A DNA stretch of 64,000 bases from Sphagnum magellanicum (Eukaryota > Streptophyta > Sphagnopsida > Sphagnales > Sphagnaceae): NCBI GenBank assembly GCA_021904315.1, contig CM038912.1:24774949-24838948 (forward strand), written 5' to 3'. Below the pieces are notes generated by a model that did not search any database, was not told the DNA's origin, and saw only the letters and a program-made list of their open reading frames with translations. Positions 1 through 64,000 of this stretch are shown here, one piece after another (position 1 is the stretch's first letter; each line of letters begins with the position of its first letter). Made by a program: the position numbers and the translations under genes.

Positions 1-11
1 GAACAGATGAT

Positions 12-145
12 CAAGAATTGACCTGGAGAAGAAACTCGATTTGAGCAGAAAGTCCAGAATTGAGCTGGAGAAGAAACTAGATTGAGCAGAAAGTTGAGGA
101 TTGAGATGGAGAAGAAACTAGATGGAGCTCTGAATTGAGCTTCAA
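12..145. repeat. Short tandem repeat, unit about 42 bp
   Basis: Three and a half diverged copies of a unit containing 'TGGAGAAGAAACT' followed by 'GATTGAGCAGAAAGT' occur at about 15, 57, 98 and 131. The window begins inside or just before the array, so its true extent is unknown. It is purine-rich and has no sustained conserved frame. Confidence 0.7.
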
Positions 146-1004
146 AATCTACCAAAGCTGGTGCAAGAAGAAGATGGCAAAGTAGGAACAAACAGCACGA
201 AACCGTTAGTAAAGGAAAATCACGAGCTGATGGGAGAACAAGCCAGATCCTTCAACTAAGCAAAATTCATGTGTTTTCTCAGCTTCTTAAGCTTCACTTC
301 ACTATATAAACCCAGATCACCAAAGCTGATTTCCCTGATCTCCCTGGTCTCCCTTTGATCTGCCTCTGCAAGTAGAGGATGAAACATGATCATAGGTTGG
401 AAGAAGCAGCAGCTAGCGTGAACATTCAGCTTGTTGGTCTTCTGAAATCACACACACACACACACATGTACAGAACCTATACACATCATACAGAAAAACA
501 TCATCAAAAGTTAGAATTTGCCTGTTTTGCAACAAGAATAAGGCAAAAAAGCAACAATGAAGCTATGAAACAACAATCCCCACATGTACAGAAACTAGAA
601 CTGGGTTCAGTATTATCTTCAGGCTTCGGCCTTAAATCCTGGGTTGGTGAAATTTGCAAAGAGGAACAACAACTATATAAGCTGCTGCTGCCGCTGCTGG
701 GTGATGAGTGTATTCTTGACACAATAACAACACACAAGTTTGAAGTTTGAACACTACACCCAGAAACAAACAGAAATCAGAGAGAAAGAAAGTTTTGGCA
801 GAGCATTTTTCGCCTATTTTCTGCACCTGTGTCAGTGACCCCACATGCACACAAACATTTGTATTTTATCATCCATGTATACGTAGTTTTCAGACAAATA
901 TAGTGTATTTTGTTATCCATATAGTTTCCCAAAAATATGTATTTTATCATCCATACAGTTTCCTACAAAATGCTTTGCATCAAGTATTATTTGTGCATCC
1001 ATGC
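146..1004 (+). other. Unassigned stretch with TATA-like site; no recognised gene
   Basis: A good TATA-like sequence (CTATATAAACCC) lies near 302-313, followed by a pyrimidine-rich leader and an ATG at 379 that opens a 123-codon frame to 750. I do not recognise that protein: it is His/Thr-rich where it crosses a (CA)n microsatellite at 449-466 and shows no domain. The arrangement could be a promoter with a first exon, or part of a retroelement terminal repeat cut by the window edge. A second open frame from about 747 runs into the 91-bp tandem array and is probably not a gene. Confidence 0.3.
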
Positions 1005-1740
1005 ATTTCAGCAGATTTGCTTGGTCTCTTGGATGATCATCTATTTTTTTATGGACATGATGTACCTTCCCTTTTTTTCCATGGATGTTGTGGAATGGGT
1101 GGCTGCAAATTTGCTGTGTGTCTCGGTGATCACCCATTTTGGATGAATGTCATCCATTTCTGGTGGATCTTGACCATGCTATGGGATGGGTGTGCTACAA
1201 ACTTGCTTATTGTCTTGGATGATCATCCATCTTGGATGCATACCCCCTAGTATTTTGGTGGGTATTTACCATGTTATGGAATGGATGCTACAAATTTGCT
1301 TTCTATCTCAGTGATCGTCCAATTCAGATGCATACCATCCATTTTTGAAGGATATTAACCATTTATGGAATGGTGTTGAAAATATGCTTTGTATCCTGGA
1401 TGATAATTCACTTTTGATGAAATTCCATCTTATTTTGGTGGATATTAACACATGTTATGAAATAGGTAATTATCTTGGATGACCATCCATTTGGGACAAA
1501 TACCATCCTCTTCTAGAGAACATTAACCTTGTTATGACTAACATGCTGCAACTTTGTTTGATATTTTGGATGATAATCCATTTTGGATTAATAGCATCCA
1601 TTTTTGGTGGAAATTTAACTGTTCTACAGAATAGGTGATGCAAAATTTGCTTTCAATCTTGGATGATCTTCTGAACTGGATGAATACTATAGATTTTGGT
1701 AGATATGGACCATATTATGGAATGGGGTGGCTCCCAGGCC
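1005..1740. repeat. Degenerate tandem array, unit about 91 bp, about 8 copies
   Basis: The landmark 'TGGAATGGGTGGCTGCAAATTTGCT' and its variants (no more than 20 bases conserved in most copies) starts at about 1091, 1182, 1277, 1366, 1457, 1535, 1627 and 1718. Most spacings are 89-95 bp and one is 78 bp. Each unit also carries 'TTGGATGATCATCCAT' and 'GGTGGATATTAACCAT' variants. A partial unit precedes the first landmark near 1013. The unit length is not a multiple of three in most copies and stops interrupt every frame, so this is a minisatellite rather than a repeat protein. Confidence 0.8.
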
Positions 1741-2455
1741 TGGACTATGGACCATTTGGAGAGTTTTTCTTGTCAGACCATTGACTCTACAAAGCAACTC
1801 AAAAAGTTTTGAATAATTATGGAATTTTCACCCATTTTGGCTTTTGCATTATTCATTTTATTTGCATTATACCTACATAAGGAATATGAGGTATTGTTAT
1901 CCATGAGGGCTACTACAGTACCCTAGGGTCAGTTTCCACATTGACAAAACGAATAAATTTTTTTTTCAAATATGAATTCGTTTTTTAATTTGAATTTTTT
2001 TTTTTCTCCCATCATTTAGTATTATATTGTGATATGAGTAATGAAATTATTCAGAGTGTAGCCTAAGATAATTATGATGATTTTCAACATGTCAAAGTTC
2101 ATATTTTCACAAATTTTCATTTCCTTATTTTGAGGATTATTTAATGACAAAACAAACTGAAACCAGCAACAGGTAAAATAGGAAATGTATCCATGAAGTT
2201 CCTCAAAAAATGAACTCCCGGGGCTCAGAATAGCACCTGGTGAACATTCCTCACAATCATGGGACAAAATAAAAAAGCATAGCCAATAAAATGTTCCTAT
2301 GGGTGCTGGTTCACTCGGGCCAATGTATGTAATTTTAATGTATGCTGAATCTTTTCAGATATGCTCCAGACTTTGTGAAAGTGTGAAAGTATCAACTCTT
2401 GGTAATAGATAGTGTTTATTACACCTTTTTCAAACCAAAGAATTAGCAAAATACT
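1741..2455. other. Intergenic, nothing assignable except an orphan transposon end
   Basis: No coding exon is recognised. At 2300-2317 the sequence 'GGTGCTGGTTCACTCGGGCC' matches the terminal inverted repeat of the foldback elements at 6162-6778 and 18776-19330. No partner end is seen upstream, so it is probably a truncated copy. Confidence 0.4.
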
Positions 2456-2460
2456 CACAC

Positions 2461-2608
2461 ATGGGTTTAACAATTTTCTCTCCTATTTTTTGCACATACG
2501 GGGTAAAATTTGTTAAACAATTTAAACAATTTTTACCCCATATGTGAAAATTGTTAAAACCCATATGGGAGAATTTTACACCAATGGGTTTAACAATTTT
2601 CTCTCCTC
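2461..2608. repeat. Nested inverted repeat with an extra direct copy of the arm
   Basis: The inner arms are 2493-2513 and 2526-2546 (CACATACGGGGTAAAA against TTTTACCCCATATGTG). The outer arms are about 2461-2479 and 2545-2566 (ATGGGTTTAACAATTTTC against GAAAATTGTTAAAACCCAT). A third copy, ATGGGTTTAACAATTTTCTC, follows in direct orientation at 2584-2603. The structure would form a hairpin with a short AT-rich loop and resembles a degenerate MITE. Confidence 0.7.
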
Positions 2609-5600
2609 TCAAAACTAGTAGGGAACAAGTCTTTGATATGTTGGGCAAAAAAAAGAGCATACTTCAAACAAGCACATAAGTTCATTCTGAAAGGAAAGTG
2701 GTGAAGAGAATCAGCCAAGGGTGGCAAGAACTTTGTGTGTGTGTGTGTGTGTGTGTTTTCATCTAGAAGATGTTGCTCTAGCTCAATATAATGACCCAAA
2801 GATGCTATGTCTTATAAGGAAATGGAAAGGTTTGGATAGACATTGGGGTACTGGTATTCATAAGATGGAAAGGAGACAATCAGGATGCATGCAATTTTGG
2901 CTCAATATATGATTGTCACAATCATGCAAAATGTATGTAATGTTGGGAATTTCTTTTTGCACTTTTGTACATAATTAAAAGCACGCATGTGTATGAGCCC
3001 AAATTTTGGAGGTTTGAAGAGAAGTTCCAAAGAGTGTTGGCTGATTATTCACAACACACCCGGTTATCAACCCAAGGTATTGATGACCTACCCGCTTGTT
3101 ATTGATTTTTTGAGAACTGGAACATAATATACATGCCCTTAATACATATCATTCCAAGAACCAAAAAAGACCCTTTACAGATTGGGTCTTGAATTTTCAA
3201 TTTTTAATACCCTACTCCAATGATTGGAATTTCATTCAAGTAGGTTATCAATCTTAAAACCCTGAACATGTTTATAACAGAATAAATAAATATAAATAAA
3301 TCTTATATCCTGCCCTACCTATGCAATATAACCTGTGGTTATCAAGGAAAGCATTTGGAAACTGACCCTTATGCATAACCAATGGGTATTACCAAAAAAT
3401 AACTAAGTAAATTAATAATTGGGGGTATTATTTGATGATGAAATTGATAGACGACCAGTTTTTTTTATTTCTTTTAAATAATTGATATTGATGTCATGTG
3501 TGGTTCCAAAAAAAACCCACTTGACCAATTATAAAAAAAAAGCAGTAATTGGCCAACACTGGTTCCAAGCTTCTTCCGTTTTTGGATTTGCAAGGTTGGT
3601 TTTTTTCACCCATAAAAAAATGTCCATTGCACAAAATATCAAAACGTTTTTAAAAAGCAAGTTTGATAAAGAAAAATAAAATGGTTAAGATTTTATTTGT
3701 ACAAAAAAGTAAAATTAGAAATAAAACTTAAACTAAAAGTGCGCATCTTTTTTTTTTAAAGCCAAATATATGAAACAAATGGCAAAATGATTTCATTTGG
3801 GGACTTGAAGTCATAGGTAGCAACAAAGGAAGAAAATTAAGGATGTTAAGGTAATAGATTATGAAGGTGGGCTCCACATTGTTGCACATTACCAATGATA
3901 ATCAATTCACCAAAAAAAAAAAAATCATTTTGTGAAAATTGAATTTCATTAAATGAAAATATTGAATGATATTGCATGCAATTCAATTGAATTTGAATTC
4001 AATTTCTTCAATTCAATTGGATTCAAATTTAATTGAAAAAAAATGATATGCAAATTAGTGCAAAATCTATTGGTGATTATGGTGTTGAAAAAATCAAAGT
4101 TGAAAAAATATATATAGATATGAAAAAAACACTTTCCAATTCCTTTTTACTTGGGAATCAACTAAACATTTTTCAATCCAAAGGACAACTTATGAAACCT
4201 AAAATTGTTCTACCTAGATTAGTTTCAATGAATCATCACTAAAATTCATTATCTCATCTTTCATATGTTGAAACGAATGTTGTGCAAATACCTCCATCCA
4301 ACTATTAGACTAAACAATTTTGGATCCAAGTATCAAAAACCTAATTTGACTTAATCCAAAAATTAAAAAGTCAATGTAAACCTTAATCATTGAATCACTC
4401 AATGATGGTATAACTAGGGTAGAAACCGAAATGTTCTACTTGTTCATTTTCAATGGACAAAACCCTCAAGGACCTTCCCAAATTTGAGTGTTTTAAACAA
4501 GTCCAAGTATTAGGTTTTAGGGTTTCACATATGTGTGCATTAGTTTATATTTAGTATTTAGGATATTATGCTACTTTCAACTGAGGTGCAAGATTTATCC
4601 CTACTTGTTTCATCACCTAGCTTTATGGAACACATTGTTGTTGGTTGTTTTAGGGATATACAAGCTTAGTTTGAATGTACCAAACACAAACAAGAGAATA
4701 TGTTTTTCAACATCAATATAAATGAAGTGATTCACAACTTGTTATACAACAAGAACAAGAACAATGATTCTTTGATCATTGTATTATATATGTTTTTGAC
4801 AACTTTAAGTTCTTGAAGTGCAAAATCAATCCTATTGAGTACCCTACAACTTTAATTCCAAACTGCATTTGGAATCACATCCTTTTTAGAAAATCATAAA
4901 CCTTATACTTGACAATTGTCTTTTTTGGGCAAAACAATATTACTCTTATTAACAAGTTCTAATGTTTTTTTATTAAAAAACCCATTTCCCAAAGGTTCTA
5001 CCACGTTTGTAAAACATATAAAATCTAGGACCATGGTTCTTTTTTAAAAACAGATACCCTCACAACAGTAGTTCAAACTTTTTCATCTCTTTTTTCTTTT
5101 CTTTTCCTAATCCTTGGTTGTTCCGCTGTTGCAAGTTGAATGAGTAACTTGGCCAATGTGTCTGCCTGCCAAAGTTTCAAAGAATTAAAGTCTATTTGTC
5201 ACTTGAATTCTTTAGCTAAAAAGCTTGGAAATTGTGTGAAAGATGAGTAACATATCAATTAGCCAAACCTTCACAAAGTTTTGACAAAAATTTCTCGTAA
5301 CAAGTATGGTGATTTGTTTCATTATTCTCCAAGAAAAATATAGTCAATACCCACATGCAATCTCACTTGATTTCAGATTCTTTGGATGCTTTAATGTAGG
5401 TCTCAACATGTGCAGTAGAAGTGGATGATGTGCATTGGAGGTCCAGATGAAAGTACTACAGAAAGGCCATTGTACTGCTACTAGTGGAGATGCTCTTATC
5501 ACCAAAATGTTTTCCTCCTACAAGTCTGTGAGAACCAAAAAGTCTCACTAAGTTACTTAGATTCAGCAGTTCAACAGTTGCAAGCTCATGAAGTCTAAAG

Positions 5601-6161
5601 TATTGTTCATGGAGACCTTAGATTAAGCCCGAAAAGAGAAGAACCTATATATTTAGTTGACAAATTTCTACACTGTTCATGTTCAGTGATCAAAACACAC
5701 AGAAAGAACACACAGAAAATTGAACATATCACGTATCCTCGTATCATGCATTGTAATGGAGGAATTGGTGAATACAAATAAATTACATTTTATGTGTTTT
5801 CAGTGCTAGAAATTCTACATAAGCTTGTAAGTGGCAAAATCTGACAGACCCAACTACCTTCAACAAAACCAGGCACTTAATACACCGTGTTTTGTAGCCA
5901 CAAGAAAAGAAATACCCAAGAATCAAAGCGGGTTCTCTCTCTCCCTCTAGTGAAGTGTTCTTTTATGTTTGGCATTCAGTCATCAATGATACAAAATAAC
6001 TATTTCTGCATTCAACTTTCCAGCAAGCAACTTTTTTCCTTTCTGAATTTCTGACCATGCTAATAGTAATTGCAGCTTTTTGGGCTTGGAATGGAGATGT
6101 CTTTTGTGCTTGGAATCATGCAGTTCAGGATCCCGAACCTTGAGCTGACTCACATACAACT
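2609..6161. other. AT-rich intergenic DNA without a recognised gene
   Basis: Only short open frames occur and none resembles a known protein. A (GT)n microsatellite lies at about 2733-2755, and homopolymer A or T runs are common. At 3950-4040 several overlapping AATTGAATT-type words give an AT-rich near-palindromic patch. Nothing else can be supported. Confidence 0.4.
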
Positions 6162-6778
6162 AGTCAGAGTGAACCAAACACCCCGCAGTGCACCATCCAC
6201 CGGATGCTCCCATATACAAAACAGTTGTGAATGAACATCAATTGAGTTAATATCTGGTCTCACCTTGGTAATCCATTTTGTAGGAAGTAGGTTCTATCAC
6301 TTCAAGAGAATGTGGTTTTTGTCACTCAAAAATCCGTGGCTCATGACAAATGTGTGAAATAAACTTTGTGGTTTGATCCATTTTAATGTACAAAATATGT
6401 GGTGTTTATTGTGGTATATATTACATTAAAATGTAATCTATATTTTAATGGCACAAATGTAATTATGTAATTTGTGTCATTATTTAATATCAAATTGTCA
6501 TTTCAATGTAATACATACTACCATAAACATCATATATTATATACATTGCAATGGATGAAACCACAAAGTTTATCTTGCACATGTGTCACGAGCTGTGGGT
6601 TTTTGTGTGCGAAAAACCACACTCTCTTCTAGTGTATACATATAGATAGGTAGGAAAAAAACAACTGGGGTAATCACCAAGGTTAGCTAGGGAACTGAAG
6701 CTCAGGAGAAAATTGTTTCCTAACCCGCTTACCATCCATCCTTCATGGTAGCATGGTGGGTGCTGGTTCACCCTGACA
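6162..6778. mobile_element. Non-autonomous foldback DNA transposon (family member A)
   Basis: The ends are inverted: AGTCAGAGTGAACCAAACAC at the left and, reverse-complemented at the right, CTGTCAGGGTGAACCAGCAC. Internal arms of about 130 bp at 6297-6430 and 6490-6645 are also complementary; both carry ATAAACTTTGTGGTTT-type and AGAGARTGTGGTTTTT-type words in opposite orientation. The element is therefore an imperfect palindrome of about 617 bp with no coding capacity. The left 50 bp is shared with the inverted right end of the element at 18776-19330, which defines a family. I did not find a convincing target-site duplication, so the superfamily is not assigned. Confidence 0.72.
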
Positions 6779-8143
6779 GTGTCCTTGTTTGGAGTAGCCG
6801 ATTGAGTTGGCCTGATTTAAATATCTTTGTGCTCTCTGTAATACAACAACGATCTTTATTACAATCCCATGTTGCTCATAGTCAGTCATGCAAACGTGGG
6901 CCTCAACCAGCTAAACAAAAGGAGTCAGATCCATGGGTCTTCTCCAAACCTTGATCTGAACTCTTTTGGTGAGTTTGAAACCACCAGTGTGGTTGTTTTT
7001 TGGTGGATTCTCGCCAGTTTGTAACCCTTTTTTTTGCAGAAGTGTGAAAATTGAGTTTTTTTTGGTTTTTTTTAATGGACATATTTTGAAAATAATTTTT
7101 TTTCTAAAACGTCCCCAGATTCAATATTGGGTTCCAATAGGTACCCAACCAAATAGAGAGTTGAGTCAATGTTTTTACTTGTACATTACTGTATAGTCAA
7201 ATTTGGCTAAACTGTCATTTTTGTATAGTCATTTTTGGCTAAATGGTCCAATTTGGATGATCACCACTTCTGCTACCTACATCACAAAATTGAAAATTAA
7301 AAAAACCACTGTGCAAAAGGAGGTTAGCTTCCATGTTTTGTTTTTTAGGCGAATTTCCTCCACTTGGCAACAAAAATATATCCAGTTCAACTCACTCAGT
7401 CAAAGGGGTTTTTGTGGGAAAAAAAAAATGCACCAAAGTAACCAGATTTTGAGGGATTGCCATATTTAGATAATAGGTTCTATTGGGTCACAAAAAGATT
7501 GCAATATTCTTAAATTTTTCTACTTTCCTCTCTTATACATGTAGCTAGATTTGGCTAATTCCTCTTGTGGATAATCACCAGTATGGCTACATCACAAAAT
7601 TGAAAAATAAAAATACCGGTCAGCTTATAGCCCAATTCATGCTCATCCAGGCTTGCACGAGCAATAGATACAGTCTTCTGTTGGCTGGCATTTATGATGC
7701 CTCTTGTTTGGTCAATAGTATACACCATTGTTCTTCCAACCATGGCCTTGCCTGGGCCCCAATCCAAAGGAGTGTTAGGTAAGTTAAGCTTCTTTCAACA
7801 GCTTTCGGGTTTGTGTGTCCTCTCTAGAAAATACAGTGTTCTCCAGACATCTAGCTTAATCTGCTCGTGTGCAGGTTGACATGAATGCAGACAGAGCCAA
7901 CAAAGCCCAGATACAACATAGACCCCTGTGCATTGTGCCTCTTTCCCTGCAGAAAAGTCAGGGTTTTCAGAGAGTGTTGGGCGGGTATGAAAAAGTGGTG
8001 CCCCCAACTCCCCCCCCCCCACTGGTTATCAGGGCGGTTCTTAAGGGTTCATAGCTGTGATTAATATCAAGTAATTCAAAAGAACTGGTTCTGATGTAAC
8101 CACGGTTGTCAAAAGAAACCGAATGAAGTCAATTGATGTTTAG
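6779..8143. other. Intergenic, no recognised gene
   Basis: Open frames are short and unrelated to known proteins. Two segments, near 7240-7300 and 7555-7610, share 'CTACATCACAAAATTGAAAA' and 'GATAATCACCA'-type words, which suggests an old local duplication. A poly-C run lies near 8016-8026. Confidence 0.35.
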
Positions 8144-8172
8144 AGTGAATCAGCACCCGCCAATGCACTAGT
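8144..8172. repeat. Orphan or distant left end of the foldback-transposon family
   Basis: AGAGTGAATCAGCACCCGCC followed by AATGCAC matches the left terminal repeat of the family at 6162-6778. A matching right end (GTGCACTGGTGGGGGGTGTG then GTTTGCTCTGGCC) appears at about 11968-12000. The two could bound one larger member of about 3.9 kb, or they may be independent fragments. Confidence 0.45.
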
Positions 8173-11100
8173 TGAGAAAAACTTATTATGGGTTTTGTTG
8201 GGATGAAACCCAACTGAGCATCGGTTGGGTTATGGGTAGGTTTAGGAGCGCCAAAAAAAAGCAAAAAGACTCCGTTCATTTTATTTTATTTTCTCCTTTC
8301 TTTTTTTTCCTCTTGCTATCTACTGACCCTACCTAACTTTGACTCCTCCTACCTACTGACCCACTAACCTTACTTGCCTACTAACCAAACTAAGGGCACC
8401 TCTTCTTTGCCCTTCTTCTTTTTCTTGGTTTTTTCATTTTGCTTCTCCTTTTTGCACCATCATCATCTTAGCTTGATGTGCCTCACCCCAACTCAATGGA
8501 GGTACCTTTGTTTGTTTTTTTTGTTTTCATTGTTGTCATCCTTATTTTTTGGGTGTGTTTGTTGTCAAGGGTGTCAAAGCTCCACAATGATGTAAAGGGA
8601 CCTTCACTTTCATCGCCAAAGAACTTCAAGCTCCTCTTTTTGTGGTTTCTTTAAAATATTTTTTGCTAATGGTTTTGTTTTGAGGAAGAAGCACAACCTA
8701 AGGCACTACTAGGGGGAGGGGGGTTGGCACATATGCAACTGTGACCATCATCGCATGCCATCACTTGTAGCAAATAAACACCAAAAGGTTCCTAGATTTT
8801 TTTTGTTCACTACAAAAGACAACAATGATGAATCAAGGTCCCTTGTCATCTTCTTGTGTTTGTTTGTTGCAAAAGATGACAACAAGTTCACCTTTTTGCG
8901 TGTTTATTGAAGGGGAGCTTTAAGCTTTCCTTTTCTGTTTTGCGTTTTATTTAAATGTGCCTTCCCACCAAATTAATGAGTCCCTTGGAGCAAATGATAA
9001 TGGGATGTATGAATAAGAAATGGTAATATAGTTTTTGTTTTAGCTTACACATTTAGTAAACCTCTTGGTGAAACATCATGTGTTTTAAGATTGCTTTTCA
9101 CATTTATGTGAAAAAAAATTAAGTAAAATGCGAACATTTGGGTTGAATCTTTCAACCTCATACTTGTGGTGTTTCCTTTTCTAAGTTATGATCAAATTTA
9201 TAGGAGAAAAACCTCAAAGGTTGGGGTCTTTGTTTTTCTTTTTTGGAATGCTTAAAAATGATGGGGACAAATAAAGTTTAGGGTCTATGGTTTATGCAAT
9301 ACCCAAATTGATAATAATGTCAAATGTAAACTCATCATTTTTTTTGTTTCAATTTTAGTTGTTGGCTAAAGGGGCAATCAAAGGAGCAAATGAAACCTTT
9401 CAAAGACCCAAAATAATTCGAAAGGATTTAGATTGGGCCAAGATGGGGTCAAAGTGGGTGTGTAAAGTTGGCATGTGTTCCATAGCATAGTCACAAAGTG
9501 GTTGTTCACCCCAACACCTAAAAAAGGTGCACGGCCTTATGGTATAAAGAGCCAAATTTGGTGTTCCTTTGACTCATGAACAGAGCCCAACACCCAAATT
9601 AAGTTTGGATGAAGGCACACATTTTAAATGATGCACATGTGATCTAATGACAAAATTATGAAAAGGTGGTCACAAAGTGGGATCACCTCTAGTCATTTGC
9701 ACTTAGGCCCATCTGGAATGGGATCACTTCGAATCACTTGCAAAAATGGAATCCAAGGTGTGGAAACCCCATTTGGTTTGGTTAGCTTCAGATCAATTTT
9801 TGTAAGTCTTAAGCATTCAATCTTGGGGCATTGGGAACATCCCATGCAATGCCCACACGCACATTGAAACTTATAAACCTTCATCTACACCACCCAATGC
9901 ATGTATGCAAAAAGGTTAAAGATGGCATTGGATGGCATGTATTGGGAACAAGAGTTCAACAAAACAACATGGATACAAAATATCAACACGATCATTGATT
10001 TCTATGAATCTAAGATGATTCATGGACATTATGCCTTCATATCGTACACTCATTTTATTTATTTTTTCCTTGCTTGGTTTAACGTTTTTTGAAATGCCCA
10101 TACTAACTTTAGGTTGTTGCTTTAATGCAAATATCATTTGTGGTGAATTTGTGGTGATTCTTGTTCATCTCTAGCTAGAAGATTACCACATTTATATCCA
10201 CCAAGATGTAAAAAATGCAGCAAAAGCAACAATAGCCTAGTGCCAAGTGCATGAGATGGATGACGTGGACCATAGTCTTCAGGAAGATTCTCCTTCAAAT
10301 AAAGATTAGGGTGTGGGTAGGATTGTATATGGTGGGCATTTTTAACATGACTTGGAAATTGTCATCCACCTATCATGTACATTGAAGCTAAAGTTTTCAT
10401 TTGAAAACATCATACCCCATGGCATCCAAATATATGTAAAGCTATTTTGATTTTTGATAAACTTTTTTGTTATGGGTTCAAAACCATCTTATATTCTTGC
10501 ATTATAATTTCACATTTGCATTGTTAAAACTTAAGGTTCTTAAGCAATATTTACATAGTGTTTTGTAAGATCCTCATGATGCAAAGGAAAATTTGCAATA
10601 CCTACATATGATCATTCAATACACACTAAGCTTTTGGAATCATGTGCAATACTTGCATATGGGTCATTAAACATGCACTAACATTTTAACAAAAATTTGT
10701 AATATCTCCATACATGTCACAAAATAAATGATGGTTTATTGAAATCTTATCACCCTTCCAAATCCCAATTTGAAGGGATGCGTGTATTACACTTTGAAAT
10801 TATGTTTTCAATTATTAACCATGAATCAAAACTAGATCATTTTCATTGGAACCCATGTGCAAGTATTAGAAAGGACAAAACCATTACTTTAACATAGTAC
10901 TTGCACATGAGTCATGAAATAAGTGCTTGCTTTGGGTACACCAAGCAATTAAAAACAAGATGGTGTAAAGTTGATGCAATATTCATTCTTGGATTAAGAC
11001 ATCACCTAATAACTTTCAACAAAGACCAAATGGTTTCCATATGTCCCCACATGTGGGTATTGCATCATACAAAAGCCATTATAAGAACACAATATCTAAA

Positions 11101-11370
11101 TCCCAAGGTAAACCATAAAAATGGAAAACAAAAGAATTTTATAAGAACTAATTATGCTTTCAACTTAAAAGTATTCAAACAAATCAAAATAATGAATGGA
11201 AGATTTAGCCTAATAATTTAAATTTAACCAACCCAAAAAAATAAATACATAAAACCCTGAATAATCCTAATGGTAAATGCCATAAAACCTAACAATTATA
11301 TAAACATATTTAAACAAAATTTTTTTTATATATATAGGGGTTGATATGTAGATATGACAATTAATACAAA
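8173..11370. other. Intergenic, possible interior of a larger repeat; no recognised gene
   Basis: The part 8270-8640 is pyrimidine-rich. The remainder is AT-rich with only short frames, the longest 106 codons at 10901-11221, and none is recognised. If the ends at 8144 and 12000 belong together, this is the interior of a non-autonomous transposon. Confidence 0.35.
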
Positions 11371-11720
11371 GGTTTTGTTGAAAAGTAAAAGTTTAATAAG
11401 AAAGTAAAGAGTTTTTATCAAGAAGTCAAGCTTTAGCCAAGAAGTAGAAAGATTTTATTGAGAAATAAAAGTTTAGTCTAAAATTAGAGAGGTTTTGTCA
11501 ATAAGTACAAGTTTAGTTTTAAAATAGAAAGTTTTGTTAAAAGGTAAAGGTTTAACTAGGAAAGTGTGGAGGTTTTGTTGAAAGGTAAAACTTGAGCCGT
11601 GAAAAGATAGAAGTTTTACCAAAATATAAAAGTTTAGTTAGGATAATATTTTTAAAAATTCAAAACATAAAAGTTTAGCCAAGAAATAAAGAGATCTTGT
11701 CAACATGGAAAGGTTTAGAA
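11371..11720. repeat. Tandem array, unit 40 bp, about 9 copies
   Basis: Copies of 'GGTTTTGTTGAAAAGTAAAA' followed by 'GTTTAGYAAGAAAGT' begin at about 11371, 11410, 11451, 11491, 11531, 11571, 11612, 11650 and 11692. Spacing is 39-42 bp throughout, so the period is strict although sequence identity is moderate. No frame is open across the array. Confidence 0.85.
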
Positions 11721-13568
11721 AGAGATTAAAAAATGCAAAGGTAGGTAAGGGAGCTGATTGTTAGTTGGTGGGTATGGCCAAGATGTTGGTCAATAGGGTA
11801 GCTAGGCGGGATGGTAGTATGGAGATCAATTGAAAAAAAAATGGCAAACAAAAAAAATGTCAATGTCAACAGCCAAAAAAGGTTGACTGTGGGACACTGT
11901 TGGTTACTGCAGGGTCAGGATCCGGATGAAAAAATGTAGCCCATCCTATGGACAGAACAGCCAACAGGTGCACTGGTGGGGGGTGTGGTTTGCTCTGGCC
12001 CAAAAACTCTAGATTTGAACAATTCTCTGATTTTTGATTTTTTTTTTAAAACGAGAAACATAGGTATTTTTCACAACAAAAAATGATGCCAACTTCGGTT
12101 TTTCTCCCCTTTTTTGCTGGGAAAGGAAATCAGGCAAGTCTGGGTTTTTGTTTTGTAATCAGACATAGTTCTTTTCTTTGGTACAGTTCTCCTGCTGCAA
12201 AGCTCATTTCAAAGCTCTTTACCTTCTCCAGATCCTAAATTCCATAACCCCGTCTCCAGCTAATTATCAAAAGGGTACACAAAATATCAGTCCAAAAGTT
12301 AAATTAAATCCATCAAATGGGACATGAAGTTGAAGAGCACATGAAAAGGAGTAAGATCTTGTGAATTTCATCAAATTGAAATTCTAAGCAAATAGTTAAT
12401 CCTACATGTTTTTCACATCCAACATAGTCTCACCGAATTTTGCAGTGGACATGGTTCCAGCTGGGCTTTTGTTTTCTACAACCAACCACCCTGTTCTGAA
12501 AGGGAGCCATTCTATACACAAAACTTGCCCCATTGAGAACTTCTCTTCTAGCACGACACTTCCCTTTCTTTGAACATCTCTTAATAATTAGTAGCCCACT
12601 TTCTTTCAGACTCAAGATTCAAAACATCTTTGACTTCATTTTGTTTTTCCTTCATATAGCAAAAGAGTTAACAATTTAATGCACTGCTTTAACTTCTGCT
12701 CAACCTGTTTTCGTGATCGTGTGCACTATCTCTTTAATTGCTGATCGATCGTGCTCTTCTTTCTTGATTGAAGTCGGTAAGCTCTTTGCCATCTTCTGGT
12801 TGTCGAGCACAATGATATTTGGTTTTTGATCTCTGCTATTACTCCCATGTCCACAATTATACCTTCCCCTTTCACCTTTCTTTGCAGGGGGACCCAACAA
12901 GGTCCCTTTGAATTGCTACAAGAGATGGCCCAGTGCATAAAATATATACACCATTGAGTAGCCCCCCATTAATGTGTCTGATTTTCTGTCCTATGATCCA
13001 GGGTTTTGTTTTTCACTTTTGTGATCATGCACAAGAGGAATTAGACAAATTTGGCTACGGGTCAGCAAGGAAAGTATAATAATTCAAGAATCCTGCCATA
13101 TTTTTGCAATCTGCTGGAATCTATTGTCTAAATATGGCAAAATTTCAGATAATTTTCCCTCAAAACCAAGTGACTTTGCCACTTTTTTTTCACAAAAATC
13201 CTCTGTATGAGTTGCACTGGATTTGTTTTTGTCAGCAAGTGGCGAAAATTCGGCACAAAAAGAAACACTAATATGATGAGTATTTTTCCTTTTTGGACAG
13301 TTATCATTTCAAATGGATAAGGTCCCAATCGAGGGACTTGACCTCAAGGTCCCAATCATGGGACTTGAGGTTTGAGGCCATCTAAGCTTGAAGAAGAAAG
13401 TGTTGAATGATGAATCATGCAAAGTAGTACCTAGTAGTCTTTGACTGGAGCCTACGAACCAAATTCGAAGCTTTTTGCGAAGCCTCACTCACCTACTCTA
13501 TTTGCATGCCTTTTTGTAGTACTCAATACTTGTGCTTTTTTTGCTTCACTAAGTTCTTCCACAACCAT
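11721..13568. other. Intergenic with dispersed-repeat fragments
   Basis: The right-end motif of the foldback family lies at 11968-12000. At about 13097-13180 there is a fragment containing 'CTGGAATCTATTGTCTAAAT' and 'ATGGCAA' that recurs, diverged, near 19400, 20120 and 53700. Frames on the minus strand at 12430-12940 show no recognisable protein. Confidence 0.4.
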
Positions 13569-13690
13569 CATTCAAACAAGTTCAAATCATCTTCACTTTG
13601 TTCCGCACCTACCATTCAAACAAGTTCAAATCATCTTCACTTTGCTCTGCACCTATCATTCAAACAAGATCAATTTGTCTTCTTGCTCTC
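13569..13690. repeat. Tandem repeat, unit 44 bp, 2.6 copies
   Basis: 'CATTCAAACAAGTTCAAATC' followed by 'ATCTTCACTTTG' starts at 13569, 13613 and (truncated) 13657, exactly 44 bp apart. The first two copies are nearly identical, so the duplication is fairly recent. The array lies inside an open frame at 13441-13746, but 44 is not a multiple of three, so the repeat is not a peptide repeat. Confidence 0.8.
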
Positions 13691-15683
13691 AGGTTGATCA
13701 TTCATTTTGCTCTTTTTGTTCTACTCTTCAATATAAGGATGTTTAAACGGTGAACGCAGAGAAGGAACGCTTGGTACTTTCAATATATTAATTTGTGGAA
13801 TGTTTTAAGAGAGTTTATGAACCTCAAGGGTTTTTGAAGAAAATTGTGAGGTCCAAAATTTGATGAGTTTTGTACCCAAAACAGCAAATTTAGTCAAAAT
13901 AGTACTTCAAATCCAGATTTGTCCAAAAATTTCTCCCCCAACAAAACAGAAAATTGCCAGGTTAAGAAATTCCACCCCCACCTCCAAAAACAACAATGCT
14001 ATTTGTGATCTATGTGAAACTTATTCTTCAACATGTTTGCTATCCTCTTTTGCTTCCTTGTTAAAGGATCCAAAGATACTTTTCTGATTTGCTCACAATG
14101 ACATAATTTTCTGATTTTGTTTTGGTTTGCTCATGATGTACTCTTCATGATTTACCAATTTGTTCACCCAGTGTCATTGCTGTTCCTACTTGTATGGTTG
14201 TTGGGAGAAAGCCCCCAGACTAGTATCTAAAACATTGTCAACTGAACCAAATTTTGCCCCAAGATCCCTCCTCTTTTCCATGCCCCAGACATGCTCATTT
14301 CCTCACTCTTTGTGTTTTGTACTGAGTAACAGACCCTGAGGAGACAAATTTATTTGCAAAGTATTCCAAAATAACCTGGTGTGAAAAACTGAGTTCTGGA
14401 TTTTCTGGATGACTCCAGCTAAAGAGGAAACCCAAACATCCTAAATTTGTTGTTTAGAAAGGCCTTGCTGAAGCACATATGAAAATCATACTTACAACAG
14501 GCATCATTTTTCTACACGAGCATAGCATGTACTAATTTCAAGAACAAGAGAGAATCTCCTCGGAAACATTTTGTGTACTTGTTGCACTGACAGTTCACTC
14601 AGTGACTCCAATGTCAGTGACTCCAATGTGCTGGGTTTGGCCACAATGTGAGCAGCATTCAGCATGAGCTAACAAGGAATTTGCACACACAAACCACTTT
14701 GCAAGGTGGATGTGAGTCAGAACTGATACCACTAGGCTATTCCCTTGCTGCTGTCACAATGGGAGAACTTAGTCAAGCCCCTTTCCTTCCTTCATGAACA
14801 CATTTCCCATAATGTGACCCATGACCTCTGAAGGACTAGCTAATGGAATCAAATAACATCACAGAATGAGATGAAGCGAGAAAGTCTACCTTGTAACCAT
14901 CAATGCAGATCAACCAGATCATGACCTGGGGTGGTCATGCAGCCAAAGCAACCTTGCTCTGTGATTTTCTCTGCATGTACAGCCAACTCCAATAACTGCA
15001 GTCAGAATGTGAGACAAAACAGGACTCCTTGTTATGATCAGTTTCTCAGGAGTGATTGGCCAATTACACAGCAACACATAACAAACACCAAACTTATCAG
15101 CAACACAAAACCCTTAACATTCAGAGCAAAACTGGGAAAGGCAACAACTCTGACAGACCCCTCATCAAACACCAGGCGCTGGGTTTGATTACCACAGAAC
15201 AACGAACACAACAAGGTGCACAATTCCACAGATAATCTTGAGTCAACAGTGTGTGCAACGACAACACAGAAAGGCATTAAGTCTCATGAACAGGACGAGA
15301 AGTAATTGCCACATTTACCAGTTGGAATAAAACAAACAGCATCCAAGACTGGTTATGTACAACAAGACTAAACAGAAGGATGAGTGAGCAACAATCTAAT
15401 AACAATGTCAACCACAAGTCCCCTTTCCACCATAGATCGTATTCACTTTCAGATTTCGACCTTTGTGGCCAATGGCCAACCTAGAGTTAACTTTGAAGCC
15501 AAAAAGGGATTGTGACAGTGACCACTGTTCAAATCTAATCAGTTTCCTTGACCATAGTCAACTAGCTTCTTATTCTATAACCCAAGAATTCCTGTCCCCA
15601 AGGTGTTCCCACACTTCCTGATTTGACCATGTTCTGCAGCTGAGTCAAGGAATCTTCTACATGAGAAGAGTCTCTCCTCAGTT
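13691..15683. other. Intergenic, downstream flank of the FLOE gene
   Basis: No exon is recognised. The part near 15683 should contain the 3' untranslated region and polyadenylation signals of the minus-strand FLOE gene; AT-rich words are present but no site can be fixed. A 16-bp direct repeat, CAGTGACTCCAATGTC and its neighbour, occurs at about 14599-14630. Confidence 0.4.
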
Positions 15684-18402
15684 TTAACCACGGCCAAACC
15701 AACCTTTCTGAGGTTGGACATCACCACCACCATTCATCAACTTGTCAAGAACAATATTGAGATCCACTGACTGCCCATTTTCTGTCAGCCTGCGCACCAC
15801 AGCCCTCACTTGGTCCTTAGAGAAGCCCATGCTTGATACTTTCTCAATTATTTCATCAATTGGCACACGGTTAGTTGAAAGGGGTGCAGGGCCTGAAGGA
15901 CCTGAACCACTGGCACTTGCAGTCGGCAATGCATGCTGCACAGGTTGTGCTGTTGGCAACCGGGGATAGCCCCCATTCCCACTGCTTGGTGCAGAGGGCA
16001 TTGCAGACTGAGGAATACGGTTATATGCAGAGCTCCCATAGCCAGCAGGTGCATTCATCTGCTGCTGATCATATACAGGCACAGCAGGCCGACCCTGAGC
16101 ATGGTATGGTGGTGGCAATCCCAATGAGCTTGAGCTGCTCCCACCAGCTTGAGTATCATACATATGAGGTCCTCCAGGACCTGCCTGTGGCTGATGTGCC
16201 TGCATTGGTGGTGGTGGTGGCGGTGGGGGTTGTTGTGGGAAAGGCCGGTTACCAAATGGTATGTACTGTGGTGGGAGATCTGCATAATTTGTAGATGGTG
16301 GAGGAGGACCCTGATGAGGTCCTTGAGGACTGCTACCATAAGGGGGGACCTCCAGCTGATGACTATATTGTTGCTGCAGAGATGGTGGTGGTCCTTGCTG
16401 TTGCTGTTGTGGTGGTAGAGGTGGTAGTGGCTGCTGGGAGTAGAATGGCATGGAATGTGGTGGTGGGGCCTGGGGAGGCTGCTGCTGGTATTGAGGATCC
16501 TGTTGCACTGCAGGTGGTGCCTGTAGCTGCAGCTGCTGTGGCAATGGTGGAGGTAATTGCCGCTGAGGCAGCATGTGAGGTGGTGGGGTGGGTAGCTGGG
16601 GATTTTGGTGAGGAGCAGATTGTCCCTGTTGCTGTGGTGGTGCATCTGAGTGCCTTGGAAGTGGAGGAGACTGTGGTGGAGGATCCACTGCTTGAGTGGC
16701 CACCGGGGCTGAGGGAGCACCCTCTCTAACATTGAGCTGAAGCTTTTCCAGCTGCAAGTGAGCTTCAGCAAGCTCTTGCTTATCACGCAAGACCTGCACA
16801 CTGCGTTGAACCTGCAAATCCAAAAATGCTCTGTCTCAGGATGTGTTTACTGGCTGAAACTATCAAACCAGATGCACATTCATGGGACAACAGAACCAAG
16901 GCTGCTCTATCAAGGACATGAAATATACAAATGCCATCAAGGAAATGAGCAGATTCCACCATCTATCTGAACATACAACATGCAACATGGTCAGGAAATG
17001 TTACTAAACGCATCAAGTAAATGAAATTTTCTGGTAACAAATTGTAGGCACTGAATTATTCTTATGCTTCATATCATAACAGACAAGTTCCTAGCAAGTT
17101 CACCTCTGACAGCATGTTTGCCAAACCCCTCAGCTTCCCATCAGTTGCACCATTGTTTTCATCTGCTCCACTCTTGAAATCGGAGACCATGTGCTCTAAG
17201 TGCTGGGTGGTGGATTCCAAATGAGTTAGACGTCCACTTATCCCCTCTAGCACACGTAGCAAATTGTCTGCATACTTCTTCATTGTCCTCTCCACAGCAA
17301 CCACTGTGGCAGTTTCAAGTACCTCCTTTTCATGATGCCCAGTTGGTTCTGACATCGCAGGAGGTCGCTAGACAAATCACAATCAGAAAAATAACACATT
17401 AGCAAATAACACCAACATAATCAAGCCCACATGAGGTTCACATCATACTCAAACATCCTCTTACATTACATCATCATTTCACACCTGAAGACTATAGCAA
17501 AAAAACTAATGTTTCCCAATTGCCTAAACCAAGACACATGACACATGAGGGTGCTACCTGAGGCACTACATCATTGAGTCAGTTACTGAGTTCCACCAAG
17601 CTCTACATAACACCTGTAGAGCAAAGGTGCTGGGAATGTTTTCCTGATTGCATGACTGGTTTTGAATTCAAGAGAGCATGACTTCTTTAGAATTTTTCAC
17701 CTAATTCAACCTCAAAACCCTAATACGCACAGAAAAGTGTGAAACCCTATTTGTGGAGACGACTGGTAGCAATGAAAAATTCATCCTGAAGACCTAGAGA
17801 AGGTATTTCCACTGATGGAGGACAGTGTTACCTCCACAACTTCTCACATCTGGTTATAGGATGTATGCAATCAAGTTCTCTGTTTCTAGAGTTCTTCCTC
17901 TAAATCCCTTGAGCTCTCTCTCTCTCGTATGGTCAACAAACCCTAAGTGACTATAATACTATAGACAAGCATCAAAAGAACCTTGCAAGCATTCAACCTA
18001 AAACCACGCGCAAGATTGAGCATCAGAAATCTCATCACTAAAGTATGCACTATATGCTTCAGAAGAGTAGAAGAAGAGCTTCCAGTTTTCGGGTAGAAAT
18101 ATAATACCAGTGAAGAAGATGAGGGTCCCGAAGCTGAAACCGTCATCGTGTTGTTATTGGTCAGCGCACTCGCACTCGGCTGGAAGTCATAGCTCGGTTG
18201 TACATCATAGCTGGACTGCGATTCCTCGTTCCCAAAATCCACAACGGGGGGCGCCGAAACCCTAGTCTCCGCCTCCCGCTTCTTCTGCTGTCCCCCACCG
18301 TGCAAGGCCGAGGTGGAATTCGACAACAGCTCAAAGAACACATCGTCCTGCGATCCAGCTTGCACCGACCCCATCCCGGAAGACGATCCTCCCCCGAACG
18401 CA

Positions 18403-18407
<5 letters not shown>
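15684..18407 (-). CDS. FLOE: FLOE-like DUF1421 prion-like protein (three exons)
   Basis: Exons on the minus strand are 18407-18108, 17367-17104 and 16811-15684. Both introns are GT-AG and phase 0, giving 563 residues. Start: the first ATG after the GA-repeat leader, reading MDAFGGGSSS. Residues 1-100 are Ser/Gly/Asp-rich. About 128-225 form a predicted coiled coil (heptads from TMKKYADNLL to LQLEKLQLNV) split across the second intron. About 235-500 are strongly Pro/Gln-rich with poly-Pro and poly-Gln runs. Residues 504-548 hold the C-terminal DUF1421 domain, UBA-like, with a MGF motif, and the protein ends in GWFGRG. This order (disordered DS-rich, coiled coil, QPS-rich, DUF1421) is that of plant FLOE proteins; Arabidopsis FLOE1 forms water-responsive condensates that influence seed germination. 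Role here is inferred from family; the paralogue type (FLOE1, 2 or 3) cannot be set. Confidence 0.92.

Positions 18408-18451
<44 letters not shown>
18408..18451 (-). promoter_or_regulatory. (GA)n tract in the FLOE 5' leader, abutting the start codon
   Basis: On the coding strand an uninterrupted (GA)n run of about 44 bases ends immediately before the ATG at 18407. GA-rich leaders are common in plants and are bound by GAGA-binding BPC factors. The run also keeps the frame open upstream with Arg-Glu codons but contains no upstream ATG, so initiation at 18407 is preferred. Confidence 0.65.
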
Positions 18452-18454
<3 letters not shown>

Positions 18455-18775
18455 CAGAAACCCTAAAACCCTAAGTTTGCAATAACACTTCTTGCGTTCT
18501 CAAAACTCTACCAATTCTTCTCGTGCGGAAGCTCTTGCTTTCGTTTTCTTCTTGAATAGAGAATTTGCAACAATCTCTCTCTAGGTGCCGTGCTGTGCCA
18601 CGCGCGCATGGGGAGGTCGGCTATTTTCCCAGCAACGACGACGACGACGCAAAGACGCGCTTGCTTTTGTATCGAGGAAAAACGAAGGTTCCCAGACGAC
18701 AAAGGGATCGGTGCTTGCGCGGATTTGAACCCGGAACCGGTGTAGCCAAAGTGGCGATCATCCAGAAAATAATTT
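18452..18775. other. FLOE upstream region
   Basis: Probable promoter and 5' untranslated sequence of the minus-strand FLOE gene. It is less AT-rich than the surrounding intergenic DNA and contains GACGACGACG-type repeats near 18640. No clear TATA box is seen. The foldback element at 18776 begins only about 370 bp upstream of the start codon. Confidence 0.45.
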
Positions 18776-19330
18776 AGCCAGACTTAGTGAACTCGCATCC
18801 ACTAGCGTACCATGAAGGATGGATGCTAGATGGACAGAAAACAGTTTTCTGTTGGGTTCCAGTCGCCTAGTTAACCATGGTGGTTAACTCAGTTCGTTTT
18901 TTCTGTACCTACTTACTAACAACCCACACCGACCAACTAACTACAGCGGTCAATTTTTGACATGGAGACATTCTGACATCGAGTTTGAACTAACTTGACA
19001 TCCCGTAAATTCTCCTTTTTCCTTTTCCTTATTCCTTTGTACATTTTCCAAATTGTAATTGCCTATTTTCTTACATATCTACCTATATATTGAACCTACT
19101 TCTTACCCAAAGGGATGTGAAACTAGACATTAGAGTTATCTGTAAAGTCAGGCAATTAGGGGGTGAGAACGGCCAGTTTCAGCACAATACGGCAACAAAC
19201 GTGTAACTGGGAATGAAAATTTTACAAAAGGAAATAACTGGGACCCAAACTCAGTAGAGGTTCATCCACAACTGAGTTAGAACGGGCATCCAGTGGATGG
19301 TGCGCTGCTTGGAGCTGGTTCACTCTGGCT
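18776..19330. mobile_element. Non-autonomous foldback DNA transposon (family member B)
   Basis: The left end AGCCAGACTTAGTGAAC and the reverse complement of the right end, AGCCAGAGTGAACCAGC, are inverted copies. The left has a 4-base insertion. The inverted right end continues with CAGCGCACCATCCACTGGAT, closely matching the left end of member A at 6162. The left end also shares TACCATGAAGGATGGATG with the inverted right end of member A. There is no coding capacity. The element sits in the upstream flank of the FLOE gene. Confidence 0.7.
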
Positions 19331-21429
19331 ACATACTACCACACATGAAAGTATTTATTTATTTATTTATTTATTTTTAGAAACAGGATCCTTCTATATT
19401 CTTGGCTACTATACTGGAACTTAGCATAAAAATCTGGCGATTGGAACTCTTTTTCTTTTTCTTGAAATCTGGTGAATTTGGCCAATTTTTTCCATGGAAA
19501 ATCCAGTGAAATTTTGTAGAGGTTGAAATCATATTTTTTGAGGTCAAAATTTGGCGAAAATTCACCAATTTAAAAAACATTGCCCCCAACCTTATGGAAA
19601 GAGTCACAAAGGAGGCTCATTTACTCATTAGTTTGGGTACTTAATGTTACGCCAACAAGCTAGGAAGTAAAAGGACCCATTTTCTTTTCTTTTCTAGTTA
19701 CCATACATTTATATTGGCCTTTTTCTCTTGAGATACTTTATGTATTTTGAACCCCAATATTATTATTTTTCAATTTTGTGACACAACTGAACTATTAATA
19801 CAATTTTTATAGTTGCGAATTTTCCCTTTTTTTCTATTTTCTGTTTGAGAAAAACTTGGAAAATTGTGGTTTTCCAGCAAAAATTAGCCACTTTTGTGAA
19901 ATCGGAAATTTGAAAGAAAATTGCCAAAGAGCCATTTGTCTATAAGAAGTTTTAGCCAAACTTGTCGGTAAATAAAACATGAGAATAAGTTTACATATGC
20001 AGGGTTTTGCTTTCAATTTCTCCAAAATATTAGCAAACTTAGTCAAATTAACACTAGAAAAATAAATTCCCAAACTTTTTTCATAAAAAAGCATTGTATA
20101 TGAGCATCATGTTATATTTGTAACAATCTACTGGAACCTAATATAGAAATCTGGTGATTTTTATCTTTGGAATATTATATTAAAATTTGATAAAAAAATA
20201 ACACACTAAGTCCCACTAGGTGGGTTAGTAATCTTCAAATAAAGAACTAAAAAAGATTTTGAATCTAGGTGGAGCCAAAAGTCATAGGTTTTTTATATTG
20301 GACTTTTGTTAGACAAGTATGGGTAGGAAACAAATTGCTAGATGGCTACATGGTTTCGAGTTTTGACTTATAAAAGTTTTGGTTATTGGTAAAGTATGTT
20401 TCAATTTTGAAGCATAACAACAAGAAAATCTAAACCTTCCATTTGAAGTCTCATGGGCTATTCTTTTATGGTACAAGTAAATTTCAATGACTATGGCTAT
20501 CAAGAATGAAAGAACATGAATGGAAAGGGGTGGGAATTCAATTGAACATGAGCGGAGTTGGGGTAGAATTCAATTGCGCAAAGAAATTTGGTAGAGTGTT
20601 TTATATCATCTTCAAATCCAATGATGGGTTGTCCAAGATTATAATGCCTGTGTTTGCTACTAAAATAAGAGTTAGTCCCACCAAATGAATGTTGTTTGTG
20701 AGTTAGAAATGGTTTAATCAACTTTGTGAGAAGCATAGTTATACATGCAATATAAAGGTTGCAAGAAGAGGTGGAACAAGAAGTAGGACGGTTGGTTGTA
20801 GTAGTGCTACATGACATTTCTCTTTTTCTACAAGACAATTTTCAGCATGAACCATGTCTTGTGTTCTTGTGTTTTTAGGTAGAATGAATATTTTGATATG
20901 TTAAACAATGTTGGGTGAATATAGAAGATTATTCCTTCAACGAATAAGTGAAAAAATGATTGGTAAAAACTAATTCAACAAATTTTGATCTTGTTGAAAT
21001 ATACACTAATAAGGAATGCAAGACTCCAAAACATTTTTAGAAAGACAATCTTTCATTTGGATTTGCTAAAGTTTTATTAAAAATATCAAATAATGTCTTG
21101 TTTGTTGTATTGACATCTCCCCAACTTCCTTCCAAACCTTTGAAATGTAACCTAATTATTTAAAGAAATAAAGTGATTATCATTATAGTGCAACCTTTTT
21201 TATCAATATTTTTGAATTATAGATTCATTTGCAATGGTGTTTTGTAATACTAAAATTTTATGCCATCATGTAGGACATATTATATTTTATTTATGGTTAC
21301 AATATGAAACAATTTGAATCAATATTGTTATTCATGTTTATTCATTTTTGACAAAACTACACATGTACACATAATTTTTGAACCATGTTTAAAAAAACTT
21401 AAGGACATTTTTTAATGATCAAAAAATAT
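19331..21429. other. Intergenic with a (TTTA)n tract and dispersed repeat fragments
   Basis: A (TTTA)n run lies at about 19350-19377. Around 19393-19470 and 20117-20175 are two diverged copies of a segment with 'ACTGGAACYTA' then 'AATCTGGYGATT', related to fragments at 13097 and 53693. No exon is recognised. Confidence 0.4.
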
Positions 21430-23318
21430 CACTATGAGAAAAAGGGTGTTTTGTAACTGGCTTTGCAACTCACTATATTTATACGCCGTGAATGCTAACA
21501 TACAAGTTGCATGAATTACATAGTTGCAATTCACTATATACACAATGCAATTCATTACAACTCAATTGCAACTTAGTCAAAACAACTCATTTTCAACTAT
21601 TATGCAACTCCGTTATAACTACAACTATGATGTCATGTTGATGTCATTAATTATCATCCATCTATTAAAATCTAACACATGGCATTATGAAAATTTTCAA
21701 ACATAATTTTTTTTTCAAAATATTGGTCTCCATCGTCCATTATGATTATTAATGATGGTTTGAAATTGTGACACGTGGCACAATAAAAAAAATTGACACA
21801 TCGATTACTAATTATATTCTTTTATATATATATATATATATATAATTATTTTAGTAGCTAGGTAGGTCATACATAACTATAAGTAAGTAGGTTGGTAGGT
21901 CTCAAAACTTACATACCTATTTATTTACCTAAGACCTACCTACCCACATAGGTAGGTAGAAAAGTAGGACCTATTTACTTACCTAGGCAGGTAAGAAGGT
22001 AAAAAAACACAAGATTAAATGCATTAAAAAATAGCCATGATTTTTTTTTTAATTTTATGTTTTGCCTTTAAGTTTTTTTCAGCTCATCCCAAAATGGCCC
22101 ATGTATTTTAATGTGAGAACATAAAAGAACAAACCTTTGTATATAGTGTGTAATATGGGATTCAAAAATATAGTATATGGGTTAAATATTTTAATTGTTC
22201 ATTAATTATAATTGAATTCTAATTATAACACTTAAGTGATCAAGGCAGGCTAGATCCAAGGGGAGGGCTGCACTGTTTTTGGTGTTTAAACAAAACCTGA
22301 ACCCCTCTTATTAGTGTGTTTAGTGCATTAAAAATCATAAAAAATGGAATAGAATTGAAAAAACTATGGCCCCTCAAAGTTAAAGGGATCAAGAACTCAA
22401 ATAAAAACCACCAAATGTTATAATGTTGGTTCCCAAACACCCACAAATTTCCTTGTATGTTGCTTTGTTGCTATTAAAGTTCAAAGATGATTTATAAAAC
22501 TTTAAAACGGCACTCCTATAGTATTTTAAATCATTTAAAATGAATAAAAAATAAGAAAATTATCATACTTGAAAGTAGGAGGGGACCAAAGAATACAAAC
22601 AAGAAAAAAAAACACGTTTTGTAAATTGAAAAGCTTATTTCTTTTCTTGTTATTTTTTCATTACTCATTTTCCTTTGCACTTCAAAGATGATTTCTAAAA
22701 CTTGAAGTAGTGTTCCCTTAACATTTTAAATCACTCAAAATGAAACACATATGGTGAAGATATAAATAACTAATGAACATGTATCCTTATTAAGTTATAA
22801 ATAATTGTATTATAATCATAACATAGTTGAACAATAGTACTTTAGTAATGGCCATACTAATTGTATCAATGGGAATCATAATAAAAAATTAGTTGCAAAT
22901 GTATCACATAATGAGTGGTGGAAATGTGGACACATGGCATGATCACATGTATGTACATTGTACACTAGTTGTAACATAGTTGTTATTTTAATGATTCATT
23001 TACAATAGTTTTAAAGTAATTATCACATGCAATTACAATGCAACTCTTGAAAAAGTCAAACATGGTTGACTACATATGTATGTACGATATGTATAAATTA
23101 TCATATAGAAGACCCATTTTCAAATCACTTGCAACTATAATACAACTAATTGATTTTTTGATGTGATAATTTATTTATTAATACACCATATTTCTAAAGG
23201 GATAGTTGCAAAATAGTTATAATACCCAAAAGATAGTTACATAACAATTGTATATGAGTTTTTTTTTAATTTTAGTTACAAGGCAATGTGGTTTTGGTGG
23301 AAGCGATTTTTCATAGTG
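21430..23318. mobile_element. Non-autonomous CACTA-like DNA transposon with TAT target duplication
   Basis: The left end reads CACTATGAGAAAAAGG and the reverse complement of the right end reads CACTATGAAAAATCGC, so both termini begin CACTATGA. The element is flanked by TAT at 21427-21429 and TAT at 23319-23321, the 3-bp duplication expected for CACTA (En/Spm, CMC) elements. The subterminal zones are dense in short words such as TTGCAACT and TTGTAACT in both orientations, as in that superfamily. An interior patch at 21850-22000 carries TAGGTAGG and CCTACCTA repeats, and (AT)n lies at 21823-21843. No transposase frame is present in the 1.9 kb, so it would depend on a partner. Confidence 0.7.
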
Positions 23319-23346
23319 TATTTACCATATTGATCTTAATGTACAC

Positions 23347-23539
23347 TGTCATGGCCTAGGATATTTTGGGATACTTTGGGCAATGTCATGTCCTAGGATA
23401 TTTTGGGACTAGTATGATTCAGGGTTATAAAAGGAGATAGTCTGGGGAACAACCCTTCAGCAGATCAACACCAGTTGATGGATCAATAAAGCTTGTCTTG
23501 TCTTGTAATTCTCCACTTGTTTGTAGTCGGTCCATAACA
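23347..23539 (+). repeat. 5' LTR of the chromovirus
   Basis: Starts TGTCATGGCC and ends GTCCATAACA, the canonical TG...CA. It contains two tandem copies of a 'TGTCATGxCCTAGGATATTTTGGG' type unit (under 20 conserved bases each), TATAAAA at 23426-23432, and AATAAA at 23484-23489. Confidence 0.93.
23426..23468 (+). promoter_or_regulatory. LTR core promoter and inferred transcription start
   Basis: TATAAAA occupies 23426-23432. A start about 33 bases downstream would fall at or near A23459, beginning AGCAGATCAA. That 10-base stretch can pair with 23542-23551 just beyond the LTR (see the primer-binding feature). The start is inferred from spacing and was not observed. Confidence 0.55.
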
Positions 23540-23541
23540 GT

Positions 23542-23551
23542 TTGATTTGCT
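23542..23551 (+). promoter_or_regulatory. Putative primer-binding site of self-priming (Tf1-like) type
   Basis: No standard tRNA-complementary site, such as a TGGTATCAGAG-like sequence, follows the 5' LTR. Instead TTGATTTGCT, two bases after the LTR, is complementary to AGCAGATCAA at 23459-23468 over 10 consecutive pairs, one of them G-U. In Tf1/sushi chromoviruses the first bases of the mRNA fold back onto the primer-binding site and prime reverse transcription. Position and spacing fit that mechanism, but this is inference. Confidence 0.5.
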
Positions 23552-23682
23552 CCTTCTTCTTGTTTGCTTGTTTTGTTGTTTCAGTAAGTAGCTAGAAGTA
23601 TCTTGGGGTGAAACTTGGAAAGGTTATAGAAGACTATAGGACGCTTTACCTCTCAAAGTTTCAAAAGAAAAGGATATGTTTC

Positions 23683-23992
23683 GTGAGAGTTAAGAGCTTT
23701 TGAAAACTTTGTGTCAAATATGGTTTTTTGGTCATATCTCCTTTGTTTAAGATTTTTTGGGTCTGTAACTTTGTGATCTTATAGATCATATAGGAATATA
23801 TGTGTGAGAAAAATTTCATGTCATTTGGACTTGTATTGTGAGAGTTAAGAGCTTTTGAAAACTCTGTGTCAAATCTAGTTTTTTGGTCATATCTCCTTTG
23901 TTTAAGCTTTTTTGAGTCTGTAACTTTGTGATCTTATAGATCATATAAGAATATATGTGTGAAAGAAATTTCATGTCATTTGGACTTGTATT
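23683..23992 (+). repeat. 155-bp tandem duplication in the retrotransposon leader
   Basis: The unit at 23683-23837, starting GTGAGAGTTAAGAGCTTTTG, is repeated at 23838-23992 with few differences. A third copy begins at 23993 and diverges after GTGAGAGA. The duplication lies in the untranslated leader between the LTR and gag. Confidence 0.9.
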
Positions 23993-24477
23993 GTGAGAGA
24001 TCCAAGCATCTGAAGTTTGAGTCTCAGTTTTGAAGTCAGTTTCTTTTGAAAGTGATATCTCTTTGTGGTCATCATCAATAGGGCTGAAATTTTGAATAGA
24101 TATAGAAGACATATATTTTATGTGTCTCCCAAAATCTCAAGGATTTTGGAGTTTTTGAGAGCGAGTTGTAAGTCATTTTGTGTTCAGGTCCCAGTTTGAG
24201 GTGGTTTCAAGGAAGTAGCAAGATCTTTCACTTTCCGAAGTTAAATGAGCTGAGATTTTGTGAGAAGGTAGTAGACATAGTTGCTCATGTTTTACCAAAA
24301 TTTTAGAACGATCCAAGGTCATATGTGAGCAGTGTAGCTTTGCAAAATTGCTATGACAGAAGTTTGTTTTGAAAAGACATCAAAGCCAAAGTTTTGAAAT
24401 GGAGCAAATATAACTTGGGAGATTTTGAAGGAAGGAGTTTGAAGATTGGGAAGCGCAAAAGTGTGAGAACTACCACC

Positions 24478-25443
24478 ATGGACAACTCATAATCAAACAT
24501 CGATCTCACTCAAATCCTCGCCGCCCTTTAGCACCTTCAACAAGAAAATGTCGTGCTTAGAGACTCGGTGACCCGCCTACAGAATCAGCCACCACCTCCT
24601 GCCCTAGTACTTCCTGCTCTTGCAATGGTCACCCCAGAGCCCAAGATCAGTCTGCCAGAAAAGTTTGATGGAACACGCCTCAAATTTCGAGGCTTTGTTA
24701 GCCAGGTACACCTGATCATGCAACTACACCCCCGTCGTTATTTTGATGACACCACTCATGTAGGATTCATTGGAACCCTACTCACTGGGACAACTGCAAC
24801 ATGGTTTGCTCCCATCCTGGAAACATCATCCCCTCTCCTACAAGATTTCAACGCCTTTATGGCGGAATTTGAAGCAGTGTTTGGGGACAATGACAAGGCC
24901 AGGACTTCAGCCAACAAGCTACATCACCTCCAGCAAAGGACACGTTCGGCCATCGTATACACCTCAGAATTCAAGCAACTTGCCTGCGACGTCAATTGGG
25001 GAGAAGCTGCCTTGATTAATTAGTTTCGCTGTGGGTTTCGTGATGATGTTCAAGATCTTTTGTTGACACTCGCAGACCCTTCTTCCTTCAATGAAGTTAT
25101 CACCCAGGCAATTTGGTGCGATAATCGTCTCTTCGAACGTCGCCAGGAAAAGAAAGTCACCTCCAACGCCCGGCTTTGGAACAGTCGGCCTACTACGCTC
25201 CCCTAAGTTCCTCAAACAACACCAGTTGCCCGACCTGCCTCTTTTGGACCTACTCCGATGCAGATCGACACAACTAAGTTTAAATCTTTGACAAAAGCCG
25301 AGAAACTTCGCCGAAGGACAAACAATCTATGTCTTTATTGTGGCAACCCAGGGCATACAGCTTGTCAATGCCCTCAAAAGCTTGTCAAACTTCAAGTACA
25401 AGCTGTGGAAACTCCCCAAGAGTTGGAAAACAAGAACATCTAG
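24478..25443 (+). pseudogene. gag of the chromovirus, interrupted
   Basis: Capsid/nucleocapsid frame of the Ty3/gypsy type. The likely original ATG is at 24478. In-frame stops lie at 24490, 24529, 25021 and 25204, and the frame ends at 25441. The stretch 24640-25020 encodes a retrotransposon-gag capsid domain (PEKFDG, then a tryptophan-containing LTGTTATWFAP segment). A CCHC zinc knuckle, CX2CX4HX4C, is encoded at about 25330-25374. The last part overlaps the start of the protease frame, consistent with -1 frameshifting. It cannot make a full Gag protein as it stands. Confidence 0.88.
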
Positions 25444-27560
25444 TCACAGTAGGAGCCGTGCGACTGGATCTCACCCAACACCACCTTTGCAAAGGCTCCT
25501 GTTCCGTCGTTGGTCCCAGTCCCAGTTTCACTCAGTATGTGGACATCATTCGTATTCCAAAAGACATACCACAAGTGTCAGCTTTGGTGGACTCCGGCGC
25601 CACCTCTTCTTTCATCGACCAAACATTTGTCGTCCAACATAACATCCCTGTGATCAAGAAGTCAACCCATGTTCCGGTAGAGGTTATTGATGGGAAAAGC
25701 ATTGCTTCTAGTGCAATCACACACGAGACAACCCCTCTAGAACTCTGTATCGGCAAGCACACGGAAAAGATTGTTCTCAACATCATTTCCACCCCTCACC
25801 ATCCCATCATCCTTGGTTTGCCTTGGCTAGAAGCACACAACCCTATCATTGATTAGCGGTCTAAAACCCTCACCTTCAGCGCACAACAGTGCACCTCTCA
25901 AGAACCCCACGCTCAAAAAAACACTTTGTCTAGTCTTGCCAAGAACCATGTGGTCAAGAACCCAAAGAGGGTCGGAACCAATTCCAGTTTTCTCAAGTCT
26001 GTTATGTCAAGTCCTGTAGTTAAGAATCCCCAGTTGGTCAAAACTAAACCTTGTCCTGTCAAGAACCTTGTCAAGAATCCTGCCCAAAAAACCAACCCTG
26101 TCCAGATCTTCGTTGATAGAGCTGTCCCTTTCTATCGGGCTGCTAAAAATCTTCAAGTCTTCGCCATCCATGTCAACCTAACCAACAACACAAACCCCCC
26201 ATCAGAACCAACACCTGTCAACCTTCTCGAAAAATATAAGGACTTTGTTGATGTTTTTGAAAAAATTAATGCTGATCAACTCCCCGCCCATAGTCCATAT
26301 GACTGCCCGATTAATCTAGAAGAAGGACACTCACCACCCTTTGGTCCTATCTATGGCCTATCAGAACTGGAACTCCAAGCCCTGCATGATTACCTTACTG
26401 AAAATCTTGCCAAGGGTTTCATTCAGCATTCCAAGTCTCCAGCCGGCGCCCCAATTTTGTTTGTCAAGAAGAAGGATGGCTCCCTTCGATTCTGTGTGGA
26501 TTATCGTGGACTCAACAAGATAACCAAAAAGAATCGATATCCCTTGCCCTTGATTTCAGGTCTCTTAGATCGACTACGTACCGAAAAGATCTTCACCAAG
26601 CTTGACCTTCGTGGAGCCTACAACTTACTCAGGATTCGTCCCGGTGATGAATGGAAGACAGCTTTCCGCGCACGCTACGGCCACTTCGAATACACGGTCA
26701 TGCCCTTCGGCCTCACCAATGCACCCGCAGTTTTTCAGCATCTGATGAATGATATCTTCCGGGATTACATGGACGAATTTGTCGTGGTCTATTTGGATGA
26801 CATTTTAATCTTTTCCAAGGACCAGGAAATCCACGATAAACATGTACGATTGGTGCTTACGACGCTCCGAGAGCATGGTTTATACGCCAAGTTGGAAAAA
26901 TGTGAATTCGACAAATCTTCAATGGCGTTCCTCGGCTACGTGATCTCTCCAGATGGCATTTTCATGGACAAGTCAAAGGTCGAGACCATCCAGTGTTGGG
27001 CTACTCCATCCTCGGTCAAGGACGTTCAACGCTTCCTGGGGTTTGCCAACTTCTATCGTCGGTTTATCAAAGGCTACTCCAAGATCGCAACACCATTAAT
27101 AACCCTGACTTGCAAAGACAAGCCCTTCTCGTGGAACCCAACGGCCCAGGCTGCTTTTGATACTCTCAAGATGGCATTCACTTCTGCACCCATCTTGATA
27201 CATCCCGATCCTGCCAAGCCATTCATTGTGGAAACGGACGCTTCAAATTTTGCCTTGGGAGCTATTCTATCTCAATTTGGAATAGATGGGTTGCTGCATC
27301 CAGTTGCTTTCTATTCACGGAAGTTAACCAGTGCCAAAATCAACTACCAGGTCTACGATAAGGAACTCCTGGCAATCATCACGACATTCGAGCAGTGGAG
27401 ACTATATCTTGCCGGAGCTCAACATCGAGTCCAAGTTCTGACAGATCACAAGAATCTCCTTTATTTCACAACTACTCGGACCTTAAATCGTCGCCAGGCA
27501 CGTTGGTCTATTTTCCTAGCTGATTTCGACTTTGAGATTCAGTATCAACCCGACACCTAG
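25329..27560 (+). pseudogene. pol, first part: aspartic protease, reverse transcriptase and RNase H
   Basis: Frame -1 relative to gag. The aspartic protease active site DSGATSSFID is encoded from 25590, followed by the hydrophobic ILGLPWL motif. A stop at 25854 separates it from a 544-codon open stretch (25926-27560). That stretch contains the reverse transcriptase domain with FCVDYRGLN, MPFGLTNAP and the catalytic YLDD box at about 26789, then the RNase H segment with ETDASNFALG near 27235 and TDHKNL near 27448. The polymerase core itself looks intact. A stop at 27558 ends the frame. Confidence 0.93.
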
Positions 27561-29183
27561 CAAGGGAAAGCTGACGCGCTATCTTGTCGTTCAGAATATG
27601 AACTTTGAACGGGGGATGAGGCGTACGGTCAGTAGAACCAAACTTTACTCAACCCCGAGCAATTTCGAGTTGCAGCAACAATCAGCACCCTCCCAGACTC
27701 ATACCTTGTCAGGGACATTAAGATGGCAACTGAGGAAGACACTTGGGCTACCAACATCAAAAAGGAACTCTAGGAACGACCAAGGAACCCAAATCGTGAT
27801 GACCTGGATCAGTTTGAGCAGCAAGACGAACTTCTCCTTCGAAATAACCTGATTTATGTACCTGAAGGACCTATACGCCTAAAAATCCTGAGAGAATGTC
27901 ACGACAACACCCTGGCGGGTCACTTTGGAATAGCACGGACTCACGAACTAGTGTCAAAGACTTATTGGTGGCCCAAAATGACAGAGCTGCTACGGGAGTA
28001 TGTCAAGTCTTGTGATACATGTGCTCGATCCAAGGCTCCCAAACATCGCCCGTTTGGACTCCTACAACCTCTGTCGATTCCTAGCCGACCTTGGGGATCT
28101 ATTGCAATGGACTTCATCACGGACTTCCCTATTGTCAGAACCAAGAATTCAATACTGGTTGTGGTTGATCGACTCACCAAAATGGCCCATTTCACCCCTT
28201 GTTCCAAGTCAATCACGGCAGAAGAGACAGTTCAGTTAATTCTGGACGGGATCGTCCGACTGCATGGACTCCTCGAGGAAATTGTGTCCGACAAAGGTCC
28301 TCAGTTTGCATCCAAGTTCTGGCATCGTCTATTTGAGCTTCTTAAAGTTGACATTCGGCTATCTTCAGCTTTCCACCCCGAGACAGATGGACAAACCGAA
28401 CGGACAAACCAGACACTCGAGCAATACCTTCGCTGCACTGTGAACTACCAACAGGACGACTGGCTGGACCTACTATCTCAAGCAAAGTTTGCTTATAACA
28501 ACACAACACATGCATCAACCGGGATCAGTCCATTATTTGCCAATTACGGTTTTCATCCCAGGTTCAGCCTTGAAATTCCTGGAGACTCCGTAAACCCTTC
28601 GGCTGAAGAAAGGGCCACGAGGCTTGGACAGGTTCAACAAAACCTTATGGCAAAACTCAAGCTAACACAGGAGTGGCAAAAGAAGCAAGCAGACCGCCGA
28701 CGCAAGGACCATCCAAACTTCAAGGTTGGAGACAAGGTCTGGCTTCTCAGAAAGAACATTGCTACCACTTGCCCATGTGCCAAGTTGGATTACAAGCGCC
28801 TCGGACCTTTCAAAATCGCCAAATTGGTTGGTCTAGTGGCTTGCCAGTTGGAGCTTCCACCCCAATTCAAAATCCACAATGTTTTCCATGTCTCCCTGCT
28901 TGAGCCCTATCATGAAAACCCGATCCCAGAACGTCATCAAGAACCCCCAGCTCTAGTCGAAATTGAAAGCCAAGAAGAGTTTGAAGTTCAGGAGGTCTTG
29001 GACTCTAAGAAGATTCGTGGAAAGCTCCTGTACCTTGTCTTTTGGTGAGGTTATCCTCCTTCTGAAGCTACTTGGGAGCTTGCTAGAAACCTAGTTCATG
29101 CCCAAGACTTAGTTAATCGGTTTCACCAACGGTATCCTAACAAACCGGCTCCATCTGGAAGATGTCGCTTGAGGAGAGGATAA
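27561..29183 (+). pseudogene. pol, second part: integrase and chromodomain
   Basis: Same frame as the reverse transcriptase. The stretch 27561-27950 contains several stops. It includes the HHCC zinc-binding region (AGHFG near 27915, CDTCARSK near 28012), followed by the integrase core with MDFITDFP, SDKGPQFAS and a distal Glu region. The C-terminal part carries the GPFKI and HNVFHVSLLEPY motifs, then a chromodomain at about 28970-29110 (EVLDSKKIRGKLLYLVFW), where a stop at 29046 interrupts the usual FW.GY block. The final stop, 29181-29183, abuts the 3' LTR. The chromodomain marks the element as a chromovirus; in that group it targets integration to heterochromatin. Confidence 0.92.
29171..29180 (+). 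promoter_or_regulatory. Polypurine tract
   Basis: GAGGAGAGGA lies three bases before the 3' LTR and is the expected plus-strand primer. It overlaps the last codons of pol. Confidence 0.75.
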
Positions 29184-29401
29184 TGTCATGGCCTAGGATA
29201 TTTTGGGATATTTTGGGATATTTTGGGCAATGTCATGTCCTAGGATATTTTTGGATACTTTTGGTAATATCATGGCTTAGGATATTTTGGGACTAGTATG
29301 GTTCAGGGTTATAAAAGGAAATAGTTTGGGGAACAACCCTTCAGTAGATCAACACCAGTTGATGGATCAATAAAGCTTGATAACAATATAAGTCCATAAC
29401 A
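29184..29401 (+). repeat. 3' LTR of the chromovirus
   Basis: Homologous to 23347-23539 along its length, with the same ends (TGTCATGG, CCATAACA). It has an extra GATATTTTGG unit and a divergent stretch where the 5' LTR has TTGTCTTGTCTTG. It is followed by TACAC, the target duplication. Confidence 0.93.
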
Positions 29402-29699
29402 TACACTCCCATTTGATGAAACAATAAAAAATGGTATAACATGTAAGTTATATTCAGCATAATAATCAATTAAAGTTGAAGTTTAATGTATTTTGAAAGT
29501 GGGCATTCCTTGTGTGTACCTAATTGTGAATGCACCCAATGACACCTTAAAAAGAAGCAATTGCAAATGATGTAAGTGAAAATACATAAAAATAGAAAAA
29601 AATTCTTGATCATTTTGGTGGGTTGGACAACATTATTCAATCAAATACATTGGAAGATGGTGGGCTTGAGGAACTAGTATTGAATGAAAGACTTATGTA

Positions 29700-30365
29700 G
29701 ACGATGATTAGCATAGTAGTGAATGAAAGACTAGCATAGATAGGGAAGTCTAGAATTTTTAATGCCTTGAACGATTAATCTCACTTTTGGCAAATAAGGA
29801 TGGCAAAAGAAAACACATACAACACTACCATCATTACCAAACATGGCATCTTTGAATGGAAAGTGATGCCTTTTGGCCTAAAGAATGTGACTACACATTC
29901 CCATGCATAATGGATGAAATATTCAAGCATGAGTTGAATGTTTTGTCAAAGTATTTGTTAATAATGTGAACATTCATAGCTCCACATGGAAAGAACATTT
30001 GGAGCACCTAAACCAAGAACTATGGTGTAACATGAAATAAATTTGAATATTAATCCAACAAAATGTAATTTTGAAACCCAAGGAATTGTGTTTTTGGGTC
30101 ATGTTTTGAATGCAAGAGGCATTAGGCTAGACCCAGGGAAGAATATAGAAGTTCAATAATTCCCAATTCCCATTTTTGTTACATATGTGAGAGCATTCTT
30201 GGGATTGATTTGTTACTTTAGAAACTTTATGAAGGTGTATGCCAAAATTGCAACCCCTTTGTTTGAATTGACCTACAAAGATGTTTAATTTATGGATGCA
30301 AGTGTGCCAAAATGCATTTCAAGAATTGAAGTTGAGATTGGTGACTACCCCCATTTTGATGAAAC
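29700..30365 (+). pseudogene. Decayed Ty3/gypsy reverse transcriptase fragment
   Basis: With frameshifts, the translation shows reverse transcriptase landmarks in order: a GIFEWKVMPFGLKN block at about 29850-29890, an EHLEHLNQEL-like segment near 30000, CNFETQGIVFLGHVLNARGI near 30070-30125, and an RAFLGLICYFRNF block followed by KIATPLFEL to about 30280. The YxDD region reads as a diverged VNN-type sequence and stops are frequent. It is a different, older element than the one ending at 29401. Together with the integrase relic at 33640-34560 it may represent one ancient insertion. Confidence 0.82.
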
Positions 30366-31081
30366 ATGAATTCAACTAGTTGGTCCTTTCTGGGACTTGG
30401 AGTGGAGGTAGGCCTAACACCCAATTTTATGAAGGGTATTCATATTTTTCCCCTTTTAATTGTAGGGTCATTTTTTTCTTTATTCTACCAAGTAAATTGG
30501 ATGTGCAATGGTCATAATCAAGAAGGAACAAAACAAAATTTTGTTTCAAAACCCTTTTAAATTGATGTTCAATAAATATAATAAACAATGCAAAGTGGGT
30601 GAAGGGCATCTCAATTCATATTTTTATAAAAAATCAAAATTCTATAAGGTGTGTAATGATTTTAAAAATAATGTGTGTTTTAATATTGTGGTTGGTTTTG
30701 GAAATTGAAACACCAAAATCCAATTAACAGTCATCGAAATTTGGATTGCTTATTATTGATTTTATTAATTAGATGTGGGTACATCTCATATTAATTTTTT
30801 TAAAATCTAAACTTTGAAACAATCATGAGCAAATAAAAGTTCAGATGGATTTTTAAAATATATATACATGAAGGAAGGTTGTTTGTTTATTTGTGTTATT
30901 CCAATGGTTCATGAAACATACTAATTTGGGCTGTTTGTAATGTGTTATTGTACCTCCTTTGTTGTTTGTTTTGACATTTCAATCCAAACTCCTATTATTA
31001 TTGATAATGATGGCCCACCACCGTTTTATCCATCATGTAGTCATGGAATCAAACATCACATAAATCAGCTACGAGCATTAC
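30366..31081. other. AT-rich spacer inside the older retroelement region
   Basis: No motif or exon is recognised. It lies between the decayed reverse transcriptase and the putative solo LTR and may be unrecognisable element sequence. Confidence 0.35.
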
Positions 31082-31899
31082 TAACGCGCTCCCAAGTCCC
31101 TAGTTAGCCCCAAGTTGGGCCTAAGTTACTCAAATTGCGGAATTGTGGGGGACTCGAAACACACTCCCAACTTTCAGCACTAAAAGGGGTAGAAGGGCGT
31201 GCTAAAGCTCCGGGATGGGACTAGGAAGAGTGACAAGCTATTCACTTACTTGAACCTGCATCAAATCAACCAACAAGTTGGTTAATTCACATTCTAGAAC
31301 ACCCTTGGTGCTAAAACATACCACGAGCAACTATGGACTCACTTGACTCACCACGGCCCAGATTTGGGGGAAGCCACCACCTTCCCCCATATAGTATACT
31401 TTGTGCCTCTCCGCGGCACCCACATCCGAAAGGCTTTTCGTACCGGGACTCCTAAGGAGGAATCTCAAAATTGTTTCGGTTTGGACTCTTGGGACTTTGA
31501 ACGATTATAACTTTTTGCTCAGACCTCTAATTGGGATGAGGTCTGAAGCAAACTTGTAGCTCTCCTCGAGAGCTTTTCAATGGTGTGTCGTACTTCACCT
31601 GCACGCATTGGGGTCAGGTCGATTCCAGACTTTTAGTGGTCGGGAGTCAAATTGCCAGTTTGACTCCCAGCCTTTTTTTTTGCCATAAATTGTGCCGCAA
31701 ATGTCCAAATGGCCCATGCAAGGCCATTTTCGACATCTACACTTCAATAGCTTTCCAATGATATAAAGAACACCCAAATGCCAGGTGTTTTGACCCCTGC
31801 TATTGAATTCTAAAGTTTCGAGAGTCCCGAAGGACTCCCAAGTCCCCATTTCGGGAGTGTGAATCTCATCCTCACACTCTCCCAAGTAGGGTTGCGACA
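31082..31899. mobile_element. Putative solo LTR, 818 bp, with ATTAC target duplication
   Basis: A block clearly richer in G and C than its AT-rich flanks is bounded by ATTAC at 31077-31081 and ATTAC at 31900-31904. The right end GGGTTGCGACA is the inverse of TGTCGCAACCC. The left end TAACGCGCTCCC matches this imperfectly, as if the initial TG had mutated. A TATA-like TATAGTATAC lies near 31395. There are no internal coding motifs. This fits recombination between two LTRs leaving one copy inside an older Ty3/gypsy relic. No second copy is in the window to prove it is an LTR. Confidence 0.6.
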
Positions 31900-32063
31900 A
31901 TTACAATGCAGATGTAAAAAATCATGTATAGAATCAAAGGGTTTTTTTTTTTTTTTTTGTTACTTTAACCTAGTTTTTACTTCTGAAAGTTTTTGTCATC
32001 TATTTAATGAGCACAATAATAGCTACTTGAATTTTTTATAATCCTCTTATAAGCCTTTGGGCA
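31900..32063. other. Short spacer after the solo LTR
   Basis: AT-rich with a long T run at about 31941-31959; no feature recognised. Confidence 0.4.
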
Positions 32064-32440
32064 GGCTACTTATATAGCAAATAAGTTCCAGAATGCCGAA
32101 ATTTCATCCTTTGTCAAAGAACTGTTGTTCCTCTTCATCACTACACCGTGAGAGAAAACACAAATAAATCCCACCACCTACTATACTTATGGCAGCAAGA
32201 AAAAACAAACCCAAACCTTCCCTTATTGTAATTATGGCAACAAAGATAGGTTGTTTATACAACAAGCAAACAAATTCTAGAATGTCAAAATCTCATCCTT
32301 TGTCAAAGAACTATTGCTCTTCTTCATCATCGCATCGTGAGAGAAAACACAAATAAATCCCACCACCTATTATACTTATGGTAGTAAGAAAAAACAAACC
32401 CAAACCTTCCCTTATTGTAATTATGGTAGCAAGAAAAAAA
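32064..32440. repeat. Direct tandem duplication, unit about 189 bp
   Basis: The segment containing 'TTCCAGAATGCCGAAATTTC', 'CCTTTGTCAAAGAACT' and 'GTGAGAGAAAACACAAATAA' at 32086-32185 recurs 189 bp downstream from 32275. Divergence is modest. The 3' part, including AAACCCAAACCTTCCCTTAT, is also repeated. Confidence 0.85.
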
Positions 32441-33639
32441 CAAACCCGCCCTAACCACCTATTGTACTTATGACAATACCAAAAAATGGATAGCTATTGA
32501 ATTCCTTTTATTGTCAATGTAATTAATGACTGTCACAATAATTCAAGGCTGTGAAAGGAAGGCAACAAGAAAAAAAATAATTGTGAATGTGCTTGTGGCC
32601 ATGTGACGTTTTGAAATTTCAGATTGAGTTTTGAGCCCTTAAGCCTACCTCCATTGACAAAATGTTCCTCTTGGATGTGGATTAATGGTTCACTAAAATA
32701 GTGGGAGTCATGTTATGCTAGAAAGAATGGCACAAGGAGGTGGTGGTGGCATTTATGAATAAGGGCCTATCTACAACACAAAAGAAATTTCACCCCATGA
32801 AGGGGCATGCTACACCATTATCTAGGGTGTAATGCACTTTAGGAAACATCCACAATTATTTTATGTTAAAAATAGACCAAAAGCCACCAACCTACCAACT
32901 CTCCTGGGAGTTGGAATATAAAAGGAGTTGTTGGATGCGTATTGATTTTTGTTTCAACATAGATTATTTGTGCTTAAGTGATGAAGAGAAAGGTACCATC
33001 CAATGTGTATACACACCCTCAACCAAGAGCTTAATACAAGGAACAAGAACTTTTGGACATGGAAAATATTGAGGGTATGGAAGCAAGAAAGATAAGTGAG
33101 TTGATGCAAAGAAATAATGGTGAACAACAAGACAAGTAGAAAAAACATAGTTTTCAAAGCTTGTGGTTGGATTGAGAAAAGTAATGGAAATTAGTGAAAT
33201 TAGCTTAGTAGCAAGTGAATGAACTTAAGGCTAGAACTTTGGACACTATTAAGAAGACTAACAATGGGGAACCAAAGGAATGAGTGATGGTTGTGTGGCA
33301 AAATGAGGTTTGCATGCACACACCCAAGATAGGAAAATTAACTGTTAATTGTGTCCTCTAGAAAGGGAATGTGTGTGGAAGATAATTATAAACTACAATT
33401 GGTTGGATCATAACCTTTACTTTAAGGATCTAATGGTTTTAGAGCAAAACAAAGAAAGAAATTAGTGAGTGAGATCCATGTTCATGAGCTTGATCATTTT
33501 GGGGAAACAAGAAAGTTGGAAGAAATTAATTGTCATTTCTTTTGCCACAATTGGACTAACATTGTGAGTCCATAAGGGATTGCAAAAAATATCAACTAGT
33601 GAAAAAATTAGAGTGTGGAAGTTTGGAATGGAAAAAATG
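32441..33639. other. Probable remnant of the older retroelement; no clear motif
   Basis: Short frames near 32863-33072 read like degraded protein but match nothing I recognise. The position, between reverse-transcriptase and integrase relics, suggests decayed pol or later insertions. Confidence 0.3.
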
Positions 33640-34560
33640 CATAGCATTCTAGTGTGTGAATTATTTTATCAAGTTGCCCTTGATATTGGTAGCTAGTCCA
33701 CTCTCGAAAACTAGAAGTGGCAACAAGTACATTATGGTAGTAGTTGATCACTACTCCAAGTGGGCAAAATTAATTAAGGCAGTCATGGACCATGGTGCAT
33801 TGATAATTGCTAGATTTTAGAGGGGAAAATCATATGTGGATTTGGGGTGTCAATGTACATTATAACAAAGAATGGAACTAAATGGGCAAGTGAATTTAAA
33901 AAGATGTGCAGTAAATATGCCATAATCCACCAACATGCTACTTTTACTTATTCCTAGTGTAATGGGATGGTTAAATGTTTAATAAAACCAATCAAACTTA
34001 AGTTTACAATTGTAGCTAGCATGGCACATTATGCATAAGATTGGGATTTCCATTTGCCCAAGGTGTTGTTTGGGTATAAATGTGGAATATAGGAAAACAT
34101 TAATTTTTTTCCATGCATGGTGTTCATTGGACACAACTCATGCTTCAAAGTTGACAACTGATTGGATTTGTTTTGTACTTTATGACGGAGATATGGACAA
34201 GGAGATATGGAATGAAGAAGAGGTTGTTGCACAAATGATACAAAAGCTACATTGGATGAATCATGTGCATGAGATGTTAGTAGAAATTAAAGTGTAAAAA
34301 TGTCAAAAGTGAACCTATGCACTTAGAAAAGATAAACAAATGTTCATTGGCTTGCTTGAAGGATGTTGGATCAAGACGTGTGAACCAAGCAAAAAAAAGG
34401 GGCTAGGGCCTAGATGAGAAGGGACCTACAAATTCTTGGGCCATAAGGATTAGCAAGGGGAGCAAAGAAATGAATGCTCCAGGAACAAACTATGTATGTT
34501 GCATGATGGCCAAGAGAAAACTTGGGAAAGTTGTATACAAAAGTGTGAGTCTTCAATGTA
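33640..34560 (+). pseudogene. Decayed Ty3/gypsy integrase fragment
   Basis: The translation contains GNKYIMVVVDHYSKWAKLIKA-like sequence (under 20 residues conserved) at about 33720-33780. This is the integrase core region around the first catalytic Asp. A segment resembling ITKNGTKWASEFKKMCSKY follows at 33860-33920, where the second catalytic Asp is replaced by Asn. Stops and frameshifts are frequent. The orientation agrees with the reverse transcriptase relic at 29700-30365. Confidence 0.75.
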
Positions 34561-35939
34561 ATAGTGTAAAGTTGAGTTTTTTTAGGACAAAAAATTTGAT
34601 TAAAGGAATGGTTACATGTGTGGCATGAATGTAAGTCATAGAAGTTGAAAGACTAGTGGGTGTGCTTTTTATTTTTATTTTTATTTTATTTTATTTTATT
34701 GTGTGTGTGATTAAAGGCAAGAAGATGCATCTTACGTGTTTTTGAGAAAATGGAGAGTAAGGCATCTATGATTTTTTATTTTATTTTTAAAAGAAAGTTG
34801 AATTCAAAATTTATCAAGAAAATTTGAATTGGACTTACTATCTTAAATTTTTCCTATGAACAACCATGGTGAAGTAGAGTCTCATGAACAAGAGGTTTTC
34901 TTACAAAATCCTTTGATTTCCCACCAATGATGGTTATTAAATTGAACATGTTACCTTATCTATTTTGCTCACTCAAGAGGATGCTAACGTGTAATCAACT
35001 ACCTTATTTACTAAAGAAGGGGTTGTTGGATGACAAACACATGTTGCTTAAGATCATGTTGCAAAAAATGTTCTCAATGGTGGGCTTAGTGTTGTTTGCA
35101 GTGGCATGGCTATTGATCCTACCAATGAAGAGGTTGGTGGCATTGCTAACTAAAGGGCTATCGGTGTTACTAATGAATGGGCTAGTTCTATCATTGAAGG
35201 AGACACTTCCATGTTGTTGATGTTGTTTTGTTTAGAAATACATGAACTAGAATTATTTGCATTGAGATTTGTAAACTTTTTTCCACCTATCACAAATAAA
35301 GATTGATGGATACCATAATACTTTGGTTTCTTTGGCAATAAATAATTAAAGTATGAAATTTCCAATGCATAAACATAAATAAACTTATAAGAAGAAAAAC
35401 CAGAGAAGCAGCCTGGAAAAAGGAAAGAAAGTTAGAGGACAAACAAAACTCCCAAAACTTCCTCAATGTCCACCGTAACAGGTGGGAGACAACAGCACCA
35501 CTTTTGATTGATCAATAGGATAGAGAACAATGAAGGTAATGACCCACAAAAGTGAGGAAGAGATTTTATCTTCACAGCATAGTTCCAAGTAAAAAAATCA
35601 CTAGAAAGAAGAAATTGCTCACGTTATCATGACAGCTTCAATATTCTCAATGCACTGATGAGAGTGAATTTCATGGTCACATATGGAAAGTGCAAGATAG
35701 GACTACAGTGCCTAAACCTGTCTTTTTGCCCACAATCCATATATCTTAGATTTGTCAAGTTGAAAGCTCTCCTTACCCAAACTAGTGGAACAATACAGAA
35801 AGTCCCATAATAGGAGACTACTTGTATGCCCACACTTACAGAAGCCCTGTAAGGACATAGAACCATCCACACTCATGACTTGTTACTGGGGAATTTTGGG
35901 TACTTCAGAGAAAATATATGAGGGAGAGAGAAACTACTG
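34561..35939. other. Intergenic, 3' flank of the AP-5 beta gene
   Basis: (TTTTA)n-like runs occur near 34665-34700. An open frame at 34927-35220 is Leu/Met-rich but unrecognised. The last few hundred bases before 35940 should hold the 3' untranslated region of the minus-strand AP-5 beta gene. Confidence 0.4.
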
Positions 35940-38900
35940 TTACCTTGACATGATTAGAGCTTCAAGAAACTCATCCACATGTGCAAGACATGGCCAATGG
36001 TCAGTCCGTATTCGCACAAGCGTGGACCAATCAGAGACCTCCATTTTCAGTAACAGGTGGTACCGGGGGGGTAGAAAAATAAGCACAAGGAAGGACCCAA
36101 GTCCACCCTTGGTGCTCTCTTCCAGCCCCCATGGTCCCAACCCTCCTCCTTCACTCTGATCTCGTATATACTCCAGTCGCAACTGGGTACCTTCTTCACG
36201 GTTACTACTTGCTGGTGCTCCTCTTCCCCCCCCTCTCGAATCAAACAGAAACTCATCCTCCAAAAACTTTGCATGCTTGAATAATCCACTGTCATGGGCC
36301 ATTGCAACCAATGAAGTCCCCATAACTGCCACCACAAAGGGGGCTAGCCATTGCTCCACGGCCCCTACAACACGGTCTGCTTGGCCTTCCAACAGTTTCA
36401 CACTCTCTGAGCTCTCAATTGATACCCCTGCCTGGGTGGCACTATTCTTCAAACAGAAGGTCTCTGTGCCTAATCGTCCAGGACCGCTACAAGCCTCAAA
36501 AAGAGCGTGGAAAAGAGTAAAATAGTAATCGGAGTAGTTGTGTGGAAGAACATCCACGGGAACTGGCGCTCGTAAGAATAGGTCTTCAATGCCCACTGGT
36601 ATGGAATCTAGTTGCCCAGAAACACTGGTACCATCTTCATCAGAAAAAATGATCTTCGCATCCACCAGCGTTGGAACTGGCTGTCTTGGCTCAAGCTCTA
36701 TGATGATTGTCTCACTGAAAATGTCTTTGTCATCTTTTGCAGGTTCAACACGTAAAGCCTGGCTATGCCCCTCCTCATCATCAATCTCAACAGAATATGC
36801 TTCAGCTGTTTCCTGAGCTTTGCCTTTGCCTGTCCAGCGCCCTCTTCCCCCTTTCAAGACCTTGTCTGCAAAGACAGAATCAGGGCTCTCTGTTTCAGGC
36901 CTTTGCCACAGTTTCCGTTCAGGAGCTTCACTGAGAAGAAATGGAACATGAACTGATGGGATCTGACCATACAGCCCTGTTGAGGTGAAAGAAATCACAA
37001 CAGCATAAATGGCTGGCCATGCTTCTAGATTGCCAGAATACACATCAACTAAGTCTTCAGAATCGGAAATTCCATCTGCTTCAGCCTGCATGCGCTGAAG
37101 GGTTTCACCCGCGAATCTAAGCTGACATCGTATGTTAATTTTAACACCAAGGCCATTTCGAAAATCAGGTATCTCCTCAAAATGTTGCCGTAGGATTCCC
37201 AGGATTTCTGACGTTCGGGCATCCATGACACGTCGAACTGGCTCGGAATGTCGCCCTTCTTGGTCTTCAAAACTAGATGAGGGGTTGTCAATAATTATCA
37301 CCCCTTTTGTACTGCTGCCACCTTTTTCTTGATCAGTCCCATATTTCAATAGCTTCATTTCTTCTTTGGGGTGCTCACTTACCTCCTCCACCACAATCTT
37401 TGATAATCGCCCCACCAGTCCTACATCCTTATAGCCCCCATCTACACCAGTCTGGAAAGTGTTGTACAAGACCAATGACCACGAGTGACGGACAAGTAAA
37501 GAGTTCTCTCTTGTGAGCCGGATGTATGCCCCAACCTGCAGCTGGTAGAAAGACACAAAAAATAAATTAAAAGCATTTCTATGCACAACAAATGGATTTT
37601 TTTTTTGAGCACTGGTCTTACAACTGTTATACTACCCACAAGGTGTTCAAATGAGAAAATCATCTTGGCAAAACAAAAATATTGAGTACAATGACATAGC
37701 AATAATAGAGAGAAATGATACTAACCAGTAGCAATGGCTGGCGAGGCTGAGAACCAGCTGCGGATGGAGAGTGTAGGAGAGATGACACATTTGTGTACTG
37801 TGGGGCATTCACTTCCTCAACACGTTCATCACCATAACTCAACATTTCTTGAATGCGGTTTCCTGGAACACTTATCAGCATCCGCAAGTAAAGCCTGTTC
37901 ACAAGGGAAATTTGATTTCAGGCTCAATGTCTGGCAAAGTGTACATAGAACCTCCTGAGCTTGAACATCTCAATGTAATCAAATTACTTTCCTCTTCTCA
38001 ATTTGGCTCTACACAGCCTTCCAAGCACGTTGAACTGACTCATGCATATTTAGCGCAAGCATATCCAATGCCACTTGTCACATATAGGTACAAACACCAA
38101 TAGCCTTTGGTAGCCAGGATAAGAGGGGGAAAATACTTATCACAATTCTAACCAAAAACCAAGGGTCTTGCACAGCATCTGTTTTAAGGTACACTACAGT
38201 GCAACAAAAATCCTGGCACATGATAAGTATCCAAGTCAGAAATGGGTAACCAGAAACCGTTGACAGAACCCACCTAGCAGTGTCGCGCACTTCAAGATCT
38301 GGAAAGAATAGGCACATAAGAGAGAGCAAATTTGAGAGGCTTTGAAAAATTCGAGAGCTCTTGTGGTGCATAAGCACTGTCCGGCATATACCCAGCACCT
38401 AAACCCTCGAGACCATTACTATTTTTCCACCACCCCATTACTTCCATATTCACAAAGTACGTAAATTTCAGACCACCCACCAAAGGGACTCACACCCAGC
38501 AAATATTAGCATATAGCCAGCACCAGCAAACATTAGTTTGGCTGCGGCAGATTATAGAGAGAAGAAGACCATGGCTCAATCTCCACAACCAGTGACTTTA
38601 TACATTATGACTGAAACAAGTCCTCAGCAGAACTAGAAAAGAACAATTTCCTCTCTTCTTGATTGGCAGAAGAACCATAGTGAAAAAACAAGCAACAATT
38701 GCACTAATCACAAGTCCATTAGACAAGGCTCTAGCTTTAAAGATGAGAACCTTGAAATGAAGAGTGCCTGTATTTTCAAATAATCAAAAGAAAACTTACT
38801 GCCCAAATCAAGAATGTTTGTTTACCTGGCTTCCCCAAAGCCAAAGCTTCAGACCACCATCACCCTTGTGCTCTTCCACTCTCTTCCTTACATATATAGT

Positions 38901-40936
38901 AAGAAGCTCTAGTAAACCAACTGGGGGTATATCCACATTTTCTGCTAACCGTTCAATAAGTGGGAAATAAGCTGGCAGATTGCAGTTTGGTTCCAACTCT
39001 GGAAGCAGATCCTCATTAAAAGTTCGAAGAAGGTGCTCTCCCAAGCTTTGATGGGTATTGCACTCCATTAACCGATCCAACAAGGCAAGAATTTGTGGAA
39101 CCAAATACCGCAACTTCAAAGCCATCTTGACAAGAATGAGCTGAATAGTCTTGAAGAGGGATGAATCTGTGAAGGCAGCCACTTCCAAAGCAGATGATTG
39201 ATTCTTATGCGGAATCGCTGCCGTAAGAAATTTATGTAGAGCATGGAAGGTAGTGTACGTCTCTGTGCTTGAAGATGGAAGCCATGTGAAGGCCGACACA
39301 CATAGTAATCCTTCATCCAAAATCCTACTTGCTGGATCCACAGGCGAGTCACCTATTGCCAGAACTTTATAAAGGCCTACCCTTCCATTCCCTGGAGAGG
39401 ATGAAGTTTTGGGCTTCAGCTTGGGTTGTGGGTTTGGTGTTAGAGGAGGTGATTTTGATGCCAAGGGAGATGATGCTGATGATGATGCCAAGCTTGCCGC
39501 ACAGTGGGCCAGAGCCACAAGTTTAGCAGCCTTCAGTGAAAGAGGATCAAAGACAAGAGGATAGAGTCCAGAAGCTAAGGGGGCAATAACTGAATGCTTA
39601 TCCTTTTGAAGGTTTTCAACTCCTAGAAGCCAATGGACCCCAAGCAAGCGGACAGGCAGTGGTTGGTGTGTTTCCCGACAAAGATAAAACAATCTTTTAA
39701 GAATCACATCTTCATCCCCCTCAAATGCATCCATGAACTGTGAGTAGATCAAAAGAACTACATGGCACAATACAGGGCTAAAAGTGTATACTAGACTAGA
39801 AAATTGTGGCTTGAGTAAAGAGCCATGGAGGTTAAGTGCCCGTGCAATGTTGATAAATCTTGCAACAAATTCAAGCATCCCGAATTCCGTCAAAAGGTCA
39901 GATCGTTGAAGAAGATAAGCAACCGCTCTCTTGAACTCCTTCAAACTACCTGCCATGAAAATCCTTCACTTGGACACAGCATCATCATGGATATCATAGT
40001 CCCAAAGCTTCACTTCTCTCCTATATACTTGTAGAGCTCTTTATCTTTTCTCTTAGAAATCAACTTACACTCAGGGAATTCTCGCAAAGAATTGGGGTTT
40101 AAGATTGTGTTTAGGGTTTTTAGGATTTAGAGGAAGAGAGTATAGGCCAAACAGACAAAAAGGGTACCTGCAGTGAGCTCTTTTGCTGGGACTGAGAGAG
40201 ATTCCTGGCGCGGACTTGATGCAGCTAAGAATGGTGGCACCGAAAAGGGCACCAATGGGATAGTAATGGAGAGAAAGGGTTGCGCACCAGATGACCTTGA
40301 CTTGATTGTGTACATATGGCACGCCATGTTATGCAGTATAACAGTGAGCAAGATTTTGTAGCTCTGGGCTGCGTGCGTCCTCTCACTCTGACAAAGAGCA
40401 AACACGTGGCCCACACAGACATGTAGCAAACAGGGATGGGCCAATTCCAGCTCTCGAAGGCATTCGCACGCAGTCGCCCTGACGTGACGATCTGCCGCAT
40501 AGTTTGTTCTGCTGATAAACCCTAAGAGAATCTCCGTAAGCATCTCCAGCTGCGGAGTTGCAGTATGTATTGCATCTACAGTGATGGCTACAGTCGTGAC
40601 CATGACCATCATCTGCTCCTTCAGCGTATGGGTTATCAAAGACCCATCCACCGGAGCTGGTAATATATTGCGCAAAGACTCCACCAGCATACATACGCCT
40701 GCTACAGTGTCTGACCCGACCAAAAGCTCCGCATTCTCTTCCAGGAAGTTGAGGAGCTGTGGCTTTAGCGGCGACTCTTTCTTGGTGATCGATTGCAGCG
40801 CTTGATCGATGATGGTCAATCCCGGCCATGATGTCAACCATTTGTGTTGAAGATCGTGGGAAGTTCGAAAATCCTGTAACAACTGCTCCCAATCCGAAAC
40901 CAGCAACAACTTCCCACTACCTTTCTCTGCTGCCAT
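35940..40936 (-). CDS. AP5B1: AP-5 complex beta subunit (five exons)
   Basis: Minus-strand exons are 40936-40168, 39949-38826, 38359-38274, 37894-37726 and 37535-35940. All have GT-AG boundaries and agreeing phases, giving 1247 residues. The third exon's start rests on phase and an AG and is the least certain. Start: MAAEKGSG at 40936; an in-frame upstream codon adds a tail lacking homology. The N-terminal half is an all-helical HEAT-like solenoid, with ATACECLRELE at about residue 170 as in animal AP5B1. The C-terminal exon carries the appendage-like part, with WLAPFVVAV and the terminal RIRTDHWPCLAHVDEFLEAL (residues match the family C-terminus, supporting the stop at 35940). AP-5 is a clathrin-independent adaptor on late endosomes that works with SPG11 and SPG15 in mammals. 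In plants it is conserved but little studied. Confidence 0.92.
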
Positions 40937-42989
40937 ATCTCTCTTTCTCTCCGAGATGGATGATGCTCTGAAAAACCCTAACTTCTCCAAACACTGGAGA
41001 AAAACAAGCAGTAGTTCCGACACATGATCGATCAATCTCCTCTGCAATCTTCTTCAAAACCCTAATAAATTTTTTTTGCAATCTTGATCAACAACAGTAG
41101 GAGTAGCTGCCGGATGCTAATTGAGCTTGTTCTCCAAATCCCTGATTGCCTCGCTGGGCCGAATTTTTTTCACCTATCCTCCTCCTCCTCCAAGATCCAT
41201 CTCCACTGCAGTGATTATGGTCTGTAACTAACCTTTTCATGAAGGCGCTTCCTACTTCGACGGAGTGCATCATGTGGCCGTTTGACAAGCTCGACAGACT
41301 GCGATGTGGTGGCCATTTGAGGACACCCATTGGTGTGTTAGAGAGGTTAAGCAACTAGCCAACAACCTAGCGCACCATGCCACATTACATTATTGGCCTT
41401 GCCTACCAAGGCAAGCATATTGTGTTTAGATTCATTATAGAGTATGGTAGCTTAATGGATTTTGGCCCCTAGGTAATAATAATAGGTCTATTTTTATATG
41501 AGGATTTTTGAAAGATGCTATTTTTTTGGCTTGTGTTGAAACTTGAGATTAGTTTAGAGTTTTATGATATCTTGAAGGATTTTTGGTTTCTTCTGGAGGA
41601 TTTTTTTTGAAGATTATATTTTTGCATGGTGAAATATTTGAATTTTCATAATTCTTCTTTTGCCCTAAGATACTCCTTAATGTAAAATGGCAAGGCCATC
41701 ATGGTGTGACACACCCCTTGTTATTTCAAGCTGCAAGCGCAGATCAACCCTGCTGGTCGGATGGATGCTTTCTTTCCAACGACTCTTGATTGTGAATTTG
41801 TACCAATGTTGGACTGGTATCTACTTTTGAACATACCACACTAGTCCTGGTATTTGGGGGGTTTCTTTTTCTGTTTTGTTTTGTTTTGTTTTTTTTTTTC
41901 CCATACCTGGTATGTACTGGTAGGGGTACAATCGCCCATCACTGAACATCTAACTATCATCGAACATTTTCCTCACTCTCTCTTTAATCAAATTGACCGA
42001 TTTTTGTGTTGTTGGACATGCAAACTGGAGGGCTACAAATGTTCTTTCAGCGCCACAAGTAAAGGAGCAAAGAAAAAAGCACAGTAACAAGAACAATGAT
42101 AGTTTGCTTTCAAAATTTTGCAAAAATAGCTCTAGACCCCTCTCTAGTTCCGGCTCCATATCTTCCCCATTTTTTATCTATTTTGAGTGATTAAAAACCT
42201 GATGGGTGTGTCAACTAGAGCTTTACAAAAAAAAAATTTAATTGATGAAAACCTATCAAACAATGTCAATAAAACAAAGCACCCAAAAAAGGGGGAGAGA
42301 AAGGTACAAGATGGAAGGACCCAAGTCTAGGCAAAAAGAGGGAACCATCAATGAAGGTGAACTGCAAGGGGACTTGAACCCCTTTCATTGTAAAGAGCAT
42401 ATGAGATAAAGAGAGTGGAGGAACACTTGAAAAAAACGTTTAGTTTAAAAAAACCTTGCCTACAACAACAACACATTTCGAAATAGAGATTGCATCAAAT
42501 CGTTGTAATGCCATCAACATCCTCTAGTTGTAAAATGGACACAAAACCAAAAGAGGAGGGCTCCTACAACCTTTTTCGCTCCATGTCATGCTCAATGGGG
42601 ACACTAGTGAAAAAAAGTAAAAAATATGTGAATAAAAATATAGAATGCAATATATTGATTGTTAGGTAGAAATTATAAATTAATTAGTTTTAAAATAGGG
42701 TACATTTTATTCAAATAATCAATTTAATTATAATATAAAAATGTAATAATATGAAATAATGGATTATAATTAATATAAGGTGGCTTTAATATGTATATAT
42801 TTAAAAAATTAAAATTATAGGGTGATAAAAAAATAGGTTGGACAATTATTTAATACCCCTTTAAAAATGGTTGTTTGACACATGTAGATCCCAAACCTTA
42901 CATTAAATGTCCCCCCAAAATGCTATGTTGGCACATTGATGAAAAAAATTGTCAACTTGCTAATGCAAACACCCAAAGATTTATATGGT
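40937..42989. other. AP-5 beta upstream region and intergenic DNA
   Basis: 40937-41060 is the probable 5' leader of AP-5 beta; an in-frame codon near 41047 precedes the chosen start. 41088-41354 has open frames but no recognised product. At 42361-42378 a minus-strand 'GGGGTTCAAGTCCCC' resembles a tRNA T-arm, but no full cloverleaf is present. The remainder is AT-rich and empty. Confidence 0.4.
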
Positions 42990-45320
42990 TAACAAGATAA
43001 ACTACTCCGTAGGGTATCGATTGTGATAAAAGCCATCCTTGGCTTGAATTGTAATAGTAATGACAACCCCACAAAATAAAGTTGGGCACAAAACTAAATT
43101 TATTTGAATGAAGTCAGCGATGACAATGTTAACCAATGTCCAAATGCCATCCACCAAAACCATAATGTTAACCCGTTGACAAATAGACAAAAAATAGGTG
43201 GCAAGAAAACATGGGTGTATTCATGTAGAATGTGAAATCTTGCATCCTTCATGATAGACACGAATGCATTCCACACAACATCATGGGAAGGCATCCTTTC
43301 CCCCACCATATATAAGCACAATGAAGAAAATGGATTTTCATAGGATTTAAAGGTTAACCACAAATGCAATGTGACAAACCAAGGGCTAAGAAATGGGGGA
43401 AGCCCAATCAAGTGCACAACATAGTGGAAAAAGCCTCTAAAATCAATCGAAAATAAAGGATCAATAGGTAAGCAAACAACCATGCACCCACATCTAGCCC
43501 CACACAAGATCTCAAGCATGTTCAATGCGAATTAAAAAGCAAATAAAAAATGATGTTAAAATAAAAATGGTCATTCAATCTTTTTGAAATATTATTTTAA
43601 AGTCAATATATTATTCTCTCTACCAATTACTCAAAAGGGGGGACACACGTCATTACCATTAAAAGAAAAAACTCTTGCACTAACCTCAAATGGGTTTGGA
43701 AGGATAATAAACTTGAGCTATTTGTTCCTATCACCTGTGATAAAAATGAATGAAATTTTAAGAAGAACCTAAAGGTGATGATAGGGGCAACAAGAACCCA
43801 ACTTTTTAAATATGTCATTAGAGCAATGCTTTTTATAGAAATGAGGTTTCACCCTTCATTAAAAATGGGGAAACAAATTTGCCATCAGATTAGGGGAGTT
43901 TGAAAGGATTCAAAAGAACCCAAGCCTAAAAGTTTCTCAAAAACTCCCAACAAAGCCGAATCAAAAGTGTTAAATTTGCCCCAAAAACTTAACAAAAAGG
44001 TGAAGTAGCAAAGCAAGTAGGAAGGCCTTTGAGCAAAACATCGAAAGAAGATCCCAAAAGTTATTTGGACATCCTTAACCTCAAGAGCGCATTAGCATGA
44101 TGAACATCTTCATCCAAAACCTCTCACCAAAAAAATGAAAGAAAGGAACTAGAGCCAAATGGGATGCTGAAAATCTTAATGTTGTCAATAAGGCAACAAA
44201 TATCAATTGGGAGGGCGAACCCAAGAAGCAAGTTAAAAGGGGCTCAAACTGAACATTTGTAAGGTTGAATGGTTAACCCCACATAAGCAAATTGGAATAC
44301 AAAATGATTGAAGGCAAGGGGAACAACATGTGTGAAATTGAAGATGTTGGTGTCATTAACTAAGGAAGGGAAAATATAAAAGGGAGAAATATTTGAAAAA
44401 CAACACAAATCATGAAAGTAAATGAACACCAAAAAAAAACCCAGCAAGGGGATCACCATGACACATGTCGACATATGAAAAGGTGATAGATAAATCTTTC
44501 AAAGGGAAGTGATGATTAAAAACAAAAGAAGTTAAAAGGGCATAAAAGAAATAAACAAAAAAATATATTAAATAATTCGCTTCTTATCGTTTGAAATCTT
44601 AGAAAATGGTTTTATGTGAAATAATGTTCAAAGCATTTGCTACATCCAGTTGAAGCATTACTCAATCGGGGTGGACATCTAAAGCATTTCGAATACCATG
44701 GACCATTATTTCACAACCACTTTTAATTGTCACGTTGAATAGATGTGATGATAAATGAAAAAAAAAAACATGTCATGAAACTATAGATATAAAACCTTGT
44801 TAACCATTTGATAAGATGCTTCACTAATTGCAATGGTCAAATGCCACCTAAAGGCTTGACCAAAACCAACAGCTTAACACCACCAAGAATGTAAGCCATA
44901 GACTATGGGATGTGGCCAACAACTACATGGGAACTCTGCTTATGAAGTTGAATAAAACCACTAGCCAAATCATCAAGGTTGGAAAAATCCCAAAAATGTT
45001 CAAAGGCCATGCCTGATGAACCACTTATTAACAAATAGGACATGTGCAAGAAAACTAAATTAAAAAAATCCAAGGAAAGTTCCATATTTATGTTTAGCTG
45101 AAAGTCCACTAAGGAATTTGAGTAGGGAGAATCTAAATTTAAATAATGCAAGGTTTGCAACACAAAAATCATCTCTAATGATGATGGAACCAAGGCAAGA
45201 AAGGCGAAAGCCCTAACCACATGCACAAATTTTTCGACATGGCCAAAGGCTAAGGTATGTTTTAACCAATGCGAAGGGGCCATAATAGGGGCAAAAACTA
45301 GAAGAAATAAGGTTGCCAAT
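42990..45320 (-). pseudogene. LINE-like non-LTR reverse transcriptase, heavily decayed
   Basis: Read on the minus strand from 45320 down, broken frames carry a collinear protein. An N-terminal part (GHVEKFVHVVRAFAFLA, then MAFEHFWDFSNLDDLASGF) covers 45320-44900. A reverse transcriptase region follows: KSGCEIMVHGIRNALDVHPD and LQLDVANAL near 44735-44640, and PSLVNDTNIF near 44370, where the catalytic A/Y-DD box has become VND. The C-terminal region has HDVVWNAFVSIMKDARFHI and EYTHVFLPP near 43290-43210, and NIVIADFIQINLV near 43130-43090. I recognise the family from plant repeats that also resemble dinoflagellate elements; the C-terminus looks like a PD-(D/E)XK-type nuclease region. Many stops rule out function. 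Confidence 0.72.
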
Positions 45321-47026
45321 AGAACCCTTCAATGCCAATTTTGTGTATCATTTTTAAAAACTTAAAAAAATATTATAATTCAATCTTCAAATTTGAAATA
45401 TCTATGATTTCATTTTGAAATTATTGAAATAAATTATAATTTGCAAGCATTTTGTATTTTGTGTTTAAATGAAACATGTTTCACAATGGAAAATTATAAT
45501 ACAATCAACAAATAAATCATTCAACATATATGTCAATTGAAATTTATGAAAGACAATGTTGTTAAATGATCAACATATTATATTTGATCCGTGTATTTTT
45601 ATAATCATATCAAGGGCACAATTTATAGTTGTAACTTTTAATACCAACATTTGTCACACAATCCACATCACAATTTACAAGCCTTTGTTGTTATCTTTTG
45701 CATTTTTGTTCACACTTCAAATTAATATCAAACTTTCACATAGATTATCTCAAAATTGTTTCAAACAATTTTAATATGAATGTTTTGAAAAACACAACCC
45801 ATCTTCTCCAATTTGATTGTTAATAAAATGAAACTTGAATTTGAACAAAATATAATGATGTATATCTTAGAAGTTGATAATTTGATGAAACAATTTATTT
45901 GATCAATGTACATATAAAAACAATTGAAGTTTTTTTCACACATCAAAAACCTATTCATTTTGCAAGCAAAATATTTAACCATGTCACATGATTTTACAAT
46001 CTATCATGATTTTGCTTGGACTTAAAAATAATACTAAAACCATCATGTGATGAACAACTTGTTTTTGCTACATCCAAAACTCCACAAACATTATCTTCAA
46101 AGACATTCAAAACACCTTCATTGAGATTGTACCCTAACAAAGTTTTGTGAATTTGGCATGAACAAACAAATGTTCGACAATTTGCATCCATTTCACATAT
46201 CAAGATGGTATGGTCAAATTTTTATTTTTCATAGTATATCATGATTCATTGTATATTTCACAAATTGTGTTCCTTATTTCAAATTGACAATCTTGCTTGA
46301 AATTGAAAATAACATTTTGTTGAAACTCATATCCACTATTGTACTTCCTTAGAAAGATAATAACATGCATTTCACCATTCACCATTGCAATAAAAACAAG
46401 TTCTAAAAGTCATAAAAGCCAACTAATTGAATAATACATCAAAACAAGCATACATATCCCATTTTGTGCTCAATTACACATGCCAAAGGATGCATGCCAA
46501 ATAATTTCAAATTAGAAGCCACAAAAAAATTCTCGAAACGTGAAAAGACTTAATTAAAAACCTCTCATAAGAATTGGGGAATCTTCATTTTCATAACTAA
46601 GAAAAGGCAAAGCAAGGTTAACACTTCAACTAGCCATAGAGAATTCCAAAGAGGGAAAGGCAAAACAGAGAACACAGGACTAAGAAACAAAAACATGAAG
46701 GCAATATGAATAGTACGAATCTCACACCTGTTGAAGGACTGAACCATCAACAACAGCAACTTTTCATCAGCTCCCTAAAGCAAGTGAAAACACTAACCTA
46801 ACTACTGGTTTCTACTACAATTTTGGAAGCAATACAAAGACTCAACCATGCTACTGGCTAACAACATACAACACAAGGAAATAGCAAAAAATAAAAAAAC
46901 ACAACAAGATAGACAAAACCCACATAAAAGGACCAAGTGGGCTTCCACGAAGCTCCCCACTTACAAGACTTTATACAAAGTCATTCGAAATACTCCAAAT
47001 GCTAAAATGCCAAAAAGTAATTTTTA
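45321..47026. other. AT-rich intergenic DNA without a recognised gene
   Basis: Short frames only, with no similarity I can name. No array or inverted repeat stands out. It separates two reverse-transcriptase relics that share orientation but not family. Confidence 0.4.
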
Positions 47027-48230
47027 CTTATTGAGCAATTTTCTAATTCTCTTTAACAAAATCTCTAGAGGGAGGCCTTTATTTTTCAAAAGGATAATAA
47101 CATCAACCATTTGAGAAACAAAGAATCTTTCACAAGTACGAAGTGTCACAAACTCATAAAATTGACTATTGATAACTCCCAACTTAACAATAATTGAGAT
47201 ATTGGAATGAGCATGAGGCATACAAATCATTTAAATACCTTCATACTTTGGTTCAGAACATTTGACAAAGATATCACACAATATACCTTGAGGACTTAGA
47301 TTCATAGCTAGATCCAAGAAGTTACAATAGAAGCCTTTAGAAATACAATTTAACTTACAAGATGTTTTTGGGTATATGCCACTGCCAAAGGAGTGTTGGT
47401 CTAGGTACATGAAATTCTCCAAGTCTGGAAAATCAGGAATGACAAGATCTTTTACAAACCTACAAACAAGGGACAAACTATGAAGCACAACAGGACATGT
47501 GTTATTCTTCAAAAGATGCTTTAGGAAATCAAACTCATAGGAAAAAAGATAGAAATTAGCCAAAGAGACCTCACAATTAGCACCCATGGAGATACCAGTA
47601 CATTGTCTATAAGCACAATGACCAAAACAAAGAGACAAATTATCGAGCAAGAAATCCAACCAAGAGATCAAGTCTGAAGCATCTACAACTTTAAAGCTAT
47701 GAAAATTTTCTAACAAACTTATCTCTTCTTTATTTTTCAGCCACAAAAATCTAAAGTTCAAAGCAGATCTTTCAACCAACAAAAACTTAAAACAATGAAG
47801 CTTCAACATCCAATGAAACACTTTTATTGATCAGAAGTTTCATACGAGCTTTTAGATCCATTAGATCAATTTTAGTGTATAGTGTTGAGAAATCAAAAGA
47901 CTGCAACAGGAGAGGAGAGGTTTTATGAACTTCTGATCTAGAAAGATTCAGTTGTTTTATTACATCCACTACTCCTGTAAAGTTATTGAGAATCCAACTA
48001 ACACAAGGAACATCTGCCTTTCTGAGCATTGACACCCAAAGGTCATTGACCATAAGAAAAATAGCTTTATAGAAAGAACTCAGCCACTTAGAAACTTCAG
48101 TAAGAGAAGTAGAGCTGGCTGCACAAATGAATCTAGGTTTAATTGAATTTTTATGAAACTTCCAAACAGCACAAAGAAATGGAAGCCAAGGAAAAAAGTT
48201 TGAAAAACTAAATGAATATAGGTATTAACT
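47027..48230 (-). pseudogene. Penelope-like reverse transcriptase relic
   Basis: On the minus strand, three overlapping frames (48230-48060, 48053-47787, 47821-47027) give a nearly continuous reverse transcriptase. Landmarks are FICAASSTSLTEVSKWL, then FDFSTLYTKIDLMDLKARM, then CTGISMGANCEVSLANFYLF, then RFVKDLVIPDF, then FLDLAMNL, and SNISIIVKLGVINSQFYEF. The 'DFSTLYT...GIxMGxxC...RFxDD' signature is that of Penelope-like elements and close relatives. The catalytic box reads FVKD at about 47440-47460, so an essential Asp is lost. One frameshift lies near 47800. No GIY-YIG endonuclease was found on either side. Family assignment rests on motif memory. Confidence 0.68.
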
Positions 48231-49102
48231 ATTAACCATTTGCTTCTACTGTCTTCTCTTTTCCATCTTGCTATCTTTTTAGATTTCTTGCTTTTGGACC
48301 TCACTCAGAAATGAGGGTGTTGCTAGCAACTTCAAGAGTGTTACAGAAAGTCTATAACAGCCTGCAACAGGAAGTTCACGAATTATATTCAGTTTCCAAA
48401 CAAACTAGTAGGGCCCATATCTTTTCCTTTGATTGAAAATGTATGTAATTGGTGGTTGAGTGTTCATGACTCTCCATGTATAGAGCAGAAAGCCCTAAAA
48501 CCCACTTCTCCTGTAGAAAAGACCTAATGATGGACCGTTTGCTATGCCAAGCAAGGGCCTCCCCAGCTTGGCATTTTGACACTGCAAGACTTGGTCTGCC
48601 AAGCTTTCACAGCGGTACTCAGCTTTCTGAAGCATTGATCATCAGCTCTGTTGTAGCCATGAAAATTGTCTGCTAAGAAACAAGGCCTGATTCACTCACA
48701 AAGTGCTCATGTAAAATTTATGCCTGCTCTATTGTTCCAACTAAAACCCCTAGGAAATCAGCTTAGATGATCACCTACCATGTTTGAGCACCTCAAGGAA
48801 TGACCTTGTTCATCTGTGCACATATTATCCAATGCTTTCTCTTTTTCCTACTGTTGTCTCCCACTGTATCAACTGTGTTGCCATAGATTTTTGGATTGAA
48901 TACTCACCAGTAGAGAGATGGTTGTTTGATCACCTCTTTAGTTTCTTTTGACCTCTTCTGGATCTATGCGCTTGTCATTGTTCAGATGACCAGGGCCAAC
49001 ATCACAGACTGCATATTTTCCGGCTGTTCAAAGATTGGTCTCCAGATCTTGAGAATTGAATTCCACCAGCTGGTGAAACACCTTCCATACTCACATACTC
49101 TC
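48231..49102. other. Intergenic, 3' flank of PSF1
   Basis: No exon is recognised. The region next to 49102 should include the PSF1 3' untranslated sequence. Confidence 0.4.
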
Positions 49103-51271
49103 CTACCCATTGAACTCCTCCACCAGACCCTGAACTCTCAGCGTTGAAATCATATGTCAGCAGATGTCATGGAAAGGGAAACTTCCAAGTAGTGAATTCA
49201 GAACAGCAGCACAACAATTGCATCCATATGCTGCTAGAGGTTGGATTAAGGATCTTAACAAATGAAGCACATGAACATGATCTCGATCCTTATGAATGGA
49301 TTGCACCCATTTGCATTGAGAAGTCATGTGGTAAAGTTACCTGTGAGATGAGAGGCTCAGCTTCTGTACGTTTCATGAAATGAATAGAGTTCCGGGACAG
49401 TGATGTAGTTTGGTCACCAAGTAACACCTCACCAATGTGTTGCAAAACTCGAATTTTTATATATGGGTCCTTTGGTGGTGTAGCATCCTGCACTCTAGTA
49501 AGTGGTTTCATCAGTTGAGTCCTCTGAGTTCTACTCTTGCCTATACCATGCTTCTATGGGCTATCCAGAGCACACCATGTTTCCAAGTGTTCATCAACCT
49601 ACAACAAGAGACTGCAAAGGAAACTCCACAACAACACTTTGAACCAAACACAACACAAGCAAGGGCAGTCATAACCTCATGAAAGTCACTCACAAAGTGT
49701 CCAACCATCACCTTCAAAACCAATAGCAGTAATGACCTGCCATGACTCTCCACTGACTTTATCAACAATATGAACATCAAGAATTTAGATGATATACAAC
49801 CTTCCCATTGCAGCATGCTCTGTGAATGACTTCTCCTCCCTTTGAAAACTCAAACTCACAAATAGAAATGCACATAGTGCAGTTGAGCAGCATTACCACA
49901 GTGAGGTCCAGATCAACATTGGTCATGTATGAGCCAAGGATGTCAGAGTAGCTTTTCAGAAACTCTTTTTCAGATGGATGAAGCAGGTCCCTGACATCCT
50001 CAGGAAGTACAGCTCCAAGCTGCCATCTCAGACGCTGTATCCTTTGGGCTCGGTTGTACCTGACACAAAAAAGTGCACGTAGCATGTCAAAGACCACAGC
50101 CTATGCTAGTGTGTAAAGGACTCATAATCATGTGACAAGGCCATGAGGATATTGTTTTGTGTTCCAAAGCTTGGCATCTTGTCTGAGAAGCACTTTGCTT
50201 GATATTTAGGCCTTGGATTTGTCATAGGACCAATGTAATATTACATGTGCAACCCACTTTCTTCTCTTCCTTCTTCCAATCTATTTCCTTTGTCGGCAAA
50301 GAAGTGCATTCAAAGATTAAAGTTGAGAGTTTACTGCAATCTCTGTTGAAGAATTCCTAATTTCAATTGCACCATGGCAGAAAACTGGGACGAATGAGAT
50401 GACACATACAGGTAAGATAGCAGGCAGCGCTTATTGCGAAGCAAGCTTTGATGATGGATAAGGGCTCCACTGTAGTTCCCATCCACATGCATTATCTGTC
50501 CACTAGGATTTTCCTCCTGCAAAAGCCTGTAACGTTTCCCCCTTGGTGAAATCTAATCACAAGAAACATGGCAGGTAGTCCTTCTCAAGAACTGAAGGGA
50601 GAGCCTGTGCATAACAACAAATAAAAAATGCAGATATTTCTTCACCCTTGAAGCTCCTGCCTCCTTTAAGAGGTGCACATTTTGAAATGGAGATAACGGC
50701 AGCTATCCTGTTCCTCCTCCTTCCCCTCGGAAAGTAAAAGTTCCTACATTTCAGTATTTTGATGTTTTCATACCCCGAGTAACGGCATGCAGCTGTTTTT
50801 CTACTATTGTGGTAAACATCTAGCATGCACCTGGCTGCATTTTCTCGCACAACCACGGGCAAGGTGTACGTGTGCAGGACCACCAAGCGAATGCATCTCG
50901 CTATCCAAAACAGCTAAGTGCAACCTGAGTGTAAAAAAAGAATGAAGAGAGAGCCAATGAATCGAAAGGCACTCACGTCATGATTTTCGAAACCTGGTAG
51001 TAATGTTCTTGAATCTCACCAAGCACCTTGTTGAAAAGGTCATGCTGCAAAACATCACAACAACAACAACAACGACAACTGTCTGAGACCAACAACAACA
51101 ACGCTTCTACGCAGCTCAACGACCTAACAAAAAAAAGCTCAATGTACGGAGCTCTTCACCGCAAGTTTGGTTGCAGCAGGAGAAGAATGAGGAACATACG
51201 TTGAAGCGGCGGATCTGGTGTTCATCAAATGTAAGCTCCCGAACGAGCTCGGCGCCCGAACGACCATACAT
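49103..51271 (-). CDS. PSF1: GINS complex subunit PSF1 (six exons)
   Basis: Minus-strand exons are 51271-51200, 51044-50977, 50526-50410, 50059-49897, 49487-49341 and 49129-49103. All phases agree and introns are GT-AG, giving 197 residues, the usual PSF1 length. The protein starts MYGRSGAELVREL. The helical A-domain includes GALIHHQSLLRNKRCLLSYLYNRAQRI-type sequence (key RNKRC), followed by LGAVLPEDV and SEKEFLKSYS. The C-terminal B-domain begins PPKDPYIKIRVL and continues GEVLLGDQTTSLSRNSIHFMKR, with the last exon encoding only GLVEEFNG and the stop. GINS (PSF1, PSF2, PSF3, SLD5) joins MCM2-7 and CDC45 to form the replicative helicase. Single-copy and essential where studied. The tiny last exon was found by phase and the conserved end. 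Confidence 0.95.
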
Positions 51272-51741
51272 AATGCTAATCCTTGCCTCTTTTGCACAAC
51301 TATACTTCCATTTCCACAGCGATCATCTTCAAAACAGCATACATATATATTGTGATCGGACATGAAGTCAGTTGGATATCTCTCATGTGAACATTACTTC
51401 GTTTTAGGGTTTAGGTTTTTGTTTTGAGTGGTCGTCAACCTTTGTCGTGCAGACGGCGGGGAGCACGATGCAGATGGCGGAGCACGATGCAGACGCCGGT
51501 GCAGATGGCGGAGTTTATGTTACTGACTGCACTGACCGCTTGGAGAAGACTTGTGAGTTTGGGTAGGAAACTTTGTTTGTTTGTGTGTTATGAAACAGGT
51601 TGGCAGCAGACAATGGGTGGTCAAGGGCGCTGCCGTCTGGAGATTCACATGGTGGGTATGGAGAATCATGTTTTGTTAGGACAGTAGCACCAAGGTGTTA
51701 TTAGATGTAAAAACTTCAAAACCTCCATCCACACTATGCCA
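51272..51741. other. PSF1 upstream region
   Basis: Contains the probable PSF1 promoter and leader. A short array of GATGCAGATGGCGGAGCAC-type words occurs at 51462-51510. An open frame at 51424-51687 on the plus strand crosses this array and is not recognised. Confidence 0.4.
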
Positions 51742-52108
51742 TCTTATATATTAAAGTTACATGTCTGTCCGTTTGTCCGGGCAGTTTTCGGGCCAGCACA
51801 GACCTTTTTTTTTTTTTTTTGGATGGGTTTTGTTTTCTGTGTCAGTTAAATTGCCCAGACTTTTTTTTTTTTTTTTTTTTTTGATGGGTTTTGTTTTCTG
51901 TGTCAATTAAATTGCCTGGACCCCCATTTTTTTTTTTTTTTGATGGGTTTTGTTTTCTGTGTCAGTTAAATTGCTCGGACCTTTGTTTTTTTTTTTTTTG
52001 ATGGGTTTTGTTTTCTGTGTCAGTTAAACTGCTCGGACCTTTGTTTTTTTTTTTGTTTATGGGTTTTGTCCGCCAGCGGGGGTGCATTATGCATCAAGTT
52101 CACACTAG
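51742..52108 (+). mobile_element. Short non-autonomous Helitron-like element
   Basis: Starts TCTTATATATTAAAG, preceded by A, and ends CACACTAG, followed by T. This is the TC...CTRR structure inserted between A and T that is typical of Helitrons. Near the 3' end a short GC-rich palindrome (CCGCCAGCGG) and TGCATTATGCA could form the terminal hairpin, although both lie slightly further from the end than usual. The interior is a 60-bp tandem array. No RepHel frame exists in the 367 bp. Confidence 0.55.
51822..52070 (+). repeat. Tandem array, unit about 59-61 bp, five copies, T-rich
   Basis: 'GATGGGTTTTGTTTTCTGTG' followed by 'TCAGTTAAATTGC' and a long T run starts at 51822, 51883, 51942, 52000 and, in part, 52059. 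The copies are very similar except for T-run length, indicating recent amplification inside the Helitron-like element. Confidence 0.9.
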
Positions 52109-53091
52109 TATTTGTAAATGGAAGATATCGTATAGGTTGTAATTGGGTGGTACCAATGTAAGTGGGCATTTCAAAAAGTCAAATGCTTGTAGAGATTTCA
52201 CTTTTCAAAATGCCTGTGTTATTATAATTTTTATTTTTTTTGGGTGGTGATACCTGGATGGGTACCTGCTGGGTATTACAATAAAATGAAATGAAATAAA
52301 AGGACATGTTGATTTTTACATTGTATAATGCGCATAGCCTTAAGCATTACCCCTACACATAGCCTAACATTCAGAGATTTGAGAGTGACAGTGTAACCCT
52401 AAAGTCCTGTAATCCTCTTCTCAATGGACAAAAAACTCATATCCAACATGCCCCCATATTTTGCCGCCCCTTATTTTGGGGACGCCCCTACCCTGGGTTT
52501 GTACCCTACAGTTTATCTGGAATTTTTTTTACCCTGCATGGGGTTTTTTTTCCTTTTTACTTCACCTAGGCCTACGTTGAAGTGAAAAGAGGAAAAACTT
52601 CGAAATTGTCCACAGCCTGTCAACCGCCTTCGTGGATGAGAAATGCGTGAAATTTACTTTTCTTATTCATCCAAGATGAAGCGAAACAACTCTGATAAAA
52701 TCCTCAGAACCGTCCTCCATCCTCTCTGCATGGATGGCTCTCATCTGTTTTGTGCGCGTCCCCTCGTAACTGCCGCAGCTCTCGTTGCAGACGCGCAGTC
52801 TGCGTGTTGTCTGGCTCTGTGTGTGTGTGTCTTTCTCTGCGTCCGTCCCTCTCGTGCGCGACCTGCTCTCATCTTCTCTTGCGATTTGCAGTTTCCTTCG
52901 TCATCTCTTCTTGTTGTGTTATTGTGGCTCTGACGATCATCGAGCGGACGTTGTGCGTAATTCCGGAAAGAAAAATTCGTTCCGAGAGATGCAGGAGAGA
53001 GCGAAAGCCCATGATATCATGTAATTAGGCAGCTAGAGAGTTTGTGCTCAGAGAGTAGTTTGCCGGCTGTTTATCCATAAATCCGCGAGCC
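52109..53091. other. Upstream region and leader of the channel gene
   Basis: From about 52620 the base composition becomes richer in G and C, with a pyrimidine-rich stretch (TCTGTGTGTGTG, TCTCTGCGTCCG) that probably represents the transcribed leader of the plus-strand channel gene. No TATA box can be assigned with confidence. Several overlapping open frames at 52643-53028 lack conservation signs. Confidence 0.4.
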
Positions 53092-56000
53092 ATGTCTTCG
53101 AGAGTGATAGAGAGTTCGATAGAGGAGTCGTCTGCGACCGCTTCTGATAGCAAAGAGTCGTCGAATTGGGGGACAACTACTCCTTTGAGCTTGCCGCCGT
53201 ACAAATGGTGGGAGAGGATTCGATTGCAGGTGGAGGCGTTGTTCAAGGCTTTCACACTGTTGGACAAGCAGCATCAACTGAAGCAGATCGCGGCCAGCCA
53301 ACACGTTCTGAAAACGTATCACGATTCCTTCCTCTTTGGCAAAGTTCCTCTTTCTGTGAAACTGCGAGCGCTTCTTCGGACTAGCACCGTGAGCTTTGTG
53401 TGGCACATTGTACATACCCTCTGTACCATGACCTTTTGTAAAACTCAGTCATCCACACGACTACTGTATCCACACTCCCAGATAGAGACAAACTAGTGTG
53501 CCGATGGTTTGTTGGAAGCAATCTTGGACGTTGTCAATGCAGTCTGAAAGCAGGCCATTGTCATAGGGGTTAGGACCAGTGTTCTTTTTCTTCAAATTTG
53601 TGAAATAGGTGGGTTGGCAATCATCCACAAGAGGACTTAGCCAAACTTCGGTACAGGTCAAAGAGGAAAGTAGAAAAAATTAGGATTCCTCTTACATTTT
53701 GGCAACATGTTGGAACCTATTGTCTAGATATGGCGACTTCAGATTTTTTTCCCTCATAATGTGGCAACTTGGGCCATTTTTCCCGAAATATGTCCTTTGT
53801 ATCATTCCCACCTCCATGCAAGAAGAAAAAACACTAAGTTAGGACTCATTGTAATGTCAAGTTGCCAGTCATTCTAGTGCTCAAACCACCACTACTGAGT
53901 TGCATGCTGCATCTTACCCATATTTAACCTCTAGTCTCACAACCTCTTGGGAAGAATGAGGTAATGTGTTTCTGCCATCCCTCTCTCTCTCTCTCTTCAA
54001 ATATAGTCTCCAGTCCCCCACCTTCAACAAAGGGGCAGAAGAGCTCTGATGAGGGTGCAAAGTAACCCAGGGACTCTTATCTGCCAGAGATGATGGCAAT
54101 TTTCATTTGACAGGCAAATGCATGTAAAGAAAATTGCAACTGGAGCTTCTCCATCGGTGTTTCTCATATGAAAGCTGAATTGAATGCTATGGATTTGACA
54201 TCCATATCCTAGAGGTGTTCAGTACTGTTGTGATTGTGGTAAATACATGGTTGATGGCTTGGCGTTATTTTGTCTTTTCTGCTGCTTTTGTCAAGATATC
54301 TCTACCCTTGGCTCTGTTTCATGGGCTAGAGAATTGCCAGTTTTCCACCTTTGAGTCTGCAATCAAATTGAGTGAAGCAGAACAGTTTTCATCATGAAAA
54401 TAGGGATCAACCTGTATCTAATTTTACTTGTGTATCTGAGATGGTGTCACAGCTCCTGGTTTTCTGTCTTGTGTTTGTTGGTCCAAAGTGGTGTTCTAGA
54501 GCACCAGCTGTCTCAGTGTTTAGGTCTGTTCATAGCCACCTCTCACCAAAAAGTGATGTGGCTTGTTCCAAAAGGTGAGCAAGTGCTGACTGCGATCTTG
54601 CACATCACTGCTACATTCTCCTGTGCAGAGGTTACTATCTGCAACCCTGCCCACTTTCTTTCATGGTCACATTATGTAGAACATCTTCTGGTACAACAAA
54701 CCCTCTGGGCTTTGTGTGTACATCTGAGATAACCACTCTTTTCACTTATATGCTACCCTGATAACTATGTGCTTTGGTTAATCAAGCCTGCACAACAATC
54801 TATACATCTTGATTTGTGGGGGTTTTTTGTGTCATATCTAGGGCTTTTTACTTCTCCAGTCATACATCCATTGTTCTGGGTGGTTCTGTCTACTAGTGGT
54901 GGAAATACATGAACACATTCCAAAGGGTTAACCCAATAAAGAAATGGAAAGTCCTCTCAGTGACTTTGTTGTCTTTACAGCAGCATTTCTGGTCTTTGTG
55001 AGCTGATAGATTCCATAGTGCTCCCCAGATTTGGGTTTAAGCTTTGAGGATGAGTCCCAGAATATCAGTGCCTGTGAGCCCTCCTTATTGGCAAAATTTG
55101 TGTCATCAACTGTTGATGGCAAATGATGCGAGCCAATTATTAGATAGTGAGTTGTTCTGCAGTCACAAGCTGAAGTCAGTTTGAGCTTAGTAGCCAGATC
55201 CCGGAGATGACCACTATGCTGCATAGATAGGAACTTGACATATTGCAAGCCAACTGATATGGGTCTTGGAAGTGCTGCAGATGGAGGGCTTGCTTGCTAT
55301 TTTGTCTGGTGCTGTGTATATATATACCACGTAAGTTTATTCATAACAAACTGGTTGTCTGTTATGATTGACACTCATGTGTTATGACTGCACTCATTCT
55401 TGTGTCAATGACTACAATGTCAAACTGGGTATCAGTTTTGAACCCAGTTTCATCTGTAATCTCAGACATAAGTTTATCCAAAAATAAAGGATATCAGTTT
55501 TTGAAGGTAGTCTTTATATGCAGGGGAAGAGGATATCTGCAAGTTCAGAACATGTTGGAGCACTTGTCTTCATATTGCTTGAATGTTAACATTTACATTG
55601 ATGTTACAGGTGATGTCTTGTGGTTGTGAGGGAAGTGTGAGGATCACTAGAGAACTGAATGATTGCCACTAGATTTAGATGTTGTAGTAGACATTTGAAA
55701 ATGTATTATAATGGCAGCAGGAGTCTTAACAGGTTTCTTGTGTGGGGAGCTGTGTTTGAGCAGCTACCACTTCCATGAGGAGCATGAGTGGGTGACACTA
55801 ACTCAGGATACTGTGAGCTGCTTATTTCTCATGGATTATGTTTTGCGTGTGTATAGGTGAGAATGAGCAAAGCAGTGTCATGTGTTATATAAAATAACAA
55901 TGTATATCTACTAAACAGTTAAGCTGGTAGCAAACAATAATGAGGAGTATAGCAACTCCAGCAGAATTTGGTTCTGAGATTGCATGCATATATTCATGGT

Positions 56001-59000
56001 TCACCATGATGTCTTTGGTTCTTTATTCAATCATGTAAAAACATTTGGGTCTGTGAAATGTAGATGTAAATTCTTGCATATTTGAATAACATAAATTCAT
56101 GGACACCCATGAAAAAAAATGCCAAGAGATGATGATTGCTACTGGTATGTCTTTGCAGTGAACCGGTGCGATTACAGTACATGTTTTCATATATTGGGGT
56201 CCTAGATTTTTTGAGTGCGACACCCATTATTTTTTTATACCAGTATGTTGGCTTTGGATTCCATATTCTTGTTGTCTGTTAGCATGATCGAATGGATGAC
56301 CTTGGATTGCACATCCCACCCCTTTCACTTTTGCATATCTTTACATCAAGCTAACACTTGTACACCTGTTAGCCCTGAAACTATATCTAGTGATGTTGCA
56401 ACCCTATTGGTTCTTTCTCCTCTGTCACATAATACTGGTGCACATGCGTTCATTTTGAGCCTGGCTGTCGATTTTCTCAATTTGTGGTGTCCACAAAGGT
56501 TTACATTTATCAACTTCTCCTTGCATGTCTCATGGTCTGACAGGCACAAGAATCCAGTGGGTGGTGCAGCTGTTCTCCACCTCTTGCAGTTTTCACGCTT
56601 CATCAGGTTGGAGTGTTTGTCTCTCTCGTACACTATTTGTTCATTCAATAGATAAGTCCAACCATCTTTTGGAATGAAGGATGAGGCCTCACTTGTGACA
56701 AACAGGTGGGTTTTGGTTATGCATCCATCCTCAGTTGAACATGGATAGAGAGGTGTTTGTCCTTGGTGGTCCTGACTCACCACCAATGCGTATGTTTGCC
56801 CTGACTTGTACCTGCATGGGTTTGCTTCACAGGATATTAACATTTCCAACAAGTGTAGGAATAGTGGCAAGCACAGTAATCGAGCAAATACTATTGTTAG
56901 TGGTATCCTGTTTTGGAGCTGGTGAGTGCTGTCATTAAGTGAGCCATTTGCTATATATGCCAACACCTTGATTTGCTTCTTCAAGATGGCCATTAATCAG
57001 AAATGCCAGAAATGCAAGATATCCACACCTACGTCCTTTGGTAAATTTTGTATGTCTATCTTTGGCTGAAGTTGTTAGGCCTCCTCCCAGGTGCTGGAGA
57101 CACACCTGAGCAGGTTTTGGTTGTAGTGCTGCCAAATATTTAAGTAAATGATTCCCAAGTCACAGCATTAAAAGGTCTGTAAGGATTGGTCGTATAAGAA
57201 TCGTAAGGGTTACTTGTGAGTGGGTGCAGTGTTCCTTGATGCTGGGATTGTACAGTGGATTGAGTATGCAGCAGCATCTGAACAGATACAACAGAATTGT
57301 CCCACAAGTGGCTGTATAAACTTTATGGATGCCTTCTATTATGTAGTTTCCACGGTATGGGTGTGCTGAATTTCCCTTTTTGCTGAGAAATACTCAAATG
57401 CATTGATGTGGGTTGCCCATGCTGAATAACAATTATGTTGCCTTTTGTGGTGCTGAAGATGAAAATTGTTCTTGACTTATATTAGTAATCCCACAGGGTG
57501 GAAAACATCCTGTCTCAGTGCTTGACATTGTTTTCACTTCATGCTTGCTCCTTCACCCAAGCCAAAATCTGCATTGTCTGACAGATTTCCACTGTTGGAT
57601 ATGGAGATGTCACAACCAAGACCAATGCAGGGAAGATTGTCTGCATTGTGACCATCATGTGTGCTCTGGTTTTCATACCGTATCAGGTTGCTCGCATTAC
57701 TCGTCTTGCATCTAGTAGGTAAAGCTGGCAACTACTATCCCTTCAGTCAAAATGTTTTCCATTCATACAAAGATGATAAGATATGCATCACATCCCTTCA
57801 GAATCTGGAGATACCAAACTCAAAACCTTCTTTTGATACCACAATGTATTTGTATCTGTCATAGCTGCTGACAAAGATGATCATTTGTTTCTGTTGAACA
57901 AGCTACTGATGGAAGTCAGAATAAGATGCTGGTGGATTGGTAGGTGATCTGTTGCTGAAGGGGATCTAGTAAAGGGGTTGTGAACTTCAGAAGCTAACAG
58001 TAAAGCTGTACATGTAATGCAGGCCATATGGAGGCACATTCAATGCAAGGAAGATTATTGGTAATAGATATCTCATCATCAGTGGAAGTGTCTCATTCCA
58101 GGCTGTCCAAATCTGTCTGGCAGAGTTTTATAATCCAACCCACTGTGATGGTTTGTGAAATTGTACCTTCTGTAGGTGTGTGTCTGAAAGTATACTTTGT
58201 GCCAACTCAATCTTCAGGATTGTTTATTAGAAAGATCCTCTGTGTTGTATTTCTGCTTGTAACATGCATGACATTTAATTCTGTGATCCTCAGTGGAGCA
58301 CTATATTGTGTGCTTTGTAGATGAACTAAACATTGGATAATGAGATAATCTCAAAGTTTTCCCCAACACCATCCTAGCATAAGGTAAGGCCATGACTTGG
58401 TACTGCGTGCATCTACAGATATCAAAGCTTACCCCTTGCATGTGAACATCTTGGCACCATTCATCCCGTCGTAAGTGGTATAGTGTCACAACCTTGAATC
58501 TGGCACCTGCACATGTGACTCAATAAATATTATTTCTTTCATAGTTGGGCAGCCAGCTGATGCAAGTTCAGTGGTTCCTGATTCTGATTGGCATTTCCCC
58601 TTTTTTACCAGAAGCATTCAATATCAACACTGCAAGGTGAAGCTCTAGAGCAGGCTTACATGTCCTTACTTGGCAGGTTTGAATTCAAAAAAATGCTGTC
58701 CCTCTACAATGGGCATGTAGAGTTTATGGAAGGGTCTCCAGTACATCAATCAGACCTAGAACGAGTGTGTGCATCTCATGCTGCAGCCATCTTCTTACTC
58801 GCCAATAAGCAAACCAACGTAGGTTGCTGCATGCTTTTAAAGTTTTTGCTTCATGCATCTGTTGACCATCGACATGACTCTCGGTTGTAAGGGTCTCTGC
58901 ATTTGTACCAATTGCAGCAGAGATTTGGTAAAGTTCCTATTCTTGCTGCTGCTATGTGGTGTCAGATTTATGATGCCCACCCACCTGATTGTCCCCTGGT

Positions 59001-62000
59001 CTCCAAACTGATGCACAGTTTGCTCATTGTCACAGGATACAAAGGTGGAGGATGCTGCACAAATAGTGAGAGCATTAGCAGTGAATCGACACTGTGGCAA
59101 CAAGGTGCGAATTATAGTAGAAGTGCTGGAGCCAGCAACACAAACTTGTGCAGTTTGGGATGAAACAGAAAGTGGTGCTATTGAAGTTATTTGTCCTGCA
59201 AAGATTCATTATAAGATGCTCTCCAGGAGGTTGCTCTCTCTCTACCCTTTGCCATGTCCACTAATCTGCAATCTGTTTGTGCTGTCATGGTTGTGTTTTT
59301 TTTGTCTAACAAGCAACCCTGCTGTAAGGGGCCACTTCATAAACTGGTCATCAAAAGTTGTGGGTAGAATGTGTCCTCCTTCAAGAGTGAAGAAACACTG
59401 AGTGATGGTTGGTCAGTAGAGTTTTGTGACTGACCAGTAGACAGTTTGGTCCAAGTATTGTGGGTATTTGATACTTCTGACAATATTCTTATAGGTCTGC
59501 CCTCTTTTTCTGAGGAATGCTCTTGCAGATTATGAAAGACGCAGGCTCAATGAAACTACATTGGAAGTTCCTTCTCTTTGATAAACCTCCTTTTTACATT
59601 CATTAATTCAGGGAACCTCCCTTAGTTTAGCACTCATGTTTAGCACTGTATTTGTGGATGGGAGAGCAGCTGTGTTGTGAGAGGGCTGTACACACTCATA
59701 ACTAATCTGTTTACATCAGAGATCAAGCTGAAAGAGTTGCCCAAGGATCATTTTATATCTGAATATTTCCACAGTTTTGACAACGAAGTCTACCCTGTTA
59801 TCTTTCCAATTGTCTTTCACAACATGCTCTTTGAAGAGGTTTCTTTCTGTCGCATCATTCTGTAGCTTCATACTTTTATCTATTCTTTTTCTAGAATTAC
59901 CTGTAGAGTGTCTCATACCCACCTAGGTGAGAGTATGTGGCACTTATTATAAGACTCTTTCCTCTGTGTCAAAGTGATTGGGACATTTCACAAGTGATTC
60001 TGGTTTCCTGGAAGATATCTTACATTGGATAAGATCTTGCAGGTAGCAGCATTTGTTTACAGGACCTTCAATGCTGTATTATTTGCACTGGACGTCACAG
60101 TGCTACACAAGGACAAGGATCATCATGTTCAAAAGGTATGTAGTTTCCACTGCAACAATATCAATTTCTTAAAGAGGTAGGCTTGATTATTCTGTTGCAT
60201 TCATTCCTCCTATTTCAGCATACATAGCAACCTTCCTTCGGTGTTTCAATAAACTATTTGCCAAAAGAAAATATTGTCAGACAGATCCCAGGTTTACTCA
60301 TGACTGGAGGAGTGCTACAAATGTTCATGGAATTATTACTTGAGTGATACACTAATAAGTGTAATAGAATGCAATGTTGTGCAGTTCATGAGGGCTATGG
60401 CTACTGTGTGACATTCAATGTGCAGTGACGGGGGAAGAATGGTCTATTAGGTGATTGTAGATGATTGTAGCTTTCTTTGTAGAGGGTTTAAATTGCCATG
60501 GACTTTCTTGTCCAGGTGTTGCTGCATCCTAAAGGTCACATCATTAACCCTTATGATGTTGGTTTAGTAATTGCATCGGACCTTCATACTGCTTACTCCA
60601 TCTCAAACTATCGAGACAAGCAACAGCAATTAAGTTTCATTGAAAAAGTAATGAATACAAAGCATGAATCCCAGTACATGCATTCTGCAGTAGAAAGGGA
60701 GGCAGAGAGTGTCATCCGGCGGCTGAGGCGCACAGGATCTTATACTGTGGGGACTTTTCATAGAGACTTACATAAAGATGAGAATGGAGTGGAGAAAAGT
60801 AAGGTGCACACTTTTCCAGTCAGTGCAGAGGGGCATTACAAGTTGGAATCAAAGCTGAGGTCAGCAATCTACCATGCCAACAATGAATGTCAGATTGAGG
60901 CAGGCCGTAGAGCACTTTCAAATTCAATGAACAAGCATGATGGAGGATATGATATGTCCTCATCTACCGGCATGAAGAGTGATGATGCCAGCAGTGGACT
61001 CCACCTCACGAGTTGTACACTAGAACAGGCAACTGAGGACTTACTGGCATGGCCTCCACTTCTGGACCATGGTCATCCTCATCCAGCAGTTCTTGAAAGG
61101 AGAGCTGATGTGATATTGGAGGACTTGAGACAGCACACAGTTTCTGTAGTTCAATTGGATGAGCCACATATTCTGGTTTGTTGCCAGAGGAACTGGCCAC
61201 ACCACATATACTACTTCATCAAGGGGCTACGGAATCCATTGTCTCCCACTCCACCAATTGTAATTCTGTACCCAGGTCAGCCAAGTGCTGAACAATGGGG
61301 TCTGGTGGGCGTCTTCACTGATATATATTTCATCAAAGGCTCCCCAATCTATGAGCTTGATCTCATGCGAGGTGGAGTTCTCCATGCAGGTCTATGTCTT
61401 TCCACTTCTGTATTTACATCCTTGTTCACCTTATGCTGAAAGTTGCTGCTGTCTGCTGTAAAGCAACTTGCTTGCTTTAGTTATTGCAAACTTTTGTTTG
61501 TACTTCATTGAAAAACTAATTCAGGTCAGAACTTGAGAACTGTGCAGAGAAAGTAGTGATCCTTGGGGATCAAGGTACTCCTGTTGATTTGCACGGACAG
61601 GAGGTGCAAGATTTGAGAAATGCTACAAGAATGTCAGCATATACTAGTGATGTGGATAATATACTGGTAGCTGCCAATGTGGAGCGTCTGGTAGGAGAAA
61701 AGCAGGAGATCCTACTGGTGGAGATGCATGATACCATTGGGTTCTTTTATTTGCGCCCCCAGTTTGAAATCTCTCGGAGTCAAGTCTGTGCGACTGACTA
61801 CAAGCGCAATCGGAATGCAATTGTTCACCTTGGCCCAACCTTCATGGGTGGAAAAGCTGTGTGTGCCATTTTTCTCGGTTTTCTGATGTAAGTACCATTT
61901 TTCTTTCCGTCTTGTTCTGCATATGGCTTATCATTTTACCCATATTTTGCTGGTGAATCTTAGGGCAACTCCACTGGTGCTCAGTAGGTATGTGACTCTG

Positions 62001-62916
62001 CAAATACAAATCAGATTAAGAAAAGTCGAAACCTCTTGGTTTGGCTTGGTAAAATGGTTTTGACCCAGGTTTTCTGCACAGTTTGGTGAGGTTGGTAAAA
62101 GGCACAGCACAGACTAACACCTCCCAGAGGAAAGTAATAAGTATGATCTGTGTGCTTCTCCCTGTTTTTGATTGGCCAATCATAATCATTGGTCGAGGTG
62201 GTTTACTATTAGTTTCCAACTTATTTCGAGTCCTATTAGTTATAGTTTTATGGATGGGGTTGGAAAAAAAAAAAAGTAAACTTGGATGTGAGAAATATTT
62301 TTGCAGGGTCACATACTGAGCACCTCTAGTGATGCTCTTAGCTGTGTTAGCAATACCTGATCTTGTGTTTCATTGTTTTTCTGTCTGCTCACCCCAGAAC
62401 CCTCCTCAAGCTGCTGGAGGATAAACTCTTTTCATTTGTAGCCTTGCAACTTACATCCCAATCTTCCTTGACAACCCTGGGTGAATATTCTCAGAGCAAA
62501 CTCTGACAAATTGCAAATTTTCTTTCCTACTGTCTTGGCATTGATCCATCACATGTTCCTCTGGTTTGACATTGATGAAGCAACAAATGATTGGAAAAAT
62601 TTGCAGGCGGTCATCATTCTTTAACCGGAACACAGTATCTATAGTGGAACAAATGGTGGAGGGAGGCTGTGTGGAACAAGATGGTTGCTTGGGAGATGAT
62701 CAATCACGTTTGCTGCAGCAAATTGAGGTGCCAATCCAATATGTGAATCACCAGTTCTGTGATCTCTTCACTGGCCTTCTGCGGGAGAAAGGCATTCTGT
62801 CTCTGGGCATATACCGTGCCTGTGGCACACTGGGATCTCCAACAGCATACGTGTTGACAAATCCTTTGAAGGAAACTATTATAAATGCTGGAGATCTTGT
62901 CTATGTGCTATGTTGA
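53092..62916 (+). CDS. Slo/BK-type potassium channel (multi-exon; S1-S2 exons unresolved)
   Basis: Exons supported: 53092-53388 (soluble N-terminus, MSSRVIESS), about 56455-56606 (S3-S4), 56833-56921 (S5), 57230-57354 (turret, pore helix), 57585-57718 (filter TVGYGD at 57591, S6), 58023-58150, 58419-58470, 58677-58818, 59036-59229, 59670-59838, 60043-60135, 60516-61389, 61530-61887 and 62607-62916. Every junction from 56606 on is GT-AG with matching phase, giving over 1030 residues. Two RCK domains follow the pore. RCK1 shows RYLIISGSVSFQAV, GHVEFMEGSPV, AAIFLLANKQ and SCVVRGLYTLITNLF. RCK2 shows HILVCCQRNW, IYFIKGSPIYELDL, LLVEMHDTIGFFYLRP and ends GDLVYVLC. This is Slo architecture: pore at the N-terminal side, tandem cytosolic gating ring binding ions such as Ca2+. 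No Asp-rich 'calcium bowl' is seen, so the ligand is open. S4 carries only two clear Arg (FSRFIR). Membrane-located; which membrane is unknown. Confidence 0.9.
53389..56454 (+). other. Channel introns containing unresolved S1-S2 exons
   Basis: Exon 1 ends in phase 0 at 53388 and the S3-S4 exon begins near 56455, so one or more exons for the first helices must lie here. Candidates are a hydrophobic run at 54215-54300 (VIVVNTWLMAWRYFVF) and another at 56247-56310 (LDSIFLLSVSMIEWM), but neither has splice sites I could confirm. At 53693-53775 there is a copy of the dispersed repeat seen at 13097, 19393 and 20117. A (CT)n tract lies at 53980-53996. Confidence 0.45.
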
Positions 62917-64000
62917 TGTAATAATAAATTTCAGTCTAGATCTGCACTGCCAAGCAAGCGGTACTCAAGGCCTCATCACCTTACAGCTACACTCAAATTT
63001 GAGATGAAACAGGGATTAGAGGCCAAACTAGGGCCCAAAGACAGGGTGACTTTAGGGATAATTCTAATAACATGTACAAAGTTGCTAGGACTTTTTGCAA
63101 TGGGTACTCTTGAGTTTCCCAATGTTAGCTTTAAGTGCACCATCGTGTAGAGGATATCAATAAAGGTTCAACTTGCCAAAAATGGGATTCCTCAATCAGT
63201 TTCTACTTGTGGAGTTGCAACAATGTGGCTTCAGAATTTGCAGAGTCAAGCTACACCCAGCTAGCCCAGTCTGCAACTTCTGCATATCTTTGCATTTTGT
63301 TGTAAGATGGGTAAAGCCAACTGAAGGTGGAAGATGACATCAAAATGTCAAGCTACACCCAGCTAGCTTCTTATTCTAGGCTTTTAAACAATAATTTTTA
63401 TGATCTTGCAAATATAGCATGTTTAATATTTTACATGATCAAAATAAAATATAAATTAATTATTTGTAAACAATTGTATACAATGAGCTTGACATATTTG
63501 TTATAATGTTCTTAATTTTGCACATCATGTTGATGAATCTTTGTGACCTGATTATATATAGTCTCACAAACTTTATGAAACAATTCATAAATATATGTGA
63601 ACTTGACAATTGATTGATCAATAAAATAAATGGTACACCATACTTAAGATACAAATGCAAGATGAAAATGAGAGAGAAGCACAGGGTCAAACAAATTTGC
63701 TTTTCAAAAAAATAATCAACGATCAAATAAAACTTCCATTGATAATAGGCTAATGGTGCAAGATTTAACAAATAAATATTGGAAAACAATACAAAAGCTC
63801 ATGAGTTAAGAGCTCCTAATCTACTAATTGAATCTATTGATAAATAATATCTAAAATGTTGAGTACACAAACATATATGTTATAAATATATCTTTTCTTT
63901 TTTTAGTATTGTGCATTAATGTGTATTTATATTAATCATATTTTGATTTTTAGAACAAAGATAACTTTATTATAGAACTAATTAAATTATAATTTTTAAT
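62917..64000. other. Channel 3' flank and AT-rich intergenic DNA
   Basis: An AATAAA-like word (AATAATAAATTTC) occurs about 10-20 bases after the stop and another (TCAATAAAGG) at about 63157-63166, either of which may serve for polyadenylation. A phrase TCAAGCTACACCCAGCTAGC is repeated at about 63247 and 63349. Beyond 63400 the sequence is very AT-rich and empty. Confidence 0.45.

Follow-up and report, generated by a model that had tools for sequence, protein, structure and literature searches.

The window, by which we mean the whole 64,000-nucleotide stretch of Sphagnum magellanicum DNA that was analyzed, contains an intact Slo-type K+ channel gene at 53092-62916 on the plus strand, with 17 exons and 16 introns defined by GT-AG junctions and homologs. 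The gene model was built by joining landmark motifs through GT-AG junctions and then refined with homologs. It comprises 1085 codons, from an ATG at 53092 to a TGA at 62914-62916, with zero internal stops, and all 16 introns, which range from 158 to 1871 bases, are GT-AG; the original prediction had proposed at least 11 phase-consistent introns. The six landmarks quoted in that prediction were all located on the plus strand within the gene, starting at 57591 (TVGYGD), 58783 (AAIF(LLANKQ)) and 59668 (SCVV(RGLYTL)) and, on the RCK2 side, at 61347 (IYELDL), 62803 (LGIYRA(CG)) and 62890 (GDLVYV(L)).

All exons lie on the plus strand. Exon 1 (53092-53409) begins at the start codon and encodes the N-terminus with a TYHDSFLFG motif and the beginning of S1; its junction is spanned by P0038, a deposited Sphagnum fallax model described below. 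S1 (MEGLLAILSGAVYIYTT) is encoded by exon 2 (55281-55330), supported by tblastn of moss and liverwort homologs and by P0038, and S2 (DTVSCLFLMDYVLRVY) by exon 3 (55764-55856), supported by homologs and P0038, where the helix was placed by alignment and falls under the hydropathy threshold. With P0038 supporting each, exon 4 (56159-56242) carries S3 (GVLDFLSATPIIFLY), exon 5 (56544-56606) carries S4 (LHLLQFSRFIR, including H194, R200 and R203), exon 6 (56833-56921) the S4-S5 linker and S5, exon 7 (57230-57354) the end of S5, the turret and the pore helix, and exon 8 (57585-57718) the selectivity filter STVGYGD and S6. RCK1 starts in exon 9 (58023-58150; NRYLIISGSVSFQAVQ), as indicated by the PDB match and P0038, and continues through exons 10 (58419-58470) and 11 (58677-58818; AAIFLLANKQ), both supported by P0038, and exon 12 (59036-59229), in which the S. 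fallax model takes an inner donor after 59104. The BK_channel_a region follows in exon 13 (59670-59838; SCVVRGLYTL, DNEVYP; Pfam and homologs) and ends in exon 14 (60043-60135; Pfam and P0038). Exon 15 (60516-61389) encodes the RCK1-RCK2 linker and the start of RCK2 (IYELDL) and is supported by homologs and by the best Pfam Slo-like_RCK stretch (residues 795-917), while exon 16 (61548-61887; homologs) continues RCK2 with a basic stretch (DYKRNRNAIVHL) where Slo1 has its calcium bowl. The C-lobe of RCK2 (LGIYRACG, GDLVYVLC) and the stop codon lie in exon 17 (62607-62916; Pfam Slowpoke_C and homologs). Two candidates were dropped during modeling: an end of exon 1 at 53388 (ACC/GTGAGC), as homologs and P0038 carry the exon to 53409, and a hydrophobic stretch at about 54200-54290 (frame 1) considered as S1/S2, for which exons 2 and 3 gave the better homolog match.

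Elsewhere in the window, a Ty3/gypsy-type LTR retrotransposon with gag, reverse transcriptase, RNase H and integrase domains in several open frames occupies 24532-29048 (plus strand). An AP-5 complex subunit beta-1 gene lies at 35940-41053 (minus strand), with AP5B1 C-terminal, barrel and middle domains in frames at 35940-39965 and no Pfam match in its frame at 40127-41053. A further minus-strand gene at 15684-18470 has a DUF1421 UBA-like domain at 15684-16835; the upstream open frame at 17943-18470 had no Pfam match and may be the first exon of this gene. Two minus-strand open frames at 47231-48224 likewise had no Pfam match and seem to resemble the reverse transcriptases found in non-LTR or Penelope-like elements.

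The Sphagnum fallax Counterpart

The first 454 residues of the predicted protein were aligned to P0038 (BDL97_06G130900; a cluster of 50 members) and proved identical at 442 of the 454 positions without a gap. At the protein level P0038 covers junctions 1-11 of 16 without a gap, and the last five are supported by homologs, exon 14 being found in P0038 as well. This model is only 488 residues long: it leaves exon 12 before its end, passes from there directly to exon 14 without exon 13, and has a different terminal exon. Both of the sites it uses are present in the window, namely the inner donor after 59104 and a possible alternative terminal exon at 60385-60411 on the plus strand (FMRAMATV, then stop), which would produce a comparable truncated isoform. 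P0038 may represent either a truncating isoform or an annotation error; given where it ends, through the inner donor and the exon skip, some of the transcripts may encode a protein that lacks the gating ring.

A rival reading is that the locus may be degenerating or regulatory and that its functional product would be the 488-residue form, consisting of the voltage sensor, the pore and part of RCK1, which could dampen a full-length paralog. In keeping with this, P0038 is the only near-identical deposited protein among the matches listed, where no full-length near-identical protein appeared, and the donor and terminal exon that it requires exist in the window. Against it, the complete 1085-codon frame is open, the alignment of exons 13-17 with their counterparts in mosses, liverworts and lycophytes continues to the end, and whole-protein identity to the moss proteins P0001-P0005 is 52-57%; such conservation would not be expected if the region were decaying, and we regard a solely truncated product as improbable. 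We consider it very likely, from sequence, that the locus is an intact nuclear peat-moss gene whose product is a Slo-family K+ channel pore subunit belonging to the plant BK2 subgroup, predicted to be voltage-sensing and to carry an RCK gating ring.

Family Identity

S1-S6 were placed by alignment to homologs, and the K+ selectivity filter STVGYGD was found between S5 and S6 at residues 276-282. Five Pfam families scored above their curated cut-offs (Slo-like_RCK, BK_channel_a, Ion_trans, Ion_trans_2 and Slowpoke_C), with two further weak matches under their own cut-offs making seven in all at E up to 1. Slo-like_RCK matched in two stretches (114.7 bits), which places two tandem RCK domains after S6. 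A PDB sequence search with 931 residues, from S3 onward, gave Slo1 as the best match (E 6e-42) followed by Slo2/KCNT1 (9e-23) among the best 60 of 258 matches, so that a chance resemblance can be dismissed. For the Sphagnum paralog P0001 a structure was predicted, with low to moderate confidence (mean pLDDT 57, pTM 0.40), and compared with the PDB; the 50 best matches listed comprised 45 Slo1 and 5 Slo2 chains, three of the latter being named Slo2 solely through the PDB sequence search. The model is weak, with TM-scores by query length of 0.24-0.30. The original prediction of a Slo-family channel in a plant, with a TVGYGD pore, S6 and two tandem RCK domains in Slo order, is thus borne out by agreement of the PDB, Pfam and tree results.

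A CASTOR/POLLUX or prokaryote-like RCK channel would share the general layout of pore and RCK domains, but none of the seven Pfam hits (E up to 1) belonged to such a family, and the protein takes a position inside the streptophyte Slo proteins in the trees described below. As those trees hold no CASTOR/POLLUX rows, it is Pfam and the motifs that set the channel apart from this family. Contamination by animal or microbial DNA is opposed by the same tree position, by the 16 introns and by the AP5B1 and DUF1421 genes and the gypsy element in the same window, and we take the near-identical S. fallax protein to exclude it, in line with what had been argued at the outset. We find either of these origins scarcely credible.

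Placement within the Plant Slo Family

Two trees were constructed. Tree 1 held 40 rows, being the window protein and 39 of 56 retrieved proteins, including unnamed rows on long branches. Tree 2 held 37 rows, being the window protein and 36 of 163 retrieved proteins; BK1 and full-length animal Slo1 rows were added, and most unnamed rows and the Ectocarpus, frog and nematode rows were among those omitted. The sole outgroup was P0050, a metagenome channel with TrkA domains which was taken as bacterial and sits on a very long branch, and both trees carry a warning of long branches meeting. The window protein fell apart from this outgroup, in a streptophyte Slo clade of 23 of 40 rows in tree 1 (100/100) and 28 of 37 rows in tree 2 (91/92, branch not starred). 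Within it, a BK2 clade including the window protein, MpBK2A and MpBK2B was recovered with 16 of 40 and 12 of 37 rows (100/100 in each), and in tree 2 its members were MpBK2A/B, mosses, lycophytes and a fern. BK1 in tree 2 contained 13 rows (95/100), among them MpBK1, Physcomitrium P0034, the Sphagnum 01G and 05G proteins, lycophytes, a fern and conifers; tree 1 showed this split as well, though BK1 had fewer rows there. The positions of Chara and Spirogloea were not the same in the two trees, nor was the relative order of these two and Mesotaenium. By its position in the trees the channel is a member of the Slo family and of its streptophyte BK2 branch.

Within BK2 the window protein paired with Physcomitrium P0014 in both trees (100/99), apart from a second moss set of Sphagnum troendelagicum P0001, Ceratodon and Physcomitrium P0017 (100/99 and 100/98). 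This arrangement suggests two moss BK2 lineages arising from a duplication older than the split of Sphagnum and Physcomitrium.

Ceratodon purpureus P0003 (M758_UG342600, on a contig of 112 Mb) is, by reading of its tag, a BK2 gene on the U sex chromosome, and the tags of the related P0004 and P0005 point to chromosomes 5 and 10. In the lycophyte Diphasiastrum, P0066 and P0067 (O6H91_01G114300 and 01G114400) are BK1-type genes with neighboring tags and likely a tandem duplicate.

Hallmarks of Slo1/BK Channels

The label "Slo/BK-type" that had been given to this gene holds for the Slo family; its BK part applies only in some respects, as the calcium bowl and S0 were each tested for and not found. 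In the alignment the window protein has one acidic residue among the 15 preceding the GPTFMGG bowl-anchor site, as against eight in Drosophila and fish Slo1 and five in Taenia Slo1. A DDDDD run was present in none of the 25 plant rows covering the bowl site (28 plant rows were aligned), where Mesotaenium, with five acidic residues, equals Taenia Slo1 and the others have 0-3. S0 was sought before S1 with a 19-residue hydropathy scan at a threshold of 1.3, a crude measure that also misses S2 of the window protein; the best 19-mer scored 0.96, versus 2.12 in Taenia Slo1. When ten further plant proteins were examined in this way (P0001, P0002, P0003, P0004, P0007, P0010, P0012, P0016, P0019 and P0034), P0016 alone had a pre-S1 segment above 1.3. 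A charged S4 is present, with R200 and R203 at a spacing of three and H194 where several moss relatives have their first S4 arginine. At the region of the RCK1 Ca2+ site, which in human Slo1 we take to be the D367 region, the window loop has a different length and is aligned without confidence.

These results bear on whether the protein is a true BK channel of the Slo1 type, in which voltage and Ca2+ act together to open the pore, as they do in animals. Both in sequence and in the fold of paralog P0001 the best PDB match is Slo1, and the filter, the order of the RCK domains, the RCK1 NE(V/M)Y motif and the charged S4 are all kept. Since neither the calcium bowl nor, by hydropathy, S0 was detected, the sequence gives no support to a Ca2+ response of the BK kind, and we judge a true BK channel unlikely. 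As no bowl was seen in the plant clade, the ligand of the putative voltage-sensing BK2 channel is probably not Ca2+ acting through a Slo1-type calcium bowl.

Distribution across Plants

Three protein searches were carried out, all of which need shared 5-residue words and consider a limited number of candidates. The first returned 32 proteins, with mosses, liverworts (MpBK2A, MpBK2B), lycophytes, ferns, Closterium and Ectocarpus named. A profile search at E up to 1e-10 returned 44, among which Chara, Cryptomeria and the Slo1 and Slo2 channels of animals were new, and a search from the sister branch at E up to 1e-20 gave 201 matches, of which the 120 listed added MpBK1, Taxus, further Selaginella and Diphasiastrum proteins, BK1 genes of S. 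fallax, and Slo1 of insects and fish. No angiosperm was named among the matches listed in any of the three (for the third, 120 of 201), as anticipated by the original prediction that flowering plants have no Slo. This agrees with loss in flowering plants and, given the word requirement and limited candidates of the searches, is not proof of it. Retention is not confined to seed-free plants, as the conifers Taxus (P0057) and Cryptomeria (P0065) have BK1-type members.

Nor is a Slo channel in a plant new, contrary to what the original prediction had implied, since BK-like genes were already in print in 2012 (PMC3410407) and 2024 (PMC11617655). In the 2012 paper, P. patens and S. moellendorffii are each reported to have two BK-like genes, a type described there as missing from flowering plants, and function and origin are left open (PMC3410407). 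BK counts in the 2024 review are two in Klebsormidium, one in Chara, three each in Marchantia and Physcomitrium, four in Selaginella, one in Picea and zero in Amborella, Arabidopsis and rice (PMC11617655). A cited preprint, by its title, describes a Marchantia SLO channel as depolarization-activated and pH-sensing. In a literature search on Sphagnum and BK channels, none of the eight papers listed out of 1,382 contained the word Sphagnum, which does not show that no such paper exists, and the name MpBK2 did not occur in the ten papers listed for it. The window gene adds a Sphagnum member to the known plant Slo/BK-like family.

Proposed Function and Significance

A working model can be outlined for the protein. 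Four subunits would assemble, depolarization would move S4 through R200 and R203, and the eight RCK domains would form a gating ring coupling a cytosolic signal to the S6 gate. K+ would then leave the cytosol, and the membrane would be repolarized or excitatory or Ca2+ events shortened. Candidate ligands are protons, another ion, or Ca2+ at an RCK1 site other than the bowl. More broadly, and as a tentative proposal about which we remain somewhat doubtful, plant Slo channels may form a separate, bowl-less ligand class in which BK2, with its two ancient moss copies, senses pH or another cytosolic signal, the class having been lost in flowering plants.

The gene model given here for a Sphagnum BK2 channel is complete and was checked by hand, and bowl-less plant Slo channels are naturally suited to testing which signals an RCK gating ring responds to. 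The published picture, in which Slo is kept in seed-free plants and a conifer and is without representatives in the flowering plants examined, is unchanged.

Comparison with Known Channels

The BK-like channels of Physcomitrella and Selaginella (Phy-pat-BK1/BK2 and Sel-moe-BK1/BK2; PMC3410407) belong to the same family and the same plant grade, and the trees set the window protein beside Physcomitrium P0014, although the genus differs. That paper speculates on an extra N-terminal helix (PMC3410407), whereas the window protein shows none by hydropathy. Marchantia MpBK2A and MpBK2B, so named in their source records, lie on the same BK2 branch, with 46-49% identity and the same Pfam domains, but represent a liverwort lineage with its own duplication. 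MpBK1 and the conifer BK1 proteins of Taxus and Cryptomeria are likewise streptophyte Slo channels in which no calcium bowl is found, but they belong to the sister branch, the one seen in conifers. Animal Slo1/BK channels (KCNMA1, slowpoke) resemble the window protein in the filter, S4-S6, the two RCK domains and the best PDB match, and differ in the calcium bowl and S0, which were not found in the window protein. Animal Slo2 (KCNT1), a weaker PDB match, is alike in having no acidic bowl at the aligned site, but has one aligned S4 arginine (two rows), whereas the window protein has two at a spacing of three.
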